Assembly (NCBI RefSeq): GCF_014199215.1
Contig: NZ_JACIJC010000003.1
Span: 186,001 to 250,000, forward strand
Source: Sphingobium boeckii
GTDB taxonomy: Bacteria; Pseudomonadota; Alphaproteobacteria; Sphingomonadales; Sphingomonadaceae
DNA length: 64,000 nt
Reading direction: 5' to 3'
Below are positions 1 through 64,000 of this stretch, in pieces; the first letter of the stretch is position 1, and every line of letters starts with the position of its first letter. The position numbers were made by a program, and so were the translations under genes. The notes below the pieces were generated by a model. It ran no database searches and was not told where the DNA came from. It worked only from the letters and a program-made list of their open reading frames with translations.

Positions 1-155
1 CCCTTGGCCTCGATCGCCCGCCCTGTCGCCACCGCAGCGGCCAACTGCGCCGAGACGCGCGCTTCGGGCAGGCCGATCAGTTCGGCGATGGCCGCGGCCC
101 CGGCATGACGCTTGATCGCCGCGCCGTGAAACACCAGATCGCGTTCGTCCATCAT
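1..155 (-). CDS. Small PEP-synthase-associated protein, N-terminal part (cut by window edge)
   Basis: About 51 N-terminal residues are visible, beginning MMDERDLVFHGAAIKRHAGA; the gene continues off the left edge. The region (HGAAIKRHAG, then AAIAELIGLPEARV) looks like a small helix-turn-helix-like domain of the kind I associate with split pyruvate-phosphate-dikinase/PEP-synthase systems. The start ATG overlaps the stop of the upstream mobile-domain gene (ATGA), so the two are translationally coupled and probably work together. A longer product carrying further domains is possible because only the front end is seen. Function is inferred from context only. Confidence 0.45.
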   Translation of the reverse strand, partial: MMDERDLVFHGAAIKRHAGAAAIAELIGLPEARVSAQLAAAVATGRAIEAK

Positions 156-907
156 GCCGCTTCTCCCGCGCGGCGCAGCCGCCAGACGCGGGCGACCCGA
201 TCGATCCCCTGCTGATAATCCTCGGTGGTCTTTGCAGCCGCACTGGATTCGATCACCACCCGGTCGCCCTCCTGAATGCCCGCGATCTTGGCGTTCATCA
301 CGCAGGGAATGTTATATTCGCGGGTCAGGATGCCCAGATGCGACCGCACCGTGCCGCCCGCGCAGATCACGCCGGCGAACTGCTCGATGATCGGCGCGGT
401 CAGCGTGCCACCGGAATCGTCGATGATCGCGATCGTGCCTTCGGGCACGCCATCGGTGAGATAGGCCAGCACGCGTTGGTTGGTCCGGATGAAATGCGCG
501 GTGCCGCTGATATCGCGATCATGGCGCACCACATTGTCACCCACACCCGCCAGCGCGCGCCCATCGCCATCCAGATCGCCCTGCGGCGCATCGGGGTGCG
601 AAAAGCTCTCGTCGCGCTGGCCCTGATCGCCGCGCGGCTTGTAGATGTCTGGGCGTTCGTCGGCTGAAATGCTGGCGGACCAGTCGAAGCGATGCCCTGT
701 CGCCAGGATGCGCCGCTCCACCGCAGCCAGATCATCCCGCGTCAGTGCCGCATCGGCATCCGCAAAGCGGAAATCCTGCCAGGGCTTGCCCGAATCGGCG
801 AAGCGGGCGCGCATGATTTCCTGCACCAGGCTGAGCGTGGCCTCCACCAGCGCCGAGGCCGGCGGATTGGCTTTCCGCGCGCCATCGATGGGCAATTGTG
901 CCCGCAT
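152..907 (-). CDS. PEP-utilising enzyme mobile (phosphohistidine) domain protein
   Basis: A 251-residue protein whose C-terminal half is the swivelling phosphohistidine domain of PEP synthase/pyruvate phosphate dikinase enzymes: GTIAIIDDSGG, then the signature CAGGTVRSHLGILTREYNIP with the presumed phosphorylated His190, followed by GDRVVIESS. It has no ATP-grasp or PEP/pyruvate barrel domain, so it must act with separate subunits, as in split systems such as phenylphosphate synthase. I chose the ATG at 907 rather than 970 because GGGAGA lies just upstream and the extra 21 residues look non-coding. It is coupled to the gene at 1-155. A FadR-type palindrome (987-999) sits 80 bases upstream. 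The phosphorylated substrate is unknown. Confidence 0.8.
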   Translation of the reverse strand: MRAQLPIDGARKANPPASALVEATLSLVQEIMRARFADSGKPWQDFRFADADAALTRDDLAAVERRILATGHRFDWSASISADERPDIYKPRGDQGQRDESFSHPDAPQGDLDGDGRALAGVGDNVVRHDRDISGTAHFIRTNQRVLAYLTDGVPEGTIAIIDDSGGTLTAPIIEQFAGVICAGGTVRSHLGILTREYNIPCVMNAKIAGIQEGDRVVIESSAAAKTTEDYQQGIDRVARVWRLRRAGEAA

Positions 908-986
908 CCCATCTTCTCCCAATCTGCTTTTATTGTCCGTGAATGTGACGCGGCGCGCCACGCATGTCAAGCATGTGCTAGATGAA

Positions 987-999
987 ATCGTCCGACGAT
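987..999. promoter_or_regulatory. Candidate FadR/GntR-type operator, copy 1
   Basis: ATCGTCCGACGAT is a perfect odd palindrome in the divergent region between the mobile-domain gene (minus, start 907) and surE (plus, start 1062). It fits the FadR-subfamily pattern TNGTNNNACNA. A near-identical site lies at 9734-9746 in front of the carboxylase operon, also preceded by gaa. Binding is inferred. Confidence 0.5.
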
Positions 1000-1061
1000 A
1001 TTGACGGGCATTCTGCGATCACCTAGGATCAGCCGCATAAGAACAGGCTTTGGAGAGATGC

Positions 1062-1844
1062 GTGAAACACAACCCTGCCCCCCGGGTTCTGATCGTCAAT
1101 GATGATGGCATCGACGCGCCCGGCATCGTCCTGCTCGAAGAAATCGTGCGCGGCTTCACCGATGATATCTGGGTGGTCGCGCCCGATGAAGAGCGTTCCG
1201 GCGCAGGGCATTCGCTGTCCTTGTCTCACCCGATCCGCATCAAGCAACGTGACGAGCGGCATTTCGCGGTGAAAGGCACGCCCACCGATTGCGCCTTGCT
1301 CGGCGTCTATGAACTGCTCGGCGACAAGCGGCCGGATATCTTGCTTTCGGGTATCAATCGCGGCCCCAATCTCGCGGAGGACATCACCTATTCCGGCACC
1401 GCCTCCGCCGCAATCGAGGGTGCGATGCTGGGCATCCCGTCCGTCGCCTTGAGCCAGGTCTGGAGCTACCAGACCCCGGTGCATTGGGACACTGCGCGCC
1501 AATATGCCGCACCCGTGATCGCGCGTCTGCTCGCTATGGAATGGCGGCAGGGCACATTCGTCAACGTCAATTTTCCGCATTGCCCGGTGGAGGATGTGAC
1601 CGGGGTGCGCGTCACCACGCAGGGAATGCGCCCGCCCGGATCCTTCCGTCCGATCCCGCGCATCGATGAACGCCATGTGCCCTACTACTGGATCAAGATC
1701 GCTTTCCCCGATGGCGGCGCGGCGGAGGGCAATGATCTGGCGGCGGCGCGCGACAATGCGGTGTCGATCACGCCGATGCAGCTCGACATGACCGCGCATG
1801 ATCTGATGAGCGATTTCCGCAGCGCATTCGACGAAGTGGGGTAG
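1062..1844 (+). CDS. surE: 5'/3'-nucleotidase SurE family
   Basis: A 260-residue SurE-type phosphatase that dephosphorylates nucleoside 5'- and 3'-monophosphates using a divalent metal. The family's N-terminal motif VLIVNDDGIDAPG carries the metal-binding DD pair, NRGPNL supplies the conserved Asn, and ITYSGTASAAIEGAMLGIPS is the classic SurE Ser/Thr segment. The start is a GTG at 1062 with GGAGAG a few bases upstream; the in-frame TTG at 1050 overlaps that ribosome site and is less likely. In many proteobacteria surE sits by pcm/nlpD, which are absent here, so this may be a second, catabolic-island copy. It points away from the mobile-domain gene and towards the thiolase gene. Confidence 0.9.
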   Translation: MKHNPAPRVLIVNDDGIDAPGIVLLEEIVRGFTDDIWVVAPDEERSGAGHSLSLSHPIRIKQRDERHFAVKGTPTDCALLGVYELLGDKRPDILLSGINRGPNLAEDITYSGTASAAIEGAMLGIPSVALSQVWSYQTPVHWDTARQYAAPVIARLLAMEWRQGTFVNVNFPHCPVEDVTGVRVTTQGMRPPGSFRPIPRIDERHVPYYWIKIAFPDGGAAEGNDLAAARDNAVSITPMQLDMTAHDLMSDFRSAFDEVG

Positions 1845-1862
1845 TTCAGACAAGCCCCTAAA

Positions 1863-1955
1863 CCGTCATCCTCGCGAAAGCGGGAATCCCGCTTCTACCT
1901 TTTCTTCTGACAGCCCGCCAAAGAAGCGGGATTCCCGCTTTCACGAGGATGACGG
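1863..1955. repeat. Long inverted repeat (REP/BIME-like) between convergent genes
   Basis: Two 34-base arms (1863-1896 and 1922-1955) are inverted copies with one mismatch. Each arm contains the smaller palindrome CGGGAATCCCG. The element lies exactly between the convergent surE and thiolase genes and can fold as one large hairpin, so it probably terminates or insulates both transcripts. The sequence style is that of dispersed repeats common in sphingomonad intergenic regions. Confidence 0.85.
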
Positions 1956-1968
1956 TGGGCGCGGCGAC

Positions 1969-3195
1969 CTAGACCTTCGCCAGAATCGTCACGGCGGACA
2001 ACCCGTCCTCGACCCCGTAAAACCCGCCCGAATTTTCGGCCACGGCCAGCCGCGCGCCGTCCACCTGACGCGCCCCGGCCTCGCCGCGCAATTGGGTGAC
2101 CAGTTCGTGGATCTGGCCGATGCCGGTCGCGCCGAGCGGATGCCCCTTTGACACCAGCCCGCCCGAGACATTCACCGGGATGCGGCCGCCCAGCGCGGTT
2201 TCGCCGCGTTCCGCTGCCGGACCCGCCTCGCCCGCCGCGCACAGGCCGAGCGCTTCCACCTGGATGATCTCGCCCGAGGAGCTGGCATCGTGCACTTCGG
2301 CCAGATCCATATCTTCCGGCCCGACGCCCGCTTTCTCGAAGGCGCGCGCCGAAGTGATTTTCGTGACATGGCAATCATAGGCATCAGGTGCGCGGTCGCG
2401 ACCGCTCTGCTGTTCGGCGGCCAGCACGCGGATGCCGCGCGCCCCTGAAAAACGCGCCAGCATCTCGGCCGAACAGACGATCGCAGCGGACGCTCCATCG
2501 CTGATCGGCGCGCACATCGGCACGGTGAGCGGCCAGGCCACAGCGGGCGCGGCCATGATCTGCGCTACGCTCATCGCCTCGCGATATTGCGAGCGCGGAT
2601 TGAAGCGCGAATGATTATGGTTCTTCGATGCCACCGCCGCGATCTGCTGCTGCGTGGTGCCAAAAGTTGCCATGTGCAGCCGGGCCTGCGCGGCATAGGC
2701 CTGCATCATGATATTGGGTCCAGGGCCATCCATCCCTTCCGGGGCAGCGGCGAGCATCCCCTGCGTGCGATCGAGATAGCCCTGCGCCACCAGCGCATCC
2801 AGAGGCTGCTGGAACACCGCGAACCTCTTGGCGCGATCATCGCTGTAGAGTTTCTCCACCCCCACCACGAGCGCGACATCCACCAGCCCGGCGCGCACAT
2901 AATCGATCGCGACATGCAGCCCCACGGTGGAGCTGGCGCAGGCGGCCTCCACATTCATCACCCGCACGCCCTCAATCCCCATCGGGCGCAAAGCATATTC
3001 GCCGGGGATGGACATTTCGCCCGCGAAAAAGCCCTGAATCACATTGGCATAGATCGCCATGCCGAGATCGCTCGCCGTGGCACCCGCGTCCTGCAGCGCC
3101 TCGGTCACCGCCAGCCGCGCAAGATCGCTGTGGTTCTTGTCGAGATGACGGCCGAAGGGCGTCATGCCCACACCCGCGATAAAGGCTTCGCGCAT
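1969..3195 (-). CDS. Thiolase family protein (SCP-2/lipid-transfer type)
   Basis: A 408-residue thiolase-superfamily protein. The acyl-accepting cysteine is Cys86 in NVEAACASSTVG; VHDASSSGE and the catalytic-His segment GGLVSKGHPLGATG follow. The C-terminal segment reads AENSGGFYG, so the second cysteine of ordinary degradative thiolases is not obvious, which is typical of SCP-2-like thiolases that cleave or transfer unusual acyl-CoAs. The start at 3195 shares bases with the stop of the ligase gene (TGATG overlap); the longer reading to 3222 would lie inside that ligase. As the last gene of the carboxylase operon it probably cleaves the beta-ketoacyl-CoA made upstream. Substrate unknown. Confidence 0.85.
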   Translation of the reverse strand: MREAFIAGVGMTPFGRHLDKNHSDLARLAVTEALQDAGATASDLGMAIYANVIQGFFAGEMSIPGEYALRPMGIEGVRVMNVEAACASSTVGLHVAIDYVRAGLVDVALVVGVEKLYSDDRAKRFAVFQQPLDALVAQGYLDRTQGMLAAAPEGMDGPGPNIMMQAYAAQARLHMATFGTTQQQIAAVASKNHNHSRFNPRSQYREAMSVAQIMAAPAVAWPLTVPMCAPISDGASAAIVCSAEMLARFSGARGIRVLAAEQQSGRDRAPDAYDCHVTKITSARAFEKAGVGPEDMDLAEVHDASSSGEIIQVEALGLCAAGEAGPAAERGETALGGRIPVNVSGGLVSKGHPLGATGIGQIHELVTQLRGEAGARQVDGARLAVAENSGGFYGVEDGLSAVTILAKV

Positions 3196-4745
3196 CAGAT
3201 CACCTTCCCGGCTTGGACCCAATAGGGTTTGCGGAGTTCCGCGCGGGAGACCTTGCCCGCATTGGTGCGCGGCAGGCTTTCGACCTGCTCGATCCTTTTG
3301 GGTGTCTTGACCGGACCCAGCGCATCGCGCGCGAACATCATCAGATCAGCCAGATCGCATTGCGCGCCCGCACGCGGCTCCACGAACGCGATCACCGCCT
3401 CGCCCCATTTCTCGTCGGGAATGCCGATCACCGCGCAATCCTGCACGGCCTCATGCGCCAGCAGCGCCTTTTCCACTTCGGCGGGATAGACGTTGAACCC
3501 ACCCGAAATGATCATGTCTTTCTTGCGATCGACCACGTAGAACCAGCCGTGCTCATCTCGGACGCCGATGTCGCCGGTATGGTGCCAGCCGAAAGTGGAC
3601 ACCTCCGCCGTCGCTTGCCGGTTCTTGTAATAGCCCGCCATCACCAGCGGCCCGCGCACGACGATCTCGCCGCGTTCGCCGGGCGGCAGGATATGGCCTT
3701 CGTCATCCATGATCTCGACGATGGAGAGCAGATTGGGTCGTCCACAACTGCCCGGATGCGCCAGTTCGCCTTCCGCATTCAGATGCTCGTGCGGCGGCAT
3801 CGCGGTAACGCACATCGGCGCTTCGGTCTGCCCGAAGCTGGCATTCATCACCGGCCCGAAGATGCGGATCGCCTCCTTCAGCCGGTCGAGCGACATCGGC
3901 GCGCCGGCATAGGATATATATTCGAGACTGGAGAAATCCGCACGCTCCACGCCGGGATGCGCGAGCAGCATGTAGATCGCTGTCGGCGGCAGGAACATAT
4001 AGGTCACGCGATGCCGTTCGATCGCGGCGATCACATCGGCGGGATCGAATTTGGGCAGGATGACGACCGTGCCGCCCAGCGCCATGCTGGCGAGCGCCAG
4101 CGGCCCTGCCGCATGGGTCATGGGCGCTGCGACCAGATTGACCGGCGGCACCTTCATCGGCATCGACGCGACCAGGCTGGATACCAGCGCCTGCCAGTTT
4201 CCGTTGCTCAGCATCACGCCCTTGGATCGCCCGGTGGTGCCGCCCGTATTGGCGAGGAAGCCGAGTTCGTCAGGCGCGCCGGTGCGGCGTTGCGGTGCCG
4301 CCGCGCCATCGGCGACCACCCGGTCCTCAAGGAAGAAATCCGCTTCGGGAAAGGGCCGATCGAGCGCGATATAGCGGCGGATGCGCGGGCAACCCGCGCG
4401 GAAGGCCGCGATCCGGCCTGCCACCTCGGAATGCACAAACAGCGTATCCACATCGAGCAGATCGAACAGGTCGGCATTTTCCGCCACGCTCGCGCGGTTG
4501 TTCGCCATCGCCCAGACGCCATCGGCGCGCAGGATTCCGAGCACCGCTTCAAAGGCCACCATCGCATTGCCGCTCAGCACCGCACCATGCGCGCCCGCGG
4601 CAAAGCCGTCGGCGATCAGCAGATTGGCGATGGCGTGGGTGCGCGCGGCCACATGGGCATATGTTTTCTCAACATCGCCCGCGATCATGCACGGACGATC
4701 GTGCGCGATGCGTGCGCCACGGTCGAAATAGTCGATCATCCGCAT
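3195..4745 (-). CDS. AMP-forming acyl-CoA synthetase/ligase
   Basis: A 516-residue ANL-superfamily enzyme that adenylates a carboxylic acid and transfers it to CoA. The P-loop-like motif NTGGTTGRSKGVML, the hinge region VVDRKKDMIISGGFNVYPAE and the C-terminal lysine motif RTNAGKVSR are all intact. It sits between the carboxyltransferase-like gene (3-base gap) and the thiolase (TGATG overlap), so I infer that it forms the CoA thioester of the carboxylated product that the thiolase then cleaves. It is distinct from the second ligase at 9791-11296; the two may act on different intermediates. Confidence 0.9.
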   Translation of the reverse strand: MRMIDYFDRGARIAHDRPCMIAGDVEKTYAHVAARTHAIANLLIADGFAAGAHGAVLSGNAMVAFEAVLGILRADGVWAMANNRASVAENADLFDLLDVDTLFVHSEVAGRIAAFRAGCPRIRRYIALDRPFPEADFFLEDRVVADGAAAPQRRTGAPDELGFLANTGGTTGRSKGVMLSNGNWQALVSSLVASMPMKVPPVNLVAAPMTHAAGPLALASMALGGTVVILPKFDPADVIAAIERHRVTYMFLPPTAIYMLLAHPGVERADFSSLEYISYAGAPMSLDRLKEAIRIFGPVMNASFGQTEAPMCVTAMPPHEHLNAEGELAHPGSCGRPNLLSIVEIMDDEGHILPPGERGEIVVRGPLVMAGYYKNRQATAEVSTFGWHHTGDIGVRDEHGWFYVVDRKKDMIISGGFNVYPAEVEKALLAHEAVQDCAVIGIPDEKWGEAVIAFVEPRAGAQCDLADLMMFARDALGPVKTPKRIEQVESLPRTNAGKVSRAELRKPYWVQAGKVI

Positions 4746-4748
4746 GGG

Positions 4749-6206
4749 TCAGCGCCGCAGCGTGAAATCTAGCTCGCTCGACCGGACCTGCACCAGCGGC
4801 GCGGTCGCCATCTTGATCAGGCGCTGGACACGATCGAATTCGGGCGAGGACAGGGTTGGATAATCCTTCTGCACCGGCCCGGCCAGCCGCATCCGATCGA
4901 TATCGGACGCGGGCACCAAAGCGCGCAGGATCAGTTCGTCATCATCCTCCCCCGTGCCATGGCGGCGGCGGAGCTCCGCCAGATCGGGCTGTTCGGGCGG
5001 ATAGGCCAGAATTTCCTTGGCGCGCGGCTTGGACATGATCTGATCCATCACATTCGCGTCGATCGGCGCGACAGGATCGCCATAATAGCCCGCGGCATAT
5101 TGGATCACTTCATCGGGCACGACCGAATAGCGCTTGCCCGTGACGATGTTCAGCACGGCCAGCGTGCCAACCAATTGCGCAAAGGGCGTCGCCATGCCGG
5201 GATAACCCAGCTCGCGCCGCACCGTGGCCACTTCGGCCAGCACCGCGGGCAATTTATCGAGCATATTCTGCTGCACCAATTGAGCGCGCAACGTGCCCAT
5301 CATGCCGCCCGGAATCTGGTGCTTCAGCGCGGTCACGTCATATTCGAAATGCTGGTTGACCAGGAACCCCGCCGCCTTGCCCACGCGCTCGAAATGTTCA
5401 GCGACGGGGGGCAACAGGCTGGTGTCGATATTATGCGTATGCCCCATGATCTCGACATTCTTGGTCATGATCTCGATCGAGGGGATGGACGGGCCATTGG
5501 CCATCGGGCGAACGGCGGTGTGCAACACGGTCACGCCGAATTCGATCGCGTCCATATAGGATTTGGCGGATTGGCCGAGCATGTTGTTGGCGTGCATCTC
5601 GATCGGCTTGCCGCGCGCTTTCGCGACGATCGCCGGCACCAGGGTTGAGATGCGATCGCGATCGAGCACGCCGCCGGTATCATAGAGCAACAAGCTGTCT
5701 ACCTCGGGCAATGCGGAGAGCTTGTCCGCCTTGTCCGCATAATAGGCATCGTCATGCACCGGGGAGAGCGTGAAGAGCATCGTGCCCGCCACCTGGCAGC
5801 CATGGCCCTTGGCGATCTTCGCCAGCCGGTGCATCTTGTCGATATTGAACAGAACGTCATACAGCCAGAAGCTGCGGATGCCGTGCACGCACAGGCGATC
5901 CACCCACAGATCCATCAGCACATCGGGCGTGAAGCCGAACGTCACCGAGCCATTGGAGCGACAGCCTGCACGCAGCGGCGTATTGGGCATTGAGCCGATC
6001 AGCAGATCGAGCCCCGCCCAGGGATCTTCCTGGCAATGGCGGGTCAGCACTTCGAACAGCGAAGACCCTGCCAGGCTGATGATATTATAGCCCGTCTTGT
6101 CGATGATCGGGGACACCGGCAGCGCCATGCCCGCCTGCATCCGCATCCCCCACAGGCTCTGCTGCCCATCGCGCATCGTTTCATCGAGAAAGGTGATATG
6201 AGCCAT
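4749..6206 (-). CDS. Carboxyltransferase-like protein (pyruvate carboxylase CT / 5S family) with altered active site
   Basis: A 485-residue HMGL-like TIM-barrel protein of the pyruvate carboxylase carboxyltransferase, oxaloacetate decarboxylase alpha and transcarboxylase 5S group. The N-terminal metal/substrate motif FLDETMRDGQQSL is recognisable (Asp8, Arg12, Gln15-16). By eye alignment, other hallmarks are changed: the carbamylated lysine of the IKDMAG motif is Tyr175 (LLLYDTGGV), the HTHD metal motif is MHANN (His205 kept, second His replaced by Asn207), and the SMSGMTSQP threonine region reads PMANGPSIP. The fold and the neighbouring BC and BCCP genes still say biotin-dependent carboxyl transfer, but pyruvate is an unlikely acceptor and metal use may differ. 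The biotin carboxylase gene ends 4 bases upstream. Confidence 0.85.
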   Translation of the reverse strand: MAHITFLDETMRDGQQSLWGMRMQAGMALPVSPIIDKTGYNIISLAGSSLFEVLTRHCQEDPWAGLDLLIGSMPNTPLRAGCRSNGSVTFGFTPDVLMDLWVDRLCVHGIRSFWLYDVLFNIDKMHRLAKIAKGHGCQVAGTMLFTLSPVHDDAYYADKADKLSALPEVDSLLLYDTGGVLDRDRISTLVPAIVAKARGKPIEMHANNMLGQSAKSYMDAIEFGVTVLHTAVRPMANGPSIPSIEIMTKNVEIMGHTHNIDTSLLPPVAEHFERVGKAAGFLVNQHFEYDVTALKHQIPGGMMGTLRAQLVQQNMLDKLPAVLAEVATVRRELGYPGMATPFAQLVGTLAVLNIVTGKRYSVVPDEVIQYAAGYYGDPVAPIDANVMDQIMSKPRAKEILAYPPEQPDLAELRRRHGTGEDDDELILRALVPASDIDRMRLAGPVQKDYPTLSSPEFDRVQRLIKMATAPLVQVRSSELDFTLRR

Positions 6207-6210
6207 GGGC

Positions 6211-7578
6211 TTACTCCGGTGAGGGAACGCCGTCGGCGAGCAGAATTTGCTCCAGCCAGCGTGTGTGGATGCGATTGGCGATGAAATCGGGGTGGCGCAC
6301 GATCGCGCGGTGAAGATCGATCGTGGTCGGCACGCCCTCCACCTTGAAACTGTCGAGCGCGGTCGTCAGCTTCGCCACGGCGTCGGCGCGATCCGTGCCA
6401 TGAACGATCAATTTGCCGATCATGCTGTCATAAAAAGGCGGGATCACCGCGCCTTCGCTCATATGGCTGTCGAGACGGACGCCGTCGCCTTCGGGTGGTC
6501 GCCAGCCCGTGATGCGGCCGGGCACGGGGATGAAGCCCTTGCCCACATCCTCGGCATTGATCCGGCATTCGATTGCATGACCCGTCATAGCGATATCGTC
6601 TTGCGACACGGAGAGCGGCGCACCGCCGGCGATGCGGATCTGCTCCTGCACCAGATCGAAGCCGGTCACCATTTCGGTAACGGGATGCTCCACCTGGATG
6701 CGGGCATTCACCTCGATGAAATAGACTTCCTGCCGCGCAACATCGTAAAGAAATTCGGCAGTGCCCGCGTTGCGATAATTGACGCTGGACGCCAGCGCGA
6801 CCGCGGCTTCATGCAGTTGCTTGCGGACTTGATCGGGCATTGCCGTGCACGGCGCTTCCTCGACGAGCTTCTGATAGCGGCGCTGCACCGAACAATCGCG
6901 TTCGCCGAAATGAACGACCTTGCCGGTGCCGTCGCCCATGAGCTGGACCTCGACATGCCGCGCCTCGGGCACGAAGCGCTCCATGAACAGCCGGCCATCG
7001 TTGAACGCCGCCTGCGCTTCGGCGCTGGCTTTGTGAAAACCGGCCTCCGCTTCGTCGCCATTGTTCGCGATCACCATGCCACGCCCGCCGCCGCCGGCCG
7101 AAGCCTTGAGCAACACCGGATAGCCGATGCGATCGCCCTCGCGCCGTGCATCGGCTGCGCTGGCGATTTCCTCGCTGCCCGGCACCAGCGGCACGCCTGC
7201 CGCCTTGGCCATGGCGCGCGCCTGCAATTTGTCGCCCAGCGCATCGATCATGTCCGGCTCCGGGCCGACAAAGGCGATGCCGTGTTCGGCGCACAGCCGG
7301 GGCAGGATAGAGCGTTCGGAGAGGAAACCGTAGCCCGGATGCAGCGCATCGCATCCGCTCGCCTTGGCGGCATGAACCACCAGCCGGGGGTCGAGATAGG
7401 ATTTCGCCGCAGGACCGGGGCCGATCACCAGGGTGCGATCGGCCAGCCGCGCCGCCGCGCTATCCTGATCCGCCTCGGACACGCCGATGACGGTTTCGAC
7501 ATTCAGCCCCTGCGCCGCGCGGACGATCCGCAGGGCGATCTCCCCGCGATTGGCGATGAAAAGACGCGATACAGCCAT
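6211..7578 (-). CDS. Biotin carboxylase subunit (acetyl/pyruvate carboxylase type)
   Basis: A 455-residue ATP-grasp enzyme that carboxylates biotin using ATP and bicarbonate. It opens with the typical SRLFIANRGEIALRIVRAA, carries the glycine-rich lid KASAGGGGRGM and the catalytic segment EVNARIQVEHPVTEM. The length is normal for a stand-alone AccC-type subunit. I start it at the ATG at 7578; the longer frame to 7671 runs into the carrier gene. It is separated by 4 bases from the carrier protein gene upstream and by 4 bases from the carboxyltransferase gene, giving a complete three-part biotin-dependent carboxylase. Confidence 0.93.
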   Translation of the reverse strand: MAVSRLFIANRGEIALRIVRAAQGLNVETVIGVSEADQDSAAARLADRTLVIGPGPAAKSYLDPRLVVHAAKASGCDALHPGYGFLSERSILPRLCAEHGIAFVGPEPDMIDALGDKLQARAMAKAAGVPLVPGSEEIASAADARREGDRIGYPVLLKASAGGGGRGMVIANNGDEAEAGFHKASAEAQAAFNDGRLFMERFVPEARHVEVQLMGDGTGKVVHFGERDCSVQRRYQKLVEEAPCTAMPDQVRKQLHEAAVALASSVNYRNAGTAEFLYDVARQEVYFIEVNARIQVEHPVTEMVTGFDLVQEQIRIAGGAPLSVSQDDIAMTGHAIECRINAEDVGKGFIPVPGRITGWRPPEGDGVRLDSHMSEGAVIPPFYDSMIGKLIVHGTDRADAVAKLTTALDSFKVEGVPTTIDLHRAIVRHPDFIANRIHTRWLEQILLADGVPSPE

Positions 7579-7582
7579 CGGA

Positions 7583-8092
7583 TCAGGCCGGCACGATGAT
7601 GAAGAGCGGCTGATCCGCCTCGACCATCTGGCCGTCGGTGGCCAGGATGGCGTGGACAATGCCTGCCACATCGGCGCGCACCGCGGTGAACAATTTCATC
7701 ACCTCGACCAGGCACAATTCGGACTCGGCGGTTACGACGGAACCCACATCGACATAGACCGGCGATCCGGGTTTGGGCGAGCGATAGAAGGTGCCCAGAT
7801 ACGGCGCGCTGACGATGATCGCGCCTGCCGGCGCCTCGCTGACTGTGGAATTTGCCGCCGCTTCGACGGGGGGATGCGAAGCGGCGGCGGCCGGCCTTTG
7901 TGGCTCGGCCTTGGGAGAGGAAGTCGCAGGGGTCGCGATCACCTGGGCATCGAGGCCCGGCGCGGCTGGATCGGCAGACAGGTAAATCTCGAAATCGGCC
8001 GCACGCACATGCAGTTCGTGCATCCCCGATCGCTGGAAATCCGCGATCAGCGCCTCGATATCATCTGGTTTCTTGCCTTTGGAATTGCTCAC
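7583..8092 (-). CDS. Biotin carboxyl carrier protein (biotin/lipoyl domain)
   Basis: A 169-residue BCCP. The N-terminal region (to about residue 40) resembles the AccB start, followed by an Ala/Pro/Ser-rich flexible linker (about 50-90) and a C-terminal biotinyl domain with SAPYLGTFYRSP, the thumb-like region SPKPGSPVYVDVG and the biotin attachment site EVMKL (Lys133). It carries carboxybiotin between the biotin carboxylase and the altered carboxyltransferase. Its start overlaps the stop of the 515-residue gene upstream (ATGA), so stoichiometry with that unknown protein is likely controlled by coupling. Confidence 0.93.
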   Translation of the reverse strand: MSNSKGKKPDDIEALIADFQRSGMHELHVRAADFEIYLSADPAAPGLDAQVIATPATSSPKAEPQRPAAAASHPPVEAAANSTVSEAPAGAIIVSAPYLGTFYRSPKPGSPVYVDVGSVVTAESELCLVEVMKLFTAVRADVAGIVHAILATDGQMVEADQPLFIIVPA

Positions 8093-9636
8093 GATTTGCC
8101 CTCCCGAAGCGCCTCGATGGCGGCGCGCGTCAGGCCCACGCCCCTGCCCTTCAGCAGGGCCGATTGCTCCTGTTCCATCCGGTACAGCGCGTTTGCCGCC
8201 TCGCTCGCCGGATCGTTGCGGATGCTTGAATCGCAGAGGAAGCGATAGGGTGCCTGCATCTGCGCCGGCCGGAACGCCGCAGCACGCGCATTATAATCCG
8301 CCAGCGTCAGCGGCCCCGCGCTGGTGACATAGCGATCCTGCTTTGCGGGAAAATGGGACACGCCGGGTGTGATCGGTGCCAGGCTCTCGCGATCCTCCCC
8401 GTTCAGCACCGAATAGGGGATGTGCGATATATAGCGGCACGGCCGGTCATTATGCTGCATCATCGCATATTCATGCAGTTGCTGAGTCGGCAGATCGACC
8501 AGCCCGACGAGTTCCCCCAGGAAGTCACGGCCAAATTCGTCATTCAGCAGCGGCCGGAAGCGATCGGCGCGGACGTCGATCTTCATCCAGTCGTCCACAT
8601 CATAGACGCCCGCGACATGCGCGAAATCCTTGATGAGAGAGAAATAGACGATCGCGCCCGCATCCATCATCTCATCGCGCGACCAGCCCGCGACGCGCTT
8701 CCACAGATCGACCGTCGCCTTGCGGAAGGCCTCGGTCAGCCGTTCGAACGTCTCGGCCAGTTCTTCGGCCGATCCCATGCCGACCGGCACATGGCCTTCG
8801 GTGAGCACATCGGAGGTATAGAGCCCGACGCCGGTCAGCTTTTCCGCGGTAAATTCAGGCTGCGATTCAAAGCTGCCCCAATCGTCCATCAGATAGAAAT
8901 GGCAATCCGTCGCCTCCATGGTGACGGTGAGGTTCGAATAGGGAATGTCATCCGCCACGCCATCCAGCCAGGGATAATCGCCCTGCGCCAGATCGGTGAA
9001 ATCGCGGATGATCAGCTCGCGATTTTCGCCGAGCTTGTAGGGACCGGAATTGTTGAGCGTGCAGCGGCTCTCGCACGAGACCAGGAACCCATATTGGGAG
9101 ACGGTGGCGAGGAAAGTCTGCGCCGCGCGGTGCAGCCGGTCGCCATTCACGCAAGGGTGAAGATCGGCATGGAAGCGCTGGATGCGGCGTTCGGGCAGCA
9201 ATTGCACGCGCTGGCCGAATTCGCGGGCGTTCAGATGCCCGTCTTCGCGCTGCTGCGCCAGCTTGAAGCGACGCCAGAAATCCATGACATAGGCCACGTC
9301 TTCGGCGGCGTCTTCCGGGTGCAGCGCACCCATATTGAGCAATATCTCGCGGCCCAGCAGGAAGAAGGTTGGCAGACCCCAGCCCGGCAGATTGCCGAAC
9401 TTGCCGCCCATCGCCCGCGCCCGGTCACCAATTTCCTCCGCGCTCATCTTCGCTTCGATTTTGCGCAGCAATGCGGGGTAGCGATAGAAGCAGCAGAGAT
9501 AGGAGAGCAGCATATAGGACGGGACAGGAAACAGCTTCGATTCCTGCACCGTGCGCGTCACGCAGAGCCAATAGGTGTCATCGCCAATCGTCTGGATCGC
9601 ATTATTGGCTTCAAGGAGGCGGGCATAATCCAGCAT
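8089..9636 (-). CDS. Unknown 515-residue protein heading the carboxylase operon
   Basis: I do not recognise this family. It is a soluble-looking 515-residue protein with no signal peptide, rich in aromatic residues, with notable segments FPVPSYMLLSYLCCFYRYP, GWGLPTFFLLGREILLNMG, SCESRCTLNNSGPYKLGE, YSNLTVTMEATDCHFYLMDD and RPCRYISHIPYSVLNGEDRE. Paired Cys and His residues could bind a metal, but no known motif fits. It is translationally coupled to the BCCP gene, so it is probably an obligatory part of the carboxylation system: an activating, substrate-binding or acceptor subunit. The ATG at 9636 has no good ribosome site; see the in-frame amber codon at 9640-9642 that separates it from a better start. 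Confidence 0.8.
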   Translation of the reverse strand: MLDYARLLEANNAIQTIGDDTYWLCVTRTVQESKLFPVPSYMLLSYLCCFYRYPALLRKIEAKMSAEEIGDRARAMGGKFGNLPGWGLPTFFLLGREILLNMGALHPEDAAEDVAYVMDFWRRFKLAQQREDGHLNAREFGQRVQLLPERRIQRFHADLHPCVNGDRLHRAAQTFLATVSQYGFLVSCESRCTLNNSGPYKLGENRELIIRDFTDLAQGDYPWLDGVADDIPYSNLTVTMEATDCHFYLMDDWGSFESQPEFTAEKLTGVGLYTSDVLTEGHVPVGMGSAEELAETFERLTEAFRKATVDLWKRVAGWSRDEMMDAGAIVYFSLIKDFAHVAGVYDVDDWMKIDVRADRFRPLLNDEFGRDFLGELVGLVDLPTQQLHEYAMMQHNDRPCRYISHIPYSVLNGEDRESLAPITPGVSHFPAKQDRYVTSAGPLTLADYNARAAAFRPAQMQAPYRFLCDSSIRNDPASEAANALYRMEQEQSALLKGRGVGLTRAAIEALREGKS

Positions 9637-9690
9637 CGGCTATCGCACCCGTCCGAGACCGGTTTCCATGACCATCCACGCTCTCCCTCA
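9634..9690 (-). other. Leader reading frame MVMETGLGRVR with in-frame amber before the 515-aa gene
   Basis: On the minus strand a strong ribosome site (GAGGGAGAG, about 9680-9688) precedes ATG at 9675, which opens the 11-codon frame MVMETGLGRVR ending in TAG at 9642-9640. One codon later, in the same frame, comes the ATG of the 515-residue protein. This may be a leader peptide with reinitiation, a nonsense mutation or base error truncating the true N-terminus, or an amber readthrough site. Confidence 0.6.
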
Positions 9691-9733
9691 CATTATGTTA
9701 TGATTCGCTTTCGGAGCAGTATAGTCGATCGAA

Positions 9734-9746
9734 ATCGTCTGACAAT
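9734..9746. promoter_or_regulatory. Candidate FadR/GntR-type operator, copy 2
   Basis: ATCGTCTGACAAT lies about 100 bases upstream of the carboxylase operon start and matches copy 1 (987-999) at 11 of 13 positions, including the preceding gaa. Both fit TNGTNNNACNA. The shared site suggests one GntR-type regulator controls the mobile-domain gene and the carboxylase operon. No adjacent gntR gene is present in this block. Confidence 0.5.
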
Positions 9747-9790
9747 CTTAAACCGCATTTCGGGAAAAATGACGATTTTTCGAGGACAAT

Positions 9791-11296
9791 TCACGGCCAA
9801 TACCGGTCTCTGACCAGTCTTTTTACCAGCTTTCCGGTCGGGTTACGCGGCAGTTCGCGATCGAAATCGATCTGGCGCGGCAGCTTGACCTTGCCGATCC
9901 GGGGACGGAGCCAATCCATCAGTTCCCCGGCCAGCGCCTCGCCCGCATCCGCCCAGTCCGCCGGCTGCACGACCGCAACCACCTTTTCGCCCATGTCCGG
10001 ATCGGGCGCACCGATCACCGCCACATCCGCCACCTTGGGATGGATGACCAGCGCATCCTCGATTTCCTGCGGATAGATATTCACCCCGCCGGAAATGATC
10101 ATGAAGCTCTTGCGATCGGTGAGGTAAAGATAGCCCTCCTCATCCAGCCAGCCGACATCGCCGATCGTGGTCCAGCCATGACGGTTGCGGCTGGCGGCGG
10201 TCTTTTCGGGGTCATTGTGATAGCTGAACGGCGCGCCATCGGCGAAGAAGATTGTGCCGGTTTCGCGCGGGGGGAGCGCATGGCCATCATCATCGCAGAT
10301 CCGCGGACGCCCCCACATCGGTCGCCCGACCGAGCCGGGCCGCGCCAGCCATTCTTCCGGCCCGATGCTCGTCAGCCCGTTCGCCTCGGTGCCGCCGTAA
10401 AATTCATGGATGATCGGTCCCCACCAGTCCATCATCGCCTGTTTTACCGGCACGGGGCATGGCGCAGCGGCATGAAATACCGTCTTGAGCGATGACGTGT
10501 CATGACGCGCACGCACGTCCGGTTCGAGCTTCAGCATCCGGATGAAATGCGTGGGCACCCATTGCGCATGGGTGACGCGATAGCGTTCGATCAGCGCGAG
10601 CGCTTCCTCCGCATCGAATTTTTCCATGATGATCACGGTGCCGCCAAGCTTCTGGACGCTCATGCACCAGCGCAGCGGCGCGGCGTGATACAGCGGCGCC
10701 GGGGACAGGAACACCGTATCGCTATCCATCCCGTAGACCGTCTGGCCAAGCTCGGTCAGAGGATTGGTCTCTGCCAGAGATCCCTCCGGCAAGGGCGGGC
10801 GGATGCCCTTGGGTCGGCCTGTGGTGCCCGAAGAATAGAGCATGTCATTGCCGGGGCTTTGATCCGCGATCGGCGTTTCGGGAAACTTTGCGCGTTCAAC
10901 CTCGAAATCGCGTTCGCCGCCACCCACCGTGAGGATGGCAATCCCCAGATCGCGGGCCGCCTGCGCGATATCGGGCACGATCGCGCCCGCCGTGACCAGC
11001 GCCTTGGCCCCGCTATCGTCCAGAATGAAGGCAACCTCGGCAGGCACGAGGCGGGTGGAGATGCAGGTGTAATACAGCCCCGCCCTTTGCGCCGCCCAGA
11101 TGACTTCAAGGAAAAAGCGATTGTTATCCAGCATCACGGCCAAGCCATCGCCGCGTGACAGGCCCATGGACCGGAACAGATGCGCGCCCTGATTGGAGCG
11201 CGCCTCAAGCTGGGCATAATTCACCGTCTCGCCGGTAGCCCCCATGATGAAGGCAGGCTTTCCGGCGCGATTTTCGGCGTGAACGCTAGGGTGCAT
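9791..11296 (-). CDS. AMP-forming fatty-acid/acyl-CoA ligase
   Basis: A 501-residue ANL-superfamily ligase. It shows YSSGTTGRPKGI, the hinge region LTDRKSFMIISGGVNIYPQE and the C-terminal lysine motif NPTGKLVK. The GGTEANG segment and overall form resemble FadD-like enzymes used for branched, cyclic or steroid-type acids. It lies 13 bases after the P450 gene and probably shares its transcript, so I infer that the P450 oxidises a side chain or ring and this ligase activates the resulting acid. A 150-base gap with its own operator separates it from the carboxylase operon downstream. Confidence 0.9.
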   Translation of the reverse strand: MHPSVHAENRAGKPAFIMGATGETVNYAQLEARSNQGAHLFRSMGLSRGDGLAVMLDNNRFFLEVIWAAQRAGLYYTCISTRLVPAEVAFILDDSGAKALVTAGAIVPDIAQAARDLGIAILTVGGGERDFEVERAKFPETPIADQSPGNDMLYSSGTTGRPKGIRPPLPEGSLAETNPLTELGQTVYGMDSDTVFLSPAPLYHAAPLRWCMSVQKLGGTVIIMEKFDAEEALALIERYRVTHAQWVPTHFIRMLKLEPDVRARHDTSSLKTVFHAAAPCPVPVKQAMMDWWGPIIHEFYGGTEANGLTSIGPEEWLARPGSVGRPMWGRPRICDDDGHALPPRETGTIFFADGAPFSYHNDPEKTAASRNRHGWTTIGDVGWLDEEGYLYLTDRKSFMIISGGVNIYPQEIEDALVIHPKVADVAVIGAPDPDMGEKVVAVVQPADWADAGEALAGELMDWLRPRIGKVKLPRQIDFDRELPRNPTGKLVKRLVRDRYWP

Positions 11297-11309
11297 TGTC
11301 GGATGGCTC

Positions 11310-12557
11310 TCAGGTACGATAGGCGATGGGCAAGCGCTTCAGGCCGGATACGAAATTGGCCTCCACCCAGGCAGGGTCGCCATCCAGCCGGATATCGTGA
11401 ACCCGGCTCAGCAATTCGGTGTAGAGCAAGCGCATCTCCAGCTTTGCCAGATACTGGCCGAGGCAGACATGCGGACCATAGCCGAAGGCGACATGGCGAT
11501 TGGGAAACCGATCGATGCGGAAGGCGAAGGGATCGTCGAACACCGCCTCGTCGCGATTGGCGGACGGATAGCACATCATCAGATTATCGCCCGCCTTGAT
11601 GGCCTTGCCGCCCACCTCGCAATCGGCGACGGCCGTGCGGAAGAAATGCTTCACCGGCGATGTCCAGCGGATGAATTCATCCACCGCCTTGGGCATCAGC
11701 GAAGGATCGGCCCGCAATTTCTCCATCTGATCGGGATTGCGGATCAGGCCCAGAAGGCCGCCCGAGATCGCCGAGCTGGTGGTATCATGCCCGGCCGCGG
11801 CCACGATCAGATAATACGCATTGCGCTCGGCCTCGCCGATCGGCTCGCCGTCGATCGTCGCATTGGCCAGGATCGTGGCGACATCATCGCGCGGATTGGC
11901 GCGGCGATCGGCTGTGACCCCGGCGAAATAAGCGTTGAACGCGTTGAAGGCGTCGAGCATCGAGGCCATGCCCTCCCCGCCCCCGGTTTCGGCATCGGTA
12001 TTGCCGAACAATTTCTGGGACAGTTCGAGCATCAGCGGCTCATCCTCGCGCGGCACGCCCAGCACGATCATGATCGTGCGCAGCGGAAACCAGGCGGAGA
12101 TATCCTTGGCGAAATCGCAATGCCCATCCATCGCCACCATCCGGTCGACGGTTTCACGGGCCAGCGCCGCAATCTCATCCTCGATGCTGCGGATGCTCTT
12201 CTGGCCGAACCAGGCGGCGGTCATCGCACGGAAAACCCGATGATCGGGATCATCCATCGCCACCAGATTGCGTGCAAAATTGCTGCTGCCCGTCGTTTCC
12301 TGCAGCATCTTCTCGTCATCGATCGTGACGAGGAATTGCCGCGGCGCATTGTGGAACGACTTCGCATCCAGTTCGACGCGGGTCACGTCGGCATGGCGCG
12401 TGACCGCCCAGAATGGCCGGTAATTCGCGGTCTCGCACCAATGCACGGGATCGCTTTGTCTCAGGGTGGCGAACACCTCATGATAGAGATGTTCATCCCC
12501 ATAGGTCACGGGATCGGTGATGATGTGATCGATATTGTCAACGAGCTCTGTCGGCAC
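11310..12557 (-). CDS. Cytochrome P450
   Basis: A 415-residue soluble bacterial class I P450. The heme-thiolate ligand is Cys365 in FGYGPHVCLGQYLAK, the oxygen-activation threonine is in AAAGHDTTSSA (residues about 253-263), and the ExxR pair is Glu294/Arg297 (EFIRW). The start is GTG at 12557, with AGGAGA 6 bases upstream. No ferredoxin or reductase gene is nearby, so electrons must come from elsewhere in the genome. The heme loop and length resemble CYP families acting on terpenes, linear alkyl chains or steroids in actinobacteria and sphingomonads; substrate not determinable. The divergent LysR gene is the obvious regulator. Confidence 0.93.
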   Translation of the reverse strand: MPTELVDNIDHIITDPVTYGDEHLYHEVFATLRQSDPVHWCETANYRPFWAVTRHADVTRVELDAKSFHNAPRQFLVTIDDEKMLQETTGSSNFARNLVAMDDPDHRVFRAMTAAWFGQKSIRSIEDEIAALARETVDRMVAMDGHCDFAKDISAWFPLRTIMIVLGVPREDEPLMLELSQKLFGNTDAETGGGEGMASMLDAFNAFNAYFAGVTADRRANPRDDVATILANATIDGEPIGEAERNAYYLIVAAAGHDTTSSAISGGLLGLIRNPDQMEKLRADPSLMPKAVDEFIRWTSPVKHFFRTAVADCEVGGKAIKAGDNLMMCYPSANRDEAVFDDPFAFRIDRFPNRHVAFGYGPHVCLGQYLAKLEMRLLYTELLSRVHDIRLDGDPAWVEANFVSGLKRLPIAYRT

Positions 12558-12698
12558 GCTTTGTCTCCTCTCGCCATCATTGGTATGAGCGGCGTGGGTG
12601 AGCGTCCAATCGGCATTGGCCGTGAATCAATAGACCGTTCCGATCAATGTGATATGCTGCGGCCCTGACGGCCCCAAGGTCGCATAGGAGAGTCCCCC

Positions 12699-13733
12699 AT
12701 GTTTCACCTCGATCTCAAGCTCCTGCGCAGCTTCGCCGCCGTGGCCAGCGAATGCTCGGTGACGCGCGCGGCTGAACGCTTGCATCTGACCCAGCCCACC
12801 GTCTCAGGGCAGATCAAGGAATTGGAACAATCGCTCGGTTTCGTGCTCTTTCACCGCACCACCCGGCAGGTGACGCTGAGCGAGCATGGCGAGCGTCTGC
12901 TCCCCATGATCCAGTCGCTGCTTCACCGCGCGGAAGAGGTGCGACGTGAGGCCGAAGCGATGCAGCATGATACCGTCACGCGGTTCCGCCTGGGTGCTGC
13001 GATGTATAGCATGGATTTCTCCGATCGGCTCGAATTGCTGGATGCGTTTTCAGTCGCGCGGCCCGATATGCGCTGGACGATCGACAACCGGCTCCAGTCC
13101 GATCAGGTCAGGGATTTGCTGAGCGAACGGCTGGACGCCGCCTTGTTGCTGGGCATCGCCGCTCCCACGCCGGCCTCCGATTTCGCGCGCGATGCGCATC
13201 CCGGCGAGATCGTCAACGAGGTGCAATATCCCGATTCGCTCAAGCGCGTGATCTTGCGCCGCCGCAAGATCGGTCTGCTGGTGCCTGAAGAATCGGCACT
13301 GGCGTCGATGGACGTCATCCCCCGGTCCGCGCTCGAAGGGTTGCGCGTGGCAATGCTCAGCAACGAGCATGGCGACGCGCTGATCAATCCGCTGGCGAGC
13401 TTCCTACTCAACAATGGTGCGGTGCCGCTTGCGCTGGCGGAGGGCAATGCGCTGGCAATCGAGCGCTATGCGCTGCGCAACGGCCTGCCGGCCATCGGCA
13501 TCGGCTGGTTCCCCTGCCTGCCCGGTGCCGTGCGCCGACCAGTGGAGGGGATGGATTTCCATCTCGATTTCTCGGTCGTATTGGGCAGCGCGCCCAACAA
13601 GGCCGCCCGCCGCTTCTTCGATTTCGCGTGCCAGTGGCAGATCGCGCGCGACGCGCTGGGCGATGCGGGCATGAGTGGCGATCGGTTCAGCGTCACCCCG
13701 GTGGGCGAATGCCGCGCCGCCACGCTGCAATAA
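12699..13733 (+). CDS. LysR-family transcriptional regulator
   Basis: A 344-residue LysR regulator. The N-terminal winged helix-turn-helix is clear (LKLLRSFAAVASECSVTRAA, then LTQPTVSGQIKELEQSLG), followed by the two-lobed effector-binding region. AGGAGAG precedes the ATG. It is transcribed away from the P450-ligase pair across a 140-base intergenic region and is the likely activator of that pair. The C-terminal tail is somewhat longer than usual for the family (normally about 300 residues). Confidence 0.93.
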   Translation: MFHLDLKLLRSFAAVASECSVTRAAERLHLTQPTVSGQIKELEQSLGFVLFHRTTRQVTLSEHGERLLPMIQSLLHRAEEVRREAEAMQHDTVTRFRLGAAMYSMDFSDRLELLDAFSVARPDMRWTIDNRLQSDQVRDLLSERLDAALLLGIAAPTPASDFARDAHPGEIVNEVQYPDSLKRVILRRRKIGLLVPEESALASMDVIPRSALEGLRVAMLSNEHGDALINPLASFLLNNGAVPLALAEGNALAIERYALRNGLPAIGIGWFPCLPGAVRRPVEGMDFHLDFSVVLGSAPNKAARRFFDFACQWQIARDALGDAGMSGDRFSVTPVGECRAATLQ

Positions 13734-13790
13734 GCGCATTGGGACGCATGGCCTTCTCCCCTCCAGCCCTTGCTTGAGGGAGCCGATCGC

Positions 13791-14165
13791 TCAAAGCTCG
13801 AACGTGGCGAGAACGTGCGCGGAATCGCTATATTCGCGCACCTCTCCCACCCGGCCACCCGCAAAGCGGAAGAGGAAGATATAGCGATTGTTATAGCGCC
13901 GCCCGTCTTTGAGCGGACTGTCTGACGTTGCCTCGATCATCAGATGATCGCCCTGCGCGAGAACAAGGCCTGGGATCACCTGCACGCCATCGGTCATCTG
14001 CCCGTGCAGTTGCGCGAGAATGTCCAGAAATTCCGGCACTGTCAGATCGAGACCGCCATTCCACCACCAGCGCGCATCGGCCGTGAAATAATGCAGCGGG
14101 ATGGAGCCGGTGCCGATCGCGGCCAGAATTGCCATCGCGTCACGCTGCCTGGATTCGTTCGTCAT
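13791..14165 (-). CDS. SnoaL-like / NTF2-fold protein
   Basis: A 124-residue alpha+beta barrel protein of the NTF2/SnoaL superfamily. Typical signatures are the N-terminal helix, FTADARWWWNGGLDLTVPEF, and the strand region RYNNRYIFLFRFAGGRVGEVREYSD. Members act as isomerases, cyclases, hydratases or accessory proteins on hydrophobic small molecules. I prefer the ATG at 14165, seven bases after GGAG; the ATG at 14171 is also possible. It stands alone, converges with the LysR gene and diverges from the phosphotransferase operon. Confidence 0.8.
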   Translation of the reverse strand: MTNESRQRDAMAILAAIGTGSIPLHYFTADARWWWNGGLDLTVPEFLDILAQLHGQMTDGVQVIPGLVLAQGDHLMIEATSDSPLKDGRRYNNRYIFLFRFAGGRVGEVREYSDSAHVLATFEL

Positions 14166-14355
14166 CACCATTCTCCGATCCCTTGGCGGATGAAAATGCT
14201 GCGCAACATCGGCAAAGACCAATCGTTTCCCCAGCCTCATTCATCGGGGCCGTCTATGGTTTCGCCGGAAAGGCCGATTGGACTTCGGCCCACCCGGACA
14301 GCATTCATGATGGACGACCTGCCGCAACGAGCAGGCGAGAGAGGAAGGAAAGGTG

Positions 14356-15450
14356 ATGCCGATCGTCCCGCCCGCGCTGGTCCGCCCGGGCAAGATACCC
14401 CGCCCGCAAGATGTTCGGAGCGATTGGATCCAAGCCATGCTGGCTCGCGCCGGTCATGCCTATGAGGTGGCCGACGTCCGCGCCGAGCCGGTCGGCACCG
14501 GCCAGATCGGTGAGACCGCCCGCTTCACGATCGATTATGCGCCGGATGGACGCGCTGGACCACGCACGCTGATCGGCAAATTCGCATCGACCGATCCCAC
14601 CTCGCTTCAGGTCGCCTCAGCCTGGTCGCTCTATGAACGCGAAGTGCGCTTCTATCATGATCTCGCCGCACGCGCGGGGATTGCCACGCCCGCCTATTTC
14701 GGTGCGGAAATGGATGAGGATGGTGCCTTCGCCTTGTTGCTGGAGGATCTCGCGCCCGCAGCCCCCGGCGATCAGTTCAAGGGACTGAGCGAGGTCAATG
14801 CCATCCGCGCGGTGCAGCAGGCCGCCCGGCTTCATGCCGCTTTCTGGGGCGAAGGCGAAGGCCCCGAACTGGCGTGGCTGGACAGTGGTCCTCTTGCCCA
14901 GCCCTTCTACAGTCCGGATGTGCTGCGCGCGACCTGGCCGGGTTTTCGCGATCGCTATGCCGATCATCTGACCGATGATCAGCGCCGTGTCTGCGATGCG
15001 CTCACCGAACATTTTGAGGCGTATAGCCGCCCCCTCGCCCGCCCCCGCTGCGTCACCCACAATGACTTCCGTCCGGATAACATGCTGTTCGATGCGGACC
15101 GGCTGGTGGTGGTCGATTGGCAATCGGCGGCGCTGGGATCGAATGCGGTGGATATAGCCTATCTCATCGGCGGCGCTTTTTCGCGCGCGGAGCGGCTGGC
15201 GATCGAACCTATTCTGATCACCGCCTATCACGATGAACTCCGCCGCCTCGGCATTTCCGATTACGCGCCCGACGAGCTCGCCGCGGATTACCGGCACTTC
15301 ACCTTCGCCGGAATCAACGTGGCCGTGGGTGCCGCCATGCTCGTGCAGCGCACCGAGCGCGGGGACAGGATGTTCCTCACCATGCTTGATCGCCACGTTT
15401 CGCATGTGCTGGATCAGGGCGCGCTCTCCATTCTCACCGAAAGACATTGA
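14356..15450 (+). CDS. APH/choline-kinase-fold phosphotransferase (acyl-CoA-catabolism type)
   Basis: A 364-residue aminoglycoside-phosphotransferase-fold protein. It carries the Brenner-type catalytic motif THNDFRPDNML and the metal-binding DWQSAALG. Similar kinases are common in sphingomonad and mycobacterial lipid or terpene clusters, where they phosphorylate small hydroxylated compounds rather than antibiotics, so I do not call it a resistance gene. The ATG at 14356 follows GGAAGG by seven bases; a GTG lies one codon earlier. First gene of the coupled operon continuing to 20255; the ALDH start is 5 bases downstream. Confidence 0.87.
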   Translation: MPIVPPALVRPGKIPRPQDVRSDWIQAMLARAGHAYEVADVRAEPVGTGQIGETARFTIDYAPDGRAGPRTLIGKFASTDPTSLQVASAWSLYEREVRFYHDLAARAGIATPAYFGAEMDEDGAFALLLEDLAPAAPGDQFKGLSEVNAIRAVQQAARLHAAFWGEGEGPELAWLDSGPLAQPFYSPDVLRATWPGFRDRYADHLTDDQRRVCDALTEHFEAYSRPLARPRCVTHNDFRPDNMLFDADRLVVVDWQSAALGSNAVDIAYLIGGAFSRAERLAIEPILITAYHDELRRLGISDYAPDELAADYRHFTFAGINVAVGAAMLVQRTERGDRMFLTMLDRHVSHVLDQGALSILTERH

Positions 15451-15454
15451 TCCG

Positions 15455-16873
15455 ATGACCCAATCCTATCTGATGACGATCGACGGACAGGCGGCACCGA
15501 CCAGCCAGACGATCCCCGTGCTCAATCCCGCCACCGAGCAGGTCGTGGCCCAGGCTCCGGATTGCTCGCGCGACCAATTGGAGGCGGCCGTCACCGCGGC
15601 GCGAAGGGCTTTCCCCGCGTGGAAGGCCACGCCCTATGCCGATCGTCAGGCCGCGCTCCGCGCCATCGCCGGGGTGTTGATGGACAATGCCGAGGAACTC
15701 AAGGCGATCCTCACATCGGAGCAGGGCAAGACGCACGGCGACGCGCTGGGGGAGATCCAGGCGGCGGCATGGTGGATCGGCGTGGTCGCAGAGCAGATAC
15801 TGCCCGAGACTGTAAACGACGCCATGCCCGGCCAGCGCAGCGTGACCAGACATGTGCCGCTCGGCGTGGTCGGTGCGATCGTGCCGTGGAATTTCCCCGT
15901 GCTGCTTGCGATCTGGAAGATCGGCCCTGCCCTGCTCGCAGGCAATACGCTCGTGCTGAAACCCTCTCCCTTCACGCCGCTCTCCATATTGCGGCTGGGC
16001 GAATTGCTACGCCCTATCCTTCCGCCCGGTGTGCTCAACATCGTCTGCGGTGGCGATGCGCTCGGCCCGTGGATGACCGAGCATCCGGGCATCGACAAGA
16101 TTTCCTTCACCGGCTCCACCGCCACCGGCCGCCGCGTGATGGCGAGTGCCGCCGCCAATCTCAAGCGCCTGACGCTGGAACTGGGCGGCAACGATGCAGC
16201 GATCGTGCTGCCCGATGCCGATGTGGATGCAATCGCCGAACCACTCTTCTGGGCGGCATTTGCGAATAGCGGACAGGTGTGCGTCGCGGCCAAGCGCATC
16301 TATGTGCATGACTCGCTTTACGATCGACTGTCTGCCGCGCTCGCCAAGATCGCCGCGGATGTGAAGCTGGGCGATGGCGCAGAGCAAGGCACCCGCCTCG
16401 GCCCCGTGCAGAACCGCGCGCAATATGAGCGCGTCAAAGGGCTGATCAAGGATTCGCAGGATGCGGGGCATCGCTTCCTTGCCGGTGGCGATGTGCCGGA
16501 TGAAGCCGGCTATTTCGTGCCCATCACCATCGTGGACAATCCGCCCGAAAGCGCGCGCGTGGTGCAGGAGGAAGCCTTCGGGCCGGTCCTGCCCCTGCTG
16601 CGCTACAGCGATGTGGACGATGCCGTGGCGCGCGCCAATGCCTGCGAATATGGCCTTGGCGGATCGGTCTGGTCGTCCAACCACGATCATGCCGCGGAGA
16701 TAGCGGCACGGCTCGAAACCGGCACCGTCTGGATCAATTCCGCGCAGGGACTGACCCCCTTCGCCGCCTTTGCCGGACACAAGCAATCGGGTCTCGGCGT
16801 GGAAAATGGCCTCGAAGGGCTGCTCGAATTCACTGTGCCCCAGACGATCCATCTCGTGCGAAAGGACACATGA
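15455..16873 (+). CDS. NAD(P)-dependent aldehyde dehydrogenase
   Basis: A 472-residue ALDH-superfamily enzyme oxidising an aldehyde to the acid. It has VPWNFPVLLAIWKIGPALL, the NAD-site FTGSTATGRRVM, the general base in LELGGNDAAIVL, the catalytic cysteine in NSGQVCVAAKRIY, and a C-terminal SGLGVENGLEGLLEFT. Length is normal. The annotated start MTQSYLMTIDGQ is the family-typical one; the longer frame is read-through of the preceding gene. Its stop overlaps the next start (ATGA). Confidence 0.94.
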   Translation: MTQSYLMTIDGQAAPTSQTIPVLNPATEQVVAQAPDCSRDQLEAAVTAARRAFPAWKATPYADRQAALRAIAGVLMDNAEELKAILTSEQGKTHGDALGEIQAAAWWIGVVAEQILPETVNDAMPGQRSVTRHVPLGVVGAIVPWNFPVLLAIWKIGPALLAGNTLVLKPSPFTPLSILRLGELLRPILPPGVLNIVCGGDALGPWMTEHPGIDKISFTGSTATGRRVMASAAANLKRLTLELGGNDAAIVLPDADVDAIAEPLFWAAFANSGQVCVAAKRIYVHDSLYDRLSAALAKIAADVKLGDGAEQGTRLGPVQNRAQYERVKGLIKDSQDAGHRFLAGGDVPDEAGYFVPITIVDNPPESARVVQEEAFGPVLPLLRYSDVDDAVARANACEYGLGGSVWSSNHDHAAEIAARLETGTVWINSAQGLTPFAAFAGHKQSGLGVENGLEGLLEFTVPQTIHLVRKDT

Positions 16874-17235
16874 CCATGGCCAATACCGCGCTGGAAATCG
16901 TGGACCTCTATCTGCGCACGATCTGGAATGAGGGCCAGGCCGAACTGGTGCGCACCTATTGCGCCGATCCGATCGTTCGCCACGATGCCAATGGCGTCAC
17001 CCGCCTCAGCCATGAAGAGCAGATCGCGAGGATATCGAGCCAATATGAAGAGTTGCGCCCGATCTTCACCGATGTCGTGTTCTCCGGTGACGACACCCAT
17101 GTGACCACCGTGTGGAACGCCACCGGCAAGATTCCCGGCTGGGGTCTCTGCGGGATCGAGGTGTTCCGCGTGACCGATGGCCGGATCACTGACGTGTGGA
17201 ACTCCACCTATATGGACGGAGCCTGGGGCGAATGA
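16870..17235 (+). CDS. NTF2/SnoaL-like protein (ester-cyclase type)
   Basis: A 121-residue NTF2-fold protein: ALEIVDLYLRTIWNEG, DPIVRHDANGV, and the strand end ITDVWNSTYMDGAWGE. It resembles SnoaL-like polyketide cyclase or ester-cyclase proteins, but active-site residues cannot be assigned. It is embedded in the operon with ATGA overlaps at both ends, so it is probably an enzyme or chaperone for an intermediate handled by the neighbouring dehydrogenases. Confidence 0.8.
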   Translation: MTMANTALEIVDLYLRTIWNEGQAELVRTYCADPIVRHDANGVTRLSHEEQIARISSQYEELRPIFTDVVFSGDDTHVTTVWNATGKIPGWGLCGIEVFRVTDGRITDVWNSTYMDGAWGE

Positions 17236-18005
17236 CCGCTCAGGCGGGATTGCTCGCCGGCAAGGTGGTGATCGTCACGGGCGGCGGATCGGGCATCGGC
17301 CGCGCCGCAGCGATATTGTTTGCGCAGGAAGGCGCGCAGGTCTGCGTGCTCGACCGGGATGAGGAAGCAGCCGGATCCGCCGTCGCCCAGATCGAAGAGG
17401 CCGGCCTGAAAGCCGCCGCCTGGCCGACGGATGTATCGCAGGAATCCGATATCGAAACCGCGGTGACCGAGATCGTCGCCCGTTTCGGAACGCTGGATGG
17501 CGCTTTCAACAATGCCGGCATCCAGATGGCCAACAAGCTCGTGCCGGATCTCGAGATCAGCGACTGGAGCCGGATGATGGACATCAATCTGACCGGCGTG
17601 TTCCTCTGCATGAAGCATCAGATGCGCGCGATGAAGGGCACGGGCGGCGCGATCGTGAACATGTCATCGGGCGACGGCATCATCGGCGCACCCTTTGCGA
17701 GCGACTATGTGGCGGCCAAGCACGGGGTCGTCGGCCTCACGCGCGCCGCGGCCTGCGAAACCCGACATACGGGGGTGCGCGTGAATGCCGTCCTGCCCGG
17801 CCTCATCATCACGCCCATGGTGGAGAGCCTCTTTGGCAATCCTGCGTTCGAGGCGCAGGTCGCGCCGATGGTGGAGCGCCATTCGATCGGACGCTTCGGG
17901 CGACCCGAAGAAGTGGCGGAGGCGGCTTGCTGGCTGCTGTCCGATCGCGCATCGTTCATCAATGGCGCGCTGCTCACGGTGGACGGGGGTTATACGGCGC
18001 GATGA
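17232..18005 (+). CDS. Short-chain dehydrogenase/reductase (SDR)
   Basis: A 257-residue classical SDR. TGGGSGIGRAAAILF is the dinucleotide site, NNAGIQ follows, the catalytic motif is Ser in MSSGDG with YVAAKHG, and the C-terminus is FINGALLTVDGGYTAR. An Asp at the end of the second strand (VLDRDE) suggests NAD(H) preference. The start at 17232 overlaps the previous stop and matches the normal SDR N-terminus. It probably oxidises a secondary alcohol in this operon. Confidence 0.92.
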   Translation: MTAQAGLLAGKVVIVTGGGSGIGRAAAILFAQEGAQVCVLDRDEEAAGSAVAQIEEAGLKAAAWPTDVSQESDIETAVTEIVARFGTLDGAFNNAGIQMANKLVPDLEISDWSRMMDINLTGVFLCMKHQMRAMKGTGGAIVNMSSGDGIIGAPFASDYVAAKHGVVGLTRAAACETRHTGVRVNAVLPGLIITPMVESLFGNPAFEAQVAPMVERHSIGRFGRPEEVAEAACWLLSDRASFINGALLTVDGGYTAR

Positions 18006-18844
18006 CGGGACGATTGAACGGCAAGGTCGCGATCGTGACTGGCGGTGCATCAGGCATTGGCGAAGCGACGGTGCGCAGGCTCCATGCGGATGGGGCGGCC
18101 GTGGTGGTGGCCGATGTCCGCCCGGAGGCGATCGAGGCTTTGTCCGATGCGCTGCAGAGCGATCGGATCATCGGGCTTCGGGTGGATATGATGCAGACCG
18201 CCGAGATTGAGGCGATGATCGCGGCGACCGTCGCCCGGTGCGGCGGGCTCGACATCTTGGTGAACAATGCCGGCATCGGATCCTTCGGGCGCGTGACCGA
18301 CATCGATCTGGCACATTGGCGCGAGGTGATGACGATCGATGTGGAAGCCGTGATGTGGGCCAGCCGCACCGCGATGCCCTTCCTCGCAGCGCGGCAGGGC
18401 TGCATCGTGAATGTCGCCTCGGTCGCCGGGATCGCCGGAGACTATGGCTTCGCCGCCTATAATGCCGCCAAGGCCGCGGTGATCAATCTCACCCGCGCGA
18501 TGGCGCTCGATCATGCCCCGCAGGTCCGCGTCAATGTCGTCAGTCCGGGCCTCACCCGCACGCCGCTGGCGGAAGGATTGACGGGCAATGCGGAGATCAT
18601 GGCCGCCTGGACGGATGGCCTGCCGATGGGACGCCCGGCCGAGCCGGCGGAGGTCGCCGCCGCTATCGCCTTCCTCGCCTCGCCCGACGCGAGCTATATC
18701 AACGGCCATAATCTGGTCGTGGATGGCGGCGGGATCGCGCATACCGGAATGCCCAATTTCACGCGCATCCTGGGCGGCGCCAGCCATCTCGATGGCATGG
18801 CGAGCGCGGTGAAACGCGATACCAGCGGGGAGATCGTTGCATGA
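18002..18844 (+). CDS. Short-chain dehydrogenase/reductase (SDR)
   Basis: A 280-residue classical SDR: TGGASGIGEATVRRL, an Asp after the second strand (VVADVRPEA) pointing to NAD(H), LVNNAGIGSFG, and the catalytic YNAAKAA. The C-terminus extends about 25 residues beyond the usual VVDGGG end (LGGASHLDGMASAVKR), a small departure from the family. It overlaps both neighbours by four bases. It is a paralogue of the SDR at 17232 but clearly not a recent duplicate. Confidence 0.92.
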   Translation: MTGRLNGKVAIVTGGASGIGEATVRRLHADGAAVVVADVRPEAIEALSDALQSDRIIGLRVDMMQTAEIEAMIAATVARCGGLDILVNNAGIGSFGRVTDIDLAHWREVMTIDVEAVMWASRTAMPFLAARQGCIVNVASVAGIAGDYGFAAYNAAKAAVINLTRAMALDHAPQVRVNVVSPGLTRTPLAEGLTGNAEIMAAWTDGLPMGRPAEPAEVAAAIAFLASPDASYINGHNLVVDGGGIAHTGMPNFTRILGGASHLDGMASAVKRDTSGEIVA

Positions 18845-19860
18845 CCGGAGACATATCGCGCGTCATCCGCCTGCCTGATCAGCCCACGCTCGACACGATG
18901 GCGTTGAGCCATGTCCCGATCCCGCAGCCCGGCCCCGATGACGTGCTGATGCGCGTGCGGGCGACCTCGCTCAATTTTCACGATTATCTGGTGGTGGGCG
19001 GGTTTATTCCCGTTCCCGCGGGGCGCGTCCCCATGTCCGATGGCGCAGGTGAGATCGTGGCGCTGGGCGCGCATGTTACGGGTTTCGCGGTGGGAGACCG
19101 CGTGATGGGCGCGTTCTTTCCCGATTGGGTGGACGGCATCCCCACCGACCTCAACAATGCCCGGATATCGGGCGAGACCACGGACGGCTTTGCCGCCGAA
19201 CATGTCGTCATCCCGGCGCATTCGCTCACGCCGATGCCAAAAGGCTGGAGCTTTGCCGAGGCAGCCACCCTGCCCTGCGCCGGGCTGACCGCATGGCGCG
19301 CCCTGGTCGTGGAAGGCGACCTTGCGGCGGGGGATACGGTCCTGCTGCCCGGATCGGGCGGTCTCTCGGTCTATGCGCTGCAGATCGCAAAGGCGCTTGG
19401 CCTGACCGCGATCGTGACATCCTCATCGGACGAGAAATTGAAGCGCCTTGCCGCGCTGGGCGCGGACCAAGGCATCAATTACCGGACCGATCCCGCTTGG
19501 GGCAAGGCCGTCCGTGCGCTCACCAAGGGCATCGGGGCCGATCTGGTCATCGAGATCGGCGGCCAATCCTCCTTCGCGCAATCGGTGACGGCCTGCCGCA
19601 TGGGCGGGCGGATCATGGTCGTCGGCAGCACCGCCAATGGCGCGCCCGAACTGCCGCTGCGCGATGTGGTCATGCACCATATCCGGGTGAACGGCATGGC
19701 AGTGGGCAGCGTATCCCAATTGCGCAATCTGGTCTCCTTCGTCGAAACCCATGCGATCCACCCCATCATCGATCGGGCGTTCGCGATCGACCAGCTCGCC
19801 GAAGCCTTTCGCTATCAACTGACCGGCGCGCATCTCGGCAAGATCGCGGTCACGCTTTGA
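18841..19860 (+). CDS. MDR-family NAD(P)-dependent oxidoreductase (quinone reductase-like)
   Basis: A 339-residue medium-chain dehydrogenase/reductase. N-terminal GroES-like domain with SLNFHDYLVVGG, where zinc-type alcohol dehydrogenases have a catalytic Cys; this and the missing structural-zinc cysteines suggest a zinc-free quinone-reductase or enoyl-reductase type. The Rossmann motif is LPGSGGLSVYALQIAKALG, and SSSDEKLKRL suggests NADPH. It probably reduces an activated double bond or carbonyl in the pathway. Coupled by an ATGA overlap to the upstream SDR. Confidence 0.88.
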   Translation: MTGDISRVIRLPDQPTLDTMALSHVPIPQPGPDDVLMRVRATSLNFHDYLVVGGFIPVPAGRVPMSDGAGEIVALGAHVTGFAVGDRVMGAFFPDWVDGIPTDLNNARISGETTDGFAAEHVVIPAHSLTPMPKGWSFAEAATLPCAGLTAWRALVVEGDLAAGDTVLLPGSGGLSVYALQIAKALGLTAIVTSSSDEKLKRLAALGADQGINYRTDPAWGKAVRALTKGIGADLVIEIGGQSSFAQSVTACRMGGRIMVVGSTANGAPELPLRDVVMHHIRVNGMAVGSVSQLRNLVSFVETHAIHPIIDRAFAIDQLAEAFRYQLTGAHLGKIAVTL

Positions 19861-19868
19861 GCGATCCG

Positions 19869-20255
19869 ATGAACCCGATCGCGATCATCCAGGCCTTCAT
19901 CCAGGCTTGGAACCAGCGCGACCGGACCGCGATCAGGGCGGCCTTGCACGAAGATGTGGTGTGCGCCGGCATCCCCCTGCCCCCGGCTTATGGGCGAGAG
20001 GCCGCGATGGCGCTGCTCGATCCATTCCTGCTGGCGGCAGAAATCGACTGGCAGATTTCAGCAATCGCCGGATCCGGAAATATCGTGATGACCGAACGTC
20101 GCGATCGCTTCCGCTTTCCCGGCATGGGATGGACAGAGGTCCGCGCCGCCGGCATTTTCGAGCTTGATGATGATGGACGGATCATCGCCTGGCGGGATTA
20201 TTTCGACATGGCCGAATTGATCGCGGCGATGCCCCGAGCCGCGCCGCCGTCGTGA
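19869..20255 (+). CDS. Limonene-1,2-epoxide hydrolase-like protein
   Basis: A 128-residue NTF2-fold protein that matches the limonene-epoxide hydrolase (LEH) family. The LEH catalytic trio Asp-Arg-Asp appears as Arg77 and Asp79 in MTERRDRF and Asp110 in AWRDYFDM, in the right order and spacing for single-step water addition to an epoxide without a covalent intermediate. This makes it the most functionally telling member of the operon: an epoxide intermediate is likely, perhaps on a terpenoid or alicyclic ring. It ends the operon and converges with the LysR gene at 20281. Confidence 0.82.
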   Translation: MNPIAIIQAFIQAWNQRDRTAIRAALHEDVVCAGIPLPPAYGREAAMALLDPFLLAAEIDWQISAIAGSGNIVMTERRDRFRFPGMGWTEVRAAGIFELDDDGRIIAWRDYFDMAELIAAMPRAAPPS

Positions 20256-20280
20256 TCCTCGAACATCGGTCGGCAGCGCT

Positions 20281-21171
20281 TCAGAGTAATGCCCCGCCGT
20301 CTCCAGCGATCAAGCCGCGCAATCGGGCGACCACATGTTCGGCATGGGCGGATAGCGGCCATTCGGCACGGTGTATCAGCCAGAGCGTGTCGACGATCGG
20401 GTGCTCCCCATCAACGACTCGGATGGCGTCAGGCTGTGCAAAGGCCAGCCGCGCATAGCGGGGTATCACGGTGAAACCGAAGCCGCGCGCGACCGGTGCC
20501 AATATGAGCCCCACCTGATTCGTAAATCCGCGGATCGGCAGACTGCGCACGCCCGGATTGCGCGGAAAACGAAGGCTCAACAGGCGAATGGCCATCGCTT
20601 GCCCGTCGGGATGGTCAATGAATCCCAGCCTTTCCAGATCGCTCCAATGTTTGACTTCCTCGCCCGCAGGCACGACGAGTTCGAGCGGTTCCCGCGTGAA
20701 CGGACTGGCCGTGATCCGCGGATCGTCCGGCTTGAGGGTGACGATGCCCAGTTCGAAGCGCGTTTTCAAAATCGCGTCGAGCACCTCATGGTCGGGCGCG
20801 AAGCGGTGCCGGATCACCAACCCGCGATCGGCTTCCTGCAAATCGAGCAGCAGCGGATAAAGCAGCAGGCCGAGGCTGCCGGGCGTAATGATCCCAACCT
20901 CGCCGCCCTTGGCATCCGCTCCATCCAGACGCGCTCTCAGCCGCCGATCCGCCTGATCAATTTCGGTGCCGTAATCGAGCAGCGCGCGGCCGGCCGGCGT
21001 CAGTTCGATCCCGCGCGATCGCCGGATCAGGAGCAAGCCGAGACGCTGTTCGAGCTGCCGGATATGCTGGCTTACCGCCGCCTGGGTCACACCCAGTTGA
21101 TCGGCCGCGCGTGTGAAGCTGCCGAGTTCGGCCAGCACGCCGAAGGACCGGATCCATTGCGGATTAATCAT
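20281..21171 (-). CDS. LysR-family transcriptional regulator
   Basis: A 296-residue LysR protein with a standard N-terminal helix-turn-helix (IRSFGVLAELGSFTRAADQL, then VTQAAVSQHIRQLEQRLG) and effector domain of normal length. It is transcribed away from the VOC/old-yellow-enzyme pair across a 92-base AT-rich region containing a T-N11-A box (21181-21195), so it most likely controls that pair and itself. Confidence 0.93.
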   Translation of the reverse strand: MINPQWIRSFGVLAELGSFTRAADQLGVTQAAVSQHIRQLEQRLGLLLIRRSRGIELTPAGRALLDYGTEIDQADRRLRARLDGADAKGGEVGIITPGSLGLLLYPLLLDLQEADRGLVIRHRFAPDHEVLDAILKTRFELGIVTLKPDDPRITASPFTREPLELVVPAGEEVKHWSDLERLGFIDHPDGQAMAIRLLSLRFPRNPGVRSLPIRGFTNQVGLILAPVARGFGFTVIPRYARLAFAQPDAIRVVDGEHPIVDTLWLIHRAEWPLSAHAEHVVARLRGLIAGDGGALL

Positions 21172-21180
21172 AACAGAATT

Positions 21181-21195
21181 TTATATATCTGATAA
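21181..21195. promoter_or_regulatory. LysR-type T-N11-A operator
   Basis: TTATATATCTGATAA is an interrupted palindrome (TTAT-N7-ATAA) with T-N11-A geometry, lying 10 bases upstream of the lysR start in the divergent region with the VOC gene. This is the standard recognition form for LysR regulators. Confidence 0.55.
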
Positions 21196-21263
21196 TTTTC
21201 ATCGCCTTTATCTTATAGCATTCCGGGGGTAGCGTCACGCTATATTTTGGAAGGATCCCAGCC

Positions 21264-21764
21264 ATGTCATCGCCCTATCCGCGCAGCTTTTCCCATATCG
21301 GCCTGTCGGTCACCGATCTGGACGCCGCCGTCTCCTTCTACACAGAGGTGCTCGGCTGGTATCTGATCATGCCGCCAACACTGATCGAGGAGGATGACAG
21401 CGCAATCGGCGTGATGTGTTCGGATGTCTTCGGGCCGGGCTGGGCATCGTTCCGGATCGCCCATATGTCGACTGCGGATCGGGTCGGCGTCGAGATGTTC
21501 CAGTTCCGCAACGCCGAAAAACGCGAGAATAATTTCGAATATTGGAAATCGGGCATCTTCCACTTTTGCGTGCAGGATCCTGATGTCGAGGGTCTGGCCG
21601 CCAAAATCGTGGCGGCCGGCGGCAAGCAGCGGATGCCCGTGCGCGAATATTTTCCGGGCGAAAAGCCGTATCGGATGGTCTATATGGAGGATCCTTTCGG
21701 CAACATCCTCGAAATCTACAGCCACAGCTACGAACTGACCTATTCGGCCGGAGCCTATTCCTGA
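21264..21764 (+). CDS. VOC-family (glyoxalase/extradiol dioxygenase fold) protein
   Basis: A 166-residue single-chain VOC protein. It begins FSHIGLSVTDLDAAVSFYTE with a potential metal-ligand His, has a central IFHFCVQDPDVEGLAAKI and ends with YMEDPFGNILEIYSHSYE, where His and Glu positions could complete a metal site. The family includes glyoxalases, epimerases and small dioxygenases, so the reaction is open. A good ribosome site (GGAAGG) precedes the ATG. It is 51 bases upstream of the old yellow enzyme gene and likely co-transcribed under the divergent LysR. Confidence 0.85.
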   Translation: MSSPYPRSFSHIGLSVTDLDAAVSFYTEVLGWYLIMPPTLIEEDDSAIGVMCSDVFGPGWASFRIAHMSTADRVGVEMFQFRNAEKRENNFEYWKSGIFHFCVQDPDVEGLAAKIVAAGGKQRMPVREYFPGEKPYRMVYMEDPFGNILEIYSHSYELTYSAGAYS

Positions 21765-21815
21765 CGACCGACCGCGCCGACCGCTTTTCAAAATCCTGTT
21801 GAATCGAGATCCTTC

Positions 21816-22934
21816 ATGCCAGCCTTGTTCACGCCCTTCACGTTGAAAAGTATCACCCTGCGCAATCGCATCGCGGTGCCTCCCATGTGCCAATATAGCG
21901 CCGTCGATGGTGCCATCACGGATTGGCATCTTCCCCATTATCTGGGGATGGCGCGCGGCGGTGCCGGGCTGGTGATCGTGGAGGCGACCGCCGTTTCGCC
22001 GGAAGGGCGCATCACGCCGGGCTGTACCGGCCTCTGGAACGACATGCAGGCCGAAGGCATGGCCCGCGTGGCCGCCGCCATCAAAAGCGCTGGCGCTGTC
22101 CCTGGAATTCAGATCGGCCATGCCGGTCGCAAGGCGAGCGCCAACAGGCCGTGGGAAGGCGACGACCATATGGCTGATGGCGATCCGCGCGGCTGGCCAA
22201 CCCTCTCGCCCTCCGCGATCGCCTTCGGTGCCAATCTGCCACAGATCCCCGCTGAAATGACGCCGGCCGACATCGCCCGCGTGAAGGCCGATTTCGTCTC
22301 GGCAGCGATCCGCGCGCGCGATGCCGGGTTCGAGTGGCTGGAGCTGCATTTCGCGCACGGCTATCTCGCGCAAAGCTTCTTCTCGGTTCACGCCAATCAC
22401 CGCACCGACGCATATGGTGGCGATGCAGAACACCGCGGTCGTTTCCTGATCGAAACGCTGCAGGCGGTGCGCGCCATCTGGCCGGAGCATCTGCCGCTGA
22501 CCGCGCGGTTCGGCGTGATCGAATTCGATGGTCGCGACGAGGAAACCCTGGACGAGGCGATTGCGCTCACGCGCAAATTCCGTGAGACTGGCCTCGATCT
22601 TCTGAGCGTCAGCATGGGCTTTTCGACCATGACGGCGAATATTCCCTGGACGCCTGCGTTCATGGTGCCGATCGCGGAACGCGTCCGGCGCGAAGGCGGC
22701 ATCCCGGTGGCCACCGCCTGGGGCATGGACGACCCCGCCGATGCCGAACGTGCGATCGCCGAGGATCAGCTCGATATCGTCATGGTGGGCCGGGGCCATC
22801 TCGCCGATCCGCATTATCCCTTTCGCACGGCGCGCGCGTTGGACCTGCCGAAATCCTCGTCCTTGCTGCCCGAGCAATATGCCTATTGGCTTTCGCGCTA
22901 TCCCGGCCCGCAAAACGGCGAATCCATCGATTGA
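21816..22934 (+). CDS. NADH:flavin oxidoreductase, old yellow enzyme (YqjM-like)
   Basis: A 372-residue FMN TIM-barrel ene-reductase. Motifs are LRNRIAVPPMCQYSA (Cys of the YqjM class), QIGHAGRKAS, the substrate-binding His in LHFAHGYLAQSFFS, and HRTDAYGGDAEHRGRF. It reduces activated C=C bonds or, in related enzymes, starts ring reduction. The Cys in PPMCQYS and the GHAGRK motif place it in the thermophilic-like/YqjM branch. A bidirectional hairpin follows the stop. Confidence 0.93.
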   Translation: MPALFTPFTLKSITLRNRIAVPPMCQYSAVDGAITDWHLPHYLGMARGGAGLVIVEATAVSPEGRITPGCTGLWNDMQAEGMARVAAAIKSAGAVPGIQIGHAGRKASANRPWEGDDHMADGDPRGWPTLSPSAIAFGANLPQIPAEMTPADIARVKADFVSAAIRARDAGFEWLELHFAHGYLAQSFFSVHANHRTDAYGGDAEHRGRFLIETLQAVRAIWPEHLPLTARFGVIEFDGRDEETLDEAIALTRKFRETGLDLLSVSMGFSTMTANIPWTPAFMVPIAERVRREGGIPVATAWGMDDPADAERAIAEDQLDIVMVGRGHLADPHYPFRTARALDLPKSSSLLPEQYAYWLSRYPGPQNGESID

Positions 22935-22959
22935 GTGCGGTGGCCTCGTGCCACCCACT
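22934..22959. terminator. Hairpin terminator between convergent genes
   Basis: AGTG-c-GGTGGC pairs with GCCACC-CACT, a ten-pair stem with one bulged C and a five-base loop, overlapping the end of the old yellow enzyme gene and facing the DUF1838 gene. There is no U-run on either side, so termination strength is uncertain. Confidence 0.5.
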
Positions 22960-22966
22960 TCATATC

Positions 22967-24076
22967 CTATGGGCGAACGCGCCCCTTGCCGGTGAGTGGG
23001 CGCAGGGCCGGATCTGAGGGCGTCCAGGCATAGCCCGCCGTCTCAGGCTCGATATCCTGTGAATAGACGGTCCAGGTGTCGAGGCGCGGGCTGGACGTGG
23101 GCCAGCCGTCGTGGATCGTCAGATATTCCGGTGCATGTTTCTCGAGATAGTCGAGCGCCTTTCGCGGCACCTCGTCATACCCCTTCAATCCCTTGTGGCT
23201 ATGGAGCCGGCCAGACAGCACGCCATCCGCATAGGGTGTGCCCCCCATCTGCATGAACGGCCAGAATTGCGAAGACCGCGAGAAGCCGGAATACATGCGG
23301 ACCGCGGGCAGAGAGCGATCTTCCAGCTCGTCGCGAGACACCCGGAAGGTGAAATGCTCGGCCGGGCTCACATAATCGCCGGTGGAGGATTTGGGCCAGC
23401 CAGCCGGCGTCACCGGGTTCTTGTGATAATGGGTATAGTCCCAGGCCAGCAGCATATCATCTGCGCCATATTGTTCGAACGGCAGGATGAAGGGGTATTT
23501 GCCGTTTTCATCGGGAAACACCGAGCCTTCGTTCATGCGCGTGGGCGTATCGGGATTGCCGGGGATCACGAATTGCGGAATCTCCGGCCCGATCCGGCCG
23601 CCGCCGCCGACATTGTAGAAATGATAGACCTCGTTCTTTTCGCCGGTAAACGGATTGTCCCAGGTTTCCAGCACGTCGCCCGTCCGCAAATCGGTAAACA
23701 GCCCCACCTCGCGGGATTTCATGCGGAGATAGCCATCCTTGTCGATCATCGCCTGCATCACGCCGATGCCGACGAAGTTGAAACAGGGCACCATCCGCTG
23801 CTGCGGGAAACGGGCAAACATGATCCCGTGAAACGCACCGACAACCGGCGCGTCATAGCCCGACCAGATCTTGCCGAACATATACAGATTGTCCCACGGA
23901 TCCTGGAAATCCAGCCCGCCTTTGCGCGGCGTCACGATACCGTTGCCGCCTTTCAAGGCCGGGGCCGCCGCCCGCCCCGGATTTGCCGCCAGCGCCGCGC
24001 TTCCTGCCAGGGCGGCACTGCCGGCCATGAACGACCGGCGCCCCATCATCATGTCGTTGACCAGAAAAGACTGCAT
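22967..24076 (-). CDS. DUF1838 family protein, Tat-exported
   Basis: A 369-residue protein of the DUF1838 family, exported folded: the N-terminus carries a twin-arginine signal GRRSFMAGSAALAGSAALA. The mature part contains GLDFQDPWDNLYMFGKIWSG, WDNPFTGEKNEVYHFYNVGG and WPTSSPRLDTWTVYSQDIEP, segments typical of the family; no enzymatic role is established that I know of. It is often seen in sphingomonad aromatic or terpenoid catabolic regions. AGGGGA precedes the ATG at 24076. It stands alone, followed by 320 bases without a gene. Confidence 0.85.
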   Translation of the reverse strand: MQSFLVNDMMMGRRSFMAGSAALAGSAALAANPGRAAAPALKGGNGIVTPRKGGLDFQDPWDNLYMFGKIWSGYDAPVVGAFHGIMFARFPQQRMVPCFNFVGIGVMQAMIDKDGYLRMKSREVGLFTDLRTGDVLETWDNPFTGEKNEVYHFYNVGGGGRIGPEIPQFVIPGNPDTPTRMNEGSVFPDENGKYPFILPFEQYGADDMLLAWDYTHYHKNPVTPAGWPKSSTGDYVSPAEHFTFRVSRDELEDRSLPAVRMYSGFSRSSQFWPFMQMGGTPYADGVLSGRLHSHKGLKGYDEVPRKALDYLEKHAPEYLTIHDGWPTSSPRLDTWTVYSQDIEPETAGYAWTPSDPALRPLTGKGRVRP

Positions 24077-24205
24077 CCGATTTCCCCTGTTAGCGCCGGC
24101 AGCTTATGGAAAACCGATTCAACATCGTCCGCCTTGGCCGAACTGCTCGCCAGTCGGTCATCCGCGCGATCGCCCGCCTAGAGCGTGATGCCATTACATG
24201 GCTCC

Positions 24206-24284
24206 GTCATTGCGAGGAGCGCAGCGACGCGGCAATCCAAGCTGGCGAAACCGCTCTGGATGGGTTCGCTACGCTCGCAATGAC
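24206..24284. repeat. Dispersed intergenic hairpin repeat, copy A
   Basis: The region 24077-24397 holds no gene. Within it, a 79-base imperfect inverted element begins GTCATTGCGAG and ends CTCGCAATGAC, with inner arms AATCCA and TGGAT. The same element, inverted, is found at 37539-37615. This is a REP/BIME-like dispersed repeat. The remainder of the gap shows no convincing ORF or RNA. Confidence 0.8.
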
Positions 24285-24397
24285 CGGTCGGATCGACCTA
24301 AAGTAGCGCGCAGCCGGAGTGGCACCCCCGCGCAGACTGCCCGGAAAGGACGGGTGTGTGCGATGGGCTGCGAAGCCGTGACCGCGCCGCTAGCAGG

Positions 24398-25261
24398 TCA
24401 GCGGATGATCCGGGGATATTGGACCCGAGGCTCCACGCCTGCGGTGTCCCGGTAGGATGGTGGCTGCCGACCGCCCTCGTCGAGCAATCCGTAAGTCACC
24501 GCCATCTCCGCGCCGATCAGAGTCTGGCCCGAGAGCGCCGCGATATCGGGATCATTGAGCGCGGCCCAGATGATGTGGCCGGTAAATTCGGGCGTCTCGG
24601 CGCTGTCGTTCAGATAGCCATATTTCTCAACATCGGATGCGATGACCATCTTGAGCCGATCGGTGAGCAACGCACCCATCCAGACCGACAGCGTGTTCAC
24701 GCCGGTCCCCCTGAAATCGACCGCCATATCCGCCGCGAGCTTGTCCACCCCGGCCTTGTGAGCGCCATAGCCCGGGCCATAGACATAATGGACGGCACCG
24801 GAACCCGATGTGAAGACGATCAGCCCCTTGCCCTGCTCCACCATCAACGGGGCCGCAAACCAGCTTGCCACATAGGAGCTGCGAATCCCGACGTTGATGA
24901 TATCGGCCAGCTTGAGCGGCTTTTCCCAGAAATTGCCCGCGGCGGTGAGCTCGTCATAAATGGCGGCCGCATTGTTCACCAAAAGATCGAGCCGCCCCTG
25001 TTCACGCCGGATCTGATCAAACAGCGCTTCGACATCGTCATCCTTGGCATGATCGCAGCGGACCGCGATGCCTTTGCCGCCCGCGGCCGTCACCGCCTCC
25101 GCCGTTTCATAGATGGTGCCCGGCAGGCTGGTGTCGCCGGCTTTTTCGGAGCGACCGGTCACATAGACCGTGCAGCCATGACTGCCCAAGCCGATCGCGA
25201 CCCCCCGACCAGCGCCGCGGCTGGCACCGGTGACCAATATGACGGGTGGCCTGTCCTGCAT
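24398..25261 (-). CDS. Short-chain dehydrogenase/reductase (SDR)
   Basis: A 287-residue SDR: VTGASRGAGRGVAIGLG is the cofactor site, DLLVNNAAAIYDEL follows, and the catalytic Ser/Tyr/Lys are in TSGSGAVHYVYGPGYGAHK. The GRS after the second strand suggests NADPH. The C-terminus extends past the usual end with RQPPSYRDTAGVEPR. The ATG at 25261 follows GGGAG; the TTG at 25276 overlaps that site and is rejected. It diverges from the dihydrodipicolinate-reductase-like gene. Confidence 0.9.
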   Translation of the reverse strand: MQDRPPVILVTGASRGAGRGVAIGLGSHGCTVYVTGRSEKAGDTSLPGTIYETAEAVTAAGGKGIAVRCDHAKDDDVEALFDQIRREQGRLDLLVNNAAAIYDELTAAGNFWEKPLKLADIINVGIRSSYVASWFAAPLMVEQGKGLIVFTSGSGAVHYVYGPGYGAHKAGVDKLAADMAVDFRGTGVNTLSVWMGALLTDRLKMVIASDVEKYGYLNDSAETPEFTGHIIWAALNDPDIAALSGQTLIGAEMAVTYGLLDEGGRQPPSYRDTAGVEPRVQYPRIIR

Positions 25262-25400
25262 CCTGAAATCTCCCAATTCACTGCAACTCCAGCTTGGAAG
25301 CCGGATATACTAATGTTGCCCATCGGTGTGCGTCCCGATCTTCGCTAATGCAATGGCATTACCAATCGTGCTAGCGATGAACGCATAATAAAATAGAATC

Positions 25401-25409
25401 GGTCAGACC
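25401..25409. promoter_or_regulatory. Possible GntR-type operator
   Basis: GGTCAGACC is a perfect odd palindrome 17 bases upstream of the gene at 25426, in the region divergent with the SDR. With its flanks it reads GGTCAGACCAAT, close to the core GGTCATACCAAT of the UxuR-like site at 59804. Short, so treated as tentative. Confidence 0.35.
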
Positions 25410-25425
25410 AATAAGGAGAGAGACC

Positions 25426-26451
25426 ATGGCGATACGGGTTGTGCAGTGGACGAGCGGCGGGGTGGCCCGCGCCGCCGTGCGCGGGGTGCTCGCGCAGCCC
25501 GATCTAGAGCTGGTGGGATGCCATGTGTGGAGCGCGGACAAGGCGGGGCAGGATATCGGCACGCTTTGCAACCTGCCGCCCCTCGGCATCAACGCCACCA
25601 ATGATATCGAGCATATCCTCCGCCTGGCCCCCGATGTCGTGCTTTATATGCCGCTTATCTGGAGCGTGGATGATATGGTCCGGCTGCTGGAGGCGGGCAT
25701 CAATGTGATCTCGACCGCCAATTTCATCACAGGTCGCTCTTATGGCGAGGACGAGCAAAAGCGGCTGATCGACGCGGCCATGCGCGGCGGTGCCTCGCTT
25801 TATGGATCGGGCGTCAATCCGGGCCAGGCCAGCGCCATGGCGCTCACCGCGGCGGCGGCCTGCCGGCAGATCGAGCGGATAACGATCCATGAAGCCGCGG
25901 ATTCGACTTCCTATGAATCGGCCGAAACCTGGCGCGCCCTGGGCTTTGGCGGGCCGCCCGATGCGCCGGGAATCGCCGACGCCGCTAAATCGCGGCAACT
26001 GGTTTTTCAGGATGCGGTGGAGATGATGGCGGACGCCCTGTCGGTCACGCTGGAGGAGGTCCGTTTCACCACCGAATTCGGCACCGCCACCCAGGATCTG
26101 CACCTCGGCTATATGGACATCCCCAAGGGCATGGTCTGCGGCATCAAATGCCTGTGGCAGGGCATTTTCGAGGGGCGTCCGCTCATCGAGATCGGCCTCT
26201 TGTGGCGCCTGGGCCAGTCTATGGAACCCGATTGGCCGATCACCGAAGGCTATGTGATGGAGGTGCGCGGCATCCCCAACGTCAAGCTGCGTTACGAACT
26301 TGAATATCCCGAAGACCGCAATGATTTCGACGCGCACACCGCCAATCCGCCTGTGAACGCCATCAAAGCGGTTGTCGCCGCCAAGCCGGGGCTTGTGACC
26401 ATCGCCGATCTGCCGCTGGTGACCGCGCGCTCGGTGAAACGCGCGGGATAG
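25426..26451 (+). CDS. Dihydrodipicolinate reductase-like / diaminopentanoate dehydrogenase-like protein
   Basis: A 341-residue Rossmann-fold protein. The N-terminus RVVQWTSGGVARAAVRGVL plus DVVLYMPLIWSVDDMVRLL and the segment ANFITGRSY match a DapB-like fold of the type seen in 2,4-diaminopentanoate dehydrogenases and in uncharacterised mycobacterial and sphingomonad homologues near steroid or lipid genes. It is not the lysine-pathway DapB, which is shorter and has a different substrate motif. Good ribosome site AAGGAGAG. The substrate is unknown; it may be an NAD(P)-dependent oxidoreductase acting in the nearby catabolism. Confidence 0.75.
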   Translation: MAIRVVQWTSGGVARAAVRGVLAQPDLELVGCHVWSADKAGQDIGTLCNLPPLGINATNDIEHILRLAPDVVLYMPLIWSVDDMVRLLEAGINVISTANFITGRSYGEDEQKRLIDAAMRGGASLYGSGVNPGQASAMALTAAAACRQIERITIHEAADSTSYESAETWRALGFGGPPDAPGIADAAKSRQLVFQDAVEMMADALSVTLEEVRFTTEFGTATQDLHLGYMDIPKGMVCGIKCLWQGIFEGRPLIEIGLLWRLGQSMEPDWPITEGYVMEVRGIPNVKLRYELEYPEDRNDFDAHTANPPVNAIKAVVAAKPGLVTIADLPLVTARSVKRAG

Positions 26452-26499
26452 GACGCGCTTATCATGCCCATCGCAGCAAAGGCATCGGCAGCGGCGCGC

Positions 26500-27135
26500 T
26501 CAAATCCGGTTGCTGTCCGACTCATCCTCGAACAGCGCCGGCAGGATCGCAGTGACCGCCTTTTCCCACTCGATCTCCAGATCGAACGGCCGATCAGCCC
26601 GGAGCCATTGCTGCGCGAGGCCGTTCATCAAGGCGACAAGCTGCCGCGCGGTGGATTGCGGATCGGGTGTCAGCCCGGTGACCAGCGAGACGAACATGTC
26701 GAATGCCATGGTCTCCCGGCTGAGAAACCAGTCATGCGCGGGATGCGAGGGATCGATCGATTCGCACTGCAGCATCACCGCGAAGCGACCAAGAGCGGGG
26801 CTTTCGGTGAATCGGGACGCCACGGTGCGAAGCAGAGCGATCACCACCGTCCGCGAGGATGGCGCATCCCCCCGCCCGATCGCACGCGCGACCAGCGGCT
26901 CCAGCAATTCGCGATCCTGCCGCTCCAGCTCGGCCAGAAACGCCAACAGCAGCGCATCCTTGGAACCAAAATAATAGAGCAGACCGGCATTCGATATGCC
27001 GCAGCGGGTGGCCAGCGCCTGCACCGTGAAGCCGTTATAGCCATGCAGGCCGATCAGCCGGATGCCTTCTTCGATGATCTGCGCGCGGCGGACGACCGGA
27101 TCTTCGCGAACGCGAATGCGGCTGGACACGTTCAT
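26500..27135 (-). CDS. TetR-family transcriptional regulator
   Basis: A 211-residue TetR repressor. The N-terminal HTH is RRAQIIEEGIRLIGLHGYNG, then ISNAGLLYYFGSKDALLLAF; the C-terminal ligand domain has NGLAQQWLRADRPFDLE. It is paralogous to the TetR at 51179 (same HTH layout and the same AQQWLRA motif). It diverges from the PQQ dehydrogenase across a 110-base region holding the motif at 27163-27179, so it probably represses that gene. Confidence 0.93.
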   Translation of the reverse strand: MNVSSRIRVREDPVVRRAQIIEEGIRLIGLHGYNGFTVQALATRCGISNAGLLYYFGSKDALLLAFLAELERQDRELLEPLVARAIGRGDAPSSRTVVIALLRTVASRFTESPALGRFAVMLQCESIDPSHPAHDWFLSRETMAFDMFVSLVTGLTPDPQSTARQLVALMNGLAQQWLRADRPFDLEIEWEKAVTAILPALFEDESDSNRI

Positions 27136-27162
27136 ACACTTTCCTTAGGCATAAGCGGTGTT

Positions 27163-27179
27163 ACTGAATGGTTGGTAGA
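27163..27179. promoter_or_regulatory. Putative TetR site in the tetR / PQQ-dehydrogenase divergon
   Basis: On the minus strand this reads TCTACCAACCATTCAGT. It matches a site at 55684-55700 (TCTACCAACCAACCAGT) at 15 of 17 positions and shares TATCTACCA with the palindrome on the second tetR start (51167-51190). Common placement in promoters of two paralogous tetR genes suggests a shared operator type. Confidence 0.5.
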
Positions 27180-27247
27180 TAATCATCGCCGCATGAGATT
27201 GACAAGGGCGGACGATGACATGGCAGACCAACGCGGGGAGGCGTGAC

Positions 27248-29368
27248 GTGATCGAGGCGATGAAAAAACTGACTAATTTTCCGGTGCTTCTTCTGGCGGC
27301 GCTACTCCTGCCGGTTGCCGCGTGCAATCTGACACCGAGCATCACTGACAGCGATACGAGCGTCGAAGACGGCGACTGGCCCAATTATGGCCGCACCGGC
27401 AGCGAGCAGCATTACAGCCCCCTGAACGAGGTGACTGCCGAGAATATCGGCCAGCTTTCGCTCGCCTGGCATTTTGATCTCGAGCCCGGATTTACGGTCT
27501 CTGCTCCTGTCGCCGCCGATGGCAAATTGTTCACGACCACAGGCAATTCATATATCCGCGGTTTCGATGCCGTGACGGGCAAGCTGCTGTGGGAGTTTGA
27601 TGCCAAGACGCGCGAGTTGGCCAAAGGCCCGCTCCAGATGAACTACGGCAATAAGGGCATCGCTTATTGGAAAGGCCGGGTTTTTCTGGTGACTACCGAT
27701 GGCCGTGTCATCGCGCTCGATGCCAATAATGGCAAGCCGGTATGGGAGCAGCGCGAATACAGCCTTGACGAGATGCGCAATACCAATGGCCCGCCCCGCA
27801 TCTTCGGCGGCAAGCTGATCATCGGGCACGGCGGCGCCGATATCAGCCCGATCCGCGGCTATGTCACCGCTTATGACGCGATGACCGGAAAGCGCCTGTG
27901 GCGTTTCTACACGGTGCCGGGCGATCCATCCAAGCCCGCCGATACCAAGGCCGAACAGGTCAGCCGGCCGACCTGGAAGGGCGATTGGTTTGGCAAGGGC
28001 GGCGGCGGCACCGCATGGAATTCCTTCAGCTACGATCCCAAGCTCAATCTGATGTATATCGGCGTGGGCAACGGCTTTCCCTATAACCCCAAATTGCGCA
28101 GTCCGGGCGGCGGCGACAATCTGTTCCTCGCCTCGATCGTGGCGGTCAATGCCGATACGGGTGCCTATGTCTGGCATTATCAGGTCTGCCCACAGGAAGG
28201 CTGGGATTGCACCGCCACAATGGACATGACGCTGGCGGACATCACGATCGACGGCAAGCTGCGCCAGGTGCTGATGCAAGCGCCCAAGAACGGCTTTTTC
28301 TACGTGATAGACCGCAAGACCGGCGAGCTCCTGTCGGCCGAAAAATTCGCCAAGGCCACATGGGCGGATCGCATCGACATGAAGACCGGACGCCCGGTGG
28401 AAAATCCCGGCATCCGCTATCAGGATCGCCCCGGCATGTTCGAATTGTGGCCCGGCCCCCAGGGCGCGCATAGCTGGCTGCCCCAAGCCTATAGCCCGCG
28501 CACCGGCCTGGTCTATATTCCAGTGATCGAGATGGGGGCGCTGATCGGCCCTGCCCCGGCGGGCATGACCGGCATCGGCTCGGGCATGGGTGCCATGCTC
28601 GTGGCAGACGCGCCGCTGAAGGGCAGCCGTCGCAGCTTCCTCAAAGCCTGGGATCCGATCAAGCAAAAGGCCGCCTGGCAAATCGAATTGCCCGGCGTAT
28701 GGCCTGGCGGCGTTCTGGCGACGGCTGGCGATCTGATCTTCCAGGGCCGGATCGATGGCCAGTTGGTGGCTTACGATGCAAAGACCGGGAAACAGGTGTG
28801 GTCGTATAAAACCGCCTCACCCATCGTGGCGCCGCCGATTTCATATCGGGTCAAGGGCAAGCAATATATCACGGTCCTGACGGGCAGCGGATCGCAGGGG
28901 GGCGGCATTCTCGCCTCCGGCAATGCGGCGTTCCGCACCGATTATGCGCTTCCGCGCCAGGTGTTGACCTTTGCCATCGGCGGCAAGGATCCGCTCCCGC
29001 GCTATACCATGACCGATCGCGTGCCTGTCGACGATCCCGATTTCCGGCCTGACGCGGCCAAGGCGCAGGCTGGCGGCATGGCCTTTGCGATGAACGCGTG
29101 CATCGTCTGCCATGGCATGAATGCCATCGGCGGGGGTGCCGCACCGGATCTTCGCTATTCGCCGATGATCATGGACCAAAATGCCATGAAGGCGATCGTG
29201 AAGGATGGCGCACTCAAGCTGAACGGAATGCCGGCATTTCCGCAGGTGACCGACCAGCAGCTTGAGGACATCCGCTATTATCTGCGCGCCATGGCGAAGC
29301 AGGCGGCGGCTGGCCCGGCAGGCGCTCAGGCAGGCGCGCCGTCTGCTGCAACGAGCAAAGGCATGTGA
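27248..29368 (+). CDS. PQQ-dependent quinohemoprotein alcohol dehydrogenase (lipoprotein)
   Basis: A 706-residue type II quinohemoprotein: eight-bladed propeller with pyrroloquinoline quinone, then a C-terminal cytochrome c domain with heme site CIVCHGMNAIGGGAAPDL. It oxidises alcohols outside the cytoplasm and passes electrons to the respiratory chain. The N-terminus is a lipoprotein signal (LLLAALLLPVAACNL, lipobox Cys). The catalytic Asp is in EGWDCTATMDMT, with Thr two residues on, suggesting Ca rather than lanthanide. The vicinal Cys pair normally found near DVVNRG is absent (LQMNYGNKGIAYW). GTG at 27248 follows GGGGAGG; ATG at 27260 is an alternative. Confidence 0.9.
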   Translation: MIEAMKKLTNFPVLLLAALLLPVAACNLTPSITDSDTSVEDGDWPNYGRTGSEQHYSPLNEVTAENIGQLSLAWHFDLEPGFTVSAPVAADGKLFTTTGNSYIRGFDAVTGKLLWEFDAKTRELAKGPLQMNYGNKGIAYWKGRVFLVTTDGRVIALDANNGKPVWEQREYSLDEMRNTNGPPRIFGGKLIIGHGGADISPIRGYVTAYDAMTGKRLWRFYTVPGDPSKPADTKAEQVSRPTWKGDWFGKGGGGTAWNSFSYDPKLNLMYIGVGNGFPYNPKLRSPGGGDNLFLASIVAVNADTGAYVWHYQVCPQEGWDCTATMDMTLADITIDGKLRQVLMQAPKNGFFYVIDRKTGELLSAEKFAKATWADRIDMKTGRPVENPGIRYQDRPGMFELWPGPQGAHSWLPQAYSPRTGLVYIPVIEMGALIGPAPAGMTGIGSGMGAMLVADAPLKGSRRSFLKAWDPIKQKAAWQIELPGVWPGGVLATAGDLIFQGRIDGQLVAYDAKTGKQVWSYKTASPIVAPPISYRVKGKQYITVLTGSGSQGGGILASGNAAFRTDYALPRQVLTFAIGGKDPLPRYTMTDRVPVDDPDFRPDAAKAQAGGMAFAMNACIVCHGMNAIGGGAAPDLRYSPMIMDQNAMKAIVKDGALKLNGMPAFPQVTDQQLEDIRYYLRAMAKQAAAGPAGAQAGAPSAATSKGM

Positions 29369-29376
29369 CCCGCGTC

Positions 29377-29400
29377 GCAGGGCGGGGCCATGTGCCCTGC
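29377..29400. terminator. Hairpin after PQQ dehydrogenase
   Basis: GCAGGGC (29377-29383) pairs perfectly with GCCCTGC (29394-29400) over a ten-base loop, between the convergent PQQ dehydrogenase and gntR genes. No strong U-run follows, so it may act in both directions or only weakly. Confidence 0.5.
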
Positions 29401-29426
29401 CTTGCGATTGGCGGATCGGCTCGGGA

Positions 29427-30209
29427 TTAAAGGCTGACGATCTGGGCGTAGCGCTTGCGGGTCGTCTGCACCGACTGCCTGGCGGCTGCGACCGCCTCCT
29501 CTTCGATGGCGAAGAGGAGATGATCGATAACCGCCGTCAGATGCACGCGCGTGGCTTCGCGGGCCTTGGCGGGATTGCGCTCCCGCAGCGCCGTCACGAT
29601 AGCGCTATATTCTTCGATCACCGGCCGGATATTGGCCGATCGCGCCTTTTTCATGATCAGCGCGCAATCGGGCGAAGAGGAACGCAGTTTCCAGAGTTCG
29701 GCGTGCATCATTTCAATCGCGGCATTTCTCGTGGCCCGTGCGATCACCAGGCTGAACGCGGACTCCGCTTCTTCGGCGCTGCCACCCCGCTGATTGCCCG
29801 CGGCCATCACGCTTACCAGATGGTCCAGCTCGGCAATCTCGCCATCGGTGATTTGCAGGGCCGCAAGCGCGGCCGCCTCGCTATCGATCAACAGCCGGGC
29901 CTCGATCGCCTCGAAAGCGCTGATCGCAAATTGCGGCTCGGCAGCATCGTCGCCGGGAACACGCACGACATAGGCACCCGATCCGATCCGGACTTCGACC
30001 AGACCGCTCACTTCGAGCGCCAATATCGCCTCCCGGATCGCCGGCCGGCTGACGCCGTGCGTTGCGGCGAGATCGCGTTCCGCCGGCAACCGATCGCCCA
30101 CCGCATATTTGCCGGCCTGAATGTCTTCGATGATCTGGCGCGCGACCTTCTTGTAAAGGCGCACGGGTTGATCGGGCCTGGCACCATCGATCACCGCCCG
30201 GCCGGTCAC
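29427..30209 (-). CDS. GntR-family regulator, FadR/FCD subfamily
   Basis: A 260-residue GntR protein: N-terminal winged helix (YKKVARQIIEDIQAGKYAVG, DRLPAERDLAATHGVSRPAI) and a helical FCD effector domain. It is strikingly similar to the regulator at 38815, for example in GLVEVRIGSGAYV against GLIEVRVGSGAYV, so the two are paralogues. Its start overlaps the stop of the NTF2-fold gene upstream. It probably responds to an organic acid and controls this small operon. Confidence 0.93.
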   Translation of the reverse strand: MTGRAVIDGARPDQPVRLYKKVARQIIEDIQAGKYAVGDRLPAERDLAATHGVSRPAIREAILALEVSGLVEVRIGSGAYVVRVPGDDAAEPQFAISAFEAIEARLLIDSEAAALAALQITDGEIAELDHLVSVMAAGNQRGGSAEEAESAFSLVIARATRNAAIEMMHAELWKLRSSSPDCALIMKKARSANIRPVIEEYSAIVTALRERNPAKAREATRVHLTAVIDHLLFAIEEEAVAAARQSVQTTRKRYAQIVSL

Positions 30210-30772
30210 CAGCGATCGACCGGATCGTCCATCGTCAGCGGGCGATTATAGGAAGGATCGGATGAGTCTCTCGTGCCCTTGATCATCCCGAAGCGCTGGA
30301 AGGCTTCGGTCTTCATGATCGAAGAATCGCCCTTCAGCACCACGTCCACCGTGCAGCGGCGAAGCGCGATCCGCCAGACGCCATCCCGCTTTTCGAGCCG
30401 GTCAAGATAGCGGCCGTTGAGAAACCGGCAGGTCTCTCCGTCCTTGTTGAGCATCGCACCGATCACATAGCTTTCGGCATGGGCCTCGTCGCCATCGATC
30501 TCGCACGTGTGCGTCGTGATATTGTGCATAGACATGATCGATCCGCCATCATGCGCTTTATTGGCCCAATCCGCATAGTCCGGCCCTGCATTCACTGCCC
30601 AGCTTCCGTGTTCGTCAATTCCGTCCGGATGATAACAGGCGGTCATCAGATCGGAATCAAAGCGGTCATGGCCACGGGCATGGCTGTGAACGACATCCTC
30701 GATCGCCTGGCGATCGCTCAGATACCGGATTTGCTGCTCCATAGCCGCCAGGCGCGCTTCCACAGTATCCAT
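30206..30772 (-). CDS. NTF2/SnoaL-like protein
   Basis: A 188-residue NTF2-fold protein of the type annotated as nuclear transport factor 2 family: helix LSDRQAIEDVVHSHARGHDR, then DSDLMTACYHPDGIDEHGSW and the strand FLNGRYLDRLEKRDGVWRIA. Larger members of this group resemble ring-hydroxylating dioxygenase beta subunits, scytalone-dehydratase-like and steroid isomerase-like proteins. AAGGAGA precedes the start. It is coupled to the gntR gene. A comparable NTF2/gntR pairing recurs at 38815-40215. Confidence 0.83.
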   Translation of the reverse strand: MDTVEARLAAMEQQIRYLSDRQAIEDVVHSHARGHDRFDSDLMTACYHPDGIDEHGSWAVNAGPDYADWANKAHDGGSIMSMHNITTHTCEIDGDEAHAESYVIGAMLNKDGETCRFLNGRYLDRLEKRDGVWRIALRRCTVDVVLKGDSSIMKTEAFQRFGMIKGTRDSSDPSYNRPLTMDDPVDRW

Positions 30773-30819
30773 GTCTTTGTCTCCTTGTCTGATATCTAAA
30801 CCAAATCGTGTCTATCGGA

Positions 30820-31473
30820 TCAACGCGCCGAGAGGCCGGGGTTGCGTGGCTCAAGGCGCAATCTCAGTGCATTCTGAAAATAGGCCACATTGGTGAACTG
30901 ACCGACCAGCACGCACAATTCGAAAAGCTGATCTTCGGTATAGCTCTGCGCCAGCACCGCCCAGGTCTCGTCGGTGATCATCACATCAGCGCGCAATTCC
31001 TCGCTCGCCTTCAGGATCGCGCGGTCATGCACGCTCCAGCCATCCCAGGCCGATCCCTCTTCCACGAGCCGATCAATCTCCTGCGCGGTCACCCCTGCCT
31101 TTTTTGCACGCGCCACATGTTCGCCAAACTCATAGGGTGCCCCCAGAAGCCATCCCGTGCGTAACACGGCGAGTTCACAATCGCGCACCGGCAACGTGCC
31201 ATTCTGGAAAAGCTCCATCGAAAGCGCCATCACAGCGTCCCACAAGGCCTGATGCTTGCACAAGACGAACATGATTTCGGGGATTATCTCCAGCGGCAAC
31301 GGCGGCGCATCGGCATACATCGCGCCGCGAAGCTTTTTCGTGGTAGCTTGGACCTGCTCCGCGACCGATTCCCGATCCAGCGCTGCCATGCGGGGCGGAT
31401 GGCCCAGGATCGCGCCCTCCCGCTCCTGAATGTGCGCCAGCGTCGCCTCGGGAATCGTCACTTCGGTCGTCAT
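30820..31473 (-). CDS. Carboxymuconolactone decarboxylase (CMD/AhpD-like) family protein
   Basis: A 217-residue CMD-family protein: EIMFVLCKHQALWDAVMALS, REDCELAVLR-like RDCELAVLRTGWLLG and PYEFGEHVARAKKAGV. The CxxC of the peroxidase-active AhpD members is lacking, which points to a decarboxylase or hydrolase-like role rather than peroxide reduction. I start at the ATG at 31473; the frame to 31530 has no support. It is upstream of the NTF2/gntR pair, 47 bases apart, likely one operon. Confidence 0.8.
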   Translation of the reverse strand: MTTEVTIPEATLAHIQEREGAILGHPPRMAALDRESVAEQVQATTKKLRGAMYADAPPLPLEIIPEIMFVLCKHQALWDAVMALSMELFQNGTLPVRDCELAVLRTGWLLGAPYEFGEHVARAKKAGVTAQEIDRLVEEGSAWDGWSVHDRAILKASEELRADVMITDETWAVLAQSYTEDQLFELCVLVGQFTNVAYFQNALRLRLEPRNPGLSAR

Positions 31474-31910
31474 AATTGCATCGCTCCAGCATCGCTCTCG
31501 TCTGATGATCCGAAATTGGTCCGGCCACATCTTTCCAAACCGGGCTATATCCTCTTACAAGCGTTAGCAACCGCCGCCTTAATCCGTCCGGCGCAATCGG
31601 CTAGGCCAGTTTTGCACGGTTTACCGTGAACGAGAGACACAAGAATCCGGGAGGGGATTGGACCTGATGGCCCGATTTACGCATCAGCAAGGGCGATCGA
31701 CCGGGACAGAAACCCGCGAAAAGGCCAGGATCGTCACGATATCGGGTTGGGATATTCATGAGATGTGAAGATAACGCCACTGCGATCATCGTTCGTGAAA
31801 GGAACTACCCCCCGGCGGCCCCTGCGGCACGCGGGTCCGGCATATCAAACAGGGTGACGCTCGCGGCCTGAACGGCTGCGCGTCGCCATGAGACAATAGG
31901 AGAGTAAGCG
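31474..31910. promoter_or_regulatory. Gene-free divergent promoter region with palindrome
   Basis: No convincing gene in these 437 bases between the CMD gene (minus) and the molybdenum hydroxylase operon (plus). At 31615-31628 the palindrome CACGGT-TT-ACCGTG is perfect in its six-base arms and is a candidate operator. A second, weaker palindrome TGGTCCGGCCA is at about 31517-31527. AGGAGAG at about 31899 is the ribosome site of the coxG-like gene. Confidence 0.45.
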
Positions 31911-32669
31911 ATGGAAATGGCCGGAAAACAGAGGATTGCCGCAAGCCGCGAAGATGTGTGGCGTGCGCTGAACGACCCGCAAGTGCTGCGGCAATGTATC
32001 CCCGGCTGCCAGTCGCTCGAACAGGATGGCGCGGAACGCTTCAAGGCGACGGTGGAAATCAAGATCGGCCCCATCGGCGCCCGCTTCACCGGTGCCGTCA
32101 CGCTCACCGATCTCAATCCGCCGCAAGGCTATACGATCGTCGGCGAAGGCAGCGGCGGCATGGCGGGATCGGCCAAGGGCAATGCCAAGGTTGCCCTGGC
32201 GGATGACAATGGTGCCACCATTTTGAGCTACACGGTCGAAGCGCAGGTGGGCGGCCGCCTTGCCCAATTGGGTGGCCCGATCATCGACGCTACGGCCAAG
32301 CAGCTCGCCGCCAAATTCTTCCGCAAGTTCGAAGAAGTGATCACCGGCGCGAAAGCAGACGTGTCGGAAACGCAGCCCACGAATGCGGCTGGCGTGACGG
32401 AGTTACGCCCTGCCCCGGCCTTCGCGCCCCGCGACCAGCGTGGGCTGCCGATCGCCTGGATCCTCGCGCTCGCGGTGGCCGCCTTAACCGGCTTCCTGGT
32501 GGGTCGCGGAGACGGCGGCAACGGCTCCGACTGGATGGGGCTGGCGATCGGGCTGCTCGTCATCATCGTCGCCGCGGCGGGCTTCGAATTCGGTCGGCGC
32601 AGCGCTGCGCCTATAGTGATGCTGGATGACGCCGTGCTGGCGCGGCTGGCCGGCGGACGCCGGCCATGA
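31911..32669 (+). CDS. CoxG-like membrane anchor (SRPBCC) of molybdenum hydroxylase
   Basis: A 252-residue protein: an N-terminal SRPBCC domain of the CO-dehydrogenase subunit G type (EDVWRALNDPQVLRQCIPGC, IKIGPIGARFTGAVTL) and a C-terminal pair of membrane helices (about 180-200 and 205-228) with a glycine-rich link. In CO dehydrogenase systems CoxG recruits the enzyme to the membrane; here it probably does so for the oxidoreductase encoded directly downstream. It starts the operon and overlaps the next gene by four bases. Confidence 0.9.
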   Translation: MEMAGKQRIAASREDVWRALNDPQVLRQCIPGCQSLEQDGAERFKATVEIKIGPIGARFTGAVTLTDLNPPQGYTIVGEGSGGMAGSAKGNAKVALADDNGATILSYTVEAQVGGRLAQLGGPIIDATAKQLAAKFFRKFEEVITGAKADVSETQPTNAAGVTELRPAPAFAPRDQRGLPIAWILALAVAALTGFLVGRGDGGNGSDWMGLAIGLLVIIVAAAGFEFGRRSAAPIVMLDDAVLARLAGGRRP

Positions 32670-33535
32670 AACCTGCGCCCTTTGACTATATGCGGCCTGA
32701 CACGATCGAAGAGGCCTGTGCCATATTGGCGGAAGCCGGCGGCGGCGCGACCGTGATCGCGGGAGGACAGACGCTCATGCCGCTGCTGGCGCTGCGGATG
32801 AGCCAGCCGTTCATCCTGGTCGATCTCAGCCGCATCACCGCCTTGCGCGGCGTGACCCGCATCGCGGAAGCGACGCGGATCGGGCCGATGACCACGCAGA
32901 ATGATGCGATCGCCGATGCGACGTTGCAAAGCCGCCTGCCGCTGCTGGTCCAGGCGCTCCGCCATGTCGGGCATCATCAGACCCGCAACCGCGGCACCAT
33001 CGGCGGCTCGATCGCCTTTGGGGAACCCGCCGCGGAATCACCGGCGGCCGCTGTGGCGCTGGGCGCAACGCTGGAGCTGCGTTCGGTCCGCGGCGTGCGC
33101 ACGGTGCCCGCGGACGAATTCTATCTCGGCCCCTATGCCACCGTGATCGAGCCCGATGAGTTGCTGACCGCGATCGACGTGCCGGACTGGCCTGCGGATT
33201 CGGTGCCGCTCTTTCGGGAAGTGGCCTTGCGACCGGGCGATTTCGCTCTGGTCGGGCTGATCGGTTCGATCGTCCTCGAAAGCGGCAAGATCGCGCGCGC
33301 CAGCCTCGCTTGGTTCGGCATGGGGGCGACCCCCATCAAGGCCCGGCGCGCCGAGGACGCCCTGATCGGCCAGTCTCCGGACTCGCTCCAGCCGGCATTG
33401 ATCGCGGAACTGGCGATCGCCGAAACCGATCCGTTCGACGATCACCATGCGACGGCCGATTATCGCCGCACGGTCGGTCAACGCATTTTCACGCGAACGC
33501 TGAGCGAAGCGCTCGGCATAAGGCAGGCAGCATGA
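32666..33535 (+). CDS. FAD-binding (medium) subunit of molybdenum hydroxylase
   Basis: A 289-residue CoxM-type flavoprotein subunit. VIAGGQTLMPLLALRMSQP and TRNRGTIGGSIAFGEPAAE are the two FAD-binding loops. It passes electrons from the iron-sulfur subunit to the acceptor. It overlaps both neighbours by ATGA, consistent with a fixed-stoichiometry complex. Confidence 0.94.
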   Translation: MKPAPFDYMRPDTIEEACAILAEAGGGATVIAGGQTLMPLLALRMSQPFILVDLSRITALRGVTRIAEATRIGPMTTQNDAIADATLQSRLPLLVQALRHVGHHQTRNRGTIGGSIAFGEPAAESPAAAVALGATLELRSVRGVRTVPADEFYLGPYATVIEPDELLTAIDVPDWPADSVPLFREVALRPGDFALVGLIGSIVLESGKIARASLAWFGMGATPIKARRAEDALIGQSPDSLQPALIAELAIAETDPFDDHHATADYRRTVGQRIFTRTLSEALGIRQAA

Positions 33536-34005
33536 GCGACCATCGGATCGAATTGACGGTAAATGGGCAGACGCGTTCGGCCACGGTCGAAGGACGCCGC
33601 ACGCTGAGCGATTTCCTGCGCATCGACGCGGGCTATACCGGCGTTCACGTCGGTTGCGAACATGGCGTATGCGGTGCGTGCACCGTGATCGTGGACGGGC
33701 GCGCGGTGCGATCGTGCCTGATGCTGGCCGTGCAGGCGGATGGCGCTGCAGTAACGACCGTCGAAGGCCTGGCCGCGCCGGACGGAACGCTCCATCCCGT
33801 GCAGCAGGCTTTGCGCGACGCGCATGGCCTGCAATGCGGTTTCTGCACACCAGGAATCGTGATGACCCTGGCCGCTCTCACCAGCGACGAAAAGAAGCCC
33901 GGCGCGGAGACGCTGCTCGGTGCGATGTCCGGCCATATCTGCCGCTGCACGGGCTATCAGGGCATCAGGAAAGCCGCGCGCGCGCTGGCGGGAGAAGACG
34001 TATGA
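33532..34005 (+). CDS. 2Fe-2S (small) subunit of molybdenum hydroxylase
   Basis: A 157-residue CoxS-type ferredoxin subunit. The plant-type cluster is ligated by VGCEHGVCGACTVIVDG and the second cluster by LQCGFCTPGIVM with HICRCTGYQG. All eight cysteines are present. The start at 33532 overlaps the medium subunit's stop. Confidence 0.95.
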   Translation: MSDHRIELTVNGQTRSATVEGRRTLSDFLRIDAGYTGVHVGCEHGVCGACTVIVDGRAVRSCLMLAVQADGAAVTTVEGLAAPDGTLHPVQQALRDAHGLQCGFCTPGIVMTLAALTSDEKKPGAETLLGAMSGHICRCTGYQGIRKAARALAGEDV

Positions 34006-36833
34006 ACCCGACCATCAACGCCGCCCGCTTCATTGGCCAGCGAGTGCCGCGCAAGGAAGATCACCGCCTGCTGACGGGACGCGGCACCTTCGTGGACGAT
34101 GTCGTCGTGGCGGGCATGTTGCACGTCGCCTTTCTGCGCAGCCCCATTGCGCGCGGGCGGATCCTGTCCTTCGACACCGCCGCAGCGCGCGCGATGCCGG
34201 GCGTCCATGCGATCCTCACCGCGGCCGACCTTTCGGCACTCAAGATCGACATGCTGAGTTTCTTTCTCGCGCCGGCCGAGATCGCCATCACGCCGCTGGC
34301 GGACGGGCGCGTGGCTTATGTCGGCGAACCCGTCGTCATGGTCATCGCCGTGGATCGCTATGTGGCAGAGGACGCCACCAGCCTGATCGAGATCGACTAT
34401 GACGAGGAAGACCCCGTCGTCACGATCGACGACGCCAGGACGGGCGCGCCCGTGCACCCCGGCATGGATTCGAACGTGGCGGCCGCCATGGGCGAGGACG
34501 AGATCAACGAGCCGCTGGAAGCCCTGCTCCGCGACGCACCGCATCTGATCAGCGGCACCATCACTCATCAGCGCATCGCCCAATCCCCGATGGAAACACG
34601 CGGCGTGATCGTCTCGCCGCAGGGGAGCGAGGAGATCATCGTCTATATCACCTGCGCGAGTCCGCATCTGATCGCACGCAATCTGAGCATGGCGTTCAAT
34701 CTGCCGAACACCAATTTCCGCGTGATCGCCAAGGATGTCGGCGGATCCTTCGGCCTGAAGAACCAGCCGTGGAAGGAAGAGATGGCGGTCATCGCGGCGG
34801 GCATCCTTCTGGGACGTCCGCTGAAATGGATCGAAGACCGCTGGGAGAATTTGACCGGTGCCAATCAGGCGCGCGAGCAGGAAATGACGCTTCGCATCGC
34901 CTTCGACAATGACGGAAAATTGCTGGCATCCCACGCCGATTATCACCTCAACAACGGTGCCTATCCGCATGGCGCGGATTGCAACATCGCGGTCGTGATG
35001 TTCCTCTGGTCGGCCTATAAGATACCCGAATTCAGCTTTCAGACGCAGGGATGGTTCTCCAATACCGCCGGGCTTGCGGCCTATCGCGGCCCCTGGGCGA
35101 TCGAGACGCTGGCGCGCGAAGTGCTGCTGGACGAGGCCGCCCGCAAGATCGGAATCGATCCGATCGAAATCCGCCGGCGCAATTTGATCACCAGAGCCGA
35201 TCAGCCGATGGTGGCATCCATGGGCATTCCGATCGACGATATCAGCCCGATGGAATGCCTCGACAAGCTGCTCGAAGTAGTCGACGTGGCCGCCTTTCGC
35301 ATCGAGCAGGAAGCCGCCCGCAAGGAAGGCCGCTATCTGGGCATCGGCTTTGCCACCTATATCGAGCCGACCGGTGCGGCGGGCAGCATCAACGTGATGA
35401 CGGGCGAACTGGCGCATGTGCAGATCGAGCCGACCGGCAAGGTCACAGCGATCATGAGCACGCATTCGCAAGGCCATGGCACGCAGACCACCATGGCGCA
35501 GATCTTCGCCGAAGAACTCGGCGTGCCCTTTGAAGACGTGACCGTGCATGAGGGCGACAGCTCGCGCGGTGGCTTTAGCCCGGGCGCGGCGGGCAGCCGC
35601 CAGGGCGTCATCGGCGGCGGCGCGTCCATCAAGGCGGCGGGGTTGCTGCGGGACAAGATCAAGAAGGTGGCGGCGCATCTGCTCAACGCCAATCCCGACG
35701 ATGTCACGATCGAAGGCGGCATGGTCCGGGTGCGGGGGGCCGAGGAAATGACGCGCAGCCTGCGCCAGATCGCGGAGATCGCTTATGGCGAGCCCGACCG
35801 CCTTCCACCCGGCATGGAATCGGGATTGGAGGCGCAATATCGCTACAATCCGCCGCCGATGACCTTCACCAGCGCCGCTCATGCCTGCATCGTGGAGATC
35901 GATGCCGAGACGGGTTTCGTGAAGATCAAGCGATGGGTGTCCAGCGAGGATTGCGGGGTGATGATCAATCCCGCAATCGTCGAGGGCCAGATTTCGGGTG
36001 GGCTGGCGCAGGCCATCGGCACGGTGTTGCTGGAAGAATTCGGCTATGACGATCGCGGCAATCCCACCACCGTGACCTTCAAGGATTATATGCTGCCCGC
36101 GATTTCGGACGTCCCGGATTTCGAATTCGTCCATGCCAACACACCCTCCCAGGCGGAAGGCGGATTTCGCGGCGTGGGCGAAGGCGGGTGCATCATCGGC
36201 CCGCCGACCCTGGTCAATGCCATTGCCGATGCACTTTCGCCCTTCAACGCGCGGTGCCTTGATCTCCCGCTGACGCCGTCCAAGATCCTGCAGCTTATGG
36301 AAGGCAAGGATATCTCCCGCGCGGCCCAGCGACAGGTGAAATCGGATGCCGCCGCCGCTGCTGCTGCCGCCAAGGCCGTGGCCGAAAAGGAGGTGCACAT
36401 CGGCAGCCATGGCGAAGGGCTGCCCCCCATGGCGGCCGCGATGCTGCCCGGTGGCGCGGATGCCGCGGCGCTGGAAGCCGAAAGCACCGAAAGCGAGGTC
36501 CACGCCGATGGATCAGCGACGGAGGCAGCGCCACCATCGAGCCCGGCAGGCGATTGGGATTGCGTCATGTCCACGCCGATGGGGCCGCAAACGATGAAGC
36601 TGCATTTCGATATCGAGGGCGACGCCGTGACCGGATACACCAGCAGCCCCGACGGCACGGCCGAATTCACCGGCATTGCGCTTGGCAATCAGATCAAATT
36701 CGATCTGAAAGTGACCAAACCCATGAAAATCACCCTGAAATACGACATTGCGATCGAGGGCGACGTGCTGGCGGGCAAGGTGAAAATGGGGCTGTTCGGG
36801 ACCGCTAAACTTAAGGGAAGCCGGGCGGAATAG
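34002..36833 (+). CDS. Molybdopterin (large) subunit of xanthine-dehydrogenase family, with fused C-terminal beta domain
   Basis: A 943-residue large subunit. Residues 1 to about 770 are the molybdenum cofactor domain (FIGQRVPRKEDHRLLTGRG at the start, GGSFGLKNQPW, catalytic Glu in RGVGEGGCIIGP near 726). The active-site loop reads AAYRGPWA (about 358), without the Cys of true CO dehydrogenase (AYRCSFR), so CO is not the expected substrate; an aldehyde or N-heterocycle is likelier. After an Ala-rich linker, the last 95 or so residues (from about 848; AGDWDCVMSTPMGPQTMKLH onwards) form an extra beta-strand-rich domain. The frame to 33654 is read-through of the small subunit. Confidence 0.93.
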   Translation: MNPTINAARFIGQRVPRKEDHRLLTGRGTFVDDVVVAGMLHVAFLRSPIARGRILSFDTAAARAMPGVHAILTAADLSALKIDMLSFFLAPAEIAITPLADGRVAYVGEPVVMVIAVDRYVAEDATSLIEIDYDEEDPVVTIDDARTGAPVHPGMDSNVAAAMGEDEINEPLEALLRDAPHLISGTITHQRIAQSPMETRGVIVSPQGSEEIIVYITCASPHLIARNLSMAFNLPNTNFRVIAKDVGGSFGLKNQPWKEEMAVIAAGILLGRPLKWIEDRWENLTGANQAREQEMTLRIAFDNDGKLLASHADYHLNNGAYPHGADCNIAVVMFLWSAYKIPEFSFQTQGWFSNTAGLAAYRGPWAIETLAREVLLDEAARKIGIDPIEIRRRNLITRADQPMVASMGIPIDDISPMECLDKLLEVVDVAAFRIEQEAARKEGRYLGIGFATYIEPTGAAGSINVMTGELAHVQIEPTGKVTAIMSTHSQGHGTQTTMAQIFAEELGVPFEDVTVHEGDSSRGGFSPGAAGSRQGVIGGGASIKAAGLLRDKIKKVAAHLLNANPDDVTIEGGMVRVRGAEEMTRSLRQIAEIAYGEPDRLPPGMESGLEAQYRYNPPPMTFTSAAHACIVEIDAETGFVKIKRWVSSEDCGVMINPAIVEGQISGGLAQAIGTVLLEEFGYDDRGNPTTVTFKDYMLPAISDVPDFEFVHANTPSQAEGGFRGVGEGGCIIGPPTLVNAIADALSPFNARCLDLPLTPSKILQLMEGKDISRAAQRQVKSDAAAAAAAAKAVAEKEVHIGSHGEGLPPMAAAMLPGGADAAALEAESTESEVHADGSATEAAPPSSPAGDWDCVMSTPMGPQTMKLHFDIEGDAVTGYTSSPDGTAEFTGIALGNQIKFDLKVTKPMKITLKYDIAIEGDVLAGKVKMGLFGTAKLKGSRAE

Positions 36834-37070
36834 CGGCGCACGGGCGGGCCGGAAACATGCCTTGAAACGGCGTGTTCAGTCAGCTCATGCGAAAACAGGG
36901 TTGCGGTATGTATCCCGCAGCCACGGGATCGTTGCGGCGGAAAGCCGTTCACTTTTTTCGTGGCATCGCGGCTGGAGACCATTATAGAACTGATCAGTGC
37001 GTTTAGGCGTATGGCGTTCGAAGCCCAATTCGAACGGAACAATCGAGACCCATGGGATGAGGATATTCTG

Positions 37071-37394
37071 ATGCGTTATGTGAAATATTTCGCCGCCGCT
37101 CTGGTGGCCGTTTCGCCCGTCGCGGCGTTCGCGCAGGCAGCGCCCGCTGCTGCGACGGCACCTGCCACGCCGGCTTACACCACCGGCGAAACCGATCTCG
37201 GCACGCTGCTTGATAATCCGGACACCAAAGCCGTGCTCAACAAATATATCGCGGCCATGATCAGCAACGAGCAGATCGACATGGCGCGCGGCATGACGCT
37301 GAAGACTCTTCAGCAATATTCCGCTGAGACGCTGACCGACGACGTGCTGGCCAAGATCGATGCCGATCTGGCGAAGGTGCCAGCCAAGAAATAA
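37071..37394 (+). CDS. Small secreted protein linked to molybdenum hydroxylase
   Basis: A 107-residue protein with a clear signal peptide (MRYVKYFAAALVAVSPVAAF, then AQ/A cleavage) and an Ala/Pro/Thr-rich mature start, followed by a compact helical segment (TDLGTLLDNPDTKAVLNKY, AAMISNEQIDMARG, SAETLTDDVLAKIDADL). I do not recognise a function. I chose the ATG at 37071, eight bases after GAGG; the frame to 36960 is not supported. A strong terminator follows. It may be a periplasmic partner of the system upstream, but 237 bases separate them. Confidence 0.75.
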   Translation: MRYVKYFAAALVAVSPVAAFAQAAPAAATAPATPAYTTGETDLGTLLDNPDTKAVLNKYIAAMISNEQIDMARGMTLKTLQQYSAETLTDDVLAKIDADLAKVPAKK

Positions 37395-37404
37395 GAAGAT
37401 CGGT

Positions 37405-37450
37405 GCTGGAGACGATCGCGCACTGTGACGTCTCCAGCGCTTTCTGTTTT
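37405..37450 (+). terminator. Rho-independent terminator
   Basis: GCTGGAGACG (37405-37414) pairs perfectly with CGTCTCCAGC (37429-37438), a ten-pair stem with a 14-base loop, followed by GCTTTCTGTTTT. It ends the transcript of the small secreted protein. Confidence 0.8.
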
Positions 37451-37538
37451 CGCGATGAGGCATCAGCCCGCGTCGAAACAGCGCCATGGCCTGGACCGCA
37501 CGGCGCACGGCTTGCCTTCGGGTCGATCCACCACCCTG

Positions 37539-37615
37539 ATTGCGAGCGTAGCGAAGCCATCCGGAGCGGTTGATGCCACCGTGGATTGCCGCGTCGCCGC
37601 GCTTCTCGCAACGAC
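37539..37615. repeat. Dispersed intergenic hairpin repeat, copy B (inverted)
   Basis: Reverse complement of the element at 24206-24284: it begins ATTGCGAGCGTAGCGAAG and ends CTTCTCGCAACGAC, with ATGGAT-like and GGATTGCCGCGTCG inner parts conserved. It lies between the terminator and the LytTR gene. The rest of the 37395-37639 gap has no gene. Confidence 0.75.
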
Positions 37616-37639
37616 GCGTCCGTCTCATGTCATCATGCC

Positions 37640-38476
37640 TTAATCGGGCAGGAAACCAGCCCGTCTGAGCCTGTCCACCGAATCGCGCGCGACCGGAGAC
37701 CGCAGGCCGTTGACCAGCCGCACCTCCCTGTGACGACCATTGCCGATCACCTCCGCCACGGCATCCTGCGCCACCCACCAACTGCGATGCGTCTGCGCGC
37801 CCGGACGCCCCTCCATTTCGGCGATGGCATCGCGCAGCCTCAGAAAGACCAGCTCGCTCCGATCGGCACCATGGACGCGGACATAATGGTCTTCGCTTTC
37901 AAGCGCGAGAATATCGCCGATAAAGGCCGGACTGAGCCGCTGATGGAGGCGCGGTCGCAGCGATTTGGTCTCTGGGTCCGCCGTCAAGGTCGATGACCGC
38001 CCCTCGCCCTGCCCGGCCACCGGGTAGACGGGATATCCGGACCCGAACTGTCCAATGCGGCTGGCATCGTAATAATGCAGCAAATGCGCGTCCGCCCGTT
38101 CGGCCCAGGACACCACCGCCATGATCGCGAGCGCGCTCAGCACGGTGAAGGGAAGCATACCGGGATATCCGCCCAGCAAACGCACCTCTTCGCCCCCCAT
38201 CAAGCGCCAGATCAAGGCCATGGGAAGGCTGGTCAGCATGACGCCCCAGAATACCAGAGCCCCCTTGGGAAGACCGGTCACCTTCGCGATCCAGCGCAAT
38301 AATTGAATCGTGGGGCGAACCAGAAGATAGGCGCCCCCGAAAAAGATTCCCCATGTTGCGAATCGCGAGAGGAAAGCGCCTCCGAGATAGGTGCCGAAGG
38401 GACCGAGAAAGCCGACCACGCCAGCCACCATCACCATGGCCCAGAATTCCAGCAGGAGCCGCCGCAGCCGTTTCAC
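37640..38476 (-). CDS. LytTR-domain transcriptional regulator with membrane N-terminus
   Basis: A DNA-binding regulator with about four N-terminal membrane helices (FWAMVMVAGVVGFLGPFGTY, ATWGIFFGGAYLLV, ALVFWGVMLTSLPMALIW, MLPFTVLSALAIMAVVSW) and a C-terminal LytTR domain (DILALESEDHYVRVHG, HRSWWVAQDAV, NGLRSPVARDSVDRLRRAGF). Such membrane LytTR proteins are common in sphingomonads. The frame extends to a TTG at 38578 without a ribosome site; I prefer the GTG at 38476, which begins right before the first helix, but this is unsure. About 278 residues. Confidence 0.83.
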   Translation of the reverse strand: MKRLRRLLLEFWAMVMVAGVVGFLGPFGTYLGGAFLSRFATWGIFFGGAYLLVRPTIQLLRWIAKVTGLPKGALVFWGVMLTSLPMALIWRLMGGEEVRLLGGYPGMLPFTVLSALAIMAVVSWAERADAHLLHYYDASRIGQFGSGYPVYPVAGQGEGRSSTLTADPETKSLRPRLHQRLSPAFIGDILALESEDHYVRVHGADRSELVFLRLRDAIAEMEGRPGAQTHRSWWVAQDAVAEVIGNGRHREVRLVNGLRSPVARDSVDRLRRAGFLPD

Positions 38477-38645
38477 GCAAACGCCTGCCCATTCACGAAG
38501 CGCGAACCGCAAAATCCGCGGTTTTCCGCGGCTAAACCGGCGCTGTCGACGGGTAACGTAATCGCCATTGCCCGCCAATCGCGACGGCCTAATTCAACAA
38601 TCACCTGATCCGGTCGATCGACGACGGGGCGGTTTTGGAGATAGA

Positions 38646-38744
38646 ATGATGACGCATTATCTGAACTATAAGGAAATCCTGTTCGCGGCGACTTGCGCTT
38701 TGGCAACCCATGTCGCGCTGATTTCCCTGGCGCTTCAGCCTTGA
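38646..38744 (+). CDS. Tiny membrane protein, 31-32 residues
   Basis: A short reading frame MMTHYLNYKEILFAATCALA continuing to a hydrophobic tail that ends LALQP, then TGA. GGAG (38637-38640) sits five to eight bases before the two tandem ATGs. It would be a single-span membrane microprotein. It diverges from the LytTR gene. Support is the ribosome site, the membrane-like composition and the free intergenic position; no homology could be checked. Confidence 0.5.
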   Translation: MMTHYLNYKEILFAATCALATHVALISLALQP

Positions 38745-38814
38745 GGCGAACGCGCTGGATCACAGGGACGCCGGCAAGGGAACAAGGCTCATGGATGCGG
38801 GACCGATCAAGACG

Positions 38815-39603
38815 TCAACCGGCACGCAAGGCCGCGAAACGCTCACGCTTGTCCCGCGCCGCGTTGCGCACCTGCTCGACGGCCGCTTCCTCGGTGGCGA
38901 AGAGAAGGTGATCGAGCACCGCGGCAAGATGAACCCGCATCGCCGCGCGAGCCTCGTCGGGATTGCGGCGACGCAGGGCGGCGGCGATGATCTCATGCTC
39001 GTGAACCACCGGCTTGACCTGCGCAGCGCGCGCCTTGGCCAGCAACAGCGCGATATCCGGTGAAGAGGCCCGCATCCGCCAGAGATGTTCGATCACGTCC
39101 ACGATCGCGGCGTTGCGCGTGGCGCGCGCGATAAGAAGATGGAAAGCGCGGTCTGCCTCTTCGGTGCCGCCCTCGGCACTATTTTCCGCGGCGATCTGCT
39201 TGACCAGCGCATCGAGCTGATCCAGTTCCTCATCCGTGATCTGGGTTGCGGCGAGCGCGGCGGCTTCCGCCTCGATCAGCCGGCGCGCTTCGATCAATTC
39301 GAACGCCGTGACGTTGAAGCCGGGAGCATCGGCATATCCGGGCTTTTCGCAGACATAGGCACCCGACCCCACGCGCACCTCGATCAGCCCCTGAACCTCA
39401 AGCGCGATGATCGCTTCGCGCACAGTCGGCCGGCTGACATTATGCTCCGCAGCCAGCTCGCGCTCCGCCGGCAATCGATCCCCCACGCCATATTTCCCGG
39501 ACACGATGTCATCGAACAGATGGCGTGCAAGCTGCTTGTAAAGGCGACTGTGACTGTCCGGCTGCGCTGTCCGCGCATTTTGGGATCGAACGCCAACTTC
39601 CAT
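38815..39603 (-). CDS. GntR-family regulator, FadR/FCD subfamily
   Basis: A 262-residue GntR protein, paralogous to that at 29427: YKQLARHLFDDIVSGKYGVG, DRLPAERELAAEHNVSRPTV, and GLIEVRVGSGAYVCEKPG. The FCD effector domain spans about residues 95-240. The ATG at 39603 is preferred to 39633 because the latter adds a poorly conserved-looking basic tail; neither has a strong ribosome site. It lies downstream of an NTF2-fold gene, repeating the organisation at 29427-30772, and may control the neighbouring catabolic genes. Confidence 0.92.
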   Translation of the reverse strand: MEVGVRSQNARTAQPDSHSRLYKQLARHLFDDIVSGKYGVGDRLPAERELAAEHNVSRPTVREAIIALEVQGLIEVRVGSGAYVCEKPGYADAPGFNVTAFELIEARRLIEAEAAALAATQITDEELDQLDALVKQIAAENSAEGGTEEADRAFHLLIARATRNAAIVDVIEHLWRMRASSPDIALLLAKARAAQVKPVVHEHEIIAAALRRRNPDEARAAMRVHLAAVLDHLLFATEEAAVEQVRNAARDKRERFAALRAG

Positions 39604-39708
39604 TTTTCGAAATGCCCTATCGCGCGCCCGCATTAAAACCGAAAACCCGACCGTGACTGGTCAGGCTAGCACGGTAAGGCGGACGCCTTCTTAGTCAAGC
39701 ACAGGGCA

Positions 39709-40215
39709 TCAATCGGCGATTACCCTGCGCGTGAAGGTCGGCGCGGCGGCGTCGGGCAGGTGCGGCGGCGGACCATAATCAGGGCATTCGACGAACGCCG
39801 CGGACAGATCGGTCGGCCCCCGATAATGCAGCGCCCAATGCCGCCAGGCGAAATACCATTGCCCGCCTTCTTCGATATAACGATCGAAATAGACCCCCAA
39901 TGTCATGGCTGAACTGCCATCCGCCATCTTCGCCAATTCCGTCACCTGAATTCTGCCGGTGGCTGTGCCCTCTCCCAGATCGAGCAGCGGTGGGCCGAGG
40001 ATGAGCTGAACGCGCTCGCAAGCGCCGAGAAGCCGCACAAATTGCGTTTCGATCTCGGTGCGCCCGCCGATCTGCATACCGGCGATCTTCCAAGTGCCAG
40101 CCTCGGCGAAGCAATGCGCGAAGCTGTTCGCATCCTTGCGCCACACCGCATCGACAAAACGCGCATGAAGCTGGCGAATGGCATAGTCTGTAGACAGGGT
40201 ATCAGGCATGGACAT
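39709..40215 (-). CDS. NTF2/SnoaL-like protein
   Basis: A 168-residue NTF2-fold protein: helix DYAIRQLHARFVDAVWRKDA, then SFAHCFAEAGTWKIAGMQI and the strands LILGPPLLDLGEGTATGRIQ and QWYFAWRHWALHYRGP. No catalytic set is evident. It is upstream of, and in the same direction as, the GntR gene, matching the paired arrangement at 29427-30772. Function open. Confidence 0.8.
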   Translation of the reverse strand: MSMPDTLSTDYAIRQLHARFVDAVWRKDANSFAHCFAEAGTWKIAGMQIGGRTEIETQFVRLLGACERVQLILGPPLLDLGEGTATGRIQVTELAKMADGSSAMTLGVYFDRYIEEGGQWYFAWRHWALHYRGPTDLSAAFVECPDYGPPPHLPDAAAPTFTRRVIAD

Positions 40216-40280
40216 TCTCTCGCTCGGTCATGATCCGGTTAGACAGCTTATGCGCACGGTATGAAACGGACGCGACCGCG

Positions 40281-41903
40281 TTACAATCTGCGGCGCAACA
40301 ATTTCATCCTAACGATCCGCAGATCATCCGTGGGAAACAGGGCGTAGCGCTCATCGCCATTCAGCGTGCGGCCTGCGATCCACCGGCCATTTTCGAATGT
40401 GCCTTCCTGCGCGGAATCGATCTCGACTTCACGATCAGGCGCAGCGAATTTGATGGCGATGCCGCGGCCCACGACGAGATATTCATCGTCGCTTTGCTGG
40501 ATGATCAGGCCATAACCGCTGGTCTTCACGGCCTCCGCCCCGGTCCCCGCGCCAAACGCGCCCAGCGTGCTGCCAGGCCCGGTGATGCTGATATCATAGC
40601 CGCCAAGCCGCTCTTCCCATTTGCCGCCCACGGGCAGCTTGAAACCGCGGATCCGGCCCTCGGCCTGCGCGCGTGCGATCGGCCCGGTCATGCCGTTCAG
40701 CGTGCGATAGGCGTTGAACACATCATGCCCATCGGGCGCATCTTCGATGCCGAAGGGCGAAAAGCCGATGGCAGCGTGCTTGCCCAGCGCGATGAACAGA
40801 TTGCCGGCGTCCAGCTTGGCTTCCGGAACGAAGATCGGATTGTCGGCGCGGCGATAAAGCGCCAGCGTCTCATCAAACTCTTTCACATAGATGTCGGGCG
40901 CGAGCAGGGCCAGCGACGGCGCGGCCGCCTTCCAAACATCCATCATCCGCGCGACGGGGCCGCCGCTGGGATATTGGCCGGGCACCAGTGCGCCCGGCTG
41001 CGGGCCGAGCCACGCATTGGCAAACATCGGCAGCGCATATTCCGCAGCGCCGGCCTTCGCGACGCGGTCCACATAACGGCCGAAGCCCCATGCCATGAAC
41101 ACCTCCTCCGCCAGCGGATCCGATCCGAAGACCTCCGCCCAGCTTCCGGTCTCGCGAAATCCCTGCCGGCCCCATAATTCCACCAACGATGGTTTCAGCA
41201 TATTGCGGTGCGTGCGCAGGTAGGCCATCAATTCGGCCGGCACCTGCTGGCTCCAGGCCGCATTGGCTTGCGCAGAGCGATCGCGACTGTCCCCCAGCAA
41301 GCCGACCTCATTCTCCACCTGCATCATGATGATCGTCTGATCCCGATCGACCTTCTTGATGTGCCGCATCAGCGCTGCAAAGGCGCGGGCATCGGCCTCT
41401 GCCAGCCGATCGTTAAAGGCGCTGAGCATCGTGGTGAAGAAAGCGCCCATCGCGTTTGAACCGGTGCGCGCCGCCCGCGGAAAACGGGTCTCATCCCGTC
41501 GCACCCAGGAGGGCGCATATTTCGATTCCGCATTCTTATAGGCACCGAACCAGATCATCACCAGGCGGATGCCCCGCGCCCGCGCCTGCTTGATCTGATC
41601 GTCTACCGCGGTGAAATCATAACGGCCCTCTTCGGGCTCGACCAATTCCCAGCTTGCGGCACCGATCACCGTCTTGACGTTATTTTTCGCCAGCCGATCC
41701 CAGATCGGTGCCATATAGGCCGGGCTCGAGGGGCTGGAATTGTGCAATTCCCCTGCGAGCGCGAGATAGGGCGCGCCATCCACGATCAGTTGCACCGCCT
41801 CCCCGCGCGGTTCCAGATAGGGAAGGTCCCGCTGTGCGCGTGCGGATGCGGCCTGCAGCGACAGCCCTGCCAATATGCCCAATAATATGCGGCCCGGCTT
41901 CAT
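40281..41903 (-). CDS. Glycoside hydrolase family 35 (beta-galactosidase-like), secreted
   Basis: A 540-residue GH35-type enzyme with signal peptide (MKPGRILLGILAGLSLQAAS, ARAQ). The TIM-barrel begins APYLALAGELHNSSPSSPAY; the acid/base Glu is in IIMMQVENEVGLLG and the probable nucleophile Glu in FVPEAKLDAGN. The C-terminal part (after about 390) is a beta domain of the DUF5597 kind. It would release terminal beta-galactosyl or related residues from plant oligosaccharides. It is the last gene of the TonB-receptor-led operon. Confidence 0.9.
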   Translation of the reverse strand: MKPGRILLGILAGLSLQAASARAQRDLPYLEPRGEAVQLIVDGAPYLALAGELHNSSPSSPAYMAPIWDRLAKNNVKTVIGAASWELVEPEEGRYDFTAVDDQIKQARARGIRLVMIWFGAYKNAESKYAPSWVRRDETRFPRAARTGSNAMGAFFTTMLSAFNDRLAEADARAFAALMRHIKKVDRDQTIIMMQVENEVGLLGDSRDRSAQANAAWSQQVPAELMAYLRTHRNMLKPSLVELWGRQGFRETGSWAEVFGSDPLAEEVFMAWGFGRYVDRVAKAGAAEYALPMFANAWLGPQPGALVPGQYPSGGPVARMMDVWKAAAPSLALLAPDIYVKEFDETLALYRRADNPIFVPEAKLDAGNLFIALGKHAAIGFSPFGIEDAPDGHDVFNAYRTLNGMTGPIARAQAEGRIRGFKLPVGGKWEERLGGYDISITGPGSTLGAFGAGTGAEAVKTSGYGLIIQQSDDEYLVVGRGIAIKFAAPDREVEIDSAQEGTFENGRWIAGRTLNGDERYALFPTDDLRIVRMKLLRRRL

Positions 41904-41957
41904 AGCATTCTTTCCTTCAAAAGGCGGCGGTGTGGGCAGTTCATGAACGACCCGGGA

Positions 41958-42923
41958 TCATTTCGCGGCAGGCGCGCTCAGAAAGCCTTGCATCGAAAGC
42001 CAGGCGACGAACTCCTCGATCAGCAAGGCCGGCGTTGTCCCGGCTTTGCCGAGGCCGAAGCCGTGGCCACCGCGGCCATAAGCATGAAGCTCCACGGGGC
42101 GTTTTGCTTGTTGCCAGCCCTCGACCATGGCGAAGCCGTTGGACCGGAAGATCTCATCATCCAGCGCGATGGCGTTGAACAAGGGCGGTGCATCGGCAGG
42201 CACCGAAACGGCGACTTGCGGCCCATATATAAATCCGATGAACGCGGGTCGCGTCGCCGGATCAGGCGCGAGCCCCGTGGCGAGCGACGTCATCGCACCG
42301 GCCGAAAAGCCCATCATGCCCACGCGGGCGGGATCCAGTCCCCACTTTGCCGCCTGGCTCCGAACCAGCTTGAGCGCCGCCAGTCCATCCTCCATCGATT
42401 CCCGATTGCGGAGCGCTTCCCCGCCCGAGGCGGGAGCGGCCAGCGCGGCCATCAGCCGCCGGATCGAGAACAGTCGGGACTCATATTCATCGACCGGGGT
42501 GGCCACCAGACGGTATTTGAGGACGAACGCGGCGATGCCACGGCTCGCCAGCGCACGCGCCACCTGAAAGCCCTCGGTCTCCATCGAGAGCGCCGTGAAG
42601 CCGCCGCCGGGCGCGATGATGACGGCCGCCCCCGTGGCTTTGGCCGGATCCGGCAGCACCGGGGTCAATGTCGGCCTGGTGACGTTGCGCACGATGACAT
42701 TCTCGCCGTCCTGCGTCCAAATCTCGGTGGATGCCTTGCCCGGCGTGCCGTTGCCATAAAGCGGGATCGCACCGGGATCGGCGGGAGCCGGAATGATCTT
42801 CGGCAGCGGCACCGAACGCGCATAGGCTTCCGCAGGATCCACAGCCGGCGCAGCGCTCGATTGCGCGACGACAGGGACCGGAGTGAGAACAAGTGCCGAG
42901 AGGATCAGCATTCGGGTTATCAT
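41958..42923 (-). CDS. Secreted alpha/beta hydrolase (esterase, BD-FAE/acetyl-esterase-like)
   Basis: A 321-residue alpha/beta hydrolase with signal peptide (MITRMLILSALVLTPVPVVA). The oxyanion region is VIIAPGGGFTALSME, the nucleophile Ser is in GMMGFSAGAMTS, and a His is available near GRGGHGFGLGK. The product resembles sugar-ester (acetyl-xylan or feruloyl-type) esterases and endo-1,4-beta-xylanase-B-like hydrolases. It fits de-esterification of plant carbohydrate alongside GH3, GH35 and tannase-like enzymes in the same operon. Confidence 0.88.
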   Translation of the reverse strand: MITRMLILSALVLTPVPVVAQSSAAPAVDPAEAYARSVPLPKIIPAPADPGAIPLYGNGTPGKASTEIWTQDGENVIVRNVTRPTLTPVLPDPAKATGAAVIIAPGGGFTALSMETEGFQVARALASRGIAAFVLKYRLVATPVDEYESRLFSIRRLMAALAAPASGGEALRNRESMEDGLAALKLVRSQAAKWGLDPARVGMMGFSAGAMTSLATGLAPDPATRPAFIGFIYGPQVAVSVPADAPPLFNAIALDDEIFRSNGFAMVEGWQQAKRPVELHAYGRGGHGFGLGKAGTTPALLIEEFVAWLSMQGFLSAPAAK

Positions 42924-42951
42924 GTCATGTCCCTTTCAAAGATGGCGAATT

Positions 42952-44619
42952 TCAACGGCAGACATAGCTGGCGGCCTGATCGGGGTCGCCACCGGGCTGC
43001 AGAACGCTGCGCTTGGGAAAGGCGCAAAGCAGGCGCTGGCGGTCCGGCTTGCTCAACGGCATACCCATCAGCCCGCCAAATCCGCGCGATCCGACAAGCG
43101 CTTGGGGTGCCGCGCCCTTTTCGACCCATTGCTGCAACGCTGCGACGATATGGCGCTGCGGCGTGTCGTCAGCCTGGGGCGGATGAAGCTGACCGAAGGA
43201 ACCCGCGCCCGTGCCACCCATGCAATGCTGCACACCCGGCACCATGAACAGGCTCATCGAATCTTTCGCCGCAGCCCCGGATTCGCGCAGCACCGCATCG
43301 CGATACTGGATCGTCGCCTCGGGCGGAATCGCTGCATCCGCCCAGCCGTGCCACAGGATGAGTTTGCCGCCGCGGGCGAAATAGCGGCGCAGGTTGGGCG
43401 GGGTATCGAGATCGCCCGACAAGGCCGCTCTCAACCGCGCGGGATCCGTGTTGAAATCGAAGGTTTCGGGCGTCGCGAAAGGCCGCTGCACCAGATCGCC
43501 CAGCAATCCGGCCATATGCTTCTGATTGCCCGATCGGCCATCGGGGCCATTCAGAATATAGCTCTCCCATCCGAACACCGGCACGGGAAAGCCCACTTCG
43601 GAGCCGCCCGGCAGATATCCCGCTGCCAAGGGGTGTCCCGCGGCATCGCGCGGGCCGGCGTAGATTTGTTTGAGGGCGTCGATCTGCGGCGATGCCAGGC
43701 ATTGCGCCGAGGGCGATGTGCCGCACGCGAGCTTCGAAACATCGAACCTGCATTGACGCGGATCGTCCACCAGCCCATCGGGCTGGCCGTCTGCGGCATC
43801 GCATTGCGCCAGCACCTCGCTCTGGATCAGCTTGGCCTGCTCCGGACGGATAGCGGCTCCCGGCGCGCTTTGCGCCTTCACCGTGTTGATCATGGCGAAT
43901 GCCAGATCGGTCCACCGCGCGGCCGGGGCGCCGGCCACGATGCCGTCATAATCCTCCGGAAAGCGTGCAGCCTCCATCAGCCCCTGACGCCCCCCGCCAG
44001 AGCAGCCGACAAAATAGGAATGCTTGGGGCCGCTGCCGTAAAACGCCTTGACCAGTTTCTTGGCCGCCACCGTCGACTGGTGGACCCCGCGCCAGCCATA
44101 ATCCCGCACCCGCTGCGGACTGCCCTTGGCCCAAGCCGTATCCATCATCGTGCCCTGATGGCCCGTATCGGTCGCGACTCCAGCCTCCCCCGCCTTCACC
44201 GCCATGGTGAGCGCCATATAATCGATCGAACCGGCGAATCCGCCCATGCCGGCCCCGTGGAATCGTCCATCCCATCCCTGGCTCGGCATCCAGACTTCAA
44301 AGCCGATGCTCGATCCGGCTTCTGGAATGATCTGTCCGATGACGCGGCAGAATTGCGGCACGCCCGGCACGGCCGGCATCCCTGCTGCAGCACCCCCGCC
44401 GGATGCTTCGATCGGCACACCCGCGGGCTGGGTTCGCGCACTGATGATCTTGACCATGTCCAGCTTCCGGCCCGCCAGCTTCGCACAGGCATCGGCGGCC
44501 ATAGCCGGCATGGGCCGCGCCGGGGCAGCCTGTGCGCTTGACGAAAGCGGACCACCGGATGACAGCGCGCAGAGAAGCGCCGCCACTGATGTGCCTGTCG
44601 TGATCCGGAAAAACGTCAT
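42952..44619 (-). CDS. Tannase/feruloyl esterase family protein, secreted (copy 1)
   Basis: A 555-residue tannase-family esterase with signal peptide (TTGTSVAALLCALSSGGPL, then SSSAQA). The CS-D-HC catalytic arrangement is intact: nucleophile in FVGCSGGGRQGLMEA, Asp in LILWHGWADAAIP, His in VPGVQHCMGG, with neighbouring Cys residues able to form the family disulfide. It would release phenolic acids (ferulate, gallate or similar) from esters. The ATG at 44619 follows GGAG by six bases; the ATG at 44631 is less likely. Part of the TonB receptor operon. Confidence 0.9.
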   Translation of the reverse strand: MTFFRITTGTSVAALLCALSSGGPLSSSAQAAPARPMPAMAADACAKLAGRKLDMVKIISARTQPAGVPIEASGGGAAAGMPAVPGVPQFCRVIGQIIPEAGSSIGFEVWMPSQGWDGRFHGAGMGGFAGSIDYMALTMAVKAGEAGVATDTGHQGTMMDTAWAKGSPQRVRDYGWRGVHQSTVAAKKLVKAFYGSGPKHSYFVGCSGGGRQGLMEAARFPEDYDGIVAGAPAARWTDLAFAMINTVKAQSAPGAAIRPEQAKLIQSEVLAQCDAADGQPDGLVDDPRQCRFDVSKLACGTSPSAQCLASPQIDALKQIYAGPRDAAGHPLAAGYLPGGSEVGFPVPVFGWESYILNGPDGRSGNQKHMAGLLGDLVQRPFATPETFDFNTDPARLRAALSGDLDTPPNLRRYFARGGKLILWHGWADAAIPPEATIQYRDAVLRESGAAAKDSMSLFMVPGVQHCMGGTGAGSFGQLHPPQADDTPQRHIVAALQQWVEKGAAPQALVGSRGFGGLMGMPLSKPDRQRLLCAFPKRSVLQPGGDPDQAASYVCR

Positions 44620-44683
44620 CTTGCGCTCCATTGGTCTGGCGTCGCGCTTCCAGCCTGCGTGGGAGCGGACGACGGTCGAAGGA

Positions 44684-46894
44684 TCAGTCCTTCCAATGCT
44701 TGGCCTTCATCCGCACGGTCACCGGCTTGCCCAAAGTCTCAGCATCGTCGCCCAGAGCGAAGGCATAGTCGTCCGCAGCGATGCTCCAGCCGCCGTCGCG
44801 CCAGTCGGCCAGCAGACGCGGATCGATCGCGACGGAAACCTTCTGCTGCGCACCCGCCTCAAGCGAAACCCGCTGGAAGCCGACCAGGCGCTGCTTGATC
44901 TCGCCATTGCGCGACACGAGATAGACCTGACCGACCGTCGCGCCAGCGCGCTTTCCGGTGTTGCGCACGGTGAAACTGGCCGAGGTTGCGTTGACCTTCA
45001 GATCGCCCGTGGCAAAGCTGGCGTAGCTGAGGCCGAAGCCGAACGGAAATAGCGCCTTCTGCCCACGCCGCGCGTTCCAGCGATAGCCCAGATCGGAGCC
45101 TTCCACATCGTAATTGGTGGAGAGTTTGCTGTCCTGCGCGGCCATCACGTCGAAACTTTCAGCCACTTCGCTGGCACCGTCGATAACCGGACGGGGCAAT
45201 TGATCGAGGCTGGCGGGAAAGGTGAGGGGCAGCCGTCCCGAAGGATTGGTTTCGCCGATGAGGATTGAGGCGATCGCCTCGCCACCGCGTGCGCCGGGAT
45301 ACCAGGCTGCAAGCACCGCCGCGGTCTTGTCGAGCCAGGGCATCATCACCGGCCCGCCGGTTTCCAGCACGACGATGGTATTGGGATTGGCTTCGGCAAC
45401 AGCCGCGATCAGCGCATCTTGCCCGCTGGGCAGCGAAAGATCGGGCTGGTCGAAGCCCTCGCTCGCCCATTGCGTTGCAAAGACGATCGCGACATCGGCC
45501 AATTTGGCCTGGGTGACGGCCTCGGAAATATAGCGCCCTTCGCTATAGGCGATCGTTGCGTTGGGCAGTTTGGCGCGCAACGCCTTGAGCGGCGAGGACT
45601 CATGATATTGCTCTGAAATGAAATCGCCGACCGGCCCGCCGCCCTGCTTGGGAACGATCACTTCCGGGCCTTTGTCGCCATGCACTTGCGACGATCCCGC
45701 GCCTGAAAGCACGCCGCGATCCGCATAGCCGCCAATTATGGCGACACGCTTGACCCCGGCCGCCAGCGGCAGCGCGCCGCCGCGATTGCGCAACAGCACG
45801 ACGCCCTGCCGCGCGACTTCTTCCGCGATGTCGGCATTGGCCTTTCGGTCGATCGCTCCGCCGGGGGTCGCCGGATATTTATCGAGTCCATTGGCGTAGA
45901 TCGCCGTCAGGATGCGCTTGTTCATATCATCCAGCCGGACCGCATAGGCCGGATCCGATTTTGCGGCCTTGGCCAGCATGTCCCCGAAATACACGGCCTT
46001 GTCGATCTGCGCGCCGGACTGCTGATCGAGGCCGTTCAGCGCGGTCGAGAGACCGGGAACCGCGCCCCAATCGGACATCACATAGCCCTTATAGCGCCAG
46101 TCCTTTTTCAGGACCGTGTTGAGCAACCAATCATTGTCGCACGCCTTGTGGCCAAGCACCTTATTGTAAGCGCACATCACGGAACCCGGCTGGCCGCGTT
46201 CGATCCCGATCTGGAACGCGAGCAAGTCGCTCTCGCGCGCGGCCGCTTCGGACACGCGCACATCCACCGAGAAACGACCGGTTTCCTGACCGTTCAGCGC
46301 GAAATGCTTGATCGTGGAGATGATGTGATTGGATTGGATCCCCGCGATCGAAGCGCCCACGAGAATGCCGGATTGCAGGGGATCTTCGGACAGATATTCG
46401 AAGGTCCGTCCATTGCGCGGATCGCGCATCAGATTGACGCCGCCCGCGAGCATCACGTTGAAGCCCTTGGCCCTGGCTTCCGATCCGATCATCGCGCCGG
46501 CGCGATAAAGCAATTCGGGATTCCAGGTGGACCCCATCGCCACGCCGGAGGGCAGCGCGGTCGCGCCGCCGTCGTTCCGCAACCCCATCAGATAGGCGAC
46601 GCCAAGGCTGGCGTCCGTTTCCTTGAGCGCGGGAATGCCCAGACGCGGAATGGCGGGTGCGAAGCCGGCACCGGCAACCCCGCCTTCCGGCACACTTCCG
46701 CCCATGAGCGGCACGGCCAGCATGGTTTTGGTCAGCACCGTCTTTTCGGCATCTTCCATGCGCGAAACCGTTTCAGCCGCGCGCTTCTCGGATGCCGCCA
46801 ATGTGCTTGGGCCATCGCCCTGCGCAAACGCCGATAAGGGGATAACCAGGGCCATGGCGGCGATCCCGATACGTATCTGGTTACGGCTGTGCAC
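44684..46894 (-). CDS. Glycoside hydrolase family 3 beta-glucosidase-like, secreted (copy 1)
   Basis: A 736-residue GH3 enzyme with signal peptide (IRIGIAAMALVIPLSAFAQG). The catalytic nucleophile Asp is in YVMSDWGAVPG; NLMRDPRNGRTFEYLSEDPL and KHFALNGQETGR are GH3 landmarks; a C-terminal fibronectin-III-like domain contains ATVGQVYLVS. The start is GTG with GAGG seven bases upstream. It hydrolyses beta-glucosides or xylosides and is the first enzyme gene after the TonB receptor. Confidence 0.93.
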   Translation of the reverse strand: MHSRNQIRIGIAAMALVIPLSAFAQGDGPSTLAASEKRAAETVSRMEDAEKTVLTKTMLAVPLMGGSVPEGGVAGAGFAPAIPRLGIPALKETDASLGVAYLMGLRNDGGATALPSGVAMGSTWNPELLYRAGAMIGSEARAKGFNVMLAGGVNLMRDPRNGRTFEYLSEDPLQSGILVGASIAGIQSNHIISTIKHFALNGQETGRFSVDVRVSEAAARESDLLAFQIGIERGQPGSVMCAYNKVLGHKACDNDWLLNTVLKKDWRYKGYVMSDWGAVPGLSTALNGLDQQSGAQIDKAVYFGDMLAKAAKSDPAYAVRLDDMNKRILTAIYANGLDKYPATPGGAIDRKANADIAEEVARQGVVLLRNRGGALPLAAGVKRVAIIGGYADRGVLSGAGSSQVHGDKGPEVIVPKQGGGPVGDFISEQYHESSPLKALRAKLPNATIAYSEGRYISEAVTQAKLADVAIVFATQWASEGFDQPDLSLPSGQDALIAAVAEANPNTIVVLETGGPVMMPWLDKTAAVLAAWYPGARGGEAIASILIGETNPSGRLPLTFPASLDQLPRPVIDGASEVAESFDVMAAQDSKLSTNYDVEGSDLGYRWNARRGQKALFPFGFGLSYASFATGDLKVNATSASFTVRNTGKRAGATVGQVYLVSRNGEIKQRLVGFQRVSLEAGAQQKVSVAIDPRLLADWRDGGWSIAADDYAFALGDDAETLGKPVTVRMKAKHWKD

Positions 46895-46974
46895 AGGCGG
46901 ACCTCATGGCAATGAGAAAAAAGACGGCGAGGCAATGCAGATGCACCGCCTCGCCGAGGGAGGAATATCGAACC

Positions 46975-49716
46975 TTAGAACTTCTTGCTGATTCCGAGCT
47001 GGACATAACGCCCCAGCGTGAAGCCAAAATAGCCCGCGCCCGAACCGTTGCTGCCGTTGAACTGCGGCGGATCCTGATCGAACACATTATCCACATTCAG
47101 CGTGAACGACAGATCTTCCAATAGGCCGCCGACCTTCGGCGTATATTGAAAGGCCAGGTTGAAGATGTTGAAATCCCCAATGCTGGACTGGTTGAGATTG
47201 GCCGCCCTCGGCGGGACTTCGAAGCCGCCGGTCCGGTTCCATGTCACCTTGCCCAGGAAATCACCTGCAGTGCCTCCAAGCGTCGCCGACGTGCGCCAGC
47301 GGATAACCTGATTGGCATCCAGTCCCTGGAATGTGCTCGTGGGGGTCGATTGGGATTTATACGTCAGGATATACGTTCCAGCGACCCCGGCAAAAACCGA
47401 GCCGAAGGCGGTAGGACGCTGATAATCGACGCTGAAATCCAGCCCGCTGGTCTTTGCTCGCGCCAGGTTTTGCGACAGGCCATTTTCCAGGGCGTAGACC
47501 TTGCTGGGGTCAGCAAGATAGGTGTCCAGATTGGCAGCCGCGAGCAGCGTCGGGGATACCGAGCTGACATAATCCTGAATCTGGGCCGCCGTCAGCGGAT
47601 TGGCCGCCGTGTTCAGGATATAGCTGTCTGGATAAAGCGAATAAAAGGACGGATTGAAGAATGACGGGAAGGAGATCCGGTCCTTGAAGTCGATATTGTA
47701 ATAGGTCAGGCTGGCCGACAGGCCGGGCACGAATTCGGGTTTGAAATCAGTGCCGATCTGCCAGGTCGTTGCCTTTTGGGGCTTCAGATTGATGCCGCCG
47801 CCTGGATACAGCAGCAGAATGAACTTGCCGGCCGTATCGCCCGGCGCGCCGAAGGTGTTGGCGGGAAACACCTGGAGAGCGGTGGGGATGGTCTCCGCCT
47901 TGGATGCCAGTGACGGCGCCTGATAGGATTTGCCCCAGTTGCCGCGCAGCGTCCACCAGCTTGTCGGCTTCCAGGTGATGCCGAACTTGGGATTAGACGT
48001 GCCGCCGAAATCGCTATAATGATCGTAGCGACCCGCCGCCGAAAGGATGAGCGAATGGAACCCGGGCGCGCTGTTATCCTCGCTGAAAAGCGGCACGGAC
48101 AGTTCGCCAAAGGCCGACTTCACGGTGCGCGCGTCGGTATAAGTCAGAATGGATCCCAAATTGGTGTTGAGCGCGCTGCCGTTGCGCTGGGAAAACTGCT
48201 CGCGCAGGATTTCGCCGCCAACGGCAACACGCACGTCCCCGCCCGGAAGCGCGAATAAGGGGCCGTCCACAACCACGCGCCCGTTGCTGATCTCGTCCCG
48301 ACCCGTGCTCAGGCTCCGGAAATTGGATTGGTAGGCTAGTGCGGCCTGCCCGGCTGCGGTCGTCGCAAACAGCCCGGTGAAGGGATTGAAAGCGCCGCTA
48401 TTGGCTTGCGCCTGCAACGCGCTCTGATCGATCGCTGCGCTGGAGAAACTGGAATAGCCCTCGCCATAATTGTAGAAGGCGACGGCTTGCCAATCGCCTC
48501 CCAGCTTCGCGGTAATCTGCGGCGTGACGCCCCATGTCTCAAGCGCCGTGCGGCCATAATTGTTCGGGCCGAACGTCGGACTGAGATCACCATAGGCTGT
48601 CCCGCTCGGCAGCCCCGGATAGGTAGCGGCCAAATTATACGTGGTTGGCCCGGCATCATTGGTGGATTTGCGATTGGTATAGAAGGCCGTGACGTCGAAG
48701 GTGATCGCATCCGACAGATCGACATTGAGCCCGGCCATCGCAGAGTGCCGGCTCGCGGCCGGGAAGAAAGTCGTGCCGCGGGTAATGTCGCATTTGTTGG
48801 CGGGGCCAGCCACCGGGACGCCGTTGACGATCGGATAATTCGTGATCGGCAGAAAAGCGAAGAATGGCGGCGTATTGGTAAACACAAGGCCGCCGGCCTG
48901 GTAATTGCCGGGGCTGCAATTGAGCGAATTGCCCGTGGGCGGCGTGGTCGTGTAATCCAGATTCTGGACGAAATCACGATCGCTGTTCCGAATGATATCA
49001 TGATGGGCATAATTGTAGGTGGCCCATAGGGAGCCATTGTCCCACGTCTTGCCGCCCGTGGCACTGACGTCCCATTGCGTATAATCATCCGCCTGGCCGT
49101 AATGACCGCCCACTTCGAGGCCGTCATACCGTTTGCGGGTGATGAGGTTCACAACGCCGCCCACCGCGTCCGCGCCATAGGTCGCGGAACCGCCATCGGG
49201 CACCAGATCGACGCGCTGGAGCGCGCCCGGCGGAATGGCATCGATGTCTGCCGATGTCTGCGTGACGCCCATGCCCGGCAGACGATGCCCGTTGAGGAGG
49301 AGAAGCGTGCTGTTGCTGCCCGAAGCACCACCGCCGAGGAAGCGCAGCACCGGCGCATTAACCGTTTGAAACTGGCCGAAGCTGCCGACCTGGGGCCGGC
49401 TGTTGAAATTGGAATCGGATGGGAGCGATCCCAGCAATTGCGACGTCTCTGCAATCCCGAGCTGCGCGATATCGTCCGCGGTGACCGTCGTGATGTCCGA
49501 GCCGGTCGGTGCCTGGCCGCGGATGAGCGTCCCCGTAACGACGATATCGGCCTCGCTCACCGGATCTTCTTCCGACGCGACTGGCACAGAAGACACGTCT
49601 TGCGCGAAAGCCGGGGCAGCGACTGCCGCCGCCGCCAGCGCGACAGCCAGGCTAGCCCCCGCTACGCCCCCGCGCAAAGCGATGTCCAAATGATTCCGGA
49701 ATTTGAAATTGGTCAT
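46975..49716 (-). CDS. TonB-dependent outer-membrane receptor
   Basis: A 913-residue TonB-dependent transporter. Signal peptide up to about residue 40 (GASLAVALAAAAVAAPAFAQ), TonB-box-like EADIVVTGTLI, plug domain with PGALQRVDLVPDGGSATYGA, a 22-strand barrel, and the C-terminal outer-membrane signature ending in Phe (LGRYVQLGISKKF). I start at 49716, with a very strong GGAGGGGG ribosome site, not at 49770. It heads the operon with GH3, tannase-type esterase, alpha/beta esterase and GH35, so it probably imports the released glycoside, oligosaccharide or phenolic ester. Confidence 0.95.
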   Translation of the reverse strand: MTNFKFRNHLDIALRGGVAGASLAVALAAAAVAAPAFAQDVSSVPVASEEDPVSEADIVVTGTLIRGQAPTGSDITTVTADDIAQLGIAETSQLLGSLPSDSNFNSRPQVGSFGQFQTVNAPVLRFLGGGASGSNSTLLLLNGHRLPGMGVTQTSADIDAIPPGALQRVDLVPDGGSATYGADAVGGVVNLITRKRYDGLEVGGHYGQADDYTQWDVSATGGKTWDNGSLWATYNYAHHDIIRNSDRDFVQNLDYTTTPPTGNSLNCSPGNYQAGGLVFTNTPPFFAFLPITNYPIVNGVPVAGPANKCDITRGTTFFPAASRHSAMAGLNVDLSDAITFDVTAFYTNRKSTNDAGPTTYNLAATYPGLPSGTAYGDLSPTFGPNNYGRTALETWGVTPQITAKLGGDWQAVAFYNYGEGYSSFSSAAIDQSALQAQANSGAFNPFTGLFATTAAGQAALAYQSNFRSLSTGRDEISNGRVVVDGPLFALPGGDVRVAVGGEILREQFSQRNGSALNTNLGSILTYTDARTVKSAFGELSVPLFSEDNSAPGFHSLILSAAGRYDHYSDFGGTSNPKFGITWKPTSWWTLRGNWGKSYQAPSLASKAETIPTALQVFPANTFGAPGDTAGKFILLLYPGGGINLKPQKATTWQIGTDFKPEFVPGLSASLTYYNIDFKDRISFPSFFNPSFYSLYPDSYILNTAANPLTAAQIQDYVSSVSPTLLAAANLDTYLADPSKVYALENGLSQNLARAKTSGLDFSVDYQRPTAFGSVFAGVAGTYILTYKSQSTPTSTFQGLDANQVIRWRTSATLGGTAGDFLGKVTWNRTGGFEVPPRAANLNQSSIGDFNIFNLAFQYTPKVGGLLEDLSFTLNVDNVFDQDPPQFNGSNGSGAGYFGFTLGRYVQLGISKKF

Positions 49717-49819
49717 ATATCCCCCTCCTGAAGGCCCGGCTCGTTGTCCGAGAATTTTGAACGCTTTCACGCGCCGCCCTTGACGAAAATCAAAGCGATG
49801 AAAGCAATTTTACCGCCCC

Positions 49820-49848
49820 ATAGGATTGGAAACGGCGGCTCCTGTCAA
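49820..49848 (-). promoter_or_regulatory. Candidate promoter of the TonB-receptor operon
   Basis: On the minus strand TTGACA (49848-49843) is followed, 17 bases on, by TCCTAT (49825-49820). AT-rich sequence reading TTATTTACTCTGACTAATTT lies just upstream (49851-49870) and may bind the divergent ROK regulator. The -10 match is weak. Confidence 0.4.
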
Positions 49849-49922
49849 CAATTATTTACTCTGACTAATTTAATGGCGGGCGTGGTTGGACGGATGGCGA
49901 TGTTTCGGGCTATCAGATTCCC

Positions 49923-51107
49923 ATGCGCCGCCCGCCCACCTCGCTTAATCGTCAACAAATCGTGCGTGCGATACATCGTAACGGCCCGATCTCGCGCGTC
50001 GAAATCGCGGAACGAACGGGTCTATCAACGCCGACAATTGGTGAGGTGAGCGCCGATCTTCTGGCCAAGGGCCTGGTTTGCGAAACGCCCGACGACCGGC
50101 CGGGCCGCAGCCGGGGCCGCGGTCGGCCAAGGGTGCTCCTCGAAATCCAGGCCGATGGCGCTCTGATCATTGCGGCCAGCCTCACCTGGCAGGGCGCTTT
50201 CGAAGCGACGTTCGTCAATCTGGCCGGCGAATTTCTATACGGATCTTCCAAGCCGGTCGCCGTGCACGATACCATCGATTCCCTGATCCTTGAGCTGATG
50301 TCCATTCTGGAAACCATCATCGGCGACAGCCCTTTCGACGCGCATCAGATCGCCCGGATCGCGATCGCGCTGCCCGGCGCTGTCGATAGCCGCAATGGTC
50401 TTGTCCGCTGGATCCCGACGCTTCCACGCGGCAACAGCCCTGTCGCGGCGATCATTCAGCAGCGCTTGAACGTGCCCGTGACCATCGAAAGCGATCTGGA
50501 AGCCCTGGCGCGCGCGCGTTACTGGTTTTCCGATGGACCGATGCCGCCGAGCTTCATGCTGCTGCATATCGGTTTCGGCGTGGGCGCTGCTCATTATGTC
50601 AATGACGCGCCACGCATGACCACAAGCGGCATCAGCGAATTCGGTCATGTCAAAACTGACTTTGGCGCAGACGCGCGAGCGTGTTTTTGCGGCGGCAAAG
50701 GATGCGTCACGGCCTATAGTTCCATGAGCGGTATTCTGGAAAAAGTGGGGCGGTGGGATCCGCGCAGCGAAAATATGGAGCAGTTGAGCGCCACGTTCCA
50801 GCGCGTGATGCGTATGGCGAGCGAAGGCGATTCCGCCACGATCGAGATTTTTCAGGAGGCCGGCCGCCATCTGGGCGTTGCGCTGGCCAATCAGATCAAC
50901 GCCAATGATCCGGGCCATGTCATCATCCAAACATCGGTTCAGGGGCTAGCCGCGCTGCTTGAGCCTTCCTTCCACCGCGCGCTGGAAATCAACGCCGTGC
51001 CGGTGGTTCTCGAACGAACGTCGTTTCAATCCGAAGTGCCGCCCGATGACTGGCGCTGGAAAGGCGCGGCCGCGCTGGCGCTGGAACAGATTTACTCCAG
51101 GGAATAG
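49923..51107 (+). CDS. ROK-family transcriptional regulator
   Basis: A 394-residue ROK (repressor/ORF/kinase) protein with an N-terminal winged HTH (LNRQQIVRAIHRNGPISRVE, GLSTPTIGEVSADLLAKG), a sugar-kinase-like ATPase fold and the zinc site ARACFCGGKGCVTAYS. In this family it would be a sugar-responsive repressor or activator (NagC/XylR/Mlc type). It diverges from the TonB-receptor operon and is the natural candidate to control it. Confidence 0.93.
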   Translation: MRRPPTSLNRQQIVRAIHRNGPISRVEIAERTGLSTPTIGEVSADLLAKGLVCETPDDRPGRSRGRGRPRVLLEIQADGALIIAASLTWQGAFEATFVNLAGEFLYGSSKPVAVHDTIDSLILELMSILETIIGDSPFDAHQIARIAIALPGAVDSRNGLVRWIPTLPRGNSPVAAIIQQRLNVPVTIESDLEALARARYWFSDGPMPPSFMLLHIGFGVGAAHYVNDAPRMTTSGISEFGHVKTDFGADARACFCGGKGCVTAYSSMSGILEKVGRWDPRSENMEQLSATFQRVMRMASEGDSATIEIFQEAGRHLGVALANQINANDPGHVIIQTSVQGLAALLEPSFHRALEINAVPVVLERTSFQSEVPPDDWRWKGAAALALEQIYSRE

Positions 51108-51166
51108 GCCGCGACTATCGAGGTGCCCGCGCCTTCTGCCTGATATTGCTGCGGGCGTCGTCATGC

Positions 51167-51190
51167 GCTATCTACCATATGGTGGATAGC
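51167..51190. promoter_or_regulatory. Palindromic operator over the tetR start codon
   Basis: The half GCTATCTACCAT (51167-51178) is the reverse complement of ATGGTGGATAGC (51179-51190) apart from one base, an almost perfect 24-base palindrome whose right half is the first four codons of tetR. Such an overlap suggests autorepression. It shares TATCTACCA with the site by the first tetR. Confidence 0.65.
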
Positions 51191-51829
51191 ATACATAAAA
51201 AACGCGGAACGCGGATTCGCAAGGATTATGACGTGCGGCGCGCCGAGATCGTCGGAGCCGCCATCCGGCTTGTCGGCGCGCGCGGCTATTACGGCATGAC
51301 GGTGCAGATGCTGGCCGAAAGCTGCAACCTCACCAAGGCCGGCTGGCTGCATTATTTCGCATCCAAGGATGACATGCTCGCAGAATTGCTCGACGAGCTT
51401 GAGCGCCGGGACACCGCCTTGCTGGCACCGATCGTCACCGCGGGCATGGCGGGCGACGCGGCGGCCAAGCGCGCCGCGCTCATGACATTGCTCGATACGA
51501 TCATCACCCGCTTTATCGATTGCCCGGACATCGGCCGATTTGCGCTGGTGCTTCAGGGCGAAGCGATCGATCCGGATCATCCCGCGCACGCACGATTTCG
51601 AGACAGGGAGGCTGTGGCGCTCCAGGTTTACGCCACCTTGCTGACGCCGACGTCCCCCCGCCCTGCGCTGACCGCCCGGATGCTCCATGCGTTGATGACC
51701 GGGCTGGCGCAGCAATGGTTGCGCGCGGCGCGGACGTTCGATCTGCTCGCCACTTGGCGCGAGGCTTCGGAAGCCATGCTGCCGGGTGCCCGCCCGCCCC
51801 CGACTGAACCGCATTTGCGACACGATTAA
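51179..51829 (+). CDS. TetR-family transcriptional regulator
   Basis: A 216-residue TetR regulator starting MVDSIHKKRGTRIRKDYDVR at 51179. HTH: RRAEIVGAAIRLVGARGYYG, LTKAGWLHYFASKDDMLAEL. C-terminal ligand domain with LMTGLAQQWLRAARTFDL. It is a paralogue of the regulator at 26500. An ATG lies at the centre of the 24-base palindrome; the frame continues upstream to 51146, but the chosen start fits the family. A tannase-family gene follows 16 bases downstream, so the two are probably co-transcribed and functionally tied. Confidence 0.92.
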   Translation: MVDSIHKKRGTRIRKDYDVRRAEIVGAAIRLVGARGYYGMTVQMLAESCNLTKAGWLHYFASKDDMLAELLDELERRDTALLAPIVTAGMAGDAAAKRAALMTLLDTIITRFIDCPDIGRFALVLQGEAIDPDHPAHARFRDREAVALQVYATLLTPTSPRPALTARMLHALMTGLAQQWLRAARTFDLLATWREASEAMLPGARPPPTEPHLRHD

Positions 51830-51845
51830 AAAAGGAAGTTTGGAG

Positions 51846-53732
51846 ATGATGACATCGACCCCGGCCGCCCCCCGCGCCGAACGCCGCACCCGGCTTTTGG
51901 GGGGCGCGTCCTTCGCTTTTGCCGCACTGACGGGTTGTGCTGCCGGAACCACCGCTGAACGGCTCGCAACCAGCGCAGCCCCGATGGATATCGCGCAATT
52001 GTGCCGTCCCGAAGCGATCGAGGCCGTCGCCGCCACGCTCTCCACCAAAGTCACCATAAGGGAGATTCCAAACGGTCCGAAGCTGACCGGAGGCACGAAG
52101 CTCATTGCGGCGACCGACAGACTTCCGGCGTATTGCCAGATCACCGGCAGCTATGTGACCAATCCGGCGACGGGGAAAACTGCCAATTTCCTCGCCACCC
52201 TGCCCGTCAACTGGAATGGCAAATATCTCCAGCTCGGCTGTTCGGGTTCGTGTGGCGTCTTGCTGATGAACAATCCGGCCGCGCCGCCCATCACCATCAC
52301 CGCCCAGGGCTATCCCGGCCAGATTCTTGAGAAGGGTTATGCCACTTTCGGCAACGATCTCGGCCATATCGCCACGGGCGGCGCGCTCAGCATGGATTGG
52401 GCGATCAAGGGGCCGGGGAAAATCGACGAAGAGGGATTGATCGATTTCAACTACCGTGCCGATCAGGTGATGGCGCGGATGGGCAAGGAATTCACCAGGG
52501 CTTTTTACGCGCAGGCCAGTGGTGCCCCGCCCAAGATCACCCGATCCTATTTCAACGGCTGCTCGCAAGGCGGGCGTGAAGCGCTGGTCGCCGCATCGCG
52601 TTTTCCGGAGGAATTTGACGGGATCATCGCCGGTTCGCCCGCCATCAGCTTTGCCGACATCGGATTTCAGGTGGGCGGCGCGGCCGTCGCCACGCTGCGT
52701 TCCAGCGACGCCGCCGTCAGCGCGCCCTTGATGGCGCTCGTCGGCAAGACCGTGACGCAGCAGTGCGACGCGCTCGATGGGCTTTCCGATGGACTGATCC
52801 AGAATCCCGCCGCGTGCGACTTTAAGCCGGAACGCGATCTGCCGCTATGCGACGGCAGCAATGCCGGGCAATGCTTCACCAAGGCGCAGACACAGAGCGT
52901 GAGCGCACTGCTCTCCGCTGCGGTCGACGAAAAGGGCGCAATGGTGCAGCCGGGTTATTCGGTGAGCGAGCCGGCGGCCGATTTCAGCCCTACGAAGCGG
53001 CCTGCCGATCTGGGCAATCCCGTGCCCTGGACGCCGGGAGATGCGGGATCGGGATATTGGGGGCTGGCCGAAGGGGTGCTGGCGACGCTGGCGCACCGCA
53101 ACGACCCCGCGTTCCGCCTGCGATCGATCTTCTCATATGGCACGGGCGGCCGATCGGGCATGGATGGCTTTCACACGATCGTTCCGCAAAGCGAGGTGGC
53201 GCTTGCCCGCTCCGTGCTCGGCAGAGGCAGCCCGCGCGCTGCCGATATGGGCGGCCTGATGCGTTCGCGCACCAAGCTGATCCTGTACCATAATCTGAGC
53301 GATCAGGTGCTGACGCCCTATATGTCGATCAACTTCTACAAGCGACTGGCGGCGCTGCATGGCGGCTATTCGCGCGTCCAGCGCACGGCGCGCCTGTTCA
53401 CCCTGCCCGGCACGGCGCATTGCGGCATGGCGGGTGTGGGGCCGGCCAATTTCGATGCGATGGGCGCACTGGAATCCTGGGTGGAGCATGGTGCCGCGCC
53501 AAACGCTTTGCTGGCACGCCAGAATGATCCGAAGACCACCATCGTCACGATGGGCAAGGTCGATTGGTCCAAGCCCGCGATCCGCACGATGCCGCTGTGC
53601 AAATTCCCCGAAATGGCGCGCTACAAGGGCGCAGGCGACGTGAAGGACGCTGCCAATTGGGCCTGCAAGGCGGGGGACACATCGATGCTGCAGATCGGCC
53701 AAAGTGGACGGCAGGCCGGCGTAACGGACTGA
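51846..53732 (+). CDS. Tannase/feruloyl esterase family lipoprotein (copy 2)
   Basis: A 628-residue tannase-family esterase with the intact CS-D-HC set: nucleophile in YFNGCSQGGREALVAASRFP, Asp in LILYHNLSDQVL, His in LPGTAHCGMAG. The N-terminus has a basic region and a lipobox (FAALTGCAAG), so it is probably lipid-anchored at the outer membrane or periplasm. The start at 51846 follows GGAAG; 51849 is also possible. It converges with copy 3 at 53820 and shares its layout closely, so the pair likely arose by duplication and inversion. Confidence 0.9.
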   Translation: MMTSTPAAPRAERRTRLLGGASFAFAALTGCAAGTTAERLATSAAPMDIAQLCRPEAIEAVAATLSTKVTIREIPNGPKLTGGTKLIAATDRLPAYCQITGSYVTNPATGKTANFLATLPVNWNGKYLQLGCSGSCGVLLMNNPAAPPITITAQGYPGQILEKGYATFGNDLGHIATGGALSMDWAIKGPGKIDEEGLIDFNYRADQVMARMGKEFTRAFYAQASGAPPKITRSYFNGCSQGGREALVAASRFPEEFDGIIAGSPAISFADIGFQVGGAAVATLRSSDAAVSAPLMALVGKTVTQQCDALDGLSDGLIQNPAACDFKPERDLPLCDGSNAGQCFTKAQTQSVSALLSAAVDEKGAMVQPGYSVSEPAADFSPTKRPADLGNPVPWTPGDAGSGYWGLAEGVLATLAHRNDPAFRLRSIFSYGTGGRSGMDGFHTIVPQSEVALARSVLGRGSPRAADMGGLMRSRTKLILYHNLSDQVLTPYMSINFYKRLAALHGGYSRVQRTARLFTLPGTAHCGMAGVGPANFDAMGALESWVEHGAAPNALLARQNDPKTTIVTMGKVDWSKPAIRTMPLCKFPEMARYKGAGDVKDAANWACKAGDTSMLQIGQSGRQAGVTD

Positions 53733-53773
53733 TCCGCCGGGCCGCCGTCCTTATTAACTATGACGGTGAATGT

Positions 53774-53807
53774 CCCAAGGCCGTCACGCCGATGGCCTTG
53801 GGATTTT
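53774..53807 (+). terminator. Rho-independent terminator
   Basis: CCCAAGGCC (53774-53782) pairs perfectly with GGCCTTGGG (53794-53802) over an 11-base loop, followed by ATTTTCC. It ends the transcript of the tannase gene at 51846 and separates it from the convergent copy 3. Confidence 0.75.
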
Positions 53808-53819
53808 CCATCGGGTGCG

Positions 53820-55655
53820 TCAGTCCAGCACGCCCGCCTGCCGCCCGGTTTCACCCACCGTCAGCAACCTTTTGTCCTTGGCGGAACAGCTCCAGTTCGA
53901 CGCGTCCTTCACGTCCCCCTGGCCGCTGTAGCGCGCCATTTCGGGGAATTTGCAGAGCGTTTGCGTCCAGTTCGGAAATTGCAGTGCGGCGGCGGGCTTG
54001 GCACCCGGCGTGAACTGGCGCGCGGCGACGTTGGCTTTCAGAGCATCGGGTGCCTGGCCCTTTTCAACCCAATTTTCCATCGTCGACAGAGCATCGAAGC
54101 TGTTGGGGCCGATGCCGCTGATGCTGCAATGGGATGTTGCCGGGATCATGAACAGGCGGGCTTTTTTCTGCACTTTCGCATAGCCGCCATGGTCTTTGGC
54201 CATACGCTTGTAATAATTGATGGAATTGTAAGGCGTCAGCGCCTCGTCGCTCCAATTGTGCCACATCAGCAGCTTGGTCTTGCTCTTCATCAACCGGCCG
54301 GTGTTTTCCGGAAGATGGCCCATGCCTTGGCGGATAGCGGATTTGATGCGCTCGGCTTCGGCCGCAGGGAAGACCGCGCGATAGCCCGTGACCTGGCCGG
54401 GGCCACCGTCCTTGAAGGTATAGTTGGAGGCGATGGCGAAGCCGGGATCATTGCGGTGCACAAAGATCTTCTGCACCGCGTCTCCCAGGCCCGCCAGACC
54501 GGGGCCGCCGCCGACCTGGAGTTCGCTCACGGAATAGCCCGGCTGCAGCACATTGCCCTTTTCATCCGTGACCCCCGTCAGGATCGTGCTGAGCATATTG
54601 ACCTGTGCCTTCGTGAAGCACTGGCCGCCCGGCGTATCGCCGTCGCACTTCGGCAGATCGCGCTCGGGGCGGAAATTGCAGGCCGCCGGATTCTGGATGA
54701 CCCCGTCCTTCACCCCATCCAGTCCGTCGCATTGCGATTTCACGATGCCGTCCAGATAAGAAAGCTGGGCTGCGGATACGATGCCCTTGGGGGGCTGGCT
54801 GGCCAGCACGCCGATCCCTGACGAGTGCATGGCGACGCCCAGGATATTATAGGCAGAGCCGGCAATGATGCCGTCGAACTTCTCCGGGAAATAGGATGAG
54901 GCCACCAGCGCATCACGCCCGCCGCCGGAACAGCCGTTGAAATAGGAGCGCGTCAGCTTGGCAGGTGCCCCGTTCGCCCGGCCGTAAAAGCCCTTGGTAA
55001 AGGCCTTGCCCATATCGGCCAGCACCAGATCGGCGCGATACAGGAAATCGTCGATGAAATCCTGGTCTACCGTCCCATCCTTGCGGACGGCCCATTTGCC
55101 GCCGTCCATACCCACATGGCCCTCATCCGTAGCGAAATGGGCATAGCCCTTGTCGATGATCTGCTCGGGATAGCCCTGCGAGGTAACGGTGATCGGCGGC
55201 AGGCCTGGATTGCTGACATAGAATTGCCCGCAATGCCCGCTGCATCCCGACTGCAGATATTTGCCATTCCAATCGGCGGGAAAAGTCGCCAGGAAATTGG
55301 CGGTCTTCCCGGTCTTGGGATTGGTCACGAAGCTCCCCGTGACCTGACAATAAGCCGGCGTCACGCCCTTGGCCTCAACGAATTTGGTCGCGCTCTGGAA
55401 CGGGCCGTTTTCGATCTTCTTCACGGTGACGCCGGTGGACAGCGTCGAGGCGACAGCCTGAACCGCTTCCGCGGTGCACAGCCCCCCCAGATTGGTCACG
55501 GATTGCATCGGCTTTGCCACCGGCCCATTTTGCTGGGCGGCGCTGCTGGTGGCCATCGCCAAAGCGATCGTCATCCCCGCCGCGATCTTCGTGCGCCGCA
55601 ACGGCCTTGGTGAACGCCGCGCATCATCCATGTCTGTCGTGTGATTCAGGGTCAT
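53820..55655 (-). CDS. Tannase/feruloyl esterase family protein, secreted (copy 3)
   Basis: A 611-residue tannase-family esterase with a signal peptide (KIAAGMTIALAMATSSAAQQ). CS-D-HC set: YFNGCSGGGRDALVASSYFP, LLMWHNWSDEALTPY, IPATSHCSISG. A twin-Arg pair (PLRRTK) precedes the hydrophobic core. The ATG at 55655 follows GGAGAGG by five bases; the frame to 55667 overlaps that site. The TetR-type motif at 55684-55700 sits just upstream. Both flanks (SGTTGxQ-like ends, internal CNFRPERDLP) match copy 2. Confidence 0.9.
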   Translation of the reverse strand: MTLNHTTDMDDARRSPRPLRRTKIAAGMTIALAMATSSAAQQNGPVAKPMQSVTNLGGLCTAEAVQAVASTLSTGVTVKKIENGPFQSATKFVEAKGVTPAYCQVTGSFVTNPKTGKTANFLATFPADWNGKYLQSGCSGHCGQFYVSNPGLPPITVTSQGYPEQIIDKGYAHFATDEGHVGMDGGKWAVRKDGTVDQDFIDDFLYRADLVLADMGKAFTKGFYGRANGAPAKLTRSYFNGCSGGGRDALVASSYFPEKFDGIIAGSAYNILGVAMHSSGIGVLASQPPKGIVSAAQLSYLDGIVKSQCDGLDGVKDGVIQNPAACNFRPERDLPKCDGDTPGGQCFTKAQVNMLSTILTGVTDEKGNVLQPGYSVSELQVGGGPGLAGLGDAVQKIFVHRNDPGFAIASNYTFKDGGPGQVTGYRAVFPAAEAERIKSAIRQGMGHLPENTGRLMKSKTKLLMWHNWSDEALTPYNSINYYKRMAKDHGGYAKVQKKARLFMIPATSHCSISGIGPNSFDALSTMENWVEKGQAPDALKANVAARQFTPGAKPAAALQFPNWTQTLCKFPEMARYSGQGDVKDASNWSCSAKDKRLLTVGETGRQAGVLD

Positions 55656-55683
55656 AGGCCTCTCCATCGAACCTCAAACGGGC

Positions 55684-55700
55684 TCTACCAACCAACCAGT
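55684..55700. promoter_or_regulatory. Putative TetR site in front of tannase copy 3
   Basis: TCTACCAACCAACCAGT lies 29 bases upstream of the start of tannase copy 3. It agrees at 15 of 17 positions with the site in the PQQ-dehydrogenase divergon (27163-27179, opposite strand). Suggests joint control of these two operons by a TetR regulator. Confidence 0.5.
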
Positions 55701-55771
55701 CGGCAAGACTTACTCCCTAGAAGCCCGCCTATGTCAAGACCGATCGCATCGTGGAGGAAAGGGATAGCGCA

Positions 55772-56119
55772 TTATTGGGCCGCGATGGCAGCGCTGAGCA
55801 CGGCCCGCACCTCTGGCACGGTCGTCATATCCGCCGGTGTGCTGCCGCTTTTGGCGCGGATGGCCGGATCGGCACCCCGGTCCAGAAGCGCTTGCACCGC
55901 ACCCAGCGAACCCTTCTGCGCGGCATAATGAAGGAGGGTGAGGCCATCCTCATCCTGCATGTTCACCGAAAAGGCACCCATGGTGATTCCAAGCAGCGCG
56001 CTTTCCAGATCCCCCGCAACGATGCTCTGCCGCGCCTCTTCAAATGCGTCCATCGCCAGAGCCGGGCTGGATGACAGCCCCATGAGCAAAGCGGCTAGGC
56101 CCAATATGATCTTACGCAT
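55772..56119 (-). CDS. Small secreted ankyrin-repeat protein
   Basis: A 115-residue protein with a signal peptide (MRKIILGLAALLMGLSSSPA, LA) and about two ankyrin repeats (DEDGLTLLHYAAQKGSLGAV, LLDRGADPAIRAKSGSTPAD). Ankyrin repeats bind other proteins, so it may partner one of the secreted enzymes. The ATG at 56119 follows AAGGA; the frame to 56134 is less likely. It stands between tannase copy 3 and the second GH3 gene, all transcribed leftwards. Confidence 0.82.
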   Translation of the reverse strand: MRKIILGLAALLMGLSSSPALAMDAFEEARQSIVAGDLESALLGITMGAFSVNMQDEDGLTLLHYAAQKGSLGAVQALLDRGADPAIRAKSGSTPADMTTVPEVRAVLSAAIAAQ

Positions 56120-56194
56120 CGATCCGTCCTTCATAGCGCGCGAGCGCGTGATCGTGGCTCGCCATATCGCGTTATGCCGATCCTGGCTGACTTT

Positions 56195-58447
56195 CTACTG
56201 AACGGCCGCAGACTGGCTTCCGGTGATTTCAACCGTCTTGGAAAAGGCGATATCGGCGGACGATGTTCCGAGCATCAACGTATAGGCACCGCCCGGCGTC
56301 ACCCATGACTGGCGGGCGGAATCGAAGATGCCGAACGGATGATTGGAGGCCGCGGGGTCCAATATGATTTCCACCTGCTTCTTCTGCCCGGGCTGCAACC
56401 ACAGCTTTTCGAAGCCGACGAGGCGCTTGGGGGGTTCCCCGCTGCCCTTTGGAAATGCCAGATAAAGCTGGGCCACCTCGGCACCGGCCACCTTGCCGGT
56501 GTTGCGGATCTTGAATTTGACCTTGATCTGCTTCTTGTCTGCAGACGCGCGGGAGACCTTGAAGCCGGACAGCGCGAAATCGGTATAGGATTTGCCATAT
56601 CCGAATGGAAACAGCGGCTTGATCGCCTTGGCGTCGAACCAGCGATAGCCCATCTCAAGCCCTTCGGAATATTCCACCTTGCGCATCTTCCCGTCGGGTA
56701 CGCCGGGAAACCGCTCAGGCGCGTTGGCGGGCAGATCCGCCGCCGCGACAGGATAGGTGACCGGCGTCTTTCCCGACGGATTGGCCAGGCCAAGCAAAAG
56801 GCGAGCGACGATATTGCCGTCCTCCTGACCGGGATACCAGGCCTCCATCACCGCTGGAACCTTGTCGATCCAGGGCATCAGGACCGACGCATTGTCTTTC
56901 AGCACCAGCGCCGTGCGGGGATTGGCAGCGGCGATCGCGGCGATCATGGCATCCTGACCATGCGGCAGATTGAGATCGGGAAGATCTTTCCCCTCCTCGG
57001 CCAGCGCACCCGCCATCACGATCGTGACATCCGCCGTCCGCGCGGCTTCCACCGCAGCGGCGAGATTGCTGTTATCGTCGGCAACGACCGTCAGCATCAC
57101 CTTGGCCGATGATCCCAGTTCGGCGAGCGTCTTTTGCAATCCCTCCATCGGCGACACCGTATAATAAGGGATCACCTGCGAACTGCCACCACCGCCCACC
57201 ACCGATTTGGAAACGAAATCGCCTTTGCCGATGACCGCGATCGTCCGCACCGTCTTGGCGTCCAGCGGCAGAAGCGCGCCTTCATTCTTGAGCAGAACCG
57301 CGGTCTGCTCACCGATCCGACGCGCCGCCGCGCCGCCGCCGGCTATGTCCAGCGGCGTTTGCGCCACGGGCCGGTCGAAAATGCCGAGCCGGAACATCTG
57401 CAGATAACGGCGTGTCAGCGCCAGATCGATATCGGCGGCGGTGATCTCCCCCTCGGCCAGCGCCGGCTTGAAGCCCTCGGGGGTAAACCAGGTCAGATAG
57501 CCGGGCACCGTCATGCGAAGGCCAGGCATTTCGTGATCCATGCCCGCGCGCAGCGCCTTCAGGCTCTGAACGGCGAAGAAATCCGACTGGACATAGCCCT
57601 TGAAGCCCCATTGGCCTCTCAAAATGTCGGTCAGGATATGCTTGTTCTCGCACATCTGGCTGCCGTTGACGCTATTGTAGGAGCACATCACCGACGCGAC
57701 ATCCCCGTCCTTGACCGCCATTTCGAAGGGGAGCAGGTAAATCTGGTGCAGCACGCGATCGTCGATGATCACGTTGACCGTCTTGCGATCGGTTTCCTGA
57801 TCATTGGCCACGATATGCTTGGGCATCGCGATCACGCCATGCTTTTGGATGGCGCGGATTTGCGCCACGCCCATCGTGCCGGTGAGGAAGGGATCTTCCC
57901 CGAAATATTCGAAATTGCGGCCGGCCTGTGGCACGCGCGCCATGTTGAGACCCGGGCTCTCCATCACCTGCAGCGCCATGCTGAGGGATTCGCGTCCCAG
58001 AAGATCACCGAATGTGGATGCGACATTCCGATCGAAGGACGCTGCCACGCCGATCGCCGAAGGCAGGGCCGTGGCTTTGGCGGAAAGCTGGCTCATCATG
58101 GATTCGCTGGCGGTGAGATCCGGCTGGCCGGGCTTGGGCAAGGGCACGCAATCATTCTGCCCCACGCCCACGGGGCCATTGGTGATCCGCAGCGTCGGAA
58201 TCTGGAGCCGGGTCAATCCGGGCACATGGCGACCGCCATAGCATTGCGGCAGTTCGGGCACGATGCCGGGCGCACCCACCATCTGCTGAAACTTCTCGTC
58301 CAGCGTCATCGCCTCGATCAGCAATTTGGTGCGCTGTTCGGGGGAGAGCGAACGATCCATCCACGCCGGCGATTGCGCCGACGCCGAAGGTGCGAGGAAC
58401 AAGCCCGCTGAAAGCAGCCCAAGCCTTGCCGTAGCGCGCATCCTCAT
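56195..58447 (-). CDS. Glycoside hydrolase family 3 beta-glucosidase-like, secreted (copy 2)
   Basis: A 750-residue GH3 enzyme with signal peptide (LGLLSAGLFLAPSASAQ). The nucleophile Asp is in YVQSDFFAVQSLKALRAG; ARVPQAGRNFEYFGEDPFL and KHIVANDQETDR are family landmarks; a C-terminal fibronectin-III-like domain holds AEVAQLYLAFP. It is diverged from copy 1 (44684), for example SDFF against SDWG at the nucleophile. GGAGAG precedes the start. It may release glucose or another sugar from phenolic or uronic-acid-bearing glycosides upstream of the mannonate step. Confidence 0.93.
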   Translation of the reverse strand: MRMRATARLGLLSAGLFLAPSASAQSPAWMDRSLSPEQRTKLLIEAMTLDEKFQQMVGAPGIVPELPQCYGGRHVPGLTRLQIPTLRITNGPVGVGQNDCVPLPKPGQPDLTASESMMSQLSAKATALPSAIGVAASFDRNVASTFGDLLGRESLSMALQVMESPGLNMARVPQAGRNFEYFGEDPFLTGTMGVAQIRAIQKHGVIAMPKHIVANDQETDRKTVNVIIDDRVLHQIYLLPFEMAVKDGDVASVMCSYNSVNGSQMCENKHILTDILRGQWGFKGYVQSDFFAVQSLKALRAGMDHEMPGLRMTVPGYLTWFTPEGFKPALAEGEITAADIDLALTRRYLQMFRLGIFDRPVAQTPLDIAGGGAAARRIGEQTAVLLKNEGALLPLDAKTVRTIAVIGKGDFVSKSVVGGGGSSQVIPYYTVSPMEGLQKTLAELGSSAKVMLTVVADDNSNLAAAVEAARTADVTIVMAGALAEEGKDLPDLNLPHGQDAMIAAIAAANPRTALVLKDNASVLMPWIDKVPAVMEAWYPGQEDGNIVARLLLGLANPSGKTPVTYPVAAADLPANAPERFPGVPDGKMRKVEYSEGLEMGYRWFDAKAIKPLFPFGYGKSYTDFALSGFKVSRASADKKQIKVKFKIRNTGKVAGAEVAQLYLAFPKGSGEPPKRLVGFEKLWLQPGQKKQVEIILDPAASNHPFGIFDSARQSWVTPGGAYTLMLGTSSADIAFSKTVEITGSQSAAVQ

Positions 58448-58494
58448 TCGTCTCTCCTGTTATACCCGGTTTTTGCGTTCAAGCGGCCGGCGCA

Positions 58495-59703
58495 TCACCA
58501 ATTCCACATGGTTCCATCTTCGAGCCGCGCGACCGGAAGATAAGCCGGCTTATACGGATATTTCGCGGCTTCGGCCTCATCGATATCGACGCCATGTCCG
58601 GGCGTGTCGCCCACATAGAGCATACCCTTTTCGAAGCGGTAATCATGCGGGAAAACCGCATCCGTCTCCGGCGTATGCCGCATATATTCCTGAATGCCGA
58701 AATTCGGCACCCAGGTGTCAAAGTGCAGCGCGGTGCCCATGGTGACGGGCGAGAGATCGGTCGCCCCATGGCAGCCGGTGCGGATTTGATAGAGCGCCGC
58801 GAAATCGGCGATCCGGCGGAGATGCGTCACCCCGCCTGCGCCGACGATGGTGCAGCGGATATAGTCGATCAACTGATTCTGGATGAGATCCTTGGCATCC
58901 CAGATCGTGTTGAAAATCTCGCCCACCGCCAGCGGAGTCACGGTATGCTGGCGGATGAGCTTGAACGCCTCCTGATTTTCCGCAGGCGTCGCATCTTCCA
59001 GCCAGAATAATTGATACGGCTCCAGCATCTTGCCCAGATTGGCCGCTTCCTGCGGCGTATAACGGTGATGCCCATCGTGCAGCAGATGATGATCGAACCC
59101 GTAGGTATCGCGCAGCTTTTCGAATAATTTGGGCACGAAATTCAGCGCCTTGCGCGTGTCCCAGCCGGTGACGCTGGGCAGCGCCGCATCGGCGGGCTCG
59201 TAGAAAAGCTTGCCGCGGCCCACGCCATAGGCATCCTTGATGCCAGGAACCCCGGCCTGCGCGCGTATCGCCTTATATCCCAGATCGATATACTGGCCGA
59301 CCGCGTCCACCGTCTCCTCGATATCGGAGCCATTGGCGTGGCCATAGACCATCACGCCATCACGGCTGCGGCCGCCCAGCAGATCGTAAAGCGGCATCCC
59401 GGCCATCTTGGCCTTGATATCCCACAAGGCCACATCGACCGCGGCGATCGCCCGCATCGTCACGGGGCCGCGCCGCCAATAGGCACCACGATAGAGATAT
59501 TGCCAGATATCCTCGATCCGGCGGGGATCCATGCCGATCAGGCACGGCAGCACATGATCTTCCAGATAGCTGACGACCGACAGTTCGCGCCCGTTCAGCG
59601 TTGCATCGCCAATGCCGTAAACACCCTGATCGGTCTCGATCTTGAGCGTGACGAAATTCCGTCCGGGACAAGTGACGATAACCCTGGCGGCTTGTATCTT
59701 CAT
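58495..59703 (-). CDS. manD: D-mannonate dehydratase (enolase superfamily)
   Basis: A 402-residue enolase-superfamily dehydratase converting D-mannonate to 2-keto-3-deoxy-gluconate. It matches the characterised Novosphingobium aromaticivorans ManD in length and in all key positions: metal ligands Asp210, Glu236 and Glu262, catalytic Tyr159, Arg147 and His212. Landmarks are [19 protein letters not shown] at the N-terminus and the end [11 protein letters not shown]. It belongs to hexuronate (glucuronate/mannuronate) degradation. It is preceded by a UxuR-like operator and follows a GntR gene, and GH3 copy 2 lies 47 bases downstream in the same direction. Confidence 0.95.
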
Positions 59704-59803
59704 GGCATCCTCTATCCCGATCGGAGCACGGCGCGGCGTGTCCGCGCGTCCCGAAACGCCCTCTTCTTTGCCTGACCAATTTGGCCTGTCAAGTCAGGCA
59801 TTT

Positions 59804-59816
59804 TTGGTCATACCAA
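59804..59816. promoter_or_regulatory. UxuR/ExuR-like operator in the manD promoter
   Basis: TTGGTCATACCAA is a perfect palindrome around a three-base centre, lying about 100 bases upstream of manD. It closely matches the known enterobacterial UxuR/ExuR box (AAATTGGTATACCAATTT) and shares its ...ACCAATTT flank. A second inverted repeat (GCCTGAC 59770-59776 / GTCAGGC 59793-59799) overlaps it. The upstream FCD-domain GntR protein is the likely ligand. Confidence 0.65.
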
Positions 59817-59828
59817 TTTGACGCACGT

Positions 59829-60527
59829 TCACCGGGCCACCCGGCGCAGCAATTCGCGGCGGTGTCGCTCCGCCTCGAAGCGGGCACGGTCCGGATCTTT
59901 GTCGATGATCGCGCCAATGATATGATGACGCCATCGCCGCCAGGCGTGCAGCCCCTCCTCGCCTTCGAAGATCCGGGGAATGGGGGCGCTGCGATAGAAG
60001 CGCATGGCCACGCCCGCGAGCAACTCCATCAGCGGACGATCGACCATTTTGAACAATATGGCGTGCAGATCATCCTCCAGCGCAACCGAATCCTCGCTGG
60101 TCACGCATTGATCGATCCGCATTTCGAGCACGGCCAGCTCCTCGAACAGCGTGTCATTCCGGCATGAGGCCGCAGCAGGCATGATCTCGCAATCAAGCAG
60201 GGTCATCATTTCGAGCGCTTCATAATGATCCGAATGCCGGCCGCGCAGATAGGCCGCCATCGAACGCTCAAGCGCCGCCGCATCGGGACGCCGGCCAAAA
60301 TAGCCGCCTCCTGGGCCGCGGCGGACATGAAGCAGCCCTTCATGCTCCAGCACGCGCGCGGCTTGCTGCACGGTTGCAGTCCCGACGCCCAGCGATCTGG
60401 CGAGATCGGGCAGCGCGCCGATCCGTTCGTCAGGAGCCTCGGACAGGATCAACTCACGCAGCCGCTCCGCCGTGGCGCTGACGAGGCGCTGGGTGTCGGG
60501 CTCATCCGGATGCTTGCTTTTCGCCAT
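59829..60527 (-). CDS. GntR-family regulator, FadR/FCD type (UxuR-like)
   Basis: A 232-residue GntR protein: N-terminal winged helix (RLRELILSEAPDERIG, ALPDLARSLGVGTATVQQAA) and FCD domain (ALEMMTLLDCEIMPAAASCR). The UxuR-like operator lies just beyond its stop in front of manD, and mannonate-pathway context suggests it is a hexuronate-responsive regulator. I start at ATG 60527, six bases after AAAGGG; the frame to 60548 is less likely. Confidence 0.9.
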   Translation of the reverse strand: MAKSKHPDEPDTQRLVSATAERLRELILSEAPDERIGALPDLARSLGVGTATVQQAARVLEHEGLLHVRRGPGGGYFGRRPDAAALERSMAAYLRGRHSDHYEALEMMTLLDCEIMPAAASCRNDTLFEELAVLEMRIDQCVTSEDSVALEDDLHAILFKMVDRPLMELLAGVAMRFYRSAPIPRIFEGEEGLHAWRRWRHHIIGAIIDKDPDRARFEAERHRRELLRRVAR

Positions 60528-60622
60528 GATCACCCTTTGCGCCGTCACTGCCGCACGTCAGTTCGTGTCCGCCGCCGCTATCGGCGACCGCCGGCGCAAA
60601 TTCAATGCGTCCGGTGGCCGGG

Positions 60623-61408
60623 TCAGGGTCTGATCACCCAGCCGCCGTCGACGTGGAACACCTGCCCCGTGATCCATGCGCCCGCCTGCGAGCACAATAG
60701 CAGCAACGTGCCCACCAGTTCGTCAGGCGTGCCGCGCACGCGCATCGCGACGTTCATTTCGAGAAATTTGATGAATGGCGATTCGTCGGGGGTCAGCAAT
60801 TTGCCGGCATCGCTGGTGACGTTGCCGGGCGCGATCGCGTTGACGGCGATGCCTTCGCGGCCCAATTGCTTGGCCAGCGTGGTGGTCAGGCCCAGCAGGG
60901 CAAGCTTGCTGACGCCATAGATGGACGCGGCAGGAAACGCACCGCCCGAAACCTGATTGATGATCCGCCCGCCGCCGCGCTTGCGCAGTTCTGGGATGAC
61001 GGCCTGCGCGCAGAGCAAAGATCCGGTCACGTTGACGTTCATGATCCGGTTCCACTCGTCGAGCGCGATATCGGCCGCGGCGAGCGCGCCCAATTCGGCC
61101 ATCAGCGCCGCATTGTTGACGAGGATATCGACGCCGCCGAAAGCCGCGACAGCGCTTGCGACCATGGCATCGGCGGAGGCCTTGTCCGTGATGTCGACCG
61201 TCACCGCGATCGCCTTGCCGCCACTGGCCAAAATCTCGTCCGCCACCGCCTGTGCGCCGTCGCCATTGATGTCGGCGACCACCACCGCTGCGCCGGCACC
61301 CGCCAGTCCGAGCGCATAGGCGCGGCCGATGCTGTTGCCGCGGCCTCCGGCACCGGTGACGATGGCCACCTTGTCGTCGATGCGAAACTGGTCGATTGAA
61401 AAGCTCAT
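60623..61408 (-). CDS. Short-chain dehydrogenase/reductase (SDR)
   Basis: A 261-residue SDR: VTGAGGRGNSIGRAYALGLA (with a slightly extended glycine motif), DINGDG suggesting NAD, LVNNAALMAELG, and the catalytic YGVSKLAL. The C-terminus is HVDGGWVIRP. ATG at 61408 follows AGGGGGA by six bases; ATG at 61414 overlaps the upstream stop (ATGA) and is also possible. It is the last gene of the oxidoreductase operon. Confidence 0.88.
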   Translation of the reverse strand: MSFSIDQFRIDDKVAIVTGAGGRGNSIGRAYALGLAGAGAAVVVADINGDGAQAVADEILASGGKAIAVTVDITDKASADAMVASAVAAFGGVDILVNNAALMAELGALAAADIALDEWNRIMNVNVTGSLLCAQAVIPELRKRGGGRIINQVSGGAFPAASIYGVSKLALLGLTTTLAKQLGREGIAVNAIAPGNVTSDAGKLLTPDESPFIKFLEMNVAMRVRGTPDELVGTLLLLCSQAGAWITGQVFHVDGGWVIRP

Positions 61409-61410
61409 AG

Positions 61411-62241
61411 TCATTCCCCCTGGGGCTGTGCGCGCGCGATGCGATCAAGAAATGGTTCGGCAACGCCATCGAGAATGGCGAAGCCCGCTTCGTCGGACAG
61501 CAGGGTTTTGAGCAGCCCCACATCCTTGGCGAGCAGCTTTGCGCCATGCCCGAACAACGCGATATCCGGCAGGCGCGCGCGGACTTCAAAGCCGAAGCTG
61601 CGTCCGCTGCTGGCCTTGACGAGATCGATCAGCGCGGCCTTTTCGAGGCCGAGCGATGCGCCCGCGCTCAGCGCTGCATCCGCCAGGGCCATATTGGCGG
61701 CCATCAGCGCATTGTTGACCAGCTTCGCCAATTGCCCCGCACCGACGCCGCCCAGATGCGCGATCAGGCGGGCAAAGGTTTCGAACACGGGCCGGGCGGC
61801 GGCGACCGCCTGGGTTTCGCCGCCCACCATCACGGTCAATGTCCCGTCTGCAGCGCCCTGCCCGCCGCCGCTCACCGGCGCATCGATCAGATCGACGCCC
61901 CCGGCCTGAGCCTGAGCGGCCAGCGCGATGCAGGTGTCGGGATGGACGGTCGAATGGATCGCGATGCGGCTGCCCGGCCGCATCGTCGCGAGCAGCGCGG
62001 TCACCACCTCACGCGTGCCCGCATCGTCGACCACGCAAATGCCGACATGATCGGCCCGGCTGCCCATGGCGGCGAGATCGGAGACCGTCTCTGCAGCCGT
62101 ATCCGCATAGGCTTCCAGCGCCTCGGGCCGCCGCGCCCAGAGCAGGAGCGGGAAGCCGGCATCGACGATCCGCCGCGCCATCGCCCCGCCCTGGCTGCCC
62201 AGACCGACAAAACCGACAACCGTCTCGTGATCCTGTGTCAT
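61411..62241 (-). CDS. NAD(P)-dependent oxidoreductase, 3-hydroxyisobutyrate dehydrogenase family
   Basis: A 276-residue beta-hydroxyacid dehydrogenase: VGFVGLGSQGGAMARRIVDA is the Rossmann site, DAPVSGGGQGAADGTL is the substrate loop, and the catalytic Lys is in GAGQLAKLVNNALMAANMAL. Length is normal. The reading frame extends far upstream but that part is a shadow of the SDR gene; the true ATG at 62241 overlaps the upstream SDR stop. It would oxidise a beta-hydroxy acid or tartronate-type acid. Confidence 0.9.
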   Translation of the reverse strand: MTQDHETVVGFVGLGSQGGAMARRIVDAGFPLLLWARRPEALEAYADTAAETVSDLAAMGSRADHVGICVVDDAGTREVVTALLATMRPGSRIAIHSTVHPDTCIALAAQAQAGGVDLIDAPVSGGGQGAADGTLTVMVGGETQAVAAARPVFETFARLIAHLGGVGAGQLAKLVNNALMAANMALADAALSAGASLGLEKAALIDLVKASSGRSFGFEVRARLPDIALFGHGAKLLAKDVGLLKTLLSDEAGFAILDGVAEPFLDRIARAQPQGE

Positions 62242-62999
62242 CCTGCGGTGATCCCACGGTCCATCGTGACGCAAGCGCCATGGAAGCCCCTGCCAGCGTC
62301 GGACGCGAGATAGGCGATCATTTCCGCGACGTCCTCGACCTCGACCAGCCCGCGCATCCCCGTGAAGCGTTTGATCAATTCGTAATCGACGCCTTCGGGC
62401 ATTCGCAGATCGGCCGCGATATTGGTCATCATGCCCCCCGGCGCGACGGCGTTGATGCGGATCGGCTGCTTCATATATTCCATCGCCATCGCCTTGGTCA
62501 TGGCGTTCAGGCCCGCCTTGGTGGCGCAATAGGCCGCGGCATAGGCTTCGCCGATGAAGGCCGCAGACGATGTGACGTTGACGATCGCGCCCTCGCGCGC
62601 GAGCAGATGCGGGATCGCCGCCTTGCTGAGATGAAAGGGCGCGCTGAGATTGACCGCGAGCGTCTTGTCCCAATCCGTGACCGGCATGTCGGCAGAATTG
62701 GCGAAGATGATCAGGCCGGCCACGTTGCACAGCGCGTCGAGATGCCCGAAGGCTTCAACGGCCGCCGCGATCGCACCCGCACATTTTTCGGGTTGAGACA
62801 GATCGGCTGCATAGACGATCGCCTCGCGCCCCAAAGCGCGCACCTGCACTGCCGTCTCTTCGAGACCCTCGGCATTCACATCGACCAGGCACAATGCTGC
62901 GCCCACACGCGCCAGCGCCAGCGCGGTGCCGCGCCCAAGCCCCGAGGCCGCGCCCGTGACCACCGCCGCCTTGCCCGTCATATCCGCAACCATCGTCAT
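62238..62999 (-). CDS. Short-chain dehydrogenase/reductase (SDR)
   Basis: A 253-residue classical SDR: VVTGAASGLGRGTALALA, DVNAEG suggesting NAD, LCNVAGLIIF, VTSSAAFIGEAYAAAYCATK with catalytic Ser/Tyr/Lys. The start ATG at 62999 follows GAGGGG; the TTG at 63014 overlaps this site and is rejected. It overlaps the HIBADH-type gene by four bases and lies 11 bases from the CMD-domain gene. Confidence 0.9.
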   Translation of the reverse strand: MTMVADMTGKAAVVTGAASGLGRGTALALARVGAALCLVDVNAEGLEETAVQVRALGREAIVYAADLSQPEKCAGAIAAAVEAFGHLDALCNVAGLIIFANSADMPVTDWDKTLAVNLSAPFHLSKAAIPHLLAREGAIVNVTSSAAFIGEAYAAAYCATKAGLNAMTKAMAMEYMKQPIRINAVAPGGMMTNIAADLRMPEGVDYELIKRFTGMRGLVEVEDVAEMIAYLASDAGRGFHGACVTMDRGITAG

Positions 63000-63010
63000 C
63001 TGGTGTCCCC

Positions 63011-63793
63011 TCAAGCCTCGAACGGCAGATTTTTCTCAACCCGCGCCGCCTGTTCCAGCACGGCACCCTGCATCACGGACCCGCGCGGCCATCCGGCATG
63101 GACGGCATATTGCAGGACGAATTCCTCCATCTCCGCGCGACTGGCGTTGCCGCTGGCCATGGCCGACCAGACATGACTGCGGATCGGCGTGCTCGCGCCC
63201 GAAAAGCCGACGCCGACCAAAGTCAGCCAGCGGCGCGAGCGCTCGTCCAGCCCGGCGCGGTTCCACATTTCGCCGAAGACGAAATTCAGGATCCCCCCTT
63301 CGAAATAGGCGGTCTTCGGCGGCGGTCCGCCAAACAGCATATGTTCCTTGAACGAAGCTGCGCCCACCTCATGACGCGCGGTGGCATCCCAGGGCTCGGC
63401 ACGGATCGGCGCGAAAACCGCTGCGGCCAGGCCCATGGCATCGGCCACGCGGGTCACCGCGGCATCCAATATCCCGCCGCTGCTCCAGCCCGAATAGACC
63501 GCCACATGCAGCGCCGCCTCGCGCAGCTCGGCCAGTGAAATCAAGTCTCCGGCGAGCGCGCCGCGCACATAGGTTTCGGTTGCGGCGGCATCCCCCGCTG
63601 TGGCGGCGCTGCTCATCGCGATGAGGAAGCGCGCACGCAGGTCCAGCGCGGGACGCGACCAGATTTCCGCATAGATATAATCGCGCCACGAAGCCTCGAC
63701 CGGGGTCGCAGGTTCGGTTGTCGCACCGCCGAGTTCGGCCTGCAATCTGGCACCCCGCGCGGTGCGCTCCGCCGGATCGAGCAACGCGCTCAT
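63011..63793 (-). CDS. Double carboxymuconolactone decarboxylase (CMD) domain protein
   Basis: A 260-residue protein with two CMD-like halves: the first with RFLIAMSSAATAGDAAATE and AALHVAVYSGWSSGGILDAA, the second with RRWLTLVGVGFSGASTPIRS and EEFVLQYAVHAGWPRGSVMQ. The two-domain form suggests decarboxylation or lactone chemistry, not peroxidase action (no CxxC). ATG at 63793 overlaps the upstream ALDH stop (ATGA). The longer frame to 63916 is a shadow of the ALDH. Product of the operon is unknown. Confidence 0.85.
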   Translation of the reverse strand: MSALLDPAERTARGARLQAELGGATTEPATPVEASWRDYIYAEIWSRPALDLRARFLIAMSSAATAGDAAATETYVRGALAGDLISLAELREAALHVAVYSGWSSGGILDAAVTRVADAMGLAAAVFAPIRAEPWDATARHEVGAASFKEHMLFGGPPPKTAYFEGGILNFVFGEMWNRAGLDERSRRWLTLVGVGFSGASTPIRSHVWSAMASGNASRAEMEEFVLQYAVHAGWPRGSVMQGAVLEQAARVEKNLPFEA

Positions 63794-64000
63794 TGCGCAC
63801 CCGCCGGCTTGGAGAGATTCACATAGACGTTCTTCGCCCGCAGAAATTCCCTGAGGCCATCTTCGCCGCCAAGCCGGCCATAGCCGCTCTGCTTGACGCC
63901 GCCGAACGGCACGCACGGGGTCATCCCCTCGCCCGCGCCATTGACCGTGACCACGCCTGAATCGAGTTGGCTCGCAACGCTGTGGGCGCGGCGCACATTC
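63790..64000 (-). CDS. Aldehyde dehydrogenase, C-terminal end (cut by window edge)
   Basis: About 69 residues of an ALDH-superfamily C-terminus are visible (HSVASQLDSGVVTVNGAGEG, VPFGGVKQSGYGRLGGEDGL, REFLRAKNVYVNL). The gene enters from the right edge. It is the upstream member of the coupled oxidoreductase operon. The PFGG..KxSGxGR motif is the canonical ALDH tail. Confidence 0.9.
   Translation of the reverse strand, partial: NVRRAHSVASQLDSGVVTVNGAGEGMTPCVPFGGVKQSGYGRLGGEDGLREFLRAKNVYVNLSKPAGAQ

Follow-up and report, generated by a model that had tools for sequence, protein, structure and literature searches.

The left end of the 64,000-nucleotide stretch of Sphingobium boeckii DNA analysed here (the window) encodes a biotin-dependent carboxylase operon coupled to a split dikinase-like module. 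We interpret the two, with moderate confidence, as a pathway in which a hydroxy-ketone would be phosphorylated, carboxylated, dephosphorylated and thiolysed, in parallel to the published Hpe pathway. What looks new here is a kinase centred on a novel protein family, U515, together with a carboxyltransferase (CT) that has lost half of its metal site; the reaction logic itself is known. Among the matches listed in the open-licence PMC literature by searches on this gene set or its hosts, no publication on the gene set was found.

Gene layout and a shared operator

The minus-strand operon, running from 9636 to 1969, holds all six genes of the order U515–BCCP–BC–CT–ligase–thiolase (Table 1); once their starts are corrected, the gaps between them are −4, +4, +4, +9 and −1 bp. 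Open reading frame maps were made with a codon-usage gene caller, and the gene model places the MOB272 start near 907 and the BC start near 7578. Pfam identifies BCCP, BC, CT (PYC_OADA), an AMP-ligase and a thiolase among the products, so that the gene content and tight spacing bear out the six-gene operon of the initial annotation. Within the window, the left-end module comprises MOB272 and the first U201 codons only, with the remainder of U201 and PPDK645 further left in the contig.

Table 1. Features of the cluster and its flank.
Feature	Position	Strand	Remarks
Operator copy upstream of U515	9730..9745	-	
U515	8089..9636	-	novel protein, proposed substrate-binding subunit of PPDK-type dikinase
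BCCP, biotin carboxyl carrier	7583..8092	-	PF00364, TIGR00531, EVMKL motif
BC, biotin carboxylase	6211..7578	-	PF02786/PF02785/PF00289; start moved from 7671 by gene model
CT, PYC/OadA-like carboxyltransferase	4749..6206	-	PF02436; metal ligands K->Y175, H->N207; tree
LIG1, AMP-forming acyl-CoA ligase	3195..4739	-	PF00501/PF13193
Thiolase, SCP-x / BbsB-like	1969..3195	-	PF22691, PF00108
SurE-like phosphatase, proposed phosphate remover	1062..1844	+	PF01975
Operator copy upstream of MOB272	983..998	-	
MOB272, phosphohistidine swivel protein	152..907	-	PF00391, invariant His, hhalign to AcvA-type swivel
U201, N-terminal part	1..155	-	rest left of window to C3:185550; winged helix + helical domain
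PPDK645	L009 10827-12764		outside window, after U201

The operon and the split kinase module share an operator, as had been proposed from the window alone: TYGTYNGACGATTTCR occurs twice in the window against 0.10 expected, and two further copies lie to its left, one upstream of a GntR gene and one, with one mismatch, upstream of U450. The operator core, YGTYNGACGATTTC, has seven exact copies in the 4.03 Mb genome compared with none for the reversed control; the cluster holds four of the seven, and the remaining three fall within unrelated genes or between them. The whole catabolic system would stand under this one operator, which is probably read by the GntR protein whose gene adjoins the cluster.

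Conserved co-occurrence of kinase and carboxylase

Our U515 locus set consisted of the best 80 of 91 confirmed loci, including pairs from one genome, and 47 loci had enough flanking sequence for their gene content to be compared. The swivel protein and U201 accompany U515 in 46 of the 47, CT stands beside it in 38, BCCP and BC are present in 35 and 34, respectively, and the whole gene set occurs in 33; nine loci have neither PPDK nor a carboxylase nearby. A phosphatase-like gene, either SurE or PF13350, is found in 36 of these loci and is missing from 11. A CT of this type (at least 55% identity, two of them partial) is present in 20 of 24 genomes checked, and ‘satellite’ U515 loci occur in the majority of these. 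On the Rhodococcus plasmid pRB98, genes for the swivel, U515, AMP-ligase, U201, PPDK, BCCP, BC, CT, an OB-fold protein, thiolase and phosphatase form one run, which recurs in R. pyridinivorans P23. The kinase module and the carboxylase operon are coupled, which the initial annotation had offered as conjecture; its own test, that homologues of the 515-aa gene might occur mostly without the carboxylase genes, did not refute it. Near the distant U515 relatives of R. opacus B4, Rhodococcus 008 and Methylibium, no carboxylase is annotated in what is an incomplete gene table.

A proposed multi-part kinase built around U515

No Pfam or NCBIfam model matched U515 at E ≤ 0.001, and a sequence comparison with the PDB gave no significant match (best E 0.065). 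Its AF2 model has a pLDDT of 92.1, and a Foldseek search of the PDB with this model returned nothing at E ≤ 0.001. A plasmid of R. opacus B4 encodes a natural fusion in which swivel, U515 and U201 form one 793-aa protein; the U201 profile matches within it, the fusion gene adjoins a phosphatase gene, and a PPDK gene lies within the same 19-kb stretch. Because this fusion joins U515 to the swivel and U201, we assign U515 to the kinase and reject it as a part of the carboxylase, where the initial annotation had placed it. The idea that U515 is a split HpeH/AcvA was likewise rejected, since hhalign against seven AcvA-like rows gave 0.5%, that is, no detectable homology; its predicted function is therefore transferred from context only.

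The remaining kinase parts are more readily recognized. The catalytic histidine of MOB272 is invariant in 74 of 74 rows and that of the PPDK645 swivel in 27 of 27, in alignments whose rows were picked by length and in which some contigs are counted twice; these alignments, like those used for hhalign, include L023–L033, several of which are contigs already in the 80-locus set. MOB272 resembles the AcvA-type swivel (hhalign 95%). U201 does not (0.3% against AcvA-like rows; the AcvB-like hhalign set had nine rows, including two unrelated proteins let in by the length filter). The model of a U201 relative, L035, is read as a winged helix plus a helical domain, and Foldseek against the PDB gave weak winged-helix matches (best E 6.4e-3). 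PPDK645 is close to PPDK (best PDB E 6.7e-114) and has an ATP-grasp and its own histidine swivel. It lacks the C-terminal PEP/pyruvate barrel, being 645 aa long compared with about 874–913 for the PDB chains, and the best alignments stop by residue 571 of 645, at about chain position 470–565 of about 874–913; its 27 relatives, from a set pre-filtered to 540–660 aa, span 559–611 aa. Elsewhere in the S. boeckii genome, PPDK_N occurs in just one frame, of 926 aa.

A conserved carboxyltransferase with half of its metal site replaced

The CT keeps the aspartate and first histidine among its metal ligands, with the lysine changed to tyrosine and the second histidine to asparagine in 46 of 46 CTs (the window plus 45 rows longer than 430 aa from L034 up, one lacking its N-terminus). 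The altered active site noted in the initial annotation is thus both real and conserved. The same changes recur in eight of eight further rows, four from contigs outside the 46 and four (L195, L197, L198 and L199) from the contigs of L073, L102, L047 and L051; one row set used 65 of 70 rows tried, leaving out L101 (a stop), L086, L095, L098 and L099. In trees, these CTs form a clade sister to the Acv-type CTs (support 100/96), apart from OadA and PycB-like proteins. Acv-type is here a label from gene order: it covers CTs whose neighbours fit AcvA/AcvB/BCCP/BC/CT/HAD in their size and position, plus the named record L171. The set also takes in L156, from a cut contig, and L160 and L163, which showed no AcvA/AcvB pair.

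Relationship to known systems

As described in PMC9618137, the Hpe pathway comprises a kinase, a biotin carboxylase that accepts the ketone only in its phosphorylated form, a phosphatase, a CoA ligase and a cleavage step, in an order shown biochemically and with the phosphate on a phenol; acvABCDEF of Sphingobium SYK-6 is described alongside it. Since that logic is already published, the claim of an undescribed pathway logic is not supported. The hpeHICBADEF cluster of Rhodococcus rhodochrous GD02 and acvABCDEF, as set out there, share with our cluster a dikinase, a three-part biotin carboxylase of the HpeCBA kind, a phosphatase, a CoA ligase and a cleavage enzyme. However, only the swivel matches the AcvA-type subunit, to which U515 and U201 have no detectable homology, the ATP-binding part is PPDK-like rather than that of a two-component RPH-like kinase, SurE (PF13350 at other loci) takes the place of a HAD phosphatase, a thiolase stands in for the HpeF-type hydrolase, and two CT metal ligands are lost. 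Because the kinase parts, the phosphatase and the CT site differ in these ways, the best reading of the sequences is a parallel pathway rather than a member of Hpe/Acv. A direct Acv ortholog was also sought in the S. boeckii genome and rejected, there being a single PYC_OADA and, for PPDK_N, only the two frames named above. In three named related records, a HAD is annotated after the CT.

Comparison with other families gives a similarly mixed picture. PPDK645 shares the ATP-grasp and histidine swivel of PPDK, whereas the present system lacks the barrel and adds a separate swivel, U515 and U201. An ATP-grasp, a swivel carrying the catalytic histidine and a substrate part also make up the dikinases of the rifampin phosphotransferase/phenylphosphate synthase family; U515 shows no relation to AcvA-type rows by hhalign and has no Foldseek match in the PDB at E ≤ 0.001. 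The CT is homologous to OadA, PycB and transcarboxylase 5S but differs by K->Y, H->N and AHQ->GQQ. The thiolase belongs to the family of BbsAB 2-benzoylsuccinyl-CoA thiolase and SCP-x thiolases, yet scores 204 bits against NCBIfam BbsB, far under the cut-off of 750, and the OB-fold partner gene seen in Rhodococcus clusters is absent from the window operon.

Proposed pathway and alternatives

In the pathway that we favour, PPDK645, U201, MOB272 and U515 would act as a dikinase on the hydroxyl group of a ketone, BCCP–BC–CT would carboxylate the resulting phospho-ketone at a position adjacent to the carbonyl, and the phosphate would be removed by SurE here and by a PF13350 phosphatase at other loci; LIG1 would then form a beta-keto acyl-CoA for cleavage by the thiolase. 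We infer both this step order and a histidine-to-histidine relay. The gene content supports the order of carboxylation, activation and thiolysis suggested in the initial annotation. The probable substrate is a hydroxylated ketone, phenolic or otherwise; candidates suggested by host strain names (bisphenol, estrone), or oxybenzone, were set aside, as the neighbour clusters examined point to no one compound. SurE proteins are a general nucleotidase family, and this one, the second of two copies in the genome, is encoded on the opposite strand, so its role in the pathway is a guess; SurE occurs in 29 of the best 80 of 91 confirmed U515 loci. The frequent phosphatase-like gene, which parallels HpeD of the Hpe cluster, fits a phosphate retained through carboxylation.

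More tentatively, we envision a multi-subunit dikinase for small molecules that would form a class of its own, in which a two-histidine relay would pass from the PPDK-type swivel to the free swivel and feed a substrate subunit of new fold, coupled to a CT without the canonical carbamyl-lysine/His metal site; paralogous satellite swivel–U515–U201 units, whether or not they include a CT, would draw on a common PPDK–BC–BCCP supply for several substrates per cell. If the proposed pathway is correct, phosphorylation before carboxylation would be a general strategy of ketone degradation that has arisen repeatedly by way of different kinases, rather than a mere oddity of lignin hydroxyacetophenones. 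A family that has neither a Pfam or NCBIfam model nor a fold match in the PDB would also gain its first function, and a biotin carboxyltransferase dispensing with Lys/His metal ligands would alter our understanding of this active site.

The strongest alternative, though itself unlikely, is that kinase and carboxylase serve different intermediates of a longer pathway, with the CT taking a non-phosphorylated CoA-pathway intermediate. Of 18 Sphingomonadaceae genomes that carry a CT of this type, two (G032 and G302) lack U515 genome-wide and show no kinase within 19 kb around the CT; their CT and BCCP genes stand beside thiolase-like genes and, in G032, also beside acyl-CoA dehydrogenase, ECH and ChsH2-like genes. 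The CT of R. opacus G13 falls inside the same clade, and the plasmid that carries it yielded no U515. As these three carry the CT with no U515 found, a CT of this type can serve without the kinase; the nine loci without PPDK or carboxylase, and the R. opacus B4 stretch with its incomplete gene table, lean the same way. However, the full set stays together in 33 of 47 loci, and the CT is sister to Acv-type CTs.

PPDK and PEP synthase phosphorylate enols, and the closeness of PPDK645 to PPDK raises the prospect of a kinase that converts the ketone into an enol phosphate, which carboxylation would then consume; with two metal ligands lost from the CT, enolate stabilization might come from elsewhere. 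We consider this improbable, as PPDK645 lacks the PEP/pyruvate barrel and the phosphatase-like gene in 36 of 47 loci would be needless if carboxylation released the phosphate, which in the Hpe pathway sits on the phenol. The enolization ascribed to the PEP-synthase-like module in the initial annotation is not supported in view of this phosphatase-like gene. Loss of two of four metal ligands throughout might instead mean a CT that no longer carboxylates, in a complex performing another reaction such as decarboxylation, but this is very improbable given the accompanying BCCP and BC genes, the three domains kept by the window BC, and site residues that are conserved rather than decaying. Despite the PYC_OADA fold and the retained R12, Q16, R83 and T230, the idea that these are the subunits of a conventional pyruvate carboxylase or oxaloacetate decarboxylase can be dismissed on the replaced ligands, the separation from OadA in the tree and the catabolic setting with ligase and thiolase, in keeping with the initial expectation that the complex is no pyruvate carboxylase.

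Distribution of the U515 family

The records in which members of the U515 family were found here bear the titles Sphingomonadaceae, Rhodobacteraceae and Gammaproteobacteria, with actinobacteria named in a few. Among 396 genomes of the phylum of a Thermoleophilia genome, a close U515 occurs in that centre genome only, and remote matches at 23–31% in five more, which leaves the mycobacterial link drawn in the initial annotation weak. More than one U515 match was present in 17 of the 24 genomes checked.

Relation to the Hpe and Acv pathways

The operon of U515, a 515-aa protein, was read in the initial annotation as a possible undescribed biotin-dependent carboxylation pathway. The gene set as observed is sound, but the pathway logic is already known: as described in PMC9618137, the hydroxyphenylethanone (Hpe) pathway of R. 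rhodochrous GD02 comprises a kinase (HpeHI), a biotin carboxylase (HpeCBA) acting on the phosphorylated rather than the free ketone, a phosphatase (HpeD), a CoA synthetase (HpeE) and a hydrolase (HpeF), and SYK-6 acvABCDEF is homologous to these genes. PMC12167813 describes HpeHI as a kinase of two components that is related to rifampin phosphotransferase. The order of steps in the window cluster's pathway can be proposed by analogy. However, its kinase, phosphatase and carboxyltransferase (CT) active site differ sufficiently from those of Hpe/Acv that we view the cluster as a distinct variant, and its kinase may represent a new class. On plasmids of S. yanoikuyae (L152) and P. putida (L165), a Tm-1-like ATP-binding protein directly precedes BCCP-BC-CT-HAD. 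It may be a further kinase, of one component, serving this chemistry, and conceivably corresponds to the MarK cited in PMC13101465.

Coupling of the kinase-like and carboxylase modules

Pfam names every operon product except U515, for which there was no NCBIfam match and a best E of 0.065 in a PDB sequence search. The operator proposed to be common to the operon and the PEP-synthase-like module on its left was borne out, as TYGTYNGACGATTTCR lies upstream of both U515 and MOB272, a separate phosphohistidine swivel protein (2 found in the window vs 0.10 expected). Left of the window, a further copy precedes a GntR gene, and one with a single mismatch precedes U450. Genome-wide, the core pattern has seven exact copies, compared with none for the reversed control; four are at the cluster, the other three in or between unrelated genes. 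The GntR protein is a candidate reader of TYGTYNGACGATTTCR.

Features of the cluster, its surroundings and related loci (window coordinates unless a locus is named)
Feature	Position	Remarks
Operon U515-BCCP-BC-CT-AMP-ligase-thiolase	9636-1969	gaps -4, +4, +4, +9, -1 bp
SurE		left of operon, opposite strand to it
MOB272		left of operon; swivel domain PF00391
U201 (winged helix plus helical domain)	start at 155	continues beyond window edge
PPDK645 (ATP-binding, PPDK-like)	L009 (extends left of window), 10827-12764	after U201; PPDK_N plus own swivel
Two inverted-repeat elements around AAGCGGGATTCCCGCTT	1860-1960	SurE-thiolase interval; resemble REP-type intergenic repeats
Molybdenum hydroxylase set	31911-36833	four genes
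Two tannase/feruloyl esterase genes, GH3 glycosidase	42952-58360	
Third tannase/feruloyl esterase-like frame	53820-55574	judged by look
U515-like/swivel/U201-like split set	L186 (PM1 plasmid), 8890-11779	
U515-type CT and BCCP without kinase	L196 (G302:C143)	

One contig scan for U515 yielded the best 80 of 91 confirmed loci, many of them MAGs, and gene presence was counted by tblastn at the 47 of these 80 with at least 1.2 kb left and 9 kb right of U515. Among these 47, MOB272 and U201 were each found at 46, PPDK645 at 33, BCCP at 35, BC at 34, and a gene resembling a phosphatase (either SurE or, as judged with two representatives, PF13350 type) at 36, being absent from 11. The full MOB/U201/PPDK/BCCP+BC/CT set is present at 33/47, and the suggested coupling of the two modules is real; as to whether U515 mostly stands without carboxylase genes, CT lies beside it at 38/47. 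Four loci have CT without PPDK and BC, nine neither PPDK nor carboxylase, and one a carboxylase but no MOB, U201 or PPDK. Since U515 matched in 12/298 genomes of the family (own genome counted; one match marginal and partial) and in none of four other genomes of the genus in that sample, the cluster is accessory. MAG records titled Klebsiella pneumoniae (L065, L077, L092, L095) bear the cluster; this title looks wrong, as their relatives are environmental gammaproteobacterial MAGs.

U515 as part of a kinase

Judged from sequence, U515 is part of a kinase. A 793-aa protein on R. opacus B4 plasmid pROB02 matches the profiles of swivel (16-112), U515 (228-548) and U201 (608-789); a tyrosine-phosphatase gene lies directly downstream, and the 19-kb stretch that holds them also has a PPDK gene. 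In R. oxybenzonivorans, swivel and U515 are fused in a 542-aa protein. Rhodococcus sp. 008 and Methylibium petroleiphilum PM1 have split swivel/U515/U201-like sets; for the fetched stretches around the B4, 008 and PM1 sets, the gene table, itself incomplete, lists no carboxylase. The whole run, including ligase, BCCP, BC, CT, OB-fold protein, thiolase and phosphatase, is found on plasmids of R. oxybenzonivorans (strain S2-17) and R. pyridinivorans (strain P23). Because the catalytic His is invariant in both MOB272 (74/74 rows) and PPDK645 (27/27 rows; some contigs appear twice in these sets), the system seems to employ two phosphohistidine domains. The confident U515 structure model (pLDDT 92.1) had no Foldseek PDB match at E<=0.001 (best 0.36).

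At L070, L075 and L079, one open frame of ~720-740 aa spans U515 and U201, maybe a natural fusion. The PM1 set (L186) has cobalamin-binding, AMP-ligase, MeaB and methylmalonyl-CoA-mutase-family genes ~3.5 kb away, which we take to be the 2-hydroxyisobutyrate/MTBE region, and is a candidate kinase for tertiary alcohols.

An altered carboxyltransferase active site

CT positions were mapped by sequence alignment to PC/5S-like chains, with metal-binding positions that we take from PC/5S structures. U515-group CTs carry Tyr175 at the carbamyl-lysine position and Asn207 for the second metal His (46/46), and Gln15 in place of the usual His (45/45); Arg12, Asp13, His205, Arg83 and Thr230 are kept in every row covering them. 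Eight further rows, four from contigs not previously counted, agree with the altered site. In R. oxybenzonivorans and in R. opacus G13, the CT retains both His, with Glu in place of the Lys; 11 rows of Acv-type, assigned by gene size and position, keep Lys and both His and have lost Arg83 and Thr230.

In a 32-row tree, the window CT falls within a U515-type group including R. oxybenzonivorans (100/99), and the R. opacus G13 CT, labelled to no group, is placed inside this clade. Its sister (100/96) is the Acv-type group, which also includes two Tm-1-linked CTs, and both stand apart from OadA and PycB-like rows. Remote ones aside, CT matches in 397 family genomes form two groups: one comprises 21 rows from 18 genomes, with identities of >=63%, and the other 46 rows, with identities of 33-39%. 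Ten of the 46 were inspected: seven have genes the size of the kinase subunits AcvA and AcvB before BCCP-CT, with a ~280-aa gene, one is cut by a contig end and two are without the pair. One named Rhizobium record has the full Acv-type order with HAD and ligase.

Carboxyltransferase and kinase apart

U515 is present in 16/18 genomes bearing a U515-type CT. Genomes G032 and G302 have none despite that CT, nor does the R. opacus G13 plasmid; the CT is thus not everywhere tied to the kinase. In G032 and G302, CT and BCCP are accompanied by thiolase-like genes, with no kinase in the fetched stretches (L193, L196); at L193 (G032:C11), they are preceded by two thiolase-like, ChsH2-type OB-fold, metallo-beta-lactamase-fold, ECH and two acyl-CoA dehydrogenase genes.

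Carboxylase-free U515 loci have the order phosphatase, MOB, U515, U201, SDR. CT was sought in 24 genomes, most with such loci: 20 have a U515-type CT (>=55% identity; two matches partial), three only a remote match (23-27%) in frames of ~1,150-1,165 aa, pyruvate carboxylase by length, and one no match. More than one U515 match occurs in 17 of the 24, or two copies in 12 after leaving out remote relatives (27-28%; G399, G402, G406) and apparent pieces of one gene (G412, G414). Given these 20 CT-bearing and 12 two-copy genomes, several substrate units may share a single PPDK-BC-BCCP set.

Elsewhere in the window, the large subunit of the molybdenum hydroxylase set matches MoCoBD and xanthine-dehydrogenase domains, its remaining genes being assigned by eye from the gene map. 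The tannase/feruloyl esterase and GH3 genes hint at plant polyphenol use by this S. boeckii strain.
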